This document shows, one piece after another, positions 1 through 64,000 of a stretch of DNA of 64,000 nucleotides. The stretch spans positions 17,916,001-17,980,000 of the forward strand of contig OU612072.1 of the NCBI GenBank assembly GCA_914767715.1. The letters are read 5' to 3'. The notes below the pieces were generated by a model. The model was not told the origin of the DNA, did no database searches, and worked only from the letters and a program-made list of their open reading frames with translations. The stretch's first letter is position 1; each line of letters begins with the position of its first letter. Origin of the DNA: Membranipora membranacea (taxonomy: Eukaryota > Bryozoa > Gymnolaemata > Cheilostomatida > Membraniporidae). The translations under genes were made by a program, and so were the position numbers.

Positions 1-143
1 TACTTACCTACCCAGTCTCATACTCTACTTAAATTTTCTACTGACATAGGTTGTTTACATACTTACTTACTTGCAAACTTACCTAGTTATTTAATTTCTT
101 TCATAGGTTACTTACTTACATTACATACTTACTCTTATTCCAG

Positions 144-1975
144 CCCACTTCTATCTCACCCGTCTGCTCATGCCAGCGCTGAATGAAGCCGGTAGACCAG
201 ATCAGAAATCTCGAGTCGTAGTTCTGTCATCTCGAGCTCATAAGATTGGAGTCAATCATATCGACTACGAGGGACTCAAGGTATGAGCTAATGTGCAACC
301 CATGTATTGGGTCTGTGAATTATGTGTTACATGTAACTGTTAACATTTGGGATGGGAGCTGGAAAGCTTATAACCTAGATCAAGTTTAATCCAATTCTTT
401 GCATTCCAGCTGCGCCCTTCCACTGGTCACGCCAGTGGATCAGCGGCAACTCCGAATACAGGCAAACGCGCTTGGTCTAATTACAAACATAGCTTATGCT
501 ATCCTAACAGCTTAACTGTATCACATCGCTGTTCTTGATGACTTAAGACAAATGTGACGGAGTAAGGTATTTCAGAATACTGCTGAATTGATTATGAGAA
601 GCGGAGGTGACACAATCTGATATTCGTTTTAGTTATCTGGCAAAATAGAGCAGTGTTAATTCAATATTTTTTGCCTTGTTCTTACTCAATTAATATCAAT
701 GAGACATGAGACTCCTTGTTGATATAAAAGCTGAACACTTTATCACATGGATGATTATCACGATCATATTCATTATATACTATATATTATATATTGATTA
801 TATATTCACACAGAGAGGAACACAGATGGGATATCAGTATGGGATGAGTAAACTTGCTAATATCCTCTTCTGTAGATATCTCAACACCCTCATTACAGGT
901 ACTTACCATACTTACTGTACTAACAAGAACTTACTGTACTTGCAGATACTTACCAAATCTGACACCAGTCTGTGAGCTCAGCCTGAATAGGGGTAGTCTA
1001 AGCTCTTAGACTACTGTAAATCATGTTTGATCAGATTTGTTGGTGACTCTGTTGATGTGCTGAAGTAAAAAAAACACATGCGTCTTGTGCTCAATACGCA
1101 ACAATCATAGCAGAGGCGGGCTACAAGATGATATCTCAATAATGTGCTTCAAATTTCAGGCTCTTATTTATCCACTTTATTCACTGATCAACTCTCTTTC
1201 TTATTTTATTAGACAGAAACATTACCGTTAACTCAGTCCATCCTGGTACTGTGAAGACTGAGTTCTTCAGAAGTTACCTGCCTCTCCCATCATTTCTCTA
1301 CGCTATATTGGGGGTGGTCCTCTTCCCTGTCTCACACTTATTGTACACAGAGGACGAAGGAGCTCAGACTCAGATATGGGCTTCTGTTGATGAAAGTATG
1401 GAAGGGATCTCAGGCAAATATTTACAGTAAGTAGCTAAGGCTATGAAATAAAACAGTGTGCTGACACCAGCGCATGTGAGTCAATGTAGGTTAATACTCA
1501 GTATTGAAGTCAGTCTGAGTTAGTTCGTTGGTAAGGTCTGAGATAGAATCCCTGTCAAACCAGATATAAACCTAAGATATTAAACAAGAGACTGTGTATT
1601 GGAAAAGGTGAATCGTACAACCCAAATTATAGCTGAAGGTCGGAAAGAAGATGATACTTAGATTATATGTGTTTAATTAGGCTTTCATCATGTTATATAT
1701 GACAATGCAGTGTATGGCTATTGCTGATAAACCTCAGACTACGTGTTAACTTCTCGCTTATACAGAGCAAGACTAATGATCCTAAAAATATTGCTCACCC
1801 CACAGTTCAATCAGTGGCATTATCTCCTTCAGCTCCCAAATTCACCACATGTTTATTTTACAGATCATGTTCTGTATCATCTCCTAGTAAAGCTGCGCAG
1901 GATGATGAGGAAGCTGCAAAGCTCTGGATGTGGAGCTGCAGTAAAACTAGGTTACCACTTGACCTAGAAAACTAG
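144..1975 (+). CDS. Short-chain dehydrogenase/reductase, retinol dehydrogenase-like (3' exons only)
   Basis: NAD(P)-dependent oxidoreductase of the classical SDR family, closest in feel to the RDH11-14/WWOX-like group. Four exons join in phase: 144-280, 814-898, 1213-1426, 1864-1975 (stop TAG at 1973). Seen in the translation: the SDR strand ending VVVLSSRAH with the catalytic Ser, the active-site Tyr-x3-Lys as YGMSKLAN, the post-catalytic NITVNSVHPGTVKTEFF segment, and a C-terminus with SPSKAAQDDEEAAKLW, a pattern typical of RDH11-type proteins. The Rossmann glycine motif and the start codon lie upstream of the window, so the gene is cut by the window edge. The stretch between the two central exons is shorter than usual for the family. 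The substrate (retinoid, steroid or lipid aldehyde) cannot be told. Confidence 0.85.
391..475. repeat. Foldback element, family F2 copy 1
   Basis: Imperfect inverted repeat in an SDR intron. The arms meet at CCACTGG / CCAGTGG around 420-437 and extend outward through a TTTGCATTCC / GAATACAGGCAAA pair. The same arm sequence recurs at 4190-4292, so this is a dispersed family. No clear target duplication seen. Confidence 0.6.
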
Positions 1976-3504
1976 CCAATCAATGATATGAGTAAGATCT
2001 CATACATACCTCGGTCCCCCTGCTCAGATTTGAATAGTACTTTAGTAGAACTTGGGAGTTGTCATACCTCATTCTAAGTAATGACAACTTCGCTTTTCAT
2101 GGCTACTGAGAGCAGATTATACATACCAGCATCAAGGTATTGTTGTGTGATATTTTCAGCAGCCAGGGGTTAGTTTAGCCAATGAGTAACAGTGGTTTAG
2201 TTAGCAGAATTTATAGGTTGTGAGCTGTAGTTACTGGTTTTGTACATATGGATGAAAAACCTCAAAACAGAGCTCTTACAGATCATTCGTATTAGCTGAC
2301 CATTTCCAGGACACTGGCATTGTGACTCTCAGGTTGTTGATGCTTCTGTAGTCTTATTTAACTATTCTGTTACAGATTACAGATGGTACCGTCCTCATGG
2401 CAAAGACTCTATGTTTGGAGACTGTTCTATTAACCAACAAATTTAGTTAAATTCTCAAATACTTCAATAATTAAACTGGTAGTGTTATTCCATTATCCAC
2501 CTAACCAGTATGACATTCAGAGTTTATTAACAGTAGTATGTCATCATGTGGCTCATATATTGATGTTAAAGCAATATTCGGTCAATGTGGTTTCATCACA
2601 AGTTGATTGGGTGATGCATGAAATTTTTGACATTGTTATATATATTATAAGTTTATATGTGTGCGTTTTAGGCATGCTATAGCTGTGGGTCCATATAACA
2701 TACACTTCAGGCCAAACATTGTACATCCTTGAGTCTTTCAACATATTCCAAATCATTACTTCTTAATTGCCAGTATCACTTTAACAGGAAAAACACACCT
2801 CTACATTTTATCAGAGCTTCATTGATCAATAATTAATCACTGATCATTACAATTATTGCAATAATACTGCTTGTTCAATATTTTGCTGCACAGTGTTTTA
2901 ATCACCTATCTGGTGTCTATATAATTTCCTGCCACTTTTGAGACAAAGATTTCAACCAAATAAATTATTTCCGATCTGATTACTGTTATGTCTAACTAAA
3001 TAACTCCAGGTTACTCCCAGAAAAATTATATGACCAACGGTTAAGCCTGGGGGCTGCGTGTCTGTAGTGCTCCCGAGAAATAGTCAATTACATAAAGATG
3101 AAAATATTCTAACAGTTGAAAAATTAAATGACAAAACAAATGCAGATGAGGCAACATTATCGTAATAAATTTCATGAAATGTGACCTTTTTGAAAATTTC
3201 CCCCTTGATTAATCATACAATAATCATGAGACAAAGTTCGAAGTTCAATTGATATTCGCAATGGTTGTTATCAAAGGCCAGGGGTGGTAAATCTGTCATA
3301 GAATACTTTCTGCCTTGAGAGTGATCTATCAATTTATATACATTTAGGTTTAAACGATATTATGTCACTGCAAAGTATTTCTGCTTGCGAGATTTAAGGA
3401 TGTTTTATTTTATTAAATGATAGGCAGGGAGAAATTATCACAAACTGATTCTCAGAGATCACTCTTTGGTGATGCCGATGAGTTTGTGACATCCTCTGTC
3501 CTAT
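1976..3504. other. Gene-free spacer between convergent genes
   Basis: AT-rich spacer between the stop of the SDR and the stop of the D8C gene. Short open frames here lack homology, codon bias or usable splice context. It should contain both 3' ends; the only clear poly(A) signal seen is the one for the D8C gene at 3404-3409. No RNA gene or repeat family recognised. Confidence 0.5.
3404..3409 (-). terminator. Poly(A) signal for the D8C gene
   Basis: TTTATT on the + strand reads AATAAA on the - strand, about 96 bases beyond the D8C stop codon at 3505, a normal distance for a 3' UTR end. Confidence 0.5.
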
Positions 3505-5309
3505 TTACTTCATACCACAGAAGGAATTATAGCACTGCATCTTTGAGTCGTCGTAACGGTAAATGAAATCATTGGGCTCGTTAGAACATCTCATAGCAGA
3601 CAGATCCCAGGTGACATGCTGACAGTTTCCTAGGAAAATATTATGACATATTGTAGTTTTGACTGGCAACTAGCCTGTCTTGACAAGCTTTGTTCGGTGG
3701 GGGGAGGGAACAAAGCTTGTCAACTCTTGCATGCTCGACTGTCGAGCAGCCGATAATAAATATTGTCTTCTCTTTCGATCGAGAAGACAATATTTAATAT
3801 CGGCTGCTCGACTATACAATTTGATTATTGAGATAAAGGAGTTATCTTCCCGATTGCAAGAGAAGACAATATTTAATATCGGCTGCTCGACAGTCGAGCA
3901 TGCAAGACAGGCTAACTGGCAACATAAGAGCGCATTTCAAGTCTTGACAGACAAAAAAATTACAAAACTGGACAAGACACCTTTATTAATACAATGCTGT
4001 GTAATGTCAATGGTTGTGTCGACAACTCTCTCGAATCGAACAAAAAGTTGTATTCATTGTTTGGGTTGTCTCCCCTGCATCCAACACAAAATAGATAAGG
4101 AAGATAATGTCTTCGTCTGACTACATGCTTGACTGATATGTTGTGAGGAGATGATTTCTGTTTGATCTACTGAGTTACCGCATGGATGTTTGGTCCATTT
4201 GCCTGCATTCGGAGTTGCTCCCCCTCCACTGGTTACGGTCCTGCATCGTGACCAGTGGAATGTGAACAACTGGAATGCAGGCAAATTGGATCAAGCTTGT
4301 TCTAGTGCTTAGATGTTTCACCCACCTGCATATCGTGTGTAAGCTTTGATAGCAGTTTCGTCTCCTATTCTGATATTAGTCGGGTGATTACTCCAGATAG
4401 ATCCAGCACTGCCGCAGCTTAGACTCTTAGGACACTTATCCAGCATTCTCTCTCCTATGTAGAACAAATACAAGTACAGCCCCTCTCTATCTGAGCATCA
4501 ATCATCACTTGGCCTCACTAACCGTTTCTGTTGATTGTTTTTTTGGGCGGCAGTATAACTATTAATCGAGTGATCATCAAGATAGAAAGATAAAAAAATT
4601 ACGATGCTGACAACAGCCATCATTTAAATTTATTGCCGGTTACCTTGCCAGTAATAGTTAGTCACTAGGTTGATCATTTGATTCAAGCTTATATATGTTA
4701 ACTTGGGTAGTTTCCGAAAAACAATTGCCTCTAGGGAAGCTCACACCCCCACCCATACTCACCTGCATCCATAGAGAATCTGAACCAGGGCCTGTTGTTC
4801 ATCTTCATCTCTGCGGGATCACACTGCCAGCTGAGCCCACCCTGCATTGGTTTGATATTTGAACCCTCATGATCAGCTCTCCATATCTCTGTCAGATTGA
4901 GCGCAGTGTAACACTCATCAGGAGTCGGTATGGGGGTCGTCGTCGGTACTGCGGTGGTGGTAGTGGTTGGTTCTGTGGTGGTGGTTTCTGTTGGTCTGGG
5001 CCTTGTAGCGAGCGGTCCGGCTTCTCCCTTATTGAGCTGACACTCTACATATAACTTCCTCAGGTTAGTATAGAGCTGCTTCTCCACTATCAGATCGGTC
5101 TGGTCGACAAGATCATCATAAGAGAGCTGTCGTCTCGCCACACTGAGAGGTTTGTAGTCAGCGCAGTCAGACTTGATCAGATCATGGAGGATAATTACTC
5201 GCTCACGATAACGAATCAGCTCCGCATCTCTCCCTGTCTGCATCAGAGAATCGGCAGCAGCGAGATAACAGAACGCTGCCACAAAAAGTGTGAGCTTCAG
5301 CATGGCCAT
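3505..5309 (-). CDS. Secreted uromodulin-type D8C-domain protein
   Basis: Three exons on the - strand: 4763-5309, 4326-4454, 3505-3629, giving about 266 residues with clean phases (1, 1). The start at 5309 is chosen because it gives a typical signal peptide (MAMLKLTLFVAAFCYLAAA) directly. Then comes a mostly helical region with two Cys, a Thr/Pro-rich mucin-like linker (roughly residues 107-135), and a C-terminal domain with exactly eight cysteines in the order of the D8C domain of uromodulin, GP2 and OIT3: DECYTALNLTEIW, WQCD, RPWFRF, DKCPKSLSC, GSIWSNHPT, GNCQHVTWD, MRCSNEP, MQCYNSFCG. The stop follows the last Cys by four residues, so there is no zona pellucida domain, GPI signal or membrane anchor. 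Probably an extracellular or mucus-layer protein; ligand unknown. The second intron carries two foldback insertions. Confidence 0.85.
3671..3914. mobile_element. TAG-CTA foldback element, copy 1 (244 bp) with exact 9-bp TSD
   Basis: Starts TAGCCTGTCTTG and ends CAAGACAGGCTA (terminal inverted repeat). It is flanked by ACTGGCAAC at 3662-3670 and again at 3915-3923, an exact 9-bp target duplication. Internally it has a second inverted repeat near the left end (GACAAGCTTTGTTC / GAACAAAGCTTGTC) and three copies, in alternating orientation, of a module containing GTCGAGCAGCCGAT and GAGAAGACAATATT. Sits in an intron of the D8C gene. No coding capacity. Confidence 0.9.
4190..4292. repeat. Foldback element, family F2 copy 2
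   Basis: Inverted repeat in the same D8C intron as the TAG-CTA element. The outer arms are CCATTTGCCTGCATTC and GAATGCAGGCAAATTGG, the inner arms CCACTGGT / ACCAGTGG. Related to 391-475. Confidence 0.7.
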
Positions 5310-6247
5310 CTTTACTCGGCTGACTTTTAGCACAAGAATAACCGGTGCGTTAATCTCAGACAATCATTAGCTAGGTACTTCTATGATCCTCATTCTTTTT
5401 AATGGACAGTGGTGTGCCCAAACATACTGTATTCTGGATCTTAGGCTATCAAATTGGTGAAGAAAAAACAAATGTGTTTTCCCATGGAGGTGATAACATG
5501 GTATTATACAATACAGTATGGATCTGGTTATATATTTCGCTTCAAGTTATCAGCCTTACCAGAAGATAAACCTGAATATGTGTATTGCTTCTGTTCAGAG
5601 ACAAGACTAAACTAGAAATATTTACAACTCCTAGTGCGACAAACTGAATTTGACCTTGAAATGTATCCACTCTGACATGCTTCAATAAGTGACTTCTCCA
5701 GTTCAGTAGCTATCTGATATGATTATTGTGAAGTATTTTAAACAACAAGGTAACAAAACACCCACAAATAAATAAAGGTCAAAAATCATAATAAACACAT
5801 AATAATTTAAGGGATTGGTGGGAGGAAAATAAGATGATCACTGCAGTTTATAACTGTACAACTTTTACTCTCTTGGTGAGGTTAATTGAAGTTAATTATA
5901 TGTGAGAGTTGAAATCACTGATTTTGTTGGGCTCAGAAGCTTTTCAACAAAAAAACTTAATTGCACTTCTGAGCACAGAGACAATGGAGCTCAGATAGGT
6001 AATAATAAGGAACTACACCTAGCCTCAGTAGGCTACCCAGCACAGCAGTCTGTCTGTCAAGGCTAGGTCTACACTACTGATCATATGTAAACTGTAAGGA
6101 TACTTTATCATACTCTAAAATAAAGCTTACAGCTCTCTGTTACACAAGAACAGCAATTAAACACAAAATTCTAGTACCAAACACTGAAGTGGTCAATTTC
6201 ATTATCAGCGAATTATCAGTGAATACTTTGTTCATAGCAGCGGTGAC
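5310..6247. other. Spacer between tandem minus-strand genes
   Basis: Holds the promoter side of the D8C gene and the 3' flank of NAA30. A short inverted pair (CCTAGCC...GGCTAGG, about 6008-6067) is the only structure noticed. No exon with homology. Confidence 0.45.
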
Positions 6248-9200
6248 TCATGTCAGCCATAGTTTGAGCCTGAAGGCGTCCACTCCGTTGAGATAATATT
6301 TATAAAGTCTCTTATCTCTGACAAACCCGAGCTTCTCGTACAGATTCAGAGCTGATACATTGGTAACTTCTGTCTCTAGTACTATCTGTAATACACAATA
6401 CAATACAAATATATAATAATATCTGTGAAGATAGCCATACAGATATATTTGGGTCAACTTTTTGTTATATAGCATTACTTTCATCTAACATGTTAAATTA
6501 TAGGTAGCAAATTTTTTATACATTTGCAGGAATTCAAGCAATGAAGGCCGCCTATCACAGATTTATGCACTGTTTCTTTACAAAGTTTAGTTAAATAGGA
6601 CAGAGAGAGTGAGATCCATGAGAAGACAGACACAACTCTGAGAGTTATCTGATCTGTCAAGCTGATGCAAGGATAAATGCATTACCATGTAACTAAAATG
6701 TATATAAAAAGCTAATGGCTTCCAACAAGAAGTCTATTGATGTTGAGTTTGATGGCTAGGTACCACAATATATTCCTCAGGACTGAGGCTAGTAGAAGCC
6801 CATCTCGTGGGTAAAAATGTTATATAAACACTAACCTCATCTGCACCGCTCTGTATTATCGCTTCTATAGCTATCCTCACCAGATTACTACCTGTCAACA
6901 TATAACATCATCACATAACGTAGACGTAATCGCATGACAAAGTCACATAACGTAATCACATAACGTCATGACATAACGTTGTCACATAACGTGAGTAAAT
7001 GAAGTTGACCCAAACTCCCTGCATTAACCTAGAAAATAGGTAGCCTATCAATTACATGCTCCTGAGTATCACAGCGAACAAAATATGACTGTGGTAATTG
7101 CAATATGATCTCAAGCTCTGGGTTTGCATTCGGTAACACCCAGTGTCGAATCACAAACATGTGATGTAGGCTGTGAAAAAATACAGCAGTTGTCTCTCCA
7201 CCATACATGACAAGTTGGTAGACCAAGAAATCAGGAGGTCTCCGCGGACGAACTCCCGATCCGGAGTACCACTCTGCGCGTCCCGCAGTGAAGGTGTAAT
7301 TTGGCCGTTGTTGTCATTTGTTTTAAGCCAAAATTAGAGCGTTAATATTATGAAATGCATAATTTTACCTGATTTTACAAATTATATTGTTGCACTTTAT
7401 CCGAACGAGGAGAGATGGTATGTTAATAGGCAATTATATCTAGATATATGTACTGTGGGGGTAGGAAAACATAGTTTTTCTTGCAACAAGAAGCTTAAAA
7501 AGTCTTCTGGGTGAAGGAAGCTGAAAAAAGGGAGGAAAAAGGGAGATAGGGAGGAGGTGGAAAATACCCCTAAAAACTGGGAGGCTCCCTACCAAAAAGG
7601 GAGACTTGTCAGGTATGCTCTCCACCAAACAAATTTATTTTTTTTATTTTTTAGGAGTAATAAGGTGGCAGGATGACATAACTCCTTTTACGAACGACAA
7701 ATCAAGGAGTAACAGGGCTATTACTCCTTGGACAAATCAACTCCCTTTTTCTGATACATATACGATATCTGAGTAATTGGTATTGGTATATTTCCATTTC
7801 TCTGTCTGACCAAGGTGTGAAAACATTGAAATGTTGTACCCTTTCTTACTCAATATAAATGTTGACATTGTTAAAAATCTCATATAGAACTGAAAAAAGT
7901 TTTACGAGCATTTTGAGTTGCGGGTGATTTCTGGACAGTATTTGGTACATTTAGTACACGGGAATTTCTCTTGAGATTATTATACTAATGCGCGAAAAAG
8001 TGAACGTGACTGGATGTACTACTAAAACGTGATTCAAAGCAGCAACAGTTTAACACCCACCTATTTTCTTACGCCGGTGTTCATGGTCGACAGCGAGCAT
8101 GGCTATATACCCCCGACTTCTCATAGTTCTCTTGTGAGGATCTATCTTACATACTATGGCACCTACTGTATTATCTTCCTCATCTGAGGCCTGAAACAAG
8201 ACATCACCAAGGATTTACTAATAAGGCATATTAGTACAGCGCGACAGGTTGTTTTAAATCGTGCCAATGGTACATTATACAAATACCCATACACTATATA
8301 TGCCTATATCATATTTGTAGCCTCACATTGAGGATTGATTATATTAAATCAAGTGGATAGGGTGGTGGCCACTCGATGACTTACGACTTTATAAAAGAGG
8401 ATGTCAACAATGGATGATGAAATTCACTTTGTACCAAGGATATTTAGTAGATGAGGTTTTACCGCTGTGAACATTTATTATTTTATAGATACAATATGTC
8501 CAAGGCCTTGAAACCACATTCACTCAGATCCTCAGCAGAAGGGCCAAATTATTATGACAGTCCTTAATTTTGGTAAACAAAAAGGGAAAACAGACAACTC
8601 TCTTATCTCTAGGGCCTAGATGTTGCAGAGTTATTCTGCCATGATTAACTCTTCCTGTTAAACCAAAACAATTAAAGAATTAACTCTTTGTGGTCATAAA
8701 TAGATCATGTGTTGTGTGAAATCATGATAGTCAAAAATGAGGGCAAAATAAGCTGCAAGTGGCACCCACAATATCAAAAAAGCACAAACATACAGCAACA
8801 AGGCATTCCCAGACTTTTAGTTTGACAATGCTACACATTCGATCGTGATGGAGATACACGTCTTAGCAGATAGAAGATACTTACAAGAAAGCAGAGGTTA
8901 GGCCAGTTATGGATGAAGTATCTGTAAGTGTATATAGAGTACGGCTCAGATAAATCCTTTGATATTAGAGACATGATATCAGGCATCTTAACCTCACACT
9001 GATATCTGATATAAGATATACCGAATCCATCGCGTGAGATAATCACAGTACTATCACTACTGGCTGACGGTACAATACTACTCTCTGGGGTGTTAGTCGG
9101 TGTTTTGAGTCCAGCAAACCCATTTACTTTTGGCGATTTGACATCATCCAGTGAAATGCTAGTGTCATTTGTTGATTTGTCTGTGGAGGGATGATCGTCA

Positions 9201-9409
9201 TTGGCTAGTTTATGTAATTTGTTGACAATCTGTTCATAATCTAATGCTGTTTTGGTTTGGTCTTCAGAATTCACAGCCTCCTGCGCAATTTCATCCTTTT
9301 GGTTATCAGCAGACTTTTCTCCATTGTGGGCTGCATGGTTCTGAGTTTCACTGTCTGTCCTAGAAAGGTCTGATGGTGCCAAATTTGAAGCTTCCTCACA
9401 ATCTGCCAT
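6248..9409 (-). CDS. NAA30: N-alpha-acetyltransferase 30 (NatC catalytic subunit)
   Basis: Transfers acetyl from acetyl-CoA to protein N-termini beginning Met-hydrophobic, within NatC (with NAA35 and NAA38) on ribosomes. Four exons: 8885-9409, 8061-8190, 6836-6891, 6248-6385; 282 residues, phases consistent, ATG at 9409. About 135 residues of acidic/Ser-Thr-rich disordered N-terminus precede the GNAT domain, as in animal NAA30. Family blocks seen: [58 protein letters not shown], and the C-terminal [15 protein letters not shown]. Odd point: the acetyl-CoA loop reads RRKKIGSNLV, so the first Gly of the R-x-x-G-x-G/A motif is Lys. The loop spans an exon junction. Intron 2 carries a degenerate tandem repeat. 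Confidence 0.93.
6908..6995. repeat. Degenerate CACATAACGT tandem repeat
   Basis: About five to six spaced copies of a (GT/AT)CACATAACGT motif, period roughly 15 bases, in intron 2 of NAA30. The copies contain CpG. Confidence 0.7.
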
Positions 9410-9953
9410 GCCTTCGCCTTACGTTCACCTATAAGTAGAAGGGCCTCATATTACCTACCAAGGATTCAACCAAAGAAATGCAGCAGAAGAGTTCATTGGT
9501 AGAAGGGGTGAGTATTTGAGCCAGAAGTTTAATACAATACCAACTCCATGGGTAGGCTGGATGTCCATTAACACTGACTTAAGAAGCATTTTCTGCACTT
9601 TCTTGTTCGGATAACAAGACCTCTCTCTCTCAGTGGGCTCATTACAAAAATAGCATCACTAATTTGAATCAAAATAACCCTGCCTAGCGTAAATCACATT
9701 TAATAATTTCTGTTTCTGAAAAATATATCTGAAATATAGTCTCTTGAACATTTACCACAAGTATCTTTGTTCAAATTGTTTCAATTGTTGGAACAAACTA
9801 ACTCAATCACAACACAGAACATGATTTTATGACAAGAGGAGCTGTAGAGAACTGAATCACAACATATTTAAAGGCCTACTCAAGCCTTGGCCTCACGAGG
9901 CTGTATTTTTCTTATGTTCAGGGTCAACAGGTCAATCGAACAGGGTAAAACTT

Positions 9954-10142
9954 ATAACTGAATAATAGATTGCTGAGCGGACCAGGCTTTACTGGCTGAC
10001 TATGTCATGTGTGAGAGGCTTGGAGGTGCTTTATTTTGGAAGGTATAGAAAGTTGAGACTATTAATAATTTTGCTGATTAAGCTATTATTTCAGTTGTAT
10101 AAGCAACAGCTTTGTTTGCTCAGCAATCTATTATTCAGTTAT
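9954..10142. repeat. Foldback element with 25-bp perfect arms
   Basis: Arms at 9954-9978 (starting ATAACTGAATAATAG) and 10118-10142 (ending CTATTATTCAGTTAT) are exact reverse complements, separated by about 139 bases. This is a MITE-like structure with no ORF. No target duplication could be recognised. Confidence 0.8.
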
Positions 10143-11254
10143 GTTTGAAGTGGAAGAGGTTGCTACAATTATTTTTAATTTATACAAGGTAGGCCTATCT
10201 ATGCATTTGGTTGGTGGTTGATCATCAACTTAGATTCAGCAAACCACCACTGGCTTGCAATCCCTAGGAGCAGACAGTTGTTCAAGTAGTTGCAAGTTGA
10301 TTGGCTACATGCCAGAATTCTGAAAATACCACTGCTCAAACAGATGCCTCAACAAATGAGGCACTCAGCCTTTATACCTGACATTGGTATTTAAGAGTGT
10401 TCTAAAGTAATTGAGGTAAGAATTGAGGTAAGAATTGATAGTATCCAAGAAGATACAACTACATTATTTAGCCTACATTTAAAATTTATGATGCATTCTC
10501 AATTCTTGACTCAATCAAACTACTCTAGTTAAATTACTCCTAGTAGTCAGGGAGTGATATCAGTGGGATTTCAAGATAGGCTCATGCTTACCGCAGTCCC
10601 TCTGTGCAAGAGGGGCCTGGACCAGGTTTAGGTATGTTCATATAATATAATATATATATAAATAAAATAAATCATCATCATTCTAATTTAATTAATTAAT
10701 ATTATTATTTAACTCCCATCAATATATCTCATACCTCTTCAGTAGCTTTTAATTGTTGGGAGCACCTGTGGAAATATTTATGATGTGTTTTTGATGGTGT
10801 ATACAGACAAAACATATAGATTTCAAGCCAATCTCTATACTTCCAATTTTTTTTCAATTTTCATGGGGGCTGCCATCTTGTTTTGTGACCTAGCTTAAAT
10901 AGATTTACTTTTGATTTTACTTGTCTCTTTCATGTTCAATTGTTGTTGAGCAAGAGATTTTAAATATCTTCACCATTGAGATTATATATTCATGATAAGA
11001 AACAAATCCTTGCAAGCAGTGAATTTAATGAGTTGTTTAGAGAGTATAACTGAATTTCCTAAGAGAAATTGCAAAATCCCATTTACAAAATCAAAGCTAG
11101 TTGGTTGTTGTGCAGAAAAGAAAGTTTGAGAAATCTTGCCACTCTGTTATAGTAGTCAATCTGACAAGTAAATACTTCTACTGGCTCCTCCTCTGGCTTA
11201 ACAGAGATTACCTTATTGTAGCTCTAAGTCTATTTGATTTGGGCATAGAATTGA

Positions 11255-11385
11255 TAGATAGAACATCATGACATAGAGTCTATCATAGACTAGAGATTCT
11301 ATAGATAGATCAATGAGGGAGTTCATTGGATAGATAGATAGAATATATATAGATAAATATATAAAAGATAGGTAATTAAATTATT
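11255..11385. repeat. Interrupted GATA/TAGA microsatellite
   Basis: Several blocks of (TAGA)n separated by short unique sequence. Confidence 0.75.
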
Positions 11386-11705
11386 AATTAAGAATAGAGA
11401 TAAATTGTACCAGCTTAGTAGCTAGTAGATTACTTACTGGATAGAGAAGACAGGTAAAAGTCAAGATAAATATGATAATAACTTACAATATAATATATCT
11501 TATATATATGATAGTACCAATCAATGAGTTCATTGATAGTACACCTACTTTTTTACCTCTTACCTCTTCTTCTTTACAGTCTTTAGCACGTAATAGAACA
11601 TAGCGCAAGCGGTACGCCTCATTAATTTCAATCCTTAGTCAGCATGTGATTCAAATCTGTCGCCTTGCGACTATTTTGCGTAGCATTAATATAAGTTTGA
11701 GGTCA

Positions 11706-12377
11706 TCACTGTGACCCCAGCTTTGCTTTGGTTTCACGAACTGTCTTTGGTAAGAAACTGTTATAGTACACTGATTTGTTGTCATATATCGTGGGGGGAT
11801 CTCCCCGAGTCACTGCCCTGGTAACTGCAACATTAGAGGGTCTATCGTTTATAAGTTCTTCATAAGCAGATGTGAGCGATTCGTTGTTTTCCTCATGGGA
11901 CAGCAGGCGAAGTAACAGAGCATGTCTTAATTTTGTTCGCCTATCAGCTAGGGTTTCTAATTCTAGTTTTTCTCGAACCTCTGTCACACTATCCCTCCCT
12001 TTGATGGTCGATATGAATCTTATGGCTTTGTGTTGCACCATCTCAATGTCATTTATTAAATAATCTAGTGTCGTATCCCAGACAGAAGCTGCATACTCAA
12101 CATGAGGTCTACATAGGCTGGTGTAGGCAAGGAGACGAGCGGATGCAGGGGCATCACATTGTGCGCGTTTGATCATGCCCAACTGTTTTTTAGCTTTTCC
12201 AATCTTACTATGAATGTGATTGTTAAATTTCAAATCCGACTGAAGAATGACGCCTAGGTAGCGAGTCTCCCGCACAGTCTCTAGGGTCGTCCCGTCTAGC
12301 ACATAGTTGGTATCGGGTATTGTTATGAATTTAATTAACCACAGATACTGGACTTTGGGACATACCCCCTGAATCAA
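11706..12377 (-). pseudogene. Non-LTR retrotransposon remnant (RT thumb and C-terminal region)
   Basis: The open frame encodes the region downstream of the reverse transcriptase catalytic motif of CR1/Jockey-like LINEs: ETRYLGVILQSDLKFNNHI, then KIGKAKKQLGMIKR, and CRPHVEYAASVWDTTL, a pattern shared by LINE ORF2 C-termini. The YxDD motif, endonuclease and 5' part are missing, so it is a 5'-truncated dead copy, though the remaining frame is open for 223 codons. Confidence 0.85.
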
Positions 12378-13566
12378 ACAAGTCCAGCATGGAGTGTACT
12401 ACTTGTTTTATTAATGCAAGTAGTAAGGAAGTAAATTAATAATAATGTTTTGATTGTTGTTGTTTTTGATACAACAACATCACTTAATATATTCTATTCC
12501 TAATTGTAGTTAGTCAACTCAGGGTTAACTCTAAGCCTTTGTTGTTATGTTATATTGTGACTACCTTTTTATGTTTCTTTATTGATCTTCATTGAAGTGG
12601 CAGATGTTGCTGTTCATTTTCATACATTGCTTGCCTGCACCAAGGAGTGAATCCCTGCATTAGTACAGTACATGCCTGTATTTTGCCAATATCCAAGACC
12701 AATATCATTTGTTGCCAAAATGCAGGCATTAAAGTTGCAGGGCCATATGCTTGTAAGCTCAAAACCAATACCATGACCATATGTTATGTTAGAACATGTT
12801 TTTGCCCCCTGTGGTTGCAGAGTGTTATTGTGACTTTTTCAATAGCAGTTCCCCATCACAGAGAAAACAAACTTGTTCTAATGTTATGTGTGGATATGAA
12901 TGTTATTCATAATATTCATACTGCTTATTAGCAAAGTCTGCTAAGCTATTTGGCTTGTGATGGAGTTGTTTTGAGGTTTAAAATAAACTGCCCAAAATTA
13001 TGTGTTCAGAAACATAAAATCCCAATGTTACCATAAGGAAGAACCCAACTGCTTACTGAGTAATGCAGATGTTCAGAGATAACAAATAACTAAATAGATG
13101 ACAAAAAATAAATTGGGAGGGTAAAACATGCCATATGATTATCAATGATAATTAACTGTCAGGTTATCACTGCAGCGAGCTTCAGTCAAGGAATATCACA
13201 GCTAGCACCTTGTATTTTTGTTGTCAAATTCGATCCCGATTGGTTTAAAAAGAAAGATTTTGTTTGACAGGTGTACAGCCTTGTAGATGATGACTATTCA
13301 AATTAAGAAGCTGCATGATTTTTATTCTTATTACTTAATTTGGCAATCTAAATCATGTTGAGGAAAATATTTTGCATTTAGCGTCAAAACAGAAAAAAAT
13401 GGTCTGAAATCTTTTACCTGTTGCCTCAACTGAACTGCGTAGAGCTCAGTTTAAGCAATAGGTCCTCTGTCTTGTGTTTTGATGAGTCTAATATCTATGT
13501 TTTTGCAGCTGCTCCCTGTCTACTCAGCCTAGAAGAGACAGTGCACTGAATGTGATTCTTGTTGAA
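12378..13566. other. Gene-free spacer before COA6
   Basis: Holds an imperfect foldback near 12650-12750 (GCCTGTATTTTGCCAA against TTGCCAAAATGCAGGC, with outer CCTGCA / TGCAGG) and the upstream part of COA6. A possible acceptor at about 13509 suggests a 5' UTR exon directly upstream of the COA6 start. No coding exon recognised. Confidence 0.45.
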
Positions 13567-16105
13567 ATGTCAGGAGTTGTCCCAGATCAAGCACCCAACA
13601 AAGCAGAGCGTGCGGTAAGAGCTTATCATAACATGTTACCAAACTTTCCCGTCCCTTAGTTTGGTGATATGGGTATTCATAACCCACCTGAGTAAAGGAA
13701 ATGATTTAAACTTGACAGTGGAGGAAAGTAATGAGAAAGCTAAGATCATTAAATTGTCATTGTCTAGTTTGGGTGTGGGTATCAACACATTTTTAATAGT
13801 GACGTATACGATGACTACTCTCTTATATAAACTCACCATTAAACATAAATGGGTTCGTGAAAATGACTTTTGAAATATCAGCCTGTTGTGAAAGCTGCTT
13901 GCGTAATTGATCATCATGCTAGTGTTATACCCTGCTTGGCATTGCTTATCATTTTATCCTTTAACACGGATAGATTCGGGGCAATTTTGCATGATATACT
14001 AAATGTTCACAATGGGCCAGTATCAATTCTATGCCAAAGTGAAGCAATGTATAAAGTGAGATGCAAGTTGTTGTGTGCTCCTGATACACTTTCTCTTAGT
14101 AGCTAAGTTATCACTAGCCTCAAATACATTACATTACATGAAACAATTCAACAATACTCATCAGGCAATCGTATTATTACCACGACTGGCCTTGTGTATG
14201 ACCATTCAGTGCATTCAGGAGTTGTGTTCTCCTCGAACTATGTTTATTTGGTGGGACAACTCCAAAGTATGACACTTACCGAGCAGGGACAGACCAGGGA
14301 GTTTAGGTCCCAAACTCCCTGGACAGACTGACCAGAGACAAACAAAATGTCACTACTAGGTGACAATCTGGGAGCTTTGGACATTCAAATAGATCATTAC
14401 AGACTCGACGAATAAAGTGTTGCCCAATGATGTTAGGTGGTATGTGTTTTTATTTGCAGAATATTTTTATCTTATGCTTTATGTATTATGTGTTTTATAA
14501 ATATAGTATTTAGAGTTTGTGTGTATTGTGTTTTGTGCTTGATAGGTATGTTGGAGTGCTAAGGATAGATACTGGGATTGTTTAGATAATTCTGGTGCTG
14601 GTGCTGTCGATCTATCTATCTGTAAAGAATTGAGGAAAACGTTTGAAGCCGGCTGCTCCAATACCTGGGTATGTGCTGTGTGCTCGTACATATACTCTGT
14701 GTATTATATATGTAAGCAGACATAACCTAAAAAGTCCAGTTCTGTATGGGCAGTAGTCAGTTTTATAAAAGAAACATAGTAGAGGTTGTGTTGGGGCAGT
14801 CGATGTTATGTGCTAAGACAGACATGCAGCCCCTACAGCACAAACTCACTTACTTCACTTAGGTTGCAGGATTCCTTCTGGAATATTGCGCCAGTATATT
14901 CATCTCCTGCTCCCTCCATCTCGACCTATATTTTGCCATCTCTGCAGCTTCACTCCAGGATTTGATGCAAAAAGTCTGCAACTGATCAAGAGTAGCATCC
15001 TCCAGGTCTTGTTTGGTCTCCCACGTCTCCTTTTGCCTTCAGGTGCCCAACCCAAACTAGTGTGTGGGATTGAGCCCTGCCTTCTCAGAGTTTGCCCCAG
15101 GTAACGCCTTCTTCGTACTCCAATCATCTGATTCACTGGGTGCTGCCGACTCATTCCGTACACTTCTGCATTTGATGTCTTTGTCCACCAGTACAGCTTT
15201 AAATTCCGACGACAGCAGTCAAGGTTGAAGACTTCGAGTTTGCGTAGGTCATCCTTTGTCATTGTCCAAGTTTCACATCCGTACAATAAGACTGACAGCA
15301 CAAGCGACAATGCTATGTGCCTTGAGTGCTGTAAGACATGTCCCATACAGCACCTGCCACATGTCTTACAACGCTTGTTGCCAGCGTCAGTTTCAAGTGC
15401 CCATTCAGAACAGGATAAACTTTTGTAATGGAAAATCTGGATTGGTGCGGTGACACCCCTCAAACTGATCGTACCTACTTATTAGCATAAAATTTACAGT
15501 TACTGAGTTTATAGTTTTTTGGGCAAATATAACTCTTTGACCGATCTCACTGACCAAAAACTGCATTGTCCTAGTGATGTATTGTTAGCCTTGTTCACGC
15601 GGCCAAGGGTTTTGATTTTTTTGGTTGGCTCAAAAAAACCAAAACCGGTGACCGCGTGATCAAGGCTAATGTATTGTGTTCCTTGTGTTATGTATTGCTA
15701 TTTTATGCTCTTTCTTGAAGGGTTACAAGACTTGTGTGTTGTTTCCAGGGTCAAGCATACCCCAGGTTTTTGTGAACAAATCTTTAACAACTGCCCTAAA
15801 ACAAGCGTAGTCTTGCCATGTCAACAATTATAAATCAACTATTTAGAGCACACATACTAAATGATCTGGTGACTCAGTTTGAGATCAGACCAAGCTCATG
15901 TTTGAGATGGTGAGCGGCTAGATAAATTATGTGTTTGGTGTTCTTTTCCAATGGTGCATGCCCTGACTTCAAGATTTCGGTGATATCTTATTTCTTTACT
16001 TCTCAGGTAAAACATTTTGATAGACGATTTGGATATACACGCTTCAAAAAGTCACAGCCATCCTACATACTGACTGAGAGCTCTGAAAAAACATCCACTA
16101 ACTAA
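13567..16105 (+). CDS. COA6: Cytochrome c oxidase assembly factor 6
   Basis: Small twin-cysteine protein of the mitochondrial intermembrane space; the family acts in copper delivery to COX2 (CuA site) with SCO1/SCO2. Three exons, 13567-13614, 14546-14668 and 16007-16105, all in phase 0, 89 residues. The COX6B/COA6 signature is complete: CWSAKDRYWDC is CX9C and CKELRKTFEAGC is CX10C, followed by NTWVKHFDRRFGYTRFKK, the family's basic/aromatic helix end. The first exon codes for only 16 residues; an open frame continues upstream to an acceptor at about 13509, so a longer N-terminus is possible, but the chosen ATG matches the usual short form. Intron 2 carries a LINE fragment and a TAG-CTA foldback. 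ATRIP starts about 280 bases downstream on the same strand. Confidence 0.92.
14881..15463 (-). pseudogene. LINE reverse transcriptase C-terminal fragment
   Basis: The reverse-strand frame contains LSVLLYGCETWTMTKDDLRK and LEVFNLDCCRRNLKLYWW, the stereotyped C-terminal segment of many non-LTR retrotransposon polymerases (YG-ETW followed by an R/K-rich region), then a GKRRRGRPNKTW tail. Truncated at both ends, inside COA6 intron 2. Different lineage from the copy at 11706-12377. Confidence 0.8.
15586..15668. mobile_element. TAG-CTA foldback element, copy 2 (83 bp) with exact 9-bp TSD
   Basis: Starts TAGCCTTGTTCACGCGG and ends CCGCGTGATCAAGGCTA. Inner arms GGTTTTGATTTTTTTGG / CCAAAACCGG continue the hairpin almost to the centre. 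Flanks are ATGTATTGT at 15577-15585 and ATGTATTGT at 15669-15677. In COA6 intron 2. Confidence 0.9.
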
Positions 16106-16384
16106 TCTTATACCCTGCACACTATTCACAGAGGACGACAAGCTGCCTTCTCGATAGAGCAATCAACTTATTAGTGCATAGTTTGTGGCTACTGGTGGCT
16201 AGGACAATTATAGCTGATCCATCTATATAATACACTCATAGATACAGTGACGTCCTTCAAATAATCTGTACTAATGTGAATCTGTGTGTAATTAAGTCTC
16301 ACTCTGAGTGCCGAATTTAGTGCTTTATATCTGCAAAGTGTGCGATTGTGAATTTTGTGTGTTACTTTTGGACAAGCCAGCGTG

Positions 16385-17596
16385 ATGCAGCCTTATAAGA
16401 AGGCTAAGTTAGATAATGGAGCGTCCACCTCGGCGACAGCAGACATGTCCGCCTCTGACCCATTCGATGCCGAAGATGACTGGGATAATGACGATGAGAT
16501 ATTAGCCTTAGTGGAGAGCGAGGTCCCCACCTACTCACAGATGAGTCAGGCTATACGCGCCCCCGCAGTCGGTAAGCCTGGCTCCACTCCCTCTGTGTCA
16601 ACAACTCAGAATCACGGTGTTGGTAAGAGAACAGGATTCATGTTTAAGAAGCCATCAGCTATGACAAGTAAACCAGCCAGCTACATAAACTCTAATCACT
16701 CGGTACTGGAGAGGGAGGTGAGTAAACCTCCTCACAGTCAGTGGGAGATCGGACAGGGAGCTGTGTCACAAACTAACAGTAGTCAGTCAGGTGTGAGACA
16801 CTCTAATAGTAGCCTGTCAGGTGTGGGACACTGTATCAGTAGTCAGTCAGGTGTGGGACACTCTAATGGTAGCCAGTCAGGTGTGGGACACTCTAACGAT
16901 GTGACTCTGCTAAAGAAGCAGGTATCGGACCTGGTGAGAAAGCAGCATGCCCATGAGGGTGAGATTAAGTGGCTCCGATCTACACTGCAGGACAAGGATA
17001 AACAGACAGCTAAGATTAGATCTAACATGAGCGAGGAGAGCGCTAAACTAAAACTACAGAACTCAGAGAAGGAGCGAGGGTTCTCGCGTGAGATAGAGAA
17101 TCTAAGATCTGAGCTTCAGTTTAAGGAATCTGAGGTTATGAATGTAACTCAAGAGTTAGATAAACTAAAGAGACAGCAGGCTGCTTGTAAGCCTGCTCCG
17201 ATAGCCCTAGGTGCTGACGGCTTCCCAAACAGCTCTGATGTGTTGGGGACAAGTCCTAAAAAGTCTCGTAATGTGATTACTACTAAGTCTTCAGTTAAAG
17301 TACCAAGTCCAAAAACTGAGAAAATGGACATTGATTCTACAGCTTCAAGTTCTTCTGAAACGTCACAAGATAGTTCGAAGTGTGATCTTAAACCTGCACC
17401 AGAATACCGTCTCAAACCTAGAACTCTGACTATGTCTAAGTTTAAGCAAAAACTGTTAGTGACAAACATGCTGAGATGTAGCCTTAGTTCCGTGCAGGAT
17501 AAGATTGAGACGACACCAGACGTGACAGACAAGGATAAATGTCTCGAGATTTTATCTCAGAGTTTAGCCTGTGCCAAAGACTTATGTCATATTTAG
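16385..17596 (+). CDS. ATRIP: ATR-interacting protein-like, truncated after the coiled coil
   Basis: ATRIP recruits the checkpoint kinase ATR to RPA-coated single-stranded DNA. One uninterrupted exon, ATG at 16385, 403 residues. Seen: an N-terminal basic patch (PYKKAKL), then DPFDAEDDWDNDDEILALVE, the acidic motif that in known ATRIP binds the RPA70 N-domain. A Ser/Gly/His repeat region follows, then a coiled coil from about residue 175 to 265 with GEIKWLRSTLQDKDKQ and LRSELQFKESEVMNVTQELD, which line up closely with the vertebrate coiled coil. The large C-terminal helical-repeat, ATR-binding half (vertebrate proteins are near 790 residues) is absent: a TAG ends the frame at 17596 and no further ATRIP-like exon is seen before SETD3. 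It could be a real short form, have a missed 3' splice structure, or be a partial duplicate. Confidence 0.8.
   Translation: MQPYKKAKLDNGASTSATADMSASDPFDAEDDWDNDDEILALVESEVPTYSQMSQAIRAPAVGKPGSTPSVSTTQNHGVGKRTGFMFKKPSAMTSKPASYINSNHSVLEREVSKPPHSQWEIGQGAVSQTNSSQSGVRHSNSSLSGVGHCISSQSGVGHSNGSQSGVGHSNDVTLLKKQVSDLVRKQHAHEGEIKWLRSTLQDKDKQTAKIRSNMSEESAKLKLQNSEKERGFSREIENLRSELQFKESEVMNVTQELDKLKRQQAACKPAPIALGADGFPNSSDVLGTSPKKSRNVITTKSSVKVPSPKTEKMDIDSTASSSSETSQDSSKCDLKPAPEYRLKPRTLTMSKFKQKLLVTNMLRCSLSSVQDKIETTPDVTDKDKCLEILSQSLACAKDLCHI
16775..16894 (+). repeat. Four 30-bp in-frame repeats in ATRIP
   Basis: Four tandem 10-residue units of the form N-S-S-Q-S-G-V-G-H-S, exact length 30 bases each with a few substitutions, placed just before the coiled coil. 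Confidence 0.9.
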
Positions 17597-17942
17597 TGGT
17601 TTTCAGTGTTTGTATTCATTTCGTTTTATAATATTTTATGTTCAGCTTTTTTGTTAGGATTTTAATCCTCCAAATCTAGTATTGCATTTCTGGTGGTCGC
17701 ATATTCACCTCACATTCTATACAGCTCTATCATCTTCTATTCATGCAGTGACATCAAGAAAACGAAAGCTATTGTTATATAGCTGTATGACTAAAAAATA
17801 TATAGAATACAGCTCTACAAAAATTGGATATGGTTTGCTTTAGGCTGGTAGTTATGTCAATGGTTCCTTGTTTTCTACCGATTATTATCAGCACAAAATG
17901 TTCATGTGATACACAGCTCTCAAAAAGAAGTTAAAAAGAATA

Positions 17943-17973
<31 letters not shown>

Positions 17974-18613
17974 CACTCCATCAATCCTATTCGCCTAGCC
18001 TGTGGCAATGGACATAAAGGATAGATGATTTCGTTCGTGGCATACAAGTGTGTGTGGATGTTTCGTAAATGATCTCAGTGGCAGTGTCAGGTTATTTGTC
18101 CTCACTAGAGCTGGTGATCAGCTATCAGGGTATTTAGAAGAAAAATCTGTTCTTAATGACATCAAGAAAGTTAAAAAATAAGATAAATATTAACTAAACA
18201 GTAAGCCTGTCGCAGAGACCGAGAGTAATCAGGATTGATCAATTATAATTTTTTTCGATAGCCAACCAGTGGTATGTACAAGTATGGTTAGTCAGCTACA
18301 TTTGTGGTTTATGGGGGGTTCGGGATCAAAGTATACCTTCACTTCCTCACATATCCTCACAAATTAATGTTAGATTTTGAAAATGTCAACTATATCAGTA
18401 TCCCATACATAATATACTGCTGAGTGCTGCCACCCCCTAATCCTATGCTGCCATAAATAATATAAAACTGCAAAGATTACTTGTAAACTCTCTAAGAAGT
18501 TGTCTTCTTAAACAAGGTGTGAGTTTTGTAGAGGATCTAGTTTTACCTATTTTTAAGGAAAGAAGTACACAAATATTGATGACATACTGCACATTAACAT
18601 TTAACTTCCAAAA
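17597..18613. other. ATRIP-SETD3 spacer with CATA microsatellite
   Basis: Contains an uninterrupted (CATA)n tract at about 17945-17973 and the SETD3 upstream region. No ATRIP C-terminal exon was found here on reading all plus-strand frames. Confidence 0.5.
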
Positions 18614-21600
18614 ATGGGCAAGAAGAAAGTTTCTGGACTGTCTCATATGAATGCCAAGAAAATGGCTGAGAGATCATCAAAACATGATGAACTGGCTGCT
18701 CTTAATGACCGTTTGTTGGCAGGTGAGTGTAGTTTTAACATTGCTGTAAAAACTTGCTGGTGAAAATGAGATTTTCTTATCTTGATTTCCAATGGAGTTT
18801 ACTTTAGTTAGTAGGTTAGGTAGGAGTAGAAGATGAGGCTATTATTAGTAAAGAAGGTCATAATAATAATGATCATAGGGTGATTTCATGCATAGATAGT
18901 AGGACTACTAATGTTAAGATACATGGTTGTCCTTTGGATGATTGATTTTAACAATGAACTAAAGGTTTAGTTCATTGATTTTAAGACACTCATTTTTCAT
19001 TGGTCTCAGACAGGTCAGGTTAGAACAACAAGTGAGAAGAAATAATGGAACAAAACAAAAAATAGCCTTGAAGAGTTCATTGTTAGGAGGTGCTTCTCTC
19101 TTTAAGCTATAGTCAGAAGGGCCTATAATAGTAATGATAGCAGTGTGTCTCAAGTGGTTAGAGCGATAGGACTCGTGATAGCAAGGTGCCAGGTTTGATC
19201 CTCATCGATGTGACTGAGTAACTTACCTGACATGTCTGACGTAGACTATTAACCCTGGCTGACTCAGAAACATAAATCAATGTCCCTGTTGTCAGTTCTA
19301 TTGCCTAGTCTTTAAAAAAGTTGAAATTGGCGACTACCCTGAAAAGAAACATTGCGTCAGGCTATAATAAGTAAGTCCTTATATGATAACTTCTTCACTC
19401 AGCTAGCACCTGCCTTCCATTCTCATATCTGACTTATTGTTTACAGCCTCAGCTCTGACACCCTCAGCCAAGGAGTTAGAGTCAAGTTGTAGACAGATAG
19501 ATGAACTTGTACAGCAGATAAGGATTCTACAGTCCAGTAATGTGACAGCCTCAGGTGAGTAGCAACATCTTACATGACATCCTCATGCTAGTTCTCTTAG
19601 TTTACACAATGTTTGATTTTAATTGATTGGGCTTAATAATTAATTCTGACCACAAGATACTCTTGTAACATAGACTATCTATGTAGCATAGCCACAGTGG
19701 TGTTGCTATGCATCAAATACCAAAACCTCCGAAATATCAGGTGATGTCATGAGTTTGTCATATTTTGGAGAATTAATTCGACACCTGCATGTCTTAGCGG
19801 ATTTATATATGAAATTCTATGTAGGGCGTAGGCTCTTTATATATTAGCGAGGGTTATTATATGACAATTTCACTTCCGATACTGCCATTGGATGTCAAAA
19901 TTGTAATTATTATAATTGTAGATGCACCTTCTCGGGAGAGCCGCTTTGACAAGTTCACAAGTTGGTGCTCTGAACATAATGTAGCCTGTGATAAGATAGA
20001 GTTAGCCTCATTTGATGGGCTAGGGGTGGGCCTGAGAGCCACCCAAAAAGTTCAGGTAGGCTAATTATATTGATCATGTACAAGTAACTTCGTTTTAAGT
20101 TGCAGCATTATTTGGTGCCCTGCTAAGTTTTCTGAATGTTACGTTATGTGATTAATTACAAGCATGTCCCATCCAGATGGGGGGAGGGGGGTTCAATTAG
20201 CTTAGCAGTCACTTAGAACTGAGGTAAATCAAAGTCCATCGATGTATTTAGTTGATTTATCTGGATACTTGTATAAGTAACTGTTTTTTTACTTCTCTTC
20301 ACATCTTCAACATGTTGCCCCATTAAAGAAACCTGCAATACTGCCTCATTGCATGTTTAGTGCATTATCTCATAGCAGTTTAATGATTGCAGAGTTACTG
20401 ACATAACTTATAATTGCCTGTGCATGCACAGCATCACACTATTTATTAACCATAGACATTTACAACCATTGTTCTTATAATTTGTCACACTGGTGACACG
20501 ATCCTGTATATGATAAAATATACCATATTATATTTTCAGCATCATGAGATGTTTTTATGTATACCTCGATCTATGATGATGACTGCTGACACACAATCTC
20601 CTGCGATAGGTCAGTCACATATACTAGTACTATATACACATTGGTCAGTCTCAGTATATATTGAACACATTTAGAGGAATCTCAAACCTCTAGTAGCATT
20701 CAGAAATCTCCAAATCATTGACGCTGAAGGTTTTTCCCCACGCTTGTTTTATTAATGCTAGTAGAGACAAAAGGTGGGAGGGGAGTTCTTCCAATTAGGT
20801 ATAGTCACTCATGTATAAGATACAGTCATTGCTGCTGTGCTCATTATAATCACAGTGTAAGGATAATCCTTACACTGTGATTATAAGCCTTGCTTAGTTA
20901 ATTCCAGTCACTGCTGTCATTGAGTGTTTTGAGTATTAATAAGGTGATGCGGAGCTTCCCTATTGGCCATAAGACATCATATTATCTTTAGCCTGGGAGC
21001 TTCCATATGAGTCATTGAATATTTTGAATAATGACTAAGCTCACCAAGTGAGCCTTCCCACAAAATAAGAATAAAGTTGAGCTAGTCATTGAGAGTTATG
21101 TTAAAAGTCAATGAAAAAATTATTTCTAGATGAGAGACCTTAAAAATTAAAACCTTAAAAAGATTGCCTAGGTTGGGTGTAGCAGGCTTTATGTCACCCT
21201 ATATACCTGCAGGAGACCTGCAGGAGGCCTGCAGGGGTCTGTTGTGGATGATGCTAGGGTTATATCTATTAAACCAACTCCAGTTAATTTTAAATGAAGC
21301 AATGCCTCCTCTATGAAGTCACAGTTGTTCAACCAATAAGTTTGGGTGTCACTATTTGCCTAAACTAAGGAATTTAATTAAGCAATATATTGAAGAGAGT
21401 CCACGGCATACATTTCATTCGCTGTTCTCCATTTTGTACCGATCCTCACCCTATAGCCAATTGGGTATGCTTGCAGGTAACAGGTCAGAGTGTCATCAAC
21501 ATTCACTATTTATCTACAGCTCTACTCTTATTTTTGTAACAGGTAATCTACTGAGAAATGATCCGATCGCTTCTCGGATGCCGAATATCTCACTAGCCCT

Positions 21601-24600
21601 GTACTTATTATCTCAGAAGTTCAGTAAATCTTCAACATGGAGATCTTATATAGGTAAGTACACATTTAATATCTGTGACCGCGGCTTCCTGTGTACTGTT
21701 TGTCTGTTTGTTATGTTACACAGTTTCTAAAACCAGTGTAGACATTATCAACTATTTGTGAGGCGTGTCTGTCAACTGATGGACTTATGCTTCAACCAAA
21801 AGCACCATGAAAATAGCTATTAAGTCACTAAAATAGAATGAGAAGAAAGCCGTCTTAGATACTTCAACACTTAATGTGTCACCATCATGTAATAACCTCA
21901 GATAATCTACATCTAGAAATTGTAAACTAACACAGCTTTACCAAATTAGGGAAACAAATTATTAACACCCCAGATGGGCTTCCAATATGCTGTCTACCTT
22001 CTTAAGCCTCTTTAATTTCTCAGTCTTCAGACTTTTAGAACCCTAAGGAGGGTGGCCAGTCTCCCACACTCCCTTCCTCGCTGAGCACACTACTTTCTAA
22101 CTAACTTCTGTGAATATATCGGAGTTGTCCACTCATTGAACTAAAGTATGAAATAGATGAGAACTCCAAATATGAGTGTTGTAGGATAATGGTTAGTGGT
22201 TAGATAATACTGTTTCTACATTGTTTTATCCGTAGATGTATTACCGGATAGGTACAGCACACCTCTATACTTTACACCAGACGAGATAGCTTTACTCAGG
22301 GGCTCGTGTACTTATGAGTCTAGCGTCGGTATGCAGAGGAATATAGCCAGACAGTATGCCTATTTCTGGTCTCTGTTCATCAATCAGGCAGACAAATATC
22401 CTAACATGGCTAAACACTTTACTTACGATCATTACAGGTAAGTGTAGCCATCTATATATCATAACCTTGTAAAGATTAGACTGATATATATATATATCAG
22501 AACTACGATCTACCTAATATATCCTAGAGGAGTAAAGTAATGCAAGAGATAAAGTTCGCTATGTTGCGTTTGGCTATTTGCTGCCTGTAAGGGAGTGGCC
22601 GTGGTGCAATGGGTAGGGCATGGGTCTCTCAATTGAGAGGTCCTGTGTCCGATTGCCCGCAGATCACCTTGGTCCCAGGAAGGGCATCTGACCTCGAATA
22701 CAGTCCATAGACCCGTTCTGAAACAAAAAACCAAGCAACATCAAGGGTTTCTCACACGTTATCGCAGGGTATAGAGACCATAAATGGACGTGAGTTTCTT
22801 TTGCTTCATGTACTCATTTCGTTATAAATACTCAAACTGTAGCTAGTGAAAACTTTTGGTAGCTAACACTAAGTCATCCATAACTAGCTTCTCTCTAGCT
22901 AACATTTACCTCTCCAGGATATCCATCTGCTTTTTTGTTGCCCAGGACTTTCAAAGAGAATAAAATATAATTTTTAAGACAGTCATCTTATTTAGTTGTG
23001 GATTGCCTGTCTATCAAGCAGGCAGAAAATAGTCCGAAACTATTTCAAATATTTGGCTAGAAAGTTGTACCTCAATGTGACACAAGTCTAGCGTAGCTTA
23101 GTCTTATCATATTACTCAATTTTACACAGAACATCCTTTATACATTAATACGGCATACCCATGTTCTATTTAGGTGGGCTGTATCCACGGTGATGACACG
23201 ACAGAATATAATACCTGCTGTAAGATCTCAGACTACAGGTGAAGGTCAGAGTACACAGGCAGTAGGAGGGGTGTTAGCTCTTATACCTCTATGGGATATG
23301 TGTAATCATAAACAAGGGGAGGTAAGTCGCTGATGATCCACCCATCCAACCTGCTGCGACTTTCTGACCAGCACCTCCAAACTTAGATAGATATTTTATT
23401 TTGGTAACTTTGGTAAATTTCACAGAACTGTGGAAATAAGGCCCTGTCATATAATACTGTTTAGAATCTTTACACTCTGTGGCACAAAACTCTTCAAAAA
23501 TCTGGTGGTTCCTGTCCTTGCTTTATTACGTGGGCTAAGGTGGGATATGCTTGAAAGGCTGTCGTTTTTGAGGTAGACCTGTTCAGCCAGGAACAACGCG
23601 ACAAACTTGGTCACAGAATGTGGACTAAACAGACAACAGGTTAACCCCCATACCCCTAAACAGACAATTGATTACAACTGTCACAGAAGTTTAAGTTTCT
23701 ATTTGACCACCTAAAAAATCTGAGAAACGCTGACGCTGTGCCAAAATAGAACTGTTTTCACCATGAGTGTGAAAATCTGCCGCACCGTAGCTGCCCTAAT
23801 AACAGTGATGGTTACGTTATCATGATATATAGCTGTTCCTCCAGAACTTTCTTTGTTCTTCCTTCTTCACATGATGCCATCTAGCTTCCATTAGTGAAGT
23901 TGCACAAAATCTCTTTGTTTAATAACTGACTCCAAACCAACTGATTCATGGTTAGAAACAAGTATCTTTCTTCTTGACATGATGATAATCAGCCGTTTGA
24001 TTCTGACAGATGCTGACAGATTTTGATGATGATTTGTCTGAGTGTCATTGTTACGCCGATTCTGATTATGATGCCGGAGATCAGATCTTTATCTGCTACG
24101 GATCTCGTCCAAACTCGGACTTTCTCGTACATAACGGATTCGTCTACCCAGATAATCCTAACGATACTGTACAACTCAAACTAGGTGAGGTCAATGTAGC
24201 GTAGGAGAGTAGGTGGAGGTGGCTCAGTTTGTTAGAGCGTCGGTCCTTCATTTTTTTATTGATTGATATCCACTTTATTTTAAATGCTCAAAATAGTACA
24301 TACAGGTCGTGGGTTCGAATCTCACTGCAGTCCATCGACTACTGGGGTTCGGTTGGCCCTCAGGTGTGCTTCGGCTTGCCTACAAAGAGAGAGCAACCTG
24401 GCGCAGACATTGCAACCAATATTTCGCTTCGCTGTCGTGCGATAAGACAACTGATTTTTCAATCATCTTGAACTAAGTGAGGTATTGCTCACAATATGGT
24501 ACAACTTAATCTAGGTGAGGTATTGCTCACAATATGGTACAACTTAAACTAGGTGAGGTAATGTTCACAATATGGTACAACTTAAACTAAGTGAGGTAAT

Positions 24601-26991
24601 TAAAACGATATTAGACAACTTTGCAACAACACTGTGCTGCTTTTTCAGATAAGATGGTGTTATTCTTGCCTCAACAAAAAAAAGTTAGGTGTGTGTGTGT
24701 GTTTATCTGAAATTTATTCCTTACCTGTGTAGCAAGGGGGGCGAATCTTGATTGTCCTGCAGCTTGATACTCGCCGTAAAGACAATATTAACTCTTTTTT
24801 TTTAGACTGTATATACTCATATAATAACCACAAAACATACTGTTGTGTTCTTGCTGATTGTAGGTTTATCTAAATCGGATGCATTCGTGAAGACCCGACG
24901 CTCAATATTGGAGAAATACGGCATCAGTGGGTAGGTCTCATGTCTGGTGTTGGATTTTGTTTTATTTTGCGAGAAACAATTTTGTTTGGTATATCTCATG
25001 AGTATGTCAGAGGATTCACAAAGTACTGAGAGAGAGAACCAGTCACTCGTTCATATTGGCGGTAATCATGTTCACACGGACAGCGAGACTACACACTATT
25101 ATCATGTGTATCTCTGATCGTTAGGGTCAATTTAGTATGAGTCCCTAACATGCACCCGCCCCTAATTAATGAAACTGATGCCGGGTCGCCACACCAAATC
25201 CCTTCGGATGGTACTTTTGCTAAATGAATTTATTCACTCTCTATTGATGAGAGACATGCATACAATAGTATATCGCATTATCACTGTTAATCATGTTTAA
25301 AAGCTGTATATCCATCTTAGCACATTTAGCCAATAAGCCAGGAGATCATACCCATATTTGGGCTCATACAGGGAGAGCTTCCTTCACGTCTGATAAAGTA
25401 CACGATTTGAATTTAGTCATATGAGCAGCACACCTTTCTCATGAGAGGTTGGCTTGAAGCTTGCAATTCCAACATCATATCTACTCGTAAAGGCGTCAAC
25501 AACCTGTGGGTATCTCACAAGGTTGATTCTTATGTAATATAAAAGCAAGGTATCACACTAACTAACAGATATTTATTTATGTTATAGCGGAGACGTACAT
25601 GTGTTCCACCTGAGTAAACGCACTGACAACCATATAGAAGACAATCTACTTACATTTCTCAGAGTGTTTAATGCATCTGATGGTAAGTGGAATCCATAGA
25701 TGAGTAGATAGTAGTGTAATTTAGCCTTGTCACGCCGCCGCAAATCTTGGAAAACCTTATCATAAGTAACTCCCTAACCATAACATGCATTGGTCTTTGG
25801 GTAGTCTTTAGATATCGGAAAGGCATTATGATGATAATCTTAATGTCAATGATTTGAACTCATGCGTATTTTTCTTTTTGCTAACCATACCCTATCATAT
25901 CAAAATTGCAAAATTGCAAATTATGCAGTCTATTATAACTTTGAAAGAGCGGCAATTCAATGAATTAGTACCAAGCATATTGGAACTTGCTCATGTGACA
26001 GTAGGAGTTTGTTAGAATACGGGTATGCTACCATGAATATGAGGGAGAATAATGTTAACAGTTAACGAACAACATTTTCGTACTCAATTAGAAACAGCCA
26101 GAATCGCAATCTGATCGTTCACTCATTGAGTGAGCAATACTTGCTAGGCTCTCGCTTTCATATCGCTCAGTCATTGACTCGGAGTGAGCGATTTTGTCTA
26201 ATTGAAAGACCAAAGAGTGATTATTTTGAGCGATGTGATAGTGATAACTTGCTTTGGTAAAACATTGCTCTTTCTAACTGAAAGACTTAGAATATCACCT
26301 TATATATCAATGTGACTTTCTCTCTGTGTAGATGAAATGACTGCATTAGTGGAGAGGGAAGAATCGTCGATTGGGGGATCATGTGATCAATTTCAACCAA
26401 TCAGTGAAGGGAATGACAAAAAATGCTGGAATTTTCTCAAAGTCAGATGTTTACTACTTACCAAAACTTACACAGGAGTAAGTCATTATAATGATTACAA
26501 TATGGCTGACTGCTACTTAAAGTTCAGCCGACGTCTTTTTTAAATCAGTGCCGTTGCATCAATAACTTCGTCGATAGCTGCCCTGATGGCCGCTAGTTCT
26601 TTCAATTCGATAGCAGCTGTTTTGTGAGTGATGGATTAGAGGACATGTGAAAAAATAAAAAGGTAGTGGGGAAGACTGAAGGCTCGCTTATAACCTTGCA
26701 AAGCATAAGTGAAGAAATGACGACATGGCATTTACATTGGCGATTTTGACAACATTTTAGTTTCGCTAGAACCCAAGTACAGCCACAAACAACTGGGAGA
26801 GTTGTAATGAGAGAAAATGCTTATTCTAATTTAGTTTTTCTAATATGTTGTAGAATTTCTCAGACTCGGCTGAAGGATTAGGAGAGATGAATTTTGATCA
26901 TGTGACAATGTGTCAACTTCAGATAGACTCTGAGAAGAAAATACTGAATAAGATAATCTCTCTATGCGAGAATCAACTGGCAAACATATAA
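18614..26991 (+). CDS. SETD3: Actin-histidine N-methyltransferase SETD3
   Basis: SETD3 methylates a histidine of actin using S-adenosylmethionine. Twelve exons, all phases consistent, 500 residues: 18614-18722, 19447-19554, 19922-20055, 20540-20609, 21543-21653, 22236-22437, 23174-23321, 24010-24184, 24864-24930, 25588-25682, 26332-26477, 26854-26991. The N-terminus MGKKKVSGLSHMNAKK matches the basic SETD3 start. The SET domain shows FDGLGVGLRATQKV, PLWDMCNHKQG (Asn-His of the cofactor pocket) and QIFICYGSRPNSDFLVHNGF (catalytic Tyr region). The Rubisco-LSMT-type substrate-binding domain follows (LLTFLRVFNASD, LLLTKTYTG). It ends about 90 residues shorter than the human protein, lacking its disordered acidic tail. 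Introns carry SINEs, MITEs and, after exon 8, a tandem duplication of the exon-8 donor. Confidence 0.95.
19145..19215 (+). repeat. tRNA-like SINE head (degenerate)
   Basis: CTCAAGTGGTTAGAGCG resembles an A box and CCAGGTTTGATCC a B box, about 30 bases apart. It cannot fold as a proper tRNA; probably a decayed tRNA-derived SINE in SETD3 intron 1. Confidence 0.55.
20844..20886. repeat. 43-bp near-perfect palindrome
   Basis: Two 21-base arms (left arm begins TTATAATCACAGTG) with a single A at the centre, exact complementarity. Lies in a SETD3 intron. Could be a minimal foldback insertion, but no target duplication is visible. Confidence 0.85.
22592..22735 (+). repeat. tRNA-derived SINE, second family
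   Basis: GTGGTGCAATGGGTAGGGC (A-box-like) and GTCCGATTGCCC (B-box-like), followed by a body with GGTCCCAGGAAGGGCATCTGACC, similar to the 'GGGAAGGGCATC' core in several invertebrate SINE/LINE tails. In SETD3 intron 6. Confidence 0.65.
24205..24470 (+). repeat. tRNA-headed SINE, family S1 copy A, with an insert in its head
   Basis: The head begins GGAGGTGGCTCAGTTTG (A box). The B box GGGTTCGAATCTCACTGCAG follows only after about 50 extra AT-rich bases that copy B lacks. The body (CAGGTGTGCTTCGGCTTGCC ... GAGAGCAACCTGGCGCAGAC) matches copy B at 38590-38757. Sits directly after the SETD3 exon-8 donor. Confidence 0.8.
24471..24600 (+). repeat. 38-bp tandem repeat carrying copies of the SETD3 exon-8 donor
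   Basis: GTGAGG recurs at 24477, 24515, 24553 and 24591, exactly 38 bases apart. Each copy is preceded by a variant of ACAACTYAAACTAG, the last bases of SETD3 exon 8 (true donor at 24185). Thus an exon-intron junction has been duplicated and amplified inside the following intron, with the SINE lying between the true donor and the copies. Confidence 0.85.
25092..25273 (-). mobile_element. MITE-A, copy 1 (reverse orientation)
   Basis: About 180 bp, ends CACTATTATCATGTGTATCTCTG and a reverse-complement-like right end (ACATGCATACAATAGTAT). The internal conserved blocks GGGGCGGGT and GGCGACCCGG are shared, in opposite orientation, with 31803-31930 and 63754-63933. No ORF. SETD3 intron 9. Confidence 0.8.
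26090..26289 (+). mobile_element. MITE-B, copy 1
   Basis: The left end CAATTAGAAACAGCC and right end CTCTTTCTAACTGAAAGAC are related inverted repeats. The interior has CTTGCTAGGCTCTCGCTTTC and GAGTGAGCGATT arms, and a tail GTGATAGTGATAACTTGCTTT. The second copy is at 34089-34302. Just upstream of SETD3 exon 11. Confidence 0.75.
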
Positions 26992-27307
26992 ATGATCTCT
27001 AATAATAATCATCATAGAGTCGGACCTTTTTGTGTGTGTGGTTATCCCCCCCTCTCCTCGCCCCTCCTCCTCTCTAATGTCCCTCAGTGAGTGAGCTATA
27101 CTTTCTGCTATACTTTCTGTTATACGTACAGATCGGGAACAAGCTTTAACATTGACATACATAATTGTTTTATGTAAAATGAGTACCTACTGTTAGCTAT
27201 CACAGTCTGAAGTCAATGAATGTAAAAGCATTTATTTATTATATCATGATGATGGTGCTATGTCATGTTAGTCGTTTTTATATCCATTTTAAATGTCAAT
27301 TATGAAT

Positions 27308-27313
27308 AATAAA
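27308..27313 (+). terminator. Poly(A) signal, probably SETD3
   Basis: AATAAA about 315 bases after the SETD3 stop codon, in strongly AT-rich sequence; the first clear signal on the + strand after the gene. Confidence 0.5.
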
Positions 27314-27381
27314 CTTATTTATACTATGCTCATTTAATAAAATAGTATAATATATTAGAGAGTATATGTAATTGGCTAAGG

Positions 27382-27420
27382 TAGCCTGTCTTAACGAACA
27401 AAACTTGTCAAGACAGGCTA
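27382..27420. mobile_element. TAG-CTA foldback element, copy 3 (39 bp) with exact 9-bp TSD
   Basis: The whole insertion is TAGCCTGTCTT, 17 central bases (mostly the GACAAG-type subterminal motif), then AAGACAGGCTA. Flanks are TGGCTAAGG at 27373-27381 and TGGCTAAGG at 27421-27429. The termini are the same as those of the 244-bp copy at 3671, so this is a nearly minimal member of that family. Confidence 0.9.
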
Positions 27421-27463
27421 TGGCTAAGGCAGACGCCATGTTTGCTTCAAGACTATATCACAC

Positions 27464-27560
27464 TTCTACGCAACGTTTTTACGCAACGCTTCTACGTCAA
27501 GCTTCTACGCAACGCTTCTTTGCAAAGGTTATACGCAGCATTTCTATGCAACTCAACTAC
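27464..27560 (+). repeat. Degenerate CTTCTACGCAACG tandem repeat
   Basis: Six to eight diverged copies of a 12-13 base unit (CTTCTACGCAACG and variants). The open frame it creates is a by-product. Confidence 0.8.
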
Positions 27561-27639
27561 ACAACAAGCCCTATGTGAAAATTGTTCTGTATGTGGGTGT
27601 TTAAGTTAACTGTAGGTGCAATGCAATACACCCTGTTCA

Positions 27640-27755
27640 ATGTTTATAGTGGCCACTTGGCAAATGTTTACAGTTGTGTTAAGGCCACTTGGTGAATGTT
27701 TTTGATGTTTTCTGGCCACTTGGTGAATGTTTATGGTTCGTTGAAGGCACTTGGT
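27640..27755 (+). repeat. Degenerate GGCCACTTGG repeat
   Basis: Four copies of a roughly 35-base unit centred on GGCCACTTGGTGAATGTTT, with varying spacers. Confidence 0.75.
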
Positions 27756-28207
27756 CGATATCATTCTACATGCTCATCCTTCAAAATTTTAGTGTACTTA
27801 CAGTGCCAACATTTTTTGGGGTGCCGCTCCTCAATTAATATCTCACAACGAACAGTAAATAATTTAGATGAGAGGTAGCATATGGCCGTTTCTGAACCGA
27901 TGTCTGTCCCAGCTTCCAAGCCAGCTGGTCATAGATATTATGACTAGTCGGTAGCTAAGCCAACTGGCTTAGAAGTGATGTCATTGAAATAATAATTTAG
28001 ATTAGTCCGCTGTTTGAATATAGCCGTAATGATGAAAGTGTTTATAATGTCATCTTCAAGATTCGAGTCACTAGGACTGTTAGAGGGGTGAGTTGTAGCA
28101 GTGATGGGCCAGTTATATTACCAGGTATTTATTTTGACCATATAATTTCAGCGGACAATTATATTCCGAATACTTTATTTTAAACTGATAAGAGACATTC
28201 ATGTCAA

Positions 28208-28826
28208 CTGTACTCTGTCCCACGCAGTCCTTGTCTATACTAAGCAGTGTGTGGTAACTGTACTCTGTACCACGCAGTCCTTGTCTATACTAAGCAGTAT
28301 GTGGTAACTGTACTCTGTACCACGCAGTCCTTGTCCTTGTCTATACTAAGCAGTGTGTGGTAACTGTACTCTGTACCACGCAGTCCTTGTCTATACTAAG
28401 CAGTGTGTGGTAACTGTACTCTGTACCACGCAGTCCTTGTCTATACTAAGCAGTATGTGGTAACTGTACTCTGTACCACGCAGTCCTTGTCCTTGTCTAT
28501 ACTAAGCAGTGTGTGGTAACTGTACTCTGTACCACGCAGTTCTTGTCTATACTAAGCAGTATGTGGTAACTGTACTCTGTACCACGCAGTCCTTGTCCTT
28601 GTCTATACTAAGCAGTGTGTGGTAACTGTACTCTGTACCACGCAGTCCTTGTCTATACTAAGCAGTGTGTGGTAACTGTACTCTGTACCACGCAGTCCTT
28701 GTCTATACTAAGCAGTGTGTGGTAACTGTACTCTGTACCACGCAGTCCTTGTCCTTGTCCATACTAAGCAGTGTAAGGTAACTGTACTCTGTACCACGCA
28801 GTCCTTGTCTATACTAAGCAGCAGTG
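28208..28826 (+). repeat. Minisatellite: 12 units of 50 or 56 bp
   Basis: The unit starts CTGTACTCTGTACCACGCAG and ends GTGTGGTAA. Eight units are 50 bases long and four are 56, the extra six being a duplicated CCTTGT. Long units are units 3, 6, 8 and 11; three of the four follow a short unit carrying GTATGTGG in place of GTGTGTGG, so part of the array was amplified as multi-unit blocks. Copies are nearly identical, implying recent amplification. Confidence 0.95.
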
Positions 28827-29296
28827 ATAGAAAGATTGAACATAGCTAGTAAAGATCAAAAAAAAAAGATTTCACAATCATTCTCCACTCTAATCAAACA
28901 TAGCAGACAGATATAAAGCTGGAGTTAGTAACATTGAGAATGCCACTGACAATAAATACTATTTGAATATAAAGATGTCTGGTGGTGATAGAAGATATAA
29001 ACTTATCAGATTCTAATACACTACAATAATCTCAGTAAACATTGCTTTGCTCAATTTACCCATAGTGTGCTAAATGTGGTGCCAATCGGCATGTTTTCTC
29101 CTGCTTATCTCCGAATATCAACGTTCAGGAATTTGAACAATGGCAACTTGGGCTGTAACTGGTCCGAGTTTGAATCATCTGCGACAAACTTTTATTTTTT
29201 CGCGCTGCCGATTTTCTAGACAAAAAGTGACCCTAATTAAAAACAACGCTGACGGAGAACGAAGGGCCGCAGATCCAAACAGTTTCCAGTTGCGTG

Positions 29297-32155
29297 ATGA
29301 GCGGGAGTTGCTTATTCATATTGGGTAAGTTTGAAACCAATATAGCTTTTAATCTGTGCGTAAAAGAGCAATGGAGTCCCCCATTTGTTAATTTTTTGCC
29401 TGTTTTTTTAATTTTCGGTTTTTTAAAACCAGGATTACTAGCCTCCAAGAAGGATGACTGGACTCTACTGGCAGATGCGCTGGTCAAACTCTCAAATGAC
29501 GCAGATCCGAAAAGCCTCCCTGGTGACAAATCTCTCGCTCTCTTTTGTGAGAGCATCAAGTATTACGCAGAAGCTTGCTCTAAATCTCACAACAAAGATG
29601 ATGACACGGGTTCTATTTGTAACAAAGCTATAAACAAGCTGAAAGCACTACAAGAGAATCATGGGTTACAAGACACAAACCAGTTGAGGCTCTATTTCAC
29701 CGCACATATCGAGATGCTCAAGGCTCGAGCTCATATTAGGAAGTTCTGCTCCTATGGTAATACTGCTCAAGAGTGTATCGATATATGTAAGAACTAGAAG
29801 GCAAAAAAGCACAACGATATCGCAAACGTCAGATGCGTCATGGCTAGGTTGGTGGTAAAAAAATCTTGATATCATGGCAAGGGCTAGCATGTCTTACATT
29901 GCTGGAGGGGGGACAATCCCCAGCAAAGCTTGTCAAGACAGACTAGGCCAGGGCATTATTACAGATTATGGGAACCTTGGTGATCCATCTTTGAGGAAGG
30001 CAACCAGTACATAAAAATTAACTCCAATGTTATACAGATTCAGCTGCAATTCATTGCAATTCAACGGCATTCAGGGACAAAGCTGCGTATAAATTATCGA
30101 TATTAGTAACATCCGTTTTGTTTATTTCACTATTACAGAGTAGATTTGGACTTGGCTGATTATTACATACAGAAAGCTTTGATAACAACACCATTTAAGA
30201 AAGCTTACTCTTGCCTCAAAGCATCGGATGCAAAACTGAAGGAGTCAGATATGACACACACAACGCAAGCATGGCAAACTTTGCATAATATTGCCAATCA
30301 TCTCACCCACATTGTTACTGGGTGGGTCAGTGGAACAGCCCTCTCTTGCCAATTGTTGTGTAACACTATAGTAACACGCTAAAATGTCTCTTATAAGACC
30401 TTAGGTCCCATCTTTGACCGCACTGATGAGGACATCAAAATCATTGATATAAACATTTTCGACTCTCTATAATTAATTTTTTTTGGCACACACCTCTGCT
30501 CCCATAGGAAAGAGGTATTAAAAGCTAGTCGTATTTTCATGCGGTGACTCGACACCTTTTGCTACCTAGCACTCCCACCACATATAGAAAGCTAGACAAT
30601 GGTCTAATGTTTCATGTATTGCCTGTTTTATGTTGAACTTACTTTATGGAATTGGACTTGTCCCTCTACTGATAATCCATAGCTCAAAGTTGAACGCAAG
30701 CAAACTTGGTCAAACTTGATCCAGAAAATTCTATTAATTAATTTATTAATTACCTTTGTTATTCTAGAATGAATGTAAATTATGCTCAAAGGAATAGAGC
30801 AGAGATAGACTCTTACCTGAAAGAGGCCAAGGAGAAGCTACTGACCCTATATGATCAGTGTTACTTTAACTCACTGTGGGGAGGACCACAAAGAATGCTG
30901 TATAATTCACATATCTATGTTGGTGGCAAGTTTAAAGACATCGCGGAGTTCTACTTACAATTAGGAGGTTTGTTTTCTCTGTTGCTCCGCAGAATTTACT
31001 GTTTACCATTCTTATGCAAACACACAAAAAAATCTTCCTTTATCAATTATTTTGCTACCAAGTAGTCGTCCCTCTGAGGTTTTGTTCATCTGACACTTGG
31101 AAGTTGCCACAAAGCACTCTTGACCAAGATCTCCTAACTTCTGAGCTTTCATGAATGTCTTGTGACACACGTGCCATTCTGATGTTTGAAATGAAATTAT
31201 AAATCTGAATTCAGCTGGTGTTATGAATTTTCTCCCTTTTTTAAATGCTGTGAACTGGGATGTTATCTGTTCCACACAGATACCAGTGAACATGCTACGC
31301 ACCGGCGGATCACCGAAATTCTACTGCCAAGCCTTCAATATGATGCTACTGGAAGGGCCTCAAATAGACATGAGTCATGCTATGTACGACATATAAATAC
31401 TCTCTGGTAGTCTACCTCAGCTATTGTCTAACAGCGGTATTACTGCACTGATCGAGAAAGCTGAAAGAGTCAAAGGAAAACTAGAGGTAAATATGATTTT
31501 CAAACTTGTCTGTATATGTGATAACCATAAACATATAATTAATGTTTATGGTGTTGACGTACATAGGTTGATCTGAGCGTCCAAATATTTCTATGAAAAG
31601 ATTACAATAATTATTAATTACCTCGCAAATGGCAACGTTTAAATTTATTTTTGTATTTAATTTTGTTTATTGATTCAGCTGCTGTGTTAAGCATTTCCCT
31701 AAGACATGCAAATGAGCCACGAACTTATGTCTGCCCTAGATGTATTTGAGTCCAACTCCAAGGACATTTCATGCCAGGATGCACTCACATAGAACATATA
31801 GACTATACCATTGCATGTATTTCTCCGATCGATAGAAAGTGAACTAATTCACTTAGCATGAGTACCATCACAAGGAATTGGGGTGACGACCCGAGTTCAC
31901 TTATACTAATTAGGGGCGTGTACATATTAGGTACTCATCCTTCAACCCACCGACAGCATGAGTAATACTTCAGGCAGCACAGAGCAGCCTGGACAGTCAA
32001 CTAACACCACTCAGGCTGTGGACGATATCTCTCCTTCTAAAGAAGTGAATTCTGTCTGTGAGGGTGTAAGTGAGGCAGCAACTGCAACAAAACGTGAGGC
32101 TGAGAACAATAAGGAGGAGACTGGGGATGGAGATAAAAGGCGGAAATTAAGATAA
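29297..32155 (+). CDS. Unrecognised, probably all-helical protein in seven phased exons
   Basis: I do not recognise the family. Exons 29297-29324, 29433-29786, 30141-30321, 30768-30967, 31280-31383, 31421-31486 and 31931-32155 join without a stop to give about 385 residues. The middle is rich in Leu/Ala/Lys/Glu and looks like stacked helices of TPR-like character (KSLALFCESIKYYAEA, DLADYYIQKALITTPFKKAY, AQRNRAEIDSYLKEAKEKLL, YNSHIYVGGKFKDIAEFYLQ). The tail is hydrophilic and ends DGDKRRKLR, a possible nuclear localisation signal. Weak points: the start exon is only nine codons, the intron 31384-31420 would be 37 nt, and the last acceptor (after 31930) lies at the edge of a MITE. If the 37-nt intron is not removed, a stop follows within ten codons. 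Either a real gene with a mini-intron or a decaying one. Confidence 0.55.
29885..29945. mobile_element. TAG-CTA foldback element, copy 4 (61 bp), 9-bp TSD with one mismatch
   Basis: Begins TAGCATGTCTTACATTGCTGG and ends CTTGTCAAGACAGACTA. The right half matches copies 1 and 3 (AAGCTTGTCAAGACAG). Flanks GGCAAGGGC at 29876-29884 and GGCCAGGGC at 29946-29954. In an intron of the 29297-32155 gene. Confidence 0.85.
31803..31930 (+). mobile_element. MITE-A, copy 2 (right end degenerate)
   Basis: Shares TATACCATTGCATGTATTTCTC, AGTGAACTAATTCACTTAG, GTGACGACCCGAGTT and TAGGGGCG with the copy at 63754-63933. The right terminal repeat is not recognisable; similarity fades where the last exon of the neighbouring gene begins. 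Confidence 0.8.
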
Positions 32156-32577
32156 TGGGCTCACTCTATTGTAATTATTCCTAGTACATGATTTGGTAGT
32201 GATGGTTTAGTATTATTTATATCATAAAAATAGAAAATAGTTATGGCGATGCCGTTCTATGTGCTATTTGAGGCTTAATGATGAAGAAAAAATATGTATA
32301 TATTTACATACATATGTTACTTGATCAATATGAAATAGAAACTGAGGTAAAAATAGTTTTTTGGAATACTTTTCCAGCTAATTGAGCCCATATCTAGTCC
32401 ATCAATCGTTGTTCTATATAGTGTGATAATATGTATACAGTGCCATAACTAGATTATAAGCTCCATCAATCAAATGCACATATCATACAATGTATTTTTT
32501 TTATATATATGGAAGATTGCTTGTTCTACTTCAAATCCTTGATGTTCTTTTACTTTTTTACACCCTGATTTTTTACG
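32156..32577. other. Spacer between convergent genes
   Basis: AT-rich 3' flanks of the helical-protein gene (+) and the SLC5 locus (-). No repeat family or exon noticed. Confidence 0.5.
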
Positions 32578-32931
32578 TTATTGTGATAGGTTACCCTTAC
32601 ATGCAAACACTATATTATTAGCATTTTGTGGAATCAAATTTTTTTTATCTGTTTCTGATTTTGGAGTTTTATACTTCGTTAATATATTTACTTTATTCAT
32701 TGCTGACATGGGTTCCTTACTCCGATATATAAGTTCCTTACATTTGGGATTAACACAAGTTTCATAAAGGAAATACAATTCTGCAGCACTTCCTGAGAAT
32801 AGCACTGTCATGTGGCAGTAATCGTGGCAGACTAACAAATACTCGCAATCCTCCACAGCATTCACACCCAGTATGCCGAACCCACCCCAGTGATCATCAG
32901 GTTTCAGTACCATAGTTGCATTGAGCGCTTC
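32578..32931 (-). CDS. Possible terminal exon of the SLC5 gene (cytoplasmic tail)
   Basis: The acceptor ...GACAG at 32932-32937 is followed by an open frame of 117 codons plus stop, in the same phase (0) as the end of SLC5 exon 14. It encodes EALNATMVLKPDDHWGGFG, a Cys-containing stretch (CEYLLVCHDYCH) and a basic tail. It does not resemble the C-terminus of SLC5 proteins I know, so it may instead belong to a separate minus-strand gene. The frame also continues a little upstream to an ATG at 32967. Confidence 0.4.
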   Translation of the reverse strand, partial: EALNATMVLKPDDHWGGFGILGVNAVEDCEYLLVCHDYCHMTVLFSGSAAELYFLYETCVNPKCKELIYRSKEPMSAMNKVNILTKYKTPKSETDKKNLIPQNANNIVFACKGNLSQ

Positions 32932-33450
32932 CTGTCGGACACTAGCAGTGGTGTGTTTCATGATCAAGGATTACTGACAAGACTACACTACGATGACAAG
33001 GAAACCATCAAAACCATAAATTGAATGAGGCTAGAAGTGAAATTATTTCGCTTAGTGTGTTCCGTTAGATATGGGTGTCTTCTGATCCCTTATCATCATG
33101 TTCTTTCTGTAAACTTTCCTGAAACTGAAATCAGTCGGGTTTTTGATATTTTGCTACAACCTGAGAGGTGTACATTTTTTACATATTGCATCTACAGAAA
33201 ATTCTGGTCTAGATTCATTTGACTCAAGGTAGCCCAAAAAGGTTTTTGTTCAAATAATTATTGGCAAGTAGCTTCTGAACTATACCTTATTCAATCAAAC
33301 ATAAATCCAGCTTCGCAAGTACTCCTTACTGTGCTATTTTCCTGTCAAGTTTAGCTGCGTATTATCTCTAATAGGATACCCTACAGAAATCATGTTAGCG
33401 TGAATCTTGTTCCTATGAACATTTTTCCAATCATTAAAGTTTCCACTCAC

Positions 33451-36400
33451 CTTGCTCGGTTTGATAGCAGCTCTCCATGAAAGCGGCATCAGGCAGCATT
33501 TATTGAGCAAATATGGAGAGAGCAGTGATTCATCTACCGTCTGAACACCATTCAGAGCTATGAAAATTTGGAACAAGACCGCTTTTTATATCAACAAGTC
33601 TCAGATGATAAACATTGGTACTAGATGCAGGTGTTCCTGCATCTATCATTCTGCAATTAGCTGAGTTGAGTTTTTCGAGTTTCGAATTTCGTTTTGGAAC
33701 CACAATGATGTAGTTAATGAAAGTGATGACTTCTTCAAGTTAAATCACAATTGATTACATTTGCAATAACGAGCCATATGCATTAGACTGGGATTCAGTC
33801 CAACAATTTGAAGTTATCTACTCAGGTTGGGTGTGATGGTTTGTTGTTGTTGTTGGCCTGAATCCCAGGCTATATCTGCATTAGATACTTACAGAAGAGG
33901 ATGCTAGCAGTAAGTGTTATAAGAAGGGATACCAGACATCCACTAACTGATACCCAGTTATAAGACTGATCAAATAACGCCAGTCCTCCAGTTCTGTAAT
34001 CAGACGAAGAAATTCTTACTTAGTATTGGGATCCATTTATTTGGTTTTCCACTACTCCTGATTTACAAGATCAATGCTGATCCAGGGGGTCTTTCAATTA
34101 GAAACAGCCAAAATCGCAGTCTGATTGCTCACTCCAGTGAGCGAGCGACACTTGCTAGGCTCTCGCTTTCGAATCGCTCAGTCATTGATGGCACAACATA
34201 CATTCTGAGTGAGCGATTCGGGAACGCATTGTCTATTTGAAAGTCCAAGCGAGTGATAATTTTGAGTGATGTTATAGTGATAACTTGCTTTAGTAAAGTA
34301 ATTGGCTGTTGCTGTTTGCTAAGAAACAGAAGATTGGGCCGCCCCTAAAGAGGGACGCAAGGTGCCCTAATCCTCATACTGAAAATGTGATACATTCTAG
34401 AAAACTAGAATGCATCCTAGAGGTGAGGCCATAGAGGACCTCCTAATCATAAGTGTGCAGCAAGCTGCCAAAACTGAACTGGCACTAATCGGCCATTGGC
34501 AGTGACACTTTGATCTTAGCCAATATGTCTGTTATCATGTATTATTTTCCTTCTTTTCGGTAATGACCATGATGAGAAACGCCTATACTCATTTAGCCTA
34601 TCTGATGGGTTGTGTGATCCCACCAACAAAGCCTATCAAACAACGCTAACCTTCATTATAGCAAAGGGATGGTTCAAAGAAGACCCCCCTGGTCAACAGT
34701 GTCTATTTTCAACTTTTACCTACCCAACCTAGCCTATGTGTTGGCTCTGATTGGCTGGTAGGAGGGAGACAACCAATCGGATCAGAGCCAACATATTGGT
34801 TCTACCATAGACATATTAATAATATTAGAAAGTCTATGGTTATCCTAACCCTAATGACACCGACCTGTAAAATGGATGTGGATCAAAAGCTACCGGATCA
34901 AACACTGGCGATGTGATATTAGCTAGCAAACTGCTGTCTGTAATGTTACAGCCTGCTGTAGTAGTCGGGTATTTACTCTGATACGGCTTAGCTATTATAC
35001 CTCCCACTCCTAACACAGCGCCGTATACTGTATGAAACAGAATTAAAACAATCAGCTTTTTTGCAGTCTGGGAATGCATATACTTGGATAAAGAATGTTG
35101 AAATCCAAGATCAATCGAAACTACTAACATGTGTCTAAATTTTGAAACCATATGCAGATAAGATGCAACCAAGTGAACGCCCTCAGCTCATATGGAGTAA
35201 CAGAAGACAACTGCTAATTACAAACCTAAAATTAAGAATTTTACTGCGGCTTATTTTTCTTGACAATACCAGCCAAACCAAGCCCTATAATTTATTAGTT
35301 TTTCCATCATACAATGTTAAAACTTGTGAGTTAGATATGCACATACCTGCGCCACATATAAATCCAATAAAAGCTCCTCTTGTGTTGGTTACTGGGACGT
35401 AAATCGCTGCAATAAACAGGCCTACCATCGGCCCGCCAAACATACCTGCGAATACTATAGTTGCCTGTAATAGAGGCAAAGATTAGTTAGTTTTGTTGTA
35501 TCCTTGGTGGTGAATCGAGCTCTGACACACACAGCATAGTTACAAAGATCTAAATTATTGCTGAAACTGAACTTTTTCGTGGAAAACATATTGTAACAGT
35601 CTTATGCGCAAAACAGCAGCTTATGGTGCATGGCAAGTGGTTAAGTGCATTGTTCAAACTTACGGAAATGATTCCTTTGCCAGCAAACTTGATAAGGACC
35701 ACAAGTAAGAGAGCCACTATCCCCAAAGAGAATGCTATGACCTTAGATACAACTGTTGCTTTCTTGTCAGATATTCCTGGCTGACATGGCCTCACGAAAT
35801 CCTCAAGTATAATGAGGGCTCCAGAATTCAGCAAAGAACTTATTGTGCTAGAACAAAAGACATACAGCTATACTATGACCAATTAAAAATCTACCTAAAT
35901 TTTACCAGTCTTTGAAATGCACCCTCCTCTACTGATTAGGTATTAGATGTGGACAAAATTGTTGAAGATGTTCTAATGCCGAACATTCCTTGATGATACA
36001 CCTGCCTTCATTCTTGCCATTGTGTTTTGTCTTTGGTTCAGGTGTTTGTTGAGCGGTTGGGTGGATGGGTACAAAACTGGTCAACTGGTATGAGTCGGAG
36101 GGTGGAAAACTAATGTGTTAGCTCTGATTGGAGCGACCATCAACCAACCAGAGCCAGCATATTGGCTACGGCTGGTCAGCTAGAGTTGAGTGATTCTCAG
36201 GCTTTGATAACTTGGATGACTTAACAATACATACAACGTAATCACAAAGTCATCCCTCATTAATTCAAGAGGAAACATCACCTGCTCTGGGATGACCACT
36301 AAGCAGCAGTACGGAAATGGTGTGTCTGTTATCTCATTGGTTATTACCTGAGAGAAGCGCTGAATATAGCTGACAGGAGAAGGCCAGGAACTCCAGGTAG

Positions 36401-39400
36401 ATGTCCAAATAACCTCATCACATATAAAGGGTAAAGCTATAACAAATTTATAAATATGTATATTTATATATATCAAAATTTAGCACAAACACAAATAATA
36501 TATCCATGTAGTTATAGTTATATCCTAAACAAGACATCTTAGAGACATCTCAGGAAGACTAATCATCGGGATAAAGCCATGCAAACTTTCAATACTGGTG
36601 TGGATTTTTGATAAAAAAAAAGAGAAATTGATCATACCTCCATCCCTGTTTCATATAGGAATAAAAATATGATCTGTTTTAACAACTGAGAGTGACTCTT
36701 ATTGTACAATCACCCTAGACTTGTCACACGGCTACTCCTCAAACAAAAGAATTAGCCGTGTGACAAGTCTACAATCACACTGTAAAAAGTAAGCTGCTTT
36801 GAAAACCAATTTGAAAGTAGGACATAGATGGCGGGACCTATTTCGTAGTGTCACAAATTCCAGGATTCTTTGCTTGCTCATAATCAATTTAGTTGTTGAT
36901 ATCACCCAGAGTTTATTTACCTGTCATCACGTCATAGCTGTCAGATTTCATAGACAAGCTTTAAATAGTTGCACTGAGGTCAGATTACTAATTGCTAGTG
37001 CGAACTGTTAGTCTTTGAAGGTCTAATCACACATTTCAAGTTCCTATAGGTAAATATCACATTCCATACATGTCAATGACCGGTGGTCTAAGTGGAATTA
37101 TTTCTTCTTGAGGACTCCACGTTCTGGGCAAAAATCGCTCAACACTTTTTTAAATCTAAATCTAAATTAACATTATAATTATGCAGAATAGTATCTGGTC
37201 AAAAAGAGACATTTTAGTTTTTGCACAGAATCCAGTGGGAGCTGTTCACTGAACGTTCCCGTAATATGTCTAACATCTATTATTCTTGTGTAGGCATATT
37301 CTCATGGGTCCAGAAAGGGGCTTAAATACCAAATAAAGTTCATATCATGACTATTAATTACTAATAATATTATTATAAATTTATATATAAATACATAATG
37401 TATATAAATGAAGAGTAGAAGGTCTCACAAACCTGATCTGATAAAGATATTTCTTTGGTCTTCAGAGGATCACATGTCTTGAAGTAACTGAAGATTGAAA
37501 TTCCTATGAGAACACCGATAGTCTGGAACATCCACACCCCTAAGAATGTCATAACATAGGCTCTGAAATTAGAAATATTAGTTGACTACTAAATATAACA
37601 CATATATTACATCAACGATCATCCAAATATGTTCTCCCTGATGTGCCAAAAAACCCCAAAAGTCAAGGAAATAAAACTCAATTCAATGAAAACAAATGGT
37701 TTGACAATGCAAATTTAAATGTTTGTACGAAAGTCGCCCATTCCATCTGTTGCTAAATTTTGAGCGTGATATGACCATAGATATTTCAGATCAGGTGAGC
37801 CATCAAATGAGATGACCAGCCTATAATTGCAGCATGAATGGCAGCTGAAATTCTTATCAGTTGATATATTTGTTAGACCTATGGCACATGACACATGAAT
37901 TTGAACATTTGACATATAAATAAGACATTGTATATTCAGGGCCATAGTTAAGAATTAATGGTAGGGGAGGCAAAAGTCCCAGACTTGTCCGAAGCATCGC
38001 CAGGAGGGGTGCTGTAAGCTCCCCCTCATCGATTTAAGGCATATAAATAGCAATGGAAATTGCAGTGCAGCAAATTCTGACATGGATTATTCAATTATAT
38101 CATTTTAGACCACTCTATTGAGTATTGTAGGGGAGGCAGAGCGTCCCTGCCTCCCCTAGAACTACGGGCCTGAATTTGACATCAGACTTACATGGTTTTG
38201 TGTGATTTGGAGCGGAGAGAGAGGTATCTCTGTACGGAACTTTGGTTACACCCATAAAAGTTAGTGAAGGCAAGAATGCCGTTGAGGAAACAGGCCCAGA
38301 AAGTCATACGTGTTCTTGGGTCAAAATCCATCACTCTCAACCTAACAAAGACAGAAACCATCGGTTATAATTTATCGTGACATTTGTTCCCGAATACAGA
38401 CATTGATTACAAGATAAATCCAATAACAATCCTAATAACGGCATTACATCCAAGTTGTTGAGCTCAACACCATGATACCTCTAACAGCAGCAGTGTTGTT
38501 CAGCAGACAGTTGTAAAGAAATGTTGGTGAAAATTGCAAGGTTCAGTCATGCACCTAATTCCGAAGAATAAGTCACGATATAAGATGTACCTGGTCGCAA
38601 TGCTTGCGCCAGTTTTGCTCTCAGTTTCTAGGCAGGTCGGAGCACACCTGGGGATCCAACAAGTCACAGCAGCCAGTGGACTGCAGTGGGTTTCAAACCC
38701 ACAACCTTCAACAATTGCATGCTGAAGTTCGGCGCTCTAACCAACTGAGCCACCTCCTACTCCTACTGTGGTTATAGCAATGAACTAAGACAAAATCAGA
38801 AAACCTTTTCCCAGAGATAATTTTGAATCTCTTGGTGCAAAATTGGGACAATTTGGTCCAATTAATAGTATCTGTGATCTTACTCGATGAAATCAAGGCG
38901 CCCGCTGAGTTTTGCTGCATCCCATATTCCACCGAATCCCCCCTGTACATATGTGCCGTAAATCAAAACCAGAAACAAGCCGATAGCCATCACTATCAGC
39001 TGGAATGCATCCGTCCACAGCACTGCCTTCAGGCCTCCCTGAAATATTGTCATGACAAAGAACAGAGATGAATTGAGAGATGCGGATCTTACAATGCAGC
39101 ACAAGAGAGGAACAATTCAGGCTCATTGGTAAAGGGGGGGGGGTAGGGTCGGTTTAACAGAGGTGAATTGACCAGGAGATGACCATGCGTTTTTAAACGG
39201 CCAGTTAAACCCTAGGTCAAGTATGAGCCATGCTTGACTTTAGAGTTGCCCGTTTTGAGCCGTAGGCAACTCACCAGTAGAATAGGCAGTTTTCTGCACG
39301 CTAATTTGAGCCTCTATTTGGAGTTGTCCTCTCTCCAGTTTGCTACTTTTTAACCCACGAAGCGTAGGAAAAAGAAGCTGAAAAGTCTTGAAAACCACTT

Positions 39401-42400
39401 ATAATAGAATAAACATTTTATTCAGAATCTGCACCATTGAAAAACATATGAACACAGTTTGGGAAATAATTTTGTTATTCGGATAGTCATTTATATCAAT
39501 TTCTGCCTGTTTACCGACAATCTCAGGAAATTGTTCATGAATTTTGTCACTAGAACTGAGATTTATCAGCCTTCAAGCCATGGTGCAGATTCTGAATCAA
39601 GACACATTTTTATCCTGTTATAAGCGGTTATTAAGATAACCCTCTTTTCAGCTCCTTTTTCCTATTCATGACTCTCACAAGATATATCGATTTCAAGCTC
39701 CAACACAACTAGAAATCTGGTCAGCTAGACACTGAGGATAAAATAAAAAAACTGTGAGATCCACAAAGATGAAAACTTTACTATAACTACTATTAACGGG
39801 GGGGGGGGGGGGGATATTGGAGAGGAGTCTTGAGAGGCTCAGACTAATATTTATATGTTTCTGTTGATAACTGACCAGTGTAGTGTAGAGCATAGATATG
39901 AGGGTTATAGTAAGTATTGATGTCCATATATCCAGTCCTGTCACTGTCAAAAAGAAAAACAAATAGGTCAAGCTGCTCTTTATAGTTTAGGAGCAGGAAT
40001 AAAGAACTAATAGTCATCTTGGCAGCACCACTGAACTCTAGTACAATTCTGCAGTAGCACATATACACACAGGAAACAATATTCTGGCTGATAAGGTCCC
40101 CCTAGGCTTATGTGGTCGATAAATATGAAGTAAATGTCTATGTACATCAACATTCATTCTCAAATATCTCTTTCCCTAATTTTTTCTTCTATTTTCTGCT
40201 TCTATTTTCTTCTTCTATTTTGTAGTTCTAATCCGCATCATTTTGAGCTTTGAATTTTTCTTTGTTTCATAGGTAAATAAATAAGAACAAGTTGATTCCC
40301 CCGAATTATCCCAGTTAAAATGTGAAAAGCATGTAGTATATAGATTAGAACTACATAAAAGGAGATAACTTCTCATATGATGTCCAAAAACACAAGGCTA
40401 CTCCCAAAACAAAAAAAGTAGCCGCATGGTAATTGCGGCCACCTTGCTCAAAATCCTCGCTCATATGGCCTTCGATTAGGCAAATTTGTTCACTAAATCA
40501 ATCACTCAGTATTTATATGGTTTTTTCAATAAGAACAAGACCCCTCTCATTCGGCTAGGGGGATCAGAAAGTGATTTTAGCAGTGTTATATCTGTAAAAT
40601 AGCATTATTGGTTTCCTAAATGTAACCACATTGACATTTTAATTACACTGGTCGGGGATGAGATAAATTGCTATGATAACCATTCAATTTCAATCAAAGA
40701 CCAGGCACCCAGCATTTCTAACTAATAGATGATTCATCATTAAGCCTGGTACCCATCAACTGCATAACTGTCCCAGGAGCTCATCTGCGATCATGCACGA
40801 CCACTTGTGCATTGCTGTGATTGGTGGGTACAAAATACACAGAGATCGTGCGTTTACAAATACCTTCGCACGAAAGTAGAATCGATTCTACTTTCGTGGG
40901 AGTTTATTGCGAGTTGTGCGCTCCTACGATGACCTATGATTGGTGGGTACCACTGATCTGTGAATTCACAGGTCTATCTTTGATATTTCTCCCTCCTGTT
41001 CAAGAGACTCAATGTCAAGGACAACTTTCATTCTCCAAATTTTACTGACAGGTGACAGACATTTTCCTGGCAATAAATTATTTAGTTTAAGCTATCCACA
41101 ACTACAGTAATGGATAATGACATAGCCTTCATGGATACAGTAAGGGAGTATCCCTGCCTGTATGACACTAGTCGGAAGAGTTATAAGAATAAAAAGACAA
41201 CTAAAGCTAATGCTCTAGCAGAAATTGGAGCAAAATTTGATTCAACAAAAGAGGAGGTGGAAAACAGGTTTGTCTCACTAGCTTTTATTGACTACTGCTC
41301 ACTTGTCAGCTAAGATTGATTGATCCTGCTAATGCATGATCTGCTAACTTTGGCACAAAGTCTGACACACAGTGACTCATGGCTGAAACTCATGAACTAT
41401 CTCCCCTTGTTATTGCAAAGTGCTGTAGCACATTTTTATTATTATACTCGGAGATTTATTAGAAAAGAAGATTGATGGGTGGCTGCACAACTAGATAGGA
41501 GCTGTCTGTGGTTTGTGTCAGTCCCAAAATGATGATTGTTTTTGATTGTTTCATGCTTCAAAGCTTTTTTTGTAAGAAGAAATATCGTACTAAACTGGCC
41601 TAAACTACACCAAATAAGCTGATGCAAAGGCATATTCCTACTGATTTGCAATGGTTAGATTGCCGTTCTAATGGTTGTGTCTATTTGCAACAGATTAAAT
41701 ATGAAGTATACAATATGCGTGTGTGCCCAATGAACCCGAGGCTTCATTTGGTGTTTGGCTCCACAACTTTTCCTTGGCTTTCTTGTATAGGTCTGGGCTG
41801 CTTTTTTTGTTTGGCAACTTCACGTAAATGACAGTTCTTAGTAGTCCTATATGGAAACTGTCGATAAAATTCTTTACTGCCTTACTGATTGTCCAGGTCT
41901 CAACGCTATTATATAACAATATACTTGCAACATAGACATTGGAAGCTCTTAGGTTGATCTCTACGCTGATTTTCTTATCGTTAGGTATAATATGTTTGAG
42001 CTTTTTAATAGCTTCGTTTGCAAGCCTCGTTATATGACTTACATTCGCCTAACTAACCAGTTATACTGGGAGACCTATCAATTACCTGTGTTTTATGTTG
42101 CTTTGTTTTAGACTAAAGACGTTTCGCACCAGAGTGGGGCGCTACCTGCGGGAAGCTAGGCCATCAGGAAGTGGAGCGGACAGTTTCACTCCTAACGCTG
42201 AGTATAAACCGTTTGCTTGGTTATTCAGCTTCATTAAAACAAGGACGACAAAAACTAATCTGGTCAGTCAGGAATCTAGCGAAGATGAATCTGAAATCGC
42301 TGTTTCAGGTAAACTACTAAAGTTTTGCTTATCTCACTCATAATAGATGTCTGGAGCGAAGCTTTTCAGGTTTTATCTTAGTCTATCCTAATTTGGTGTT

Positions 42401-45400
42401 TCTGAAATGTCACAGAATAGCTGTAACTTTCTGTTAACTGATTTATAACTTGGATTGTCTCTCGTTTAACCCTAGCCAACAAAACTGTCCATAATTTACC
42501 ATTCTTATCACTTACCTAATCAGCAACTATTAGCTGCCTCAGTTTAATTTTGTGAAGTTATCTTTATCAAAGCTATATGGTACTCATTTCTTACAGACGA
42601 AGTTTCCACACTTGCTGAAGATGTGACCCCCAGTATATCAGCCAGTACACCAGCCACTACACCAGCCACTACTTCTGCTGCAGGTATTTTTTGTAATTGC
42701 AGTTCAACATCTATTTTATTAGTGGTTGTGTCATCCTGTGGGATTTATATCATGTTACTTAATCTTGATTTCAATTTGGTATGCAAAACAGTGTAAATGA
42801 TGACGAATTTCATAATGTTTATGGTATATCCACTAAAATAATGATTCTTTGCCCGGCCTACTAATCCCAAGCTATTGCCTATCCCTCAATCCAGCATTAT
42901 TAAACTAGATGATCTATTGGAATATTGTACTTGTAGCTAGGGCGGAAAATGTCACAGACTCTCGTCCATGGGCTAAACGGAAGAAAAAGGAAGAAAACTC
43001 CAAGTCACGCAAGCTAGATCTAGATGATGTTGATAAGATGCTGATAAAGAAACTTAATGAAGAAAATGATGATGATGCAGTGATGCTGTTCCTCCGTAGC
43101 ATGGCTCCTAAGATAAGGGAGGTACCACTAGAACAACAAATGTTGCTCCAAATGGAAATCATGCAGCTGATAAACAACTATGTCGTAAACAAAGCCAAAC
43201 CTCAGTTACCATCACAACCACCAAACTATACCAATTTCCAGTGGCATCCCCCGAACCCTTTAGCCCCGCAGCAATATCCGGCTAATAATTCAATCCAGCA
43301 GCATAATATGATGGCACCAGTACCACCTCAGCAGTATTCCATGAACCCTCAAGTCCAAAATCAGCTTTCCACAAACAATATTGCTCCACAACAAATGTCC
43401 ACAAACAATCCCACTATGCTTAACTTGTAAATTACTCCTGGTATTATTCATCCATCTGGGCTGATCTCTGTAAGTTCTGCATGAAGTTTATTTTATTTAT
43501 GTTTTCATACGTTTACCTTGTTTTGCAGTTTATTTGCATCAATAATCTTTTTTGTTATCTGTTTCTTGCACAAGCTGTGCAGATAAATCAAAATTTAGCA
43601 GCATGATATGATGACGCCATTACCAGAACAGCATTATTGGTTCCTCTCCGTTGATCTCAGTAGCTTCTGCATAATGTATATGCTCACTTTGTATTATATG
43701 CAACTTTTTTTTTAGTTTTTTAGTTTTACAGTTTATTTCCATTAATAATGTTTTTTGTTATTTGTTTCTTGCACAAGCTGTGCAGATAAATCCAAATTTA
43801 GCAGCATAATATGATGATGCCATTACCAGAACAGCATTATTGGTTCCTCTTCGTTGATCTCAGTAGCTTCTGCATAATTTATATGCTCACTTTGTTTTAT
43901 ATGCGACTCTTTTTTAAGTTTTACAGTTTATTTCGATAAATAATGTTTTTTGTTATTTGTTTCTTGCACAGGTTGTGCAAATAAAATTATATTGTACAAA
44001 AATATAAAAAAAAATAAAAAATCAGTTTACAAAACTTTTATCTACACAGCAACACGGCCACTGTCACGGATATATTCTACTTGCCATGCTAAAGATCCTT
44101 CATGGCTGTTCACATATAGACAAAACCGGTCTCTCACTGTTTTTGGATTGAGGCCGCTGAAGTTTGACCCCTGATTTGTCAAGCTTCCAAAGGCTTGATT
44201 AGATATACAGGCTCTCCATCCGCCATGAATCAGTTGACCACTTGAATCATAGGAGTCAGCAAATCCTGTGGGTAAATACTTGGCATTGTCTGTGCTCAAT
44301 AGATAGTTGTGCAAACAGCAGCAGGCTTGCACTATATTATCGATGAGATCGAGATTGGCACATATAGGTCTTCTGAATATCTGCCATCTTGCTGACAGAA
44401 TACCGAAAGCGTTCTCAATGCATCTACGAGCACGAGATAAACGGTAGTTATATATACGTTGAGACTCTGAAAGATTGCTACCTGGATACGGCTTCATAAG
44501 CCAGTTCTTAAGGGGAAATATTTCATCCCCAATTAATACATATGGTAAGTCGAAGCCGTTAACAGGTGATTGCGGAGGTATTTTTGCATCTCCAGATTCG
44601 AGAAGTTGATAGAGATTTGTTCTGTTAAATACAGCTGCATCGTTGTCTCTACCATACGAGCCAACATCTACGAAGATAAATCTGTATTTAGCATCGCATG
44701 TTGCCATAAGGTTAGTCGAGTAAAAACCTTTATAATTTCTGAAGTCTGAACCACCTAGTTTTGGGCACTGGATGTTGATATGCTTTCCATCCAATGCTCC
44801 TATAACATGTGGCAAGTTCCATTCTTGAAAGTACTCATCAGCAATAGCCTTCCATTCCGCTTCAGTCCTGGGATGAGTGAGGTAAGTTTCATTCAACGCA
44901 TTCCAGATGGCAGTGCAGCCCTCACGCACAATCCTCGATGCACTTGTTCGCCCAACCTGAAACAACAAAGAGCCCACTATCTTACGGGTATATTAAAATC
45001 TGATCTGCTACAAGATAAATCATTGTGTAAAAAATTTAAATTGCTATAATATCAAAAATATGAGCAAAAGTTTGATCATATTTTTACCATGCCCTATATT
45101 AACATATTAAAAGCCACTGAAAGCAAAGAAAGCGTAGCCCTAACCACAAGCCTTGCTCGTTTTGACTAGGGCGCTTTTCACTAACCCCAAACACATGTTA
45201 GGAACTAAGTACAGTCGGACAGGGAAGAGCTCACTCATATTTTAATCATGCCTGACATCAACATCTAAAAAGCCACTGAAAGCAATAGGACAGGAAAGAA
45301 ATAGTTGTATGAGCAAATAGTTTTGATTCATAGTATATTAACAGCTCTGCCTGTCTGCACGTAGCTGGTAAAAATAACATATCGCTGCCTTCTGACCCAC

Positions 45401-48400
45401 CATGATAATTTAACAGCAAAGGGACACTTGTTTTAAATACCGTGTACTCATATTTCTACTGTAACCCTTTGCTAGTATGTGGGATGTAAAGGTCGTATAC
45501 AGTTTATCATCCTCCTGGATGTATTTTTGGAGTACACATCAACACTTACCACAAAGTTGAAACTCTCTGATGCCTGCGTGTTTCCTGTCGCCAGGTAGCG
45601 AAGGGTTATAGCAAGGCGTTGCTTTGGGCAGATTACTTCTCTGTTCCAGCAACGCTTAGTCAGATATGGCCGTGTCAACTCTGCCAGGTGCTCGAATCTC
45701 TCTGGTGACATTCGAAGAAATCTACAACAATACCGGGTTTGTTCACAACTTAGAATGGGAAAGGCCTGCAGAAGTCTTTGAAAAAAGTGACTAGGTACAT
45801 GGTTTAAGGGCCAATTGCTAGTGTTAGATAGCACTAATCTCTCTAGGCCTATAATGTTGATTCACCAAGATGTCAACCATACTAGTGGACGAGCCCTGCA
45901 CTCTTGACCTATTATTATTATTCTAACTTACTTATCAAATAATCAACAAATATTTGTAGCATACGCCACACAAACATATACACTGCAGTAGAAGAAGCTA
46001 AGCAATTGCCACTTTTACATGGAGGCAAAGTCCAAGGCCACATAAACAGTGTTGTTATTCAATACCATTGTAGAATAGTGTAATGAATGTGTCAAAATAT
46101 AATTCTTACCTGAAATACCACTCACGGTCATTATTTCTCATGTTTTCCATGATTGTATGGAATTGGCCATGTTGATTTCTATTAAGCAGTGTTGGCCTCA
46201 CCCACCACCTCCTACACTGTTTCTCAGCCTCCATTCTTCTTCTCTTGACCCTCCTCCTCAGAAGTGTAATGAGTAGTAGTCTCTTGTTGATAGCTGCCAT
46301 TATGATTATAGTACTTGTATTCTAAACAAATGTATGAATGAACTGTGTGACTGCTATCAACAAAAGGAAGTTTTATTCACTATTTGTTCCTCACACACCA
46401 GAGAGAGAGATAGAAAACTTACTAAGAAAACCTTAAAGTTTGCTAAAGGTTTTCCTGATTTGGTAAAAGATGTTCCTGCGACAGTTGTGCGTTTTGATGG
46501 GTACCTAAATTGTGTGAAATATGTTGTGCTGCATTTTGTGGTACCCACAAATTCTTTAATGATTGCCAGTGCAAAATCTTAGAAATTCCTGAGATTAAAA
46601 AAGCACATTGGTGGGTACAAGGCTTAATGTATTTTTGCCACATCTTTTTAACTGTCAGTTGTGAACGTGGAATAGAGAAGAATAGAAGCATTAACAACAG
46701 CTCGCTCTTTCCATTATTTCCATCTCACCATCTTACGATCCAACTCACAAAGCACTCTCCCACGTTACTTACGAGATCTTAAAACACAACTTGACATACA
46801 TGAAGAGCACTTTGGCACTATAATAACACCCCACAGATATCTACATACACGCTAAATTCCTTATAACAGCAGGAGTTAGAGACAAGGAGATGCAACAAAA
46901 ATAGCCTCAGTCCCTTTCTGAAAATATTGCATTCTGCCACAGTATCTCCCCATCATTAATTTAATGTGGAAATGAGGCTATATGAATGTTGTCTCATAAA
47001 AAAAGTTTTAGCTAATAATGATGTAATTTATAATTACAGTTTACCATTGAATAAATATGTCCCTAACTCCTTGCTCTGACACACCCCCAATCTTACCTGC
47101 AGCTATGGATATAGCAGGTCCATATATTACCAAGGCTGCATACATCATCTACCAACACAAAGGGGATAAAGCAATGTATTATGGATAAAACACAAGGTAC
47201 AATACAAAAGAAATTCAGATATGGTCAAACAACATACAGACAACTAAACACCACAACGGTGATCATCTAGATTCCAGGTTCAGGTATTATCATTTTATTA
47301 CAAGGCAATCAAAATTGCACCATAAAAAAAGAGCCATGGTTAATTTGTCAATAAAAAATCGTTCGATCAGTGAGGTTTACTTATAACTGGCCATCAGAAC
47401 ATAAAAACTGTTGAACAATGGATATGACCCTATTTTACCTTTCCCTCGTACCGGTCATTGGCCATTAATAGTGATCTATGTACCTTCGGTTTACAGTTGA
47501 GAAACATTATGTGCTCATTATAAATCACTAAAAATGTTTAAATTGGCTAGGTAGATTTAATTCTAGCCATTTTTCCTAAACACATCCTGCAACTAAATTT
47601 AAGTGCTTTTGCAGAAAACAGCTTTAAAGCTATAGTACAGCTTAGGTAAAAAAATATTGCAAATCACATGCTGATTAACATATTTTTCAAAGATTTTTCC
47701 CAAATTCAGAAAAACCATGCTCTCACAATCGAGCATCTTATACACATTAATAATGTTATAGAGCGATAAAGAGAGGCCAACTTTGCGGTTGAGAAAAGTA
47801 GAGGAGAAATTTCTGCGTTCATGAGCAATTTAGAAGGTTGCTACAGTGCTTTTAATAGCCTGAGACCTTCAATAATATGATACCAAATATTTAAAGGCGC
47901 AACTATAGCTTTAAAGAAACAATACCATTGATATGAGAGAAGTCACCACGACCACCATCTTCAGAGGTCTACCAAACCTGAGCTCTATATACTACAAAAT
48001 ACATAAAAATGGACACAAGTTGATCACATATATTTATTGAAGGCTATTCTTGCGTCAACCGCTTTGAAGCCCTGCAATAATGGGTAGATGTATCACTGTT
48101 ACATTGATTTGACAGCAGCCACTCATGATTATGATGAAAGATGGAATGATTTTGATGTTTCCTTTGGTAGTCAAAATGACACTCCTTGGCATTAAATTCT
48201 GCACTCAAATAGGTCGAGAAAGCTAACAATATTATGATTCTATCAAGTTGAACAAGTTATCAGAACATCAACCAGGAAAGGAAGATACGTTATGAAGCCA
48301 GTTTATTGTATTGAAGCAAACTTGATGATAAAATCGTGTACCCAACCCCTTAGTCAACATCAAGTCTGTATTCTTGTTCATGGCCAGTCAGCCAGCCAGC

Positions 48401-51378
48401 TCATGCGCACTCAATTCAGATGAACAGGTAAAGATGTGAGTATGCATTTTAAAAATGCAGTTTAATTCGAACACGACATTGCAATGAATGAGCGTTGATA
48501 TTACCTGGTATAAACTAATGATCTTCAGTTTCTCATACACTGGCAGGAAGAAAACCAAAGCCGATACGGCTCCCAATCCGCAGCCCAATGCCGCATACAT
48601 GTATGCTGTCCCATATGTATAACACTCTGCAGGAATACCAATTATCGCTGTTGTTGATGTGTAGCTAAAACATAAAAATGGAATCAGCTTACTTTTGGAT
48701 CCACAATTTGATGTAGAATAGTTACGGAGGAGAAATTATAGCTACCTCAAGCATGGACCAATTTGGGCAAACGGCATCTGACAGAGATCAATCACCCAGT
48801 AGGAATTTATAAATTGACAATTTTCTCAGTTTTTAGGTGAAAGACCCCTTAGCTGCGCGTTTTTATGTGCAATTTTGTTTGAGGTGTCTTCAATGTGGTG
48901 AGATATTTCTTGTTATTGAGAAGGTGCTGGTCGAGGTAACTTATATCAACCATTGGGTCAGGTCTTAGGGACCCATAGAATCTAGCATCTTTGTTCAAAA
49001 AGAGAAATGAGATATGATATCATGCGGCTGCACAGTGATCTTGTGCACTTTTGCAAAAATTTACTTCTCATGTGAATTTCTCAGCAACCGGTACTCCGAT
49101 TTCCATTCTGTTTTTTTCATTTTACACGGAGTACCAAAGACCTTCGTTTTGTAGCATTGCGAAACCCCATAAAAATTTAATTAATTAGGAGTAATTAAAA
49201 AATATGTCTGCAGATATAAAATGGACATCATTTCTGAAAGAGCTAGGGGAAAAAACTCTTCAGGAATTTGTTTGTTATAATCTATCTCAACATACGATCA
49301 ATGTGCTTGTTGATCGGATTAAGCATGACATAGATAATCCACTGTTAATCCCCACGACAGCACCTTAATCAGCTGCCTGTATATCCATGATGTGTCAGTT
49401 TGAGGAAGACAACTTTAACTCAGCTTCAGCAGACACAGCTGAACTTTATGGCAAAAAAAACTATGAATCTCTACCTGTCTTAGAACAAGAGTAAATCAGA
49501 GATTAGCAAGGATTAATAAATCTTGAGTAAAAGTGGCCTCAGCTCATTTTACATTAAATGAGGGACGATTTGATGGTAATACAATTCACTGCATCAGCTT
49601 CTGATCCCAGCAACAGCCAACAGGCATCAACAATGAATTGAATAGAGATGATGATTCACTCTCTATTCATACCGGTGCAAAATTTAGTAACACCTCCATA
49701 TTTTTATTTACATATTATTAAGAATGAATGAAAGAGGCTAGGTATTATGTAACTTTAGGTGCAGAGTGTGCTTCACTTGATGGTAAAGCTTTACAATTCA
49801 TTTAACCATTGCTGGGTAGGTTTTGATCAGATTGAAAAGTGTGCCGACATGCACAAGATCACTGTGTGGAAACAATCAGAGTCAATTATAGTTATTATTT
49901 GCAATGGGTGGGTGAGATCTTTTCTAACTTTACTAAAATGGGAATCAGTGAGTAGAAACAAAGAATCATTGATAGATGGCATATCAAGAGCTAGAATTTT
50001 ATTGGCCCAAAAAACATGTCAATCGAATGTTGATATCAGACTTCTATTATTTAACCAGCAAACCAGTGGATATGTGACCAGTGGCTTTTTCGGCAAGTGG
50101 CCTTATGACCAGTGGCCTTTTGTCCTGTGGCCTTTGACCAGTGGTTTTTTGGCCGGTGGCTTTATGGCCAGTGGCTTTTTGGCCAGCAGCTTTTTGGCAG
50201 CGGCCTTTTGACCCAAAATCGAGGACTTCCTATACATTTTTGACTTCATTTTTGTAATAAAATGATTCTGTTTTTATCATAGGAACTCCAGCCTCAACCC
50301 CAGCAGATCAAAAGCATATTGAGACAAAGTCGGCAAGTGTTTCCTAATGATAATTATTCTGCCAGGCAATCATGCGATTATTAAATTCTTCATCTGTTTG
50401 ACCTTCATTTAGGCATGTCTCCAATCAAGGACAGGTGCCAAATTTAATATCAGAAGTTAAATTACACCAAAATCACTTCAATTATAACACATTTTTCAGC
50501 AAAATTCAAAAACAGCTGATACTTGATGTTAGCCACTGATGTATAATATTAAATTCATATCAAAGATATCAACACATGAGGCATAATTATGGGGATCCAG
50601 AAGGGAAATGTTTGAATGGCATGTGCCCACTGATATATATTATAAATTCATATCAATGCATGTGACTAATTTAACTGAGGCGGCATATTTTGTATTTAGT
50701 AATGTATCATACATTATCTGATTATTTGCCTTTGTAAAATGAACTAATAAAGTCAGCTGGTGGAACAATTGAACCAGTTGATAATTAATTGGATTGCTTC
50801 TTGCCGAATTTGTGACTATTACATTTTTTTGCATGTCACATCTTGCACGATGCGATGCGTTCTGATTGTTGTTGCATACTGCCACATTATGTGCATGATT
50901 GTCTACCAATTTTTGCACAGCCTCATCAGTAATTTTAGTCATTTTACACAAGCTACAAGCATTTATGGTCATCACCAGGACATGAAAACAATATAGCTAT
51001 AGGAAGGAATCTGAACTGAGTTCTGTAAACTGAATGTTATGCAATAATGTGTGTTCTGTATAATTTCAGTCAATTTGTGTGCTGAATAAGTGTCAAAGCT
51101 AGATTTCTAGGAAACCGAAAAACAAAAGTGCACTCATTGGAAGGGTTTTAGTTGACTCACCTCGCTATCAAACTACATGCAACAGGGAACCAGTGCATAT
51201 TGCCATCAGCTAGCAGATATTCGCTTGTAGTTTTCTGCTTGCCTCCTGTACAGGCATAATATATACCAACCGCTGCCGATATTGCAAGCATCAGAGACAG
51301 GACCAGATAATCAGGCCATGTGAAATAATAGTTCCCCGCCTCCACGAACGAACTGTTTGCATCCATGCCGTACTTCAT
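33451..51378 (-). CDS. SLC5-family sodium/solute cotransporter (SMCT/SMVT-like)
   Basis: Plasma-membrane Na+-coupled symporter of the LeuT fold, nearest in motif to the SLC5A5/6/8/12 group (iodide, multivitamin, monocarboxylate). Fourteen exons in phase, 587 codons: 51161-51378, 48505-48664, 47926-47991, 47097-47148, 39876-39943, 38884-39038, 38192-38341, 37433-37562, 36348-36436, 35664-35847, 35347-35464, 34865-35027, 33893-33993, 33451-33557. Family blocks: FTWPDYLVLSLMLAISA (TM1), SEYLLADGNMHWFPVACSL, YIELRFG, VTGLDIWTS, GGLKAVLWTDAFQ, DPRTRMTFW, NQSSVQRYLSL, CDPL...LSDQLYP, LPGVPGLLLSAIFSASLST, FGGPMVGLF, SYNWVSVSG. The C-terminal end is not certain (see 32578-32931). The intron between exons 4 and 5 is enlarged by a complete Harbinger transposon. 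The transported substrate cannot be assigned. Confidence 0.92.
33784..33872. mobile_element. TAG-CTA foldback element, copy 5 (89 bp), diverged 9-bp TSD
   Basis: Begins TAGACTGGGATTCAGTCCAA and ends TTGGCCTGAATCCCAGGCTA. Flanks CATATGCAT (33775-33783) and TATCTGCAT (33873-33881) agree at seven of nine. Same subfamily as the copy at 63148. Lies only 11 bases from the SLC5 exon-13 donor hexamer. Confidence 0.8.
34089..34302 (+). mobile_element. MITE-B, copy 2
   Basis: Begins GTCTTTCAATTAGAAACAGC and shares CTTGCTAGGCTCTCGCTTTC, GAGTGAGCGATTC and GTGATAACTTGCTTTAGTAAA with the copy at 26090-26289. An extra GGCACAACATACATTC-like segment lies near its centre. SLC5 intron. Confidence 0.8.
34736..34799. 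repeat. Foldback family F3 copy 1 (GGCTCTGATTGG)
   Basis: Arms TGTTGGCTCTGATTGG and CCAATCGGATCAGAGCCAACA around a short purine-rich loop. Related copies at 36112-36166 and 55372-55440. Confidence 0.75.
36112..36166. repeat. Foldback family F3 copy 2
   Basis: GTGTTAGCTCTGATTGG against CCAACCAGAGCCAGCATATTGG; diverged relative of 34736-34799, in an SLC5 intron. Confidence 0.65.
36716..36771. mobile_element. TAG-CTA foldback element, copy 6 (56 bp), 9-bp TSD with one mismatch
   Basis: The 18 outer bases at each end are exact reverse complements (TAGACTTGTCACACGGCT / AGCCGTGTGACAAGTCTA). Flanks CAATCACCC at 36707-36715 and CAATCACAC at 36772-36780. In the SLC5 intron between exons 8 and 9. Confidence 0.9.
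38590..38757 (-). repeat. tRNA-headed SINE, family S1 copy B
   Basis: On the - strand: GGAGGTGGCTCAGTTGG (A box), then 40 bases to GTGGGTTTGAAACCCACTGC (B box), then a body with AGGTGTGCTCCGACCTGCC and CTGGCGCAAGCATTGCGACC, matching copy A at 24205-24470. The tRNA-like head is intact enough for Pol III boxes, but the SINE body marks it as a retroposon rather than a tRNA gene. SLC5 intron. Confidence 0.8.
39798..39813 (+). repeat. Homopolymer of 16 G
   Basis: Sixteen consecutive G, 62 bases from SLC5 exon 5. Its length is likely to be unreliable in sequencing. Confidence 0.9.
40393..40432. repeat. Possible decayed TAG-CTA foldback core
   Basis: AAGGCTACTCCCAAAAC followed by AGTAGCCGCATGG resembles the core of copies 6 and 7 (GGCTACTCC...AGCCG), but the ends and target duplication are not recognisable. 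Confidence 0.35.
40820..40950 (+). promoter_or_regulatory. Harbinger left subterminal repeats
   Basis: TGATTGGTGGGTAC occurs at about 40818-40831 and 40937-40950. It is the inverse of the TIR core, and matching motifs lie near the right end (TTGATGGGTACC about 46494-46505, GGTACCCACAAA about 46541-46552). They flank a 28-bp perfect palindrome at 40870-40897. Probably transposase or accessory-protein binding sites (inference). Confidence 0.6.
40870..40897. repeat. 28-bp perfect palindrome in the Harbinger end
   Basis: ACGAAAGTAGAATC joined to its exact reverse complement with no spacer, midway between the two subterminal repeats. Confidence 0.9.
41110..43430 (+). CDS. MADF-BESS protein of the Harbinger element
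   Basis: Second (DNA-binding) protein of the transposon, expected to bind the element ends and help bring the transposase into the nucleus. Four exons, 41110-41267, 42112-42308, 42597-42683 and 42937-43430, give 311 residues in phase. The MADF (Myb/SANT-like) domain covers about residues 1-100: DIAFMDTVREYPCLYDTSRK, SYKNKKTTKANALAEIG, LKTFRTRVGRYLREAR, FAWLFSFI. Then come a Thr/Ala/Pro linker, a basic KRKKKEENSKSRK patch, and a BESS-like helix pair (DAVMLFLRSMAPKIREV, QQMLLQMEIMQLIN). The C-terminus is Gln/Asn/Pro-rich. Intron 1 contains a LINE fragment. No frameshift or stop seen. Confidence 0.9.
41640..42060 (-). pseudogene. LINE reverse transcriptase C-terminal fragment
   Basis: The reverse frame reads RLANEAIKKLKHIIPNDKK, then ILLYNSVETWTISKAVKN and LLRTVIYVKLPNKKSS, the C-terminal part of a non-LTR polymerase. 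Nested in intron 1 of the MADF gene. Confidence 0.75.
43528..43990 (+). repeat. Tandem decayed copies of the MADF gene 3' end
   Basis: Two full units (43528-43730 and 43731-43925) and a partial third (from 43926), each starting GTTTATTTS and containing TTTCTTGCACAAGCTGTGCAG. Units 1 and 2 contain AGCAGCATRATATGATG, which matches the MADF coding exon near 43297-43313. So part of the last exon with its 3' flank was duplicated in tandem just downstream of the stop, up to the transposase 3' end. Confidence 0.8.
44042..46300 (-). CDS. HARBI1-type DDE transposase of the Harbinger element
   Basis: Catalyses cut-and-paste transposition of the element. Three exons, 46110-46300, 45550-45721 and 44042-44956, phased, 425 residues. 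The N-terminal part shows FLRMSPERFEHLAELTRPYL and QRLAITLRYLATGNT, the helix-turn-helix region of PIF/Harbinger transposases. The catalytic triad is visible as VIGALDGKHI (first Asp), VGSYGRDNDAAVFN (second Asp) and RRCIENAFGILSARWQIF (Glu). All signature residues are present with no stop or frameshift, so the protein looks intact. It is convergent with the MADF gene; its 3' end lies beyond the tandem copies of the MADF 3' end. Confidence 0.93.
50056..50212 (+). repeat. Degenerate GGCCAGTGGCTTTTT tandem repeat
   Basis: About nine variable copies of an 18-20 base unit (GACCAGTGGCTTTTT, GGCCAGTGGCTTTTT). In SLC5 intron 1. The Gly/Phe-rich open frame across it is a by-product of the repeat. Confidence 0.8.
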
Positions 51379-51411
51379 TCACCTAAAATTATACAACCTT
51401 ATGCAACGGCA

Positions 51412-51460
51412 TAGCCTTGTCACACAGTCACAGTTAAAAAGTAGCCGCTTGACAAAGCTA
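51412..51460. mobile_element. TAG-CTA foldback element, copy 7 (49 bp), 9-bp TSD with one mismatch
   Basis: Begins TAGCCTTGTCACACAGTC and ends GTAGCCGCTTGACAAAGCTA. Flanks GCAACGGCA at 51403-51411 and GCAATGGCA at 51461-51469. It lies 34 bases upstream of the SLC5 start codon, so in the probable 5' leader or promoter. Confidence 0.85.
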
Positions 51461-52423
51461 GCAATGGCACTGTTGTGTGCAAGATTCAGTTTGCAAAGGC
51501 TTATAGTAATGGTAAAATAAAATAGTCGGCAAAATCCTAAGTACTTGTAAAAATTTATGCATTCAAAAGAAAAAATGACAAGATTATTAGCGTGTTGGAG
51601 GCTGAGCCCTGGCTATGCTTCAATCCACCAAATTAGACCAGCGATATAAACCATAAGTGGTAAAAACACGCTGAAATCTTCATTTGCTTTTGTATCTACG
51701 GAGATATCTATTGTGTATGGAGCGCTGCCTCCTTGGCTCAACTCAAGCTTGCACAGACAGGTACATGGGTCAAAATTCTCTCCCATAAAAAAATCATTAT
51801 TTTAAAAACTAATCGTATTATTTTTACTATGAGCATTATTAAAACATACCCTGCACTGCTCCTCTGTCACTCGATTTAGTATCTAATATTTTCTTTATCA
51901 AACAGCCTACTTTTAGCAGGGCACTAGCACTTTGCAGATAGTGTTACTGTCCTAACTGAACTGAACTGAAAAAATGGCATATTAATAGCGTGCCATCAAG
52001 CATAACGGTGGTTGCATTGAAACAGATCCAATGATTAATGAGGATTTAAATTTGAGGAATCTGCTGACTATACTTTTGCAGATAATGATAGAGTTGCAAG
52101 CCAACTACAACACAGGACACAGCTGTCAAGCATGATCCGATAGGCGACTTACTGAGCCCAAAAATAACATTTTTATAATTTGGAGTTGTGTTGTCAATGC
52201 CCATGATAAAGGGACCGTTCACTATCACTATAGGAAGGATACTAAAATATTCCTATTTCTTTGATAACTCGGTAGCAGCATATTTTCTGGAAGTGGCTTC
52301 TCAGATCAGGTGCATAATCTACCAACAAACACATTGGGATGGAGAAAAAAATTCTAGTTCCTCAAAGTCAAACCTTCAAACCAGTGGCGTATATTACCAA
52401 TCACGGCCCACAGATTTTCTTGA

Positions 52424-52512
52424 GTAGCTGAATAGCTCAGTGTGTAGTGCGTCTGACTAATAGTCACTGTTAATAAGATTGTTGTGGGTTCAAATCCCAG
52501 CAAGGTCAGTTT
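52424..52512 (+). repeat. tRNA-like SINE head, third type
   Basis: GAATAGCTCAGTGTGTAGTGCG (A box) and GTTGTGGGTTCAAATCCCAGC (B box) with an extended anticodon region, then poly(T). Could be a tRNA pseudogene; acceptor-stem pairing is poor. Confidence 0.6.
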
Positions 52513-52666
52513 TTTTTCAAATGGGTGCTTTATAACTGGAGCATTTTTACCGTAATCTTTTACTGCTATTGAGTTGTTTTCTGAAAGTACCCAACAGCTC
52601 AGTGAGCTATTGAAATACCTCTCTGCTTGCACTATTTTGCTACCGATATGCAAAAATTTCCGTGGT

Positions 52667-52739
52667 GGGAAGGCGCTTAAGCGCCCCTCCCACACCCTCC
52701 CCGCCACGCCTACGGCGTGTGGATTGGGCCGCGCCCAAT
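52667..52739. repeat. Three GC-rich palindromes in a row
   Basis: GGCGCTTAAGCGCC (52672-52685, perfect, inside a longer TGGGAAGG...CCCTCCCA hairpin), CACGCC-TAC-GGCGTG (52705-52719) and ATTGGGC-CGC-GCCCAAT (52723-52739), all within about 70 bases of unusually GC-rich sequence. Confidence 0.85.
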
Positions 52740-53094
52740 CATTATGCTCATCTCTAAAAAGTCAGTGAGTGAATATGTGGTTGCCATATTTGAGTCATTA
52801 GAGCTCAATTTTCGGAGCGCTCATTTGGCAACACCCTACAAGGATGTTATTTTCTACAGAATAAAAAGTTTATAATTATGATTGATTAGAAATCAATATC
52901 TGTACGTCCAAAGCTAGCATTTTTGTAGATATTTTTGTATATTATTATGAACTTTATTAACCACCGATCAATGAATGAAGCAAATAAGACCATGTGAAAC
53001 AAAAAATAAAATAATGCATTGACGCATTTATGAGTATTTATAAAAAAGGCTTTTTCTGCAAAGAGCAGTATTTGATATAGGGAGGGTCGTGGTT

Positions 53095-53990
53095 TTATGA
53101 TGGTGCCTGTAGATGATGGTGATGTGGATGGCTGGTGTTCTTTCTCACATTATTGACATACATTAGGCAACATATCTCCAGATAAACACTTAGTTCTGTC
53201 AAATTTAATGCTGCAAGACGCTCATCATAATGTTCTAACCATGGCAAAATAACCCAGAGACATAACTTCTGTAGTCTTTCAAGAATCTCCATGTCCCCTT
53301 TCAATAAGCAAGGGAACCAACTTGGTGCTGCGTACGAGATCACTGACAGAACTCTCGATCTATAGAATGTGACCAGACTTGACGTGGAGACCCCAACTTT
53401 CCTGAGCCGAATAATGGCATGCACAGCTGGCCTTAACTTACTTATTACAGAGTCGACGTGAGGACTGAATCTCATATGATTGTCAAAGCCAACCCCTAAA
53501 AGTTTGACTGATGAATTTTGTGAGATGGGCATGTCATTTATCTTGATAGGATCACAGATGATGTTCTTTTGAAGGGTTAGAGTCAGCGATTGTGACTTAG
53601 TGACGTATAACAGCATTGGATTTTCTTCACACCAGCTTGCCGCATAATCAGCTGCAGACTGTAGAGGATTGTCTTGAAATACGAGAGATGCTTTATGAGA
53701 TGTCGAGTTTTCTATGCGTACTTCCGAGCTTTTTACCACATTATAAACTGTAGTGTCATCTGCGTATTTGATACAAGGTAGCAGCACTCTAATGATGAAT
53801 ATACATCTGCGTACCTCACTCTCTGCCATCTATCATTGAAGAAACTCATCATCAGTCTGACGTGACTAGGACTGGTATTTAAGGCTAGAAGTTTTTGAAT
53901 AGCAATGTGTGGAAGCATTTTATCAAAGCTTTGCTGAAATCCAGCATCAAAGCCTGAACAGCAACATTCTGTTTATCATCAAGACTAGAC
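53095..53990 (-). pseudogene. LINE reverse transcriptase with internal deletion and frameshift
   Basis: Reading on the - strand, FQQSFDKMLPHIAIQKLLAL (RT palm start) runs to about 53800. The frame then shifts and resumes just before KYADDTTVYNVVK, the YxDD catalytic box. SVKLLGVGFDNHMRFSPHVD and the thumb/C-terminal region follow to the stop at 53095. The stretch normally between these blocks is missing, so the copy is dead. 5' truncated. Confidence 0.85.
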
Positions 53991-55371
53991 GCAATTTCAA
54001 GAACTTTGTTGATTATATTAGTTATTGGAAGTGACAACAGATGTGCGTTGTTTTTGGTGACCCAGCTAGGATAATCCTCTCTATTAGTAGACTTGTGAGT
54101 GTTTATACCTCTAAGATTATGCTCATAACTTCTCTACTACTGAATTTATCATCAAACACCACGATCAAAACCTCAGAAATACTCTCTAGTGTAATGTAAG
54201 CTGGTGTGTATGACATGTTGTTTAACCTATTTTCAGTTTTTTGGCTGGAAAGGAATGCATGTTTTGGACCAAATAAATCGAGTTTAGCCACAAAAATCAA
54301 AATATCTCAAGATGTAAAGCCATAATCAATAATGGCTTCGATCAAAATCTAGACAATCTCCTGCTGTTCATCATGCTGACAACAAATTTGACTGACATAT
54401 TTCTGAATTTCTGATTTTTGGCTGGAAAATTTTGTCCAAAATTAGTGAAAATCTGGGTTTTATTTGTTACAGTTGTGACAACCAGGATCTGTAATCTGGT
54501 AAGATTATTGATGGAAGTGACAATGCAAGACCAAAATGGTATAATAAATTGGAAATTTTAGTTTCTGCATTATTGGGGTCACATGTAATGAGGGGTCAGA
54601 AATGGCCCTTTTACTATTGCAAAAATCAAGTTTACGTTTCAAAGACAGGAGGCCTAAAAATATGAAGTTTCACTAAAATGTTGCTCCTCCAGTTAGTGCC
54701 ATGCCTCCTCTATATGGTGAAAGCAAAAACTAATCAAATACCTCAATAGCATGTCACAGAGGGCTCAGTTTAAAAAGGGCACTTTTTGCCCCAAAATGAA
54801 CTTTCAGTGGTCACTGCGACTCAATGTCAAATATTTGGGAGGTTTCAACTGTGAAAATAACTATTAGACATGATCCCCAATACAATTTTAAAAAGTTTTA
54901 AAAAGCGCTGTCCCTCTTTTACCTTATTATCACTATCACATTTTTCAATCCATAAAGATTTGTTGCAGAACAAAAATTTCCAAGTGTTTTTCAGCCAGGG
55001 AACAGGTGTCAGGTAAAGATGGTTAAACAATAATTACAAAACAAATTGTTGATTTACCACATGGCCAAGAACCAAGCGTAGTTATTTTCTGACAAACTGC
55101 ACAATTATCCCCTTTGTGTCTAAAAGTAACACTAACTCTGCACTGCTGGGGTGTGGTAGCGGCATTCCATCATCAACCATAGCCCATTATGGTGAATGAA
55201 TTTTATGATGGATGGCATTGCCATGTCGATGACTTCTCGGATAACCTTCTGTTGGTTTTCATTATGGAAATTATGGCGGAGGATAAATACACTTATTACA
55301 AATACAAGACAGATGAAGTTGTCACATTTTATTTTCTAAGCAGTGAAATAGCAAAGGTAGGTGTTGTCCTA

Positions 55372-55440
55372 ACCAATGCCTTGGCTCTGATTGGTGGGAT
55401 GGTCTCCCCAGCCCAACCAATCAGAGCCAGAATATTGGCT
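55372..55440. repeat. Foldback family F3 copy 3
   Basis: CCAATGCCTTGGCTCTGATTGG against CCAATCAGAGCCAGAATATTGG with a short loop; third copy of the family at 34736 and 36112. Confidence 0.8.
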
Positions 55441-55892
55441 AGTGTTTTACGATATCCATTTTCTAATAGGCTTCTCTCAATTCAATTGTGGAATGTCACA
55501 GGCAGAAATGTCCACCTTGAATACAACAAGCTTTATCGTTGATATAGATCATCATATATCATACAGCAAATCAAGCAATGTTTTGAGAGATTTATAGTCT
55601 AGATGGACAAAAAGACAAATCCATGCACATCTTTGTGAGAGGACACCATTCAAAAAGCAGAAGGAATGAAGTAAAATAGTAAAATACATTACTGAGTCTT
55701 GAAAAAGCATCAATTGCAAGATGTGAACTGATTGTATGCCCGGAAGAAAAAAGAAGTCTATTCTAAATTCTTACAATATGTTTAACAAAATGAAGAAACT
55801 GGTAATAAATTAACATACCCTCCAATCAAGATTACTTTTTGAGCAGGGATAAATAATAGTATGAGTAGCTAGCTGGGAGCACACTGATAGCG

Positions 55893-55955
55893 TGACATAC
55901 TATTGCATGTATATCTCCTATCTATGGAAATCAGGAGCGACATGCTAAATGCCAA
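55893..55955 (+). mobile_element. MITE-A fragment
   Basis: TACTATTGCATGTATATCTC matches the left end of MITE-A (compare 63757); the interior and right end are missing. Confidence 0.6.
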
Positions 55956-57488
55956 ATGCTAAAGGCACAAAATTGCCAAATGCTAATTGCCAATTTGTTC
56001 AGAGAGGACACAATTCTTGTGGTTCAGATGGTGTTGCACTGTTTTGAGTTGTGATATGTTGTCCCCCATCAGGACAAAGACATGACTCAAATAAATACCG
56101 TAAGTCACAGTCTGGTAGCTGGGCGCTAAAAACTCCTTCACTTTGAATGCAACCGGACGTATGGACGAGTGGCCGATATTTGTTGAATATCCATAATCTA
56201 TCTTTATTAGCTCACTGACTGAGCCATCAATAACGTATCTCAGTATAAAGATGAGGCTGTGATTAATACCATTGACATATAATATATTAGTATTACATAG
56301 TCAACGACAAGTAATATAAGATAAATAATAAAATAATGTTTGATATTTGTTTGTGTGAGAATACCAAAGTAAGGTATACGATTTTAAGGCATGTCTCATC
56401 GAGACGTCCTTATATTTAGATGTTTGACAAGGTGAGTTATAGATTCATATCATTTTCTTATTTTTTGATAACCTGATTTGATTCCAATAAAATTCAAATA
56501 CAACTCTCTTCATAAGTTTCAGTTATTTAAAACTTCTATTAGAATTTGCCCTCCTAGGCTCCTACCATCTCCTTCATCCGCCAAGTCTAACAAACTATAT
56601 AACTACTTTTGCAGTTATTTTTCAGCCGTTTATAAGCAGGAATTATTCCATCCCGTTTTAACATGTAGTTGAAATGAATGGCGTAGTATTTGTACCCTAC
56701 ATTAGGGCGGTAGCAGTAAAGTGCTCAAACTCTACCCAGGGTTATGAAAGTGACATTTCATTATCAATGTGAAGTCACCATCTAATTGGGTAGAGTATGA
56801 ACACTTAAACTAGGAGGGTATGCATGTAAGTACACATCAATTTGTGAAATTAATGTTTGCAACAATATTAAGAGTTATCCTCTTATTTAGCGTGAAGAAA
56901 TAACTCCAAGCTGCAGACCTGCTTTACATTATCAAATGGTACCAACCATGGATAACTCTACGGTACCAACTACCAAATAATAAGCACCAAGCCAAATTAT
57001 TTTGTATTAAATAAATTTGTGTTCAATTTCATTTGCAGCCAAAATTGTATACCGAACAAAAGAAATCACCGGTTTTTGGCAGTTGCTGGCCATATCTTGA
57101 CATTCGATCTTCAATAAGATGCTGACATTACATTGGGAACAATAAATAACTAAACAGGTCTTATGTGACAAAGCTAATCATTTAGCACCAGACTATCAAA
57201 CACCTGATACAGTTTGGTGGTGATGTGATGACCCGGTACCTTGTAATAATTATTTACACTGATAGAGAGGCTGTGTGCTGTATCAATCAGTGAGAGGCTG
57301 AACTTGTGCTCTTATCAGTAGTTTGACTGTAAGACGTACCGATACTAGGTTATAAGGAGTTAAAAATAACAGCGTAACTTTGTGGGGTGTGTCTACATCT
57401 CCTTGACCTAATATCACATAGGTGATGTGATCGGAGGTGTCAAAAATCAGTATTTATTTCCATAGAGGTAGTCTGCTTGAGTAGAACT

Positions 57489-60400
57489 ATGAAGCCGGGA
57501 TTAGCACTTTCAATTGTAAGTAGAGCAATGATGCTTTTCTCTTCAACAAGTCACGATGATGCCAGTATTCTGTATTCATATATTGATGATCGACTCGACC
57601 AATGTGTCTTCATTAGCATGAGGTAATATCTGGAAAACAGGTGTAAGCAGACATTATTGTGTTTATATACACTTCATTGGACTTGATGGAGACTGAAATC
57701 TTCATAGCAACACTTTTAAGTATGTAAGTGGGATGGGAAGTTAGGGTTTTTAAAAATTCACGATATAAATACGCAACTTACAATCAACTTTAACTCATTT
57801 TACAACTCTGAACTTACTGTATTCTCATGGTATTTGTTACAGAGCTATTCTACCCTATGTTGTGCGTGCTGTGCAATTTCTTTCTTTTTTTTTTCTTTTT
57901 TTTTTTCCGGTTTCTGTTTGTGTTTATTTGTAATAAAAGGTTCTTCTAAAAAAAAATGATGACAGCGGAGCGATCAGGTAGTCAGAGACTAGAATGGCGA
58001 CCGCCCGATTAACAGTATGACCAAGAACTATGTGGCCGAAGACAGCCCAAGGAACCCCGCCCACCGCGCCTGCTGACTATGCACCACACCCCCACAGGGC
58101 CCTGGTCAGCCGACCACGCAGACCAAGGGGCTCACAAACCCGTTCAACAGGAAGGTACCTGTTGAGCAGGTTTACACCTGTCGTCAACAGGGACCTTGCC
58201 CCCTGCAGTTGTTGGCTCTTTGAGGGACAACTCCAAGTTTACTTCTTGTGAAACTAACATTTGGTGAGCTCACACAGATCTCACAATTTGCAACTGTTTT
58301 TGAATATAATATTAAAAAGCGATATTTAAATAGCATTTGCACCGGCATAATTTTAAGGTGCTCAAAAAATGAAGTTACATGGCCTCGTGGATGAATTTTC
58401 AAAATGACACGGAGTGCTGATTTTTGTAAAAGTAAAATTTGGTTTATCTCGCATTCAGCTGCATGGCCCCAGAACTCAATGCCGTAAATTAAGTGTGGGT
58501 AAAAAAATGTTTAGTATAAATTTTTCTTATTCATGTCTTTACAGATATTATATTCTGTGACACTGAAGTGCGGTTGGTGTATGGATCTGGGTCCGCGGTA
58601 TTTAGTAGATCGGTGAGTCATCCTTTTTATCTTTAAATGTTATTGTATAATTGATTGATCTAGCCTTGTGTTTTTGGTCACATGACCAGTTCCTGTTGAA
58701 AATATAAATAGGAGATCTGAACCAGATTTAAGAGTTTTAATTCAGTCAGTTCTATCCCGCTCTCATTTTCTCTGCATGCTTTTTATGTCTGGCACATACT
58801 CAATGTGATATGAAGCTTAATTTTTTTAAACTGACAAAATAATTAAGCGATTGTTCCTTCTGCGGAACGAACAGACATAAGTGATAAATTAGAAATAGAA
58901 ACACACTTATTATTATTCACAGATTACAAACATCAACGACTAGAAATTTCACCACCACTTTTCACTATGTTTATCATATGGAGATCGATCTATACAGCCC
59001 CGGTTCTGTCGTCTACACGGACAAGAACTCTCTGAAGACAAGTGATGGTACCTCCTCAAAAATCATAGCAGGGGATACACTTAAGTGGGGATACATAGAG
59101 GGTAAAGGTGCTGAGGCTCGATTCGAATTTATCTCAGGTTTCACACAACTTACAGATAAGCGTTTAGTTGTAGCAGACTATTACAATCACTGTCTGAGAT
59201 CAATCGATCGTTCTATAGGAACCACATCAGCATTCAGCGGACAGTGTAAGTTGAAAGGATACAAAGATGGTCTTCCCGGACAGTTCGCCTCCCCCTGGTC
59301 TCTATTAAGAGACGACAATAATGAGAGTCAGCTAATCATAGCTGATCACAATAACAACGCAGTAAGAACTGTAGATATTAGCTCCGGTGCTGTTGGTACC
59401 TTTCTAAATTCTGACTCACTCCTGTTCTTCAGAGGCCTGACGCAGGACGAGCACGGCAATATATATGTGGCAGTGAAGAAAGCTATATATTGTATTGCAT
59501 ACAAAAAGAAGACAATTACACTCCTTTCAGGCCGACCTGATGATAACTACGGCCTCAGAGAAGGTACTCTACTGGATTCGCTCTACTATAACCCACGAGA
59601 CTTGGTCTTTATCGGAAACCAAACTTTACTAGTCGCAGACAGCAGTAATAAAAACATTAGAATAATAGATATCAATACAGACAGAGTATCGACACTAAAA
59701 CTCTGCTCAGGGTGTCTGATCAGTCCTCGCTCTCTCTTATTCACTAATGACTCCTTGTACGTCGGACAATACCAAAGAATCCAGAAGTACACACGTGAGT
59801 AAACGAGCCAACTATTATATACATGTATACTACGAATATTTACACATGATCATACTACCAGTGCTCACTCCTTGGAAACATTATACCAAAAACGTGCTAC
59901 TGATGGGGAAGTAATATCTGGCAAAATGGTCTCACACAAATTATAATTTTGATTTTCTTTATTAATAATATCAATAAAGAAAATCAAAATTTTAATTTGG
60001 GCGAGATCATAATGAATTGAAGCGAATAGATCATCTGAGGTCACTCTTTCTTTGTAGTAGCTTTTGTGTTGTGTTTGGTTGTGTTTTGCGGAGTAATCTC
60101 CATTGATTATTGACAGATGAGAGCATACTTTTGCCAAGTTTTATAAAAGCCATAAAGGAAGCAGATGAGACCTTTTGGTGTAACAACTGCTGTTTGAACA
60201 CCGAGCTACATCTTGGCTGTAAATTTGTTTGTAAAATGTATCCTTTCATACTTCATACTATAAAAGTGTGCAGTGATCACCAATAAACATCACTTCTTTA
60301 ATTTTGTAGTTGGCAAGCTGGGCACCACACTAACAACTACCACATCGCCAACTACCATGTAGCCAACTACCACACCTCAAACTACCACATCGCCAACTAC

Positions 60401-61674
60401 CATGCAGCCAACTATCACACCAACAACTACCACATCGGCCACTCAGCCGGCCACCACATCGACTACGACCACTCTGATAAACACCACAGAGTCACCCACC
60501 ACATCAATGAGGGCTATCACTAAATTAACAGGTACCATATCTTAGTTTGCAAAGTTAGCAGAAACGATAATAGGTGTTTGATTCATGTTTTGAAGAGTGG
60601 GGATGGGTGTCATCTTTTGGCATATTCAGCTCTCTCATATGGATAAGATTCTTTTACTGTTTCAATTGATTTCATTTGATGGCTCTCCTAATTCACTCAA
60701 CTACTAAAATGTTGTCCTCTACTCATGAGGATTTTTTAAGTGTTATGTAACATTTCAGACAACTTGTTGGGGAGACGCTTAGATGTGATCAATAGGTACG
60801 ATATAAAGTGCATAGTACTGGCTGATAAGATTGCTTTATCTGCTCTGACAAGCCTCGCTAATGGCAACATCAACCAGATAAGAGAAATATGTGAGAGAGG
60901 TAAACGATTTAATTGACAAACATACTTTTATTTTCAATTGAATTTCTTGTATTTGACATGAGGTGTTGGTCCATCATCATCTCTGCAATACCTCCTATGC
61001 CATCTCGCCTACCGGAACAAACTATTCTGTTACTAAGTTAGTCTCCAGCTGACCTCTACATGACCCCCAACCCATTTCGCCAAACCTGCAACAGGACTTA
61101 GCTGCATGGCCACTGTCCGGCCTATCCCTGTAGACAATGGGTCCTTATCATATTGCAAAAGTCGGGTATCAATACCCAACTTTTGCAATATCTCTCCGCC
61201 ACCTCAGATAGATCATACTTTTTTTACCACAACCATGTGATATAAATTGTAGACTGCAACCCGCAAGTTGGTTCTCAGGCTAGGCTGAGTTGTGAGGGTG
61301 GTACCCTCTCAGTAACCTGGTCTACAGATGTCATGTTTGATGGAACAGTTATTGAAATACCAAGAGATTTAAAGCAGAGACTGACAGATAGACTTGTTGA
61401 AGAGAGTAGATATCCCATTCTGGGTATGCTAGTCATCAACAGAATGCCTCCGTGAGTAGTTTTTTAAATTGTCATCAATGACACTTTTATTTTGATGTCT
61501 CATCTGCATCAAACAGTCAGCGGCTGTACTGTGAGTTAGCCTTAACCTCTCATATATATCAACGTATATCATCATATGCATTGGCGTCCTAACTCTTTTC
61601 TGTCTCATTTGTTATTCATCAGGCTGGTTTATCCGACTAAGACAGAGACAGGAGCTTATCTGAGCTGGTGCTGA
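57489..61674 (+). CDS. Secreted NHL-repeat protein with Thr-rich linker and unrecognised C-terminal domain; one in-frame stop
   Basis: Seven phased exons: 57489-57515, 58545-58612, 58923-59794, 60310-60531, 60759-60899, 61253-61451, 61623-61674; 527 codons. The first two exons together make a signal peptide (MKPGLALSIILYSVTLK), which supports the nine-codon start exon. Exon 3 encodes a beta-propeller of NHL type with repeated blade motifs (LVVADYYNHCLRSID, LIIADHNNNAVRTVD, LLVADSSNKNIRIID). Exon 4 is a mucin-like TTTTSPTTMQPT linker. Exons 5-7 encode about 130 residues with four Cys (IKCIVLAD, REICER, DCNPQVGS, LSCEGGTLSV) that I do not recognise. The codon at 60360-60362 is TAG where the neighbouring repeat has CAG, so as written the product ends in the linker, although all later exons remain open and in phase. 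Confidence 0.8.
57840..58260 (+). repeat. Probable retroposon tail followed by a GC-rich insert
   Basis: TTTGTAATAAAAGGTTCTTC and a short poly(A) near 57932-57957 look like a polyadenylated retroposon 3' end. Next to it, 57965-58225 is much richer in GC than its surroundings (CCCCGCCCACCGCGCC, CCGACCACGCAGACC), with no coding homology recognised. Both lie in intron 1 of the NHL gene. Confidence 0.45.
59945..59991. repeat. Short AT-rich inverted repeat
   Basis: AATTTTGATTTTCTTTATT and its exact complement AATAAAGAAAATCAAAATT, nine bases apart, in an NHL-gene intron just after exon 3. Confidence 0.8.
61156..61196. repeat. Palindrome of about 40 bp with one mismatch
   Basis: ATTGCAAAAGTCGGGTAT against ATACCCAACTTTTGCAAT with a two-base centre; NHL-gene intron 5. 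Confidence 0.8.
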
Positions 61675-62797
61675 CTTCTTCATGTCTTCAGAATAAAATA
61701 TATGACTTGAAAACAGATTCCTGTGTATAACGAAATTCATGACTCAATTATTACTGTGTGACTTTTAAGTGCTGAAAAAGTCACTCGGAGAATATAGGAT
61801 AGCAGCAAAAAATGAGTGATGCGTGTTCATCACTGTTAATTTCACCCCATACTGATTCTATGAACAGGTTGTTACTAATCCTGTAATTAATTATAGCTTA
61901 AATTTGTCCCCTCACTCTGAACAAGAGGATAACTCTGACTATCTTCCATTCTTTCAAAATATAGGAGTACCAGGACAGATGGATTTTCAATTTCCCTTTC
62001 ATTGTGTTTACGTACTAGAAAGAAAGAAAGAAAAGGATTTTTTCTGAGTTGTTTGTTATAGAACCAAATACAGTGAGTCATATCGCTGTGGCTTCTTTTG
62101 TGTGATAACACTACACCAAGTTAATTTTATCTTTACTTTGTGTTCTTTAATGAATTTATTATTACAAAATTATTTAATATGAAAAAAAAGACAATACAGC
62201 AATGAATCTAGAGATGTGTAGAGATACTATTTACAGTTTAGGGTAGACACCCAGTGTTTGAACGGAATGATGGTACTGTGATACATCGGAAGTAAGGTTT
62301 GATACTGCACAAATAATGTTTGGCTTGCTATCATTTAGAAGATTTGCGGAGTATCTTATATCAGCCAATCAGGAATTTTGTGACCAAATGCTTCTTATTA
62401 CAGAGACTTTCAGTAAGACGATAACCTAATCCTCAACTTTAGAATTTTGTCACAAATACAGTTTGATTGTCAAAATTCAGCAAAATAAAAGTTAAAGTTT
62501 AAATCACTGCCAGATAAATAGAAAAAATGGTACTGACATTTGCCTTTTGAGTATATCAATAAAAGTTTGTAAATTAGTCATCAATAAAAAAATGAGTTAG
62601 AGCGGAATAGTTTTCCGATTCAAAAATTTATAGCATTGAATGTAAGCAGTTAAGCTTAAATTGATCTGTGCGATATCTGTGGGCGATAATTGTTCAGTTT
62701 AATATTTTTTGGTAAAGTTGAGTTGTGGGTTGTTTTAGTGACAGCCATGTTTGTATCTGATTGAGATTGTAAAGCGGTCGGATAGTCTGCGGTTTGT
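61675..62797. other. Spacer between convergent NHL and ARF genes
   Basis: 3' flanks only. A poly(A) signal for the NHL gene at 61692-61697; otherwise AT-rich with no exon or repeat family recognised. Confidence 0.5.
61692..61697 (+). terminator. Poly(A) signal of the NHL gene
   Basis: AATAAA 18 bases after the stop codon. Its placement fits the full-length reading frame, not a gene ending at the internal TAG. Confidence 0.6.
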
Positions 62798-63607
62798 TCA
62801 GAGTTGCTGTCTTTTCTTGAACTCTTTAGAATATGTACCAAGCATATCCATAGCTTCAAAAAGTCCTTCTCCATTTGTAGCACACGTTCCCTGTACATGC
62901 CACTTCCTATAATAACAAACAGCAAACATTATATATTACAAGTCATCATTTAGTGTAACCATAGCCTGAGTGCTCAGACGGCTACAATGCAATCCAACAC
63001 TCAATTTCAAAAGTTCAATTTTCAAACTTTTAAAATTGAGTGTTTGATAATGTTAAGCCACTAACTTGCATTGTAGCCGTCTGAGCACCAAGACTTATTA
63101 ATTATAATAAGGAAAAGGTACCAAAGGTACACGTTTCAGTCACACACTAGACTGGGATTTAGTCCAACAATTTAGATTTAGCTACACAACAATAACAACC
63201 AAAACTCATCAGCCAATCAAAAGAAAACCAAAACACAAACACAGGGGTCAATTCAGAAATGCTGATAGTAGATAACAGCAAAGAATCAATATCCAATAAT
63301 AATAATGCAGATAAAGCCCCATTGTTGGCCTGAATCCCAAGCTAGTCACATACCGGCGGGGGAGGGGCCTTCGGGCCGGGGCAAAAGTCTGGGGGGCTCA
63401 GACTAGTCACGTACCTGTCTCTGAGTTTGTGAAGCTGCAGAGCGTCAGCGACATCAGAGCAGCTGGCAGCGTTAGGCATATCCTGTTTATTAGCTAATAC
63501 TATAACAGGTACACCTCTCATCTCGTCGTGTGAGAGAATACCTGTGAGCTCATCGTGTGACTCGGCGAACCTCTCACGATCATTACTGTCTATCACATAA
63601 ATCAGTC
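62798..63607 (-). CDS. ARF-family small GTPase, last two exons
   Basis: GTPase of vesicle traffic. Exons 63415-63607 and 62798-62906 join in phase (AG|G) and end with a TGA at 62798-62800. Seen: GLIYVIDSNDRERF, NKQD nucleotide specificity motif in VIVLANKQDMPNA, LRDRKWHVQG, and the TCATNGEGLFEAMD G5 loop region. The first exons (myristoylated N-terminus, P-loop, switches) lie beyond the right edge or were not found between 63608 and 64000. The tail (GTYSKEFKKRQQL) is longer and more basic than in ARF1, so an ARF-like paralogue is possible. The intron holds three inverted-repeat or duplication structures. Confidence 0.88.
62971..63087. repeat. Foldback with 22-bp perfect arms and a nested hairpin
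   Basis: Arms 62971-62992 (TGCTCAGACGG...) and 63066-63087 (...CCGTCTGAGCA) are exact complements. Inside is a second inverted repeat, AACACTCAATTT / AAATTGAGTGTT. In the ARF intron. No clear target duplication. Confidence 0.85.
63148..63344. mobile_element. TAG-CTA foldback element, copy 8 (197 bp), 9-bp TSD with one mismatch
   Basis: Begins TAGACTGGGATTTAGTCCAA and ends TTGGCCTGAATCCCAAGCTA, the same subfamily as copy 5. Flanks GTCACACAC at 63139-63147 and GTCACATAC at 63345-63353. A third related nonamer, GTCACGTAC, lies at 63406-63414, where it is the ARF splice donor. Confidence 0.85.
63354..63405. other. GC-rich 52-bp segment between two copies of the duplicated nonamer
   Basis: Rich in G and C (GGCGGGGGAGGGGCC), ends CAGACTA and is bounded by GTCACATAC and GTCACGTAC. 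Either a second insertion at the same target or an outer part of copy 8. Confidence 0.45.
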
Positions 63608-63753
63608 CTGTACAAAACAAGAGATTGCATTTATATAAATAATTATAATAATAGAAACAAAAACAAAAATAATAGCAATAAAAGTGATAACGAAGATACT
63701 ATTTGTAATGACAATAATCACAATGTGTTCTTTGACCTCTCACATCACATGTG

Positions 63754-63933
63754 ATATACTATTGTATGTATATCTCTGTTCGTTAGAGAGTGAACTTTTT
63801 CACTTAGTATGAGTAAAATTCCAAAGAATATGGTGTGACGACCCGAGTTAAAGTTCATAATTTAGGGGCGGGTACATGTTGGGTACTTGTATTAAATTGA
63901 CTCCAATGATCAGAGATGCACATGTTTATAGTG
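63754..63933 (+). mobile_element. MITE-A, copy 3 (most complete)
   Basis: The left end TACTATTGTATGTATATCTCTG and the right end, reverse complemented, CACTATAAACATGTGCATCTC are imperfect terminal inverted repeats. The interior has AGTGAACTTTTTCACTTAG, GTGACGACCCGAGTT and TAGGGGCGGGTACATG. About 180 bp, no ORF. Confidence 0.85.
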
Positions 63934-64000
63934 AAGTCTCGATATAAGTGTGCAATCAAATTACAGTCTGACCTCTGACCTGTGTATTTGAGGTCAATAA

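Follow-up and report, generated by a model that had tools for sequence, protein, structure and literature searches.

The stretch of DNA analysed here, referred to as the window, comprises 64,000 nucleotides of the assembly of the sea-mat bryozoan Membranipora membranacea (C8:17916001-17980000), and nine short foldback elements, none with an assigned strand, were found in it. Eight of them had been delimited in a preliminary description and their coordinates were confirmed, as TAG stands at the start and CTA at the end of all eight intervals. The ninth, at 12790-12880, was absent from that description and was recovered by a scan of all TAG/CTA inverted pairs in the window. TAG is the start of 18 of the 18 element ends in the window.

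Four of the elements are flanked by an exact 9-bp duplication. The element at 3671-3914 is a compound foldback of 244 bp belonging to family A, with end bases matching at 12 of 12 positions, and lies between two copies of ACTGGCAAC (3662-3670 and 3915-3923). The family D element at 12790-12880 (91 bp, ends TAGAACA, 1 mismatch in 12 end bases) is bordered by ATGTTATGT (12781-12789 and 12881-12889), and the family B-like element at 15586-15668 (83 bp) by ATGTATTGT (15577-15585 and 15669-15677). The family A element at 27382-27420 is only 39 bp long, carries the full 17-bp family A end in its right arm, and is enclosed by TGGCTAAGG (27373-27381 and 27421-27429). One mismatch was present in the duplications of the elements at 29885-29945 (family A, 61 bp), 36716-36771 (family B, 56 bp), 51412-51460 (family B, 49 bp), and 63148-63344 (family C, 197 bp), and two in that of the element at 33784-33872 (family C, 89 bp). 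The duplications claimed for the eight elements were likewise borne out, the flanking 9-mers having no mismatch in three cases, one in four, and two in one.

The families differ in their ends, which read TAGCCTGTCTTG... in family A (window copies 3671, 27382, and 29885), TAGMCTTGTCAC... in family B (36716 and 51412, with 15586 related), TAGMCTGGGATT... in family C (33784 and 63148), and TAGAACA... in family D (12790). The two arms of 36716-36771 match over 19 bp (TAGACTTGTCACACGGCTA).

Some further features were noted in the window. An inverted repeat at 62962-63095 has the left end TAGCCTGAGTGCTCAGACGGCTA, a decayed right end, and no 9-bp duplication, and is perhaps an old fifth family. The single end repeats of this repeat and of the family B element at 36716-36771 start with TAG, end with GGCTA, and resemble small elements nested in the ends. 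The inverted repeats at 55369-55442 contain CCAATCAGAGCC, which recurs at 34729-34758, and are probably another miniature element. An NHL-repeat protein is encoded at 58978-59802; its nearest relatives are about 50-55% identical, unnamed proteins from metagenome sources. No Rfam family reached its gathering score in the window.

Comparison with shuffled sequence

All TAG/CTA pairs of the window with 12-bp ends, at most 3 mismatches, and a length of 26-300 bp were collected. The 75 pairs obtained had exact flanking 9-mers in 4 cases, at most one mismatch in 8, and at most two in 9. In 100 dinucleotide shuffles (2-kb blocks), the mean number of pairs was 67.8 (maximum 104), and the mean numbers of pairs in the same three classes were 0, 0.02, and 0.19, with maxima of 0, 1, and 2. 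The earlier judgement that a chance origin is very unlikely was thus upheld.

With exact 9-bp duplications required, a scan independent of TAG found four cases in the window, each with TAG ends, whereas 15 shuffles yielded none. When 1 mismatch was allowed, two non-TAG cases appeared as well, at 3745 (within the 3671 element) and at 39429. In a survey of all 64 terminal triplets over the window and the fetched loci, TAG scored 14, of which 6 came from loci fetched for holding a family A end; AAG also scored 14, of which 13 came from one minisatellite, and the others among the best 20 triplets scored at most 2. The minisatellite, at 28206-28821, is built of 50- and 56-bp units with a higher unit of 106 bp, and mimics inverted pairs with 9-bp duplications. 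A lax TAG match at 47009-47530 was set aside as chance-like.

Copies in the genome

The whole assembly (339,339,785 bases, 18 contigs) was searched for the family ends. The 17-bp family A end, with at most 1 mismatch, occurs at 5,120 sites (2,551 + 2,569) in 339 Mb, compared to 1 (0 + 1) for the reversed control. The family B pattern has 167 exact sites (87 + 80) and the family C pattern 180 (77 + 103), each with a control of 0. As family C ends crowd two regions of contig 3, at about 14.2-14.4 and 18.9-19.4 Mb, with regular spacings of 10-12 kb and 40-55 kb, the counts for family C include segmental or tandem duplication besides insertion. Such spacing points to large repeats that include the family C element. 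The proposal of transposon insertions with 9-bp target duplications, belonging to several non-autonomous families, therefore held up, and families A, B, and C are multicopy genome-wide. In viral contigs, four loci fitted the patterns, two of them identical in sequence, and were rejected with no partner end at any of the four. A plasmid search with 36690-36800 gave no match, and a literature search found no publication that treats these elements or MULEs in bryozoans.

On contig 1, the first 30 places with a family A end, corresponding to 26 distinct loci, were then analysed, and partner ends were looked for within 400 bp on the basis of the end repeat only. Where the partner end matched at 12 of 12 positions, an exact 9-bp duplication was present in five of five loci. 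At the ten loci whose partner end matched at 11 or 12 of 12 positions, the duplication was exact in five and had at most one mismatch in six; at least three mismatches between the flanking 9-mers were seen in the other four, of which three lie within copies of one repeat. The copies of one repeat with a 25-bp form, L014, L017, and L021, are not independent. Controls with shifted flanks gave at most two mismatches in 0 of 155 and 0 of 310 cases. About 15-16 of the 26 loci lacked a convincing partner by this end-repeat search within 400 bp, and decay, greater length, or truncation may account for such loci. Some loci, e.g. L012 (107 bp, exact duplication), gained a partner in a looser search that made use of the duplication.

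A random sample of 14 stretches of 10 kb from other places (140 kb) contained no TAG element whose flanking duplication had fewer than two mismatches. Decayed A-, B-, or C-like copies were seen in L039, L040 (twice), and L045, and two non-TAG pairs had an exact 9-mer. In L039, a 32-bp inverted repeat at 9260-9291 with non-TAG ends (TCTAAAA) has an exact 9-bp flanking repeat. Compared with this sample, which held no fresh copies, the window is enriched in copies that look fresh, and their number in it is not typical.

Nature of the elements and the probable transposase

The elements have terminal inverted repeats and a fixed 9-bp duplication, and families A, B, and C are multicopy and dispersed. 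They are best explained as a known kind, the non-autonomous foldback MITE, in an unusual variant. They were inserted with a 9-bp duplication, are present in many copies genome-wide, and fall into discrete small size classes. We consider it fairly probable that they form at least four families (A-D), that these were mobilised by DDE transposases (one or several, most likely Mutator-like) whose cuts are offset by 9 bp, and that the tiny copies arose by slippage. The transposase or transposases would act in trans on the TAG/CTA ends and would make target cuts staggered by 9 bp, which would leave the 9-bp duplication. During replication, the hairpin arms of longer foldback copies could then pair, and slippage between self-complementary words common to both arms, chiefly AAGCTT, would delete the middle. 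Such a collapse would spare the outer end repeats and the flanking 9-bp duplication, giving the 39-, 35-, 34-, and 25-bp copies.

That the enzyme is most likely Mutator-like is argued from the 9-bp length of the duplication, the foldback structure, and the occurrence of MULE domains in the genome. MULEs make duplications of 8-11 bp (PMC6446971), a range that includes the 9 bp found here. The genome has 32 matches to PF10551, the Mutator-like transposase domain, and four weaker ones, at C8:16127587, C6:23442626, C7:28441141, and C10:19582518, lie in open frames of 402-804 aa. The best-scoring locus, the one of the 32 that was read, was rejected as the source for want of fitting ends: its 1,763 surrounding TAG/CTA pairs included none with 9-mers at one mismatch or fewer, and the domain does not lie between exact 12-bp inverted repeats. 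In the window, the larger TAG/CTA element that the preliminary description had pictured as the carrier of a transposase was sought up to 25 kb, and the eight weak pairs obtained were not convincing. On contig 1, a gap of 1,931 bp between two family A ends was considered as an autonomous element and dismissed; one end belongs to a 35-bp copy and the other to a separate 34-bp copy, and the interval holds no transposase-like reading frame.

A single enzyme common to all families is plausible. It is possible, though we doubt it, that families A-D are the separate work of several unrelated transposases that all use TAG ends and leave 9-bp duplications. The ends agree only over TAG and a loose MCTKG, and family D begins with TAGAACA, as several enzymes would allow; all four exact duplications of the window lie at TAG ends, however, a pattern most simply explained by one enzyme or enzyme group.

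The hAT elements make an 8-bp duplication, and here the flanking match spans 9 bp, the first base included, with no exact 8-bp class in the TAG-independent scan. Harbinger elements make 3-bp duplications. A Harbinger-like DDE_Tnp_4 transposase frame (PF13359, E 1.9e-33) lies on the minus strand at 44042-44977, and the locus at 44042-45834 was rejected as the source with only one weak inverted 11-mer nearby.

Tiny forms and their size classes

The 39-bp copy had been taken to be the smallest, which was not the case, since copies of 25, 31, 34, 35, 37, and 38 bp were listed. Two perfect 17-bp ends lying 0-30 bp apart were found in 98 elements genome-wide (control, 0). Among the 50 of these 98 that were listed (contigs 1-4), 14 are identical 34-bp palindromes spread over four chromosomes, one is 37 bp long, and 35 measure 42-58 bp. 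A search with 12-bp ends gave 206 elements of 24-54 bp genome-wide (control, 0), and the 50 listed of them (contigs 1-2) comprised two of 25 bp, one of 31 bp, 13 of 34 bp, four of 35 bp, two of 38 bp, and 28 of 42-54 bp. In the listed 12-bp-end matches below 40 bp, 19 of 22 thus have one of three lengths, 25, 34, or 35 bp; if lengths were uniform and independent over 24-39 bp, this would have a probability of 1.3e-11, a value that does not count events, since copies may share descent.

Slippage was simulated on seven longer copies, with the six best repeats per copy. The word AAGCTT in the family A end repeat is its own reverse complement and is therefore present in direct orientation in both arms. 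Deletion from AAGCTT to AAGCTT produced the exact 34-mer in six of the seven copies, and the six best repeats of the seventh, L033, gave other products. Slippage at TTGT/ACAA and CTTG/CAAG produced 35- and 25-mers in four of the seven. These predictions were computed before the lengths of the 12-bp-end elements were listed. The simulation also yields lengths of 36, 41, and 20 bp, each from one interior, and the 31- and 38-bp copies were observed yet lie outside its predictions. Since 19 of the 22 listed copies below 40 bp have slippage lengths, the tiny forms probably arose by collapse of longer foldback copies. Slippage would then be the origin of the size classes, and the 34-bp forms would mostly be dead ends. 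The 39-bp copy of the window at 27382-27420 is an asymmetric deletion with a left arm of 11 bp and a right arm of about 27 bp.

A reading that we regard as unlikely takes the 34-bp palindromes to be mobile themselves and moved as such by the transposase, the size classes being amplified subfamilies rather than repeated collapses. It draws on the 14 identical copies among the 50 listed, scattered over four chromosomes, and on the two 34-bp copies with 12/12 ends, L011 and L022, both of which lie between exact 9-bp duplications, a feature to be expected of collapse and mobility alike. Against it, the size classes have the lengths that slippage would produce, and a duplex of only 34 bp would be too stiff for its ends to meet in an ordinary synaptic complex. 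As a straight duplex of this length cannot bring its ends together, mobile forms would need to be recognised as a hairpin or cruciform. Perfect palindromes of 34 bp, and perhaps of 25 bp, that still move by being recognised as extruded structures with TAG and CTA side by side seem to us rather improbable.

Comparison with known systems

The elements were compared with the known systems that resemble them most. Tm1 of root-knot nematodes, a Mutator/Foldback (Phantom) family (PMC3169594), shares the foldback-like inverted ends, the many MITE-like non-autonomous copies, and mostly 9-bp duplications, with 8-10 bp flanking 45 of 53 complete elements. In contrast to the TAG ends of the bryozoan elements, the ends of Tm1 are of a composite type in which 7-bp motifs lie outside the inverted repeat; moreover, an autonomous Tm1 copy with a MULE transposase is known, whereas none was found for the bryozoan families, and the bryozoan copies are far smaller. 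Muta1 of Aedes aegypti, Mutator-like and classed as foldback (PMC5225508), likewise has 8- or 9-bp duplications, a terminal palindromic motif, and hundreds of non-autonomous derivatives, but its ends are 145 bp long with subterminal tandem repeats, compared to bryozoan ends of 12-30 bp. A yeast assay of excision and reintegration has been used for Muta1. Bacterial REP-type palindromes of 20-40 bp (PMC3733652) are similarly tiny and dispersed; they are not eukaryotic, and 9-bp duplications are unmentioned in the description compared.

The Merlin superfamily, which the preliminary description had named as a possible source, is a very improbable one. Its 8- or 9-bp duplications would fit, but its ends begin with 5'-GG (PMC8101967), whereas all 18 ends here begin with TAG, and it is disfavoured for that reason. 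That the palindromes and the flanking repeats are both due to chance has nothing beyond isolated lax matches such as 47009-47530 on its side and is refuted, its probability being practically nil, by the shuffles, with no exact case in 100, and by the reversed-pattern controls, with 0 or 1 genome-wide.

Implications

These families set a lower bound on the DNA that a mobile element keeps while it is still recognisable with its target duplication. The discrete classes of 25, 34, and 35 bp offer an example, open to test, of transposons shrinking through slippage in a hairpin. Should the 34-bp forms still be mobile, models of end pairing by transposase would have to be revised, and the 34-bp (perhaps 25-bp) palindromes would be, to our knowledge, the smallest DNA transposons. 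For the host, the families help explain part of the unclassified repeats that have been reported for bryozoan genomes (PMC13326412).
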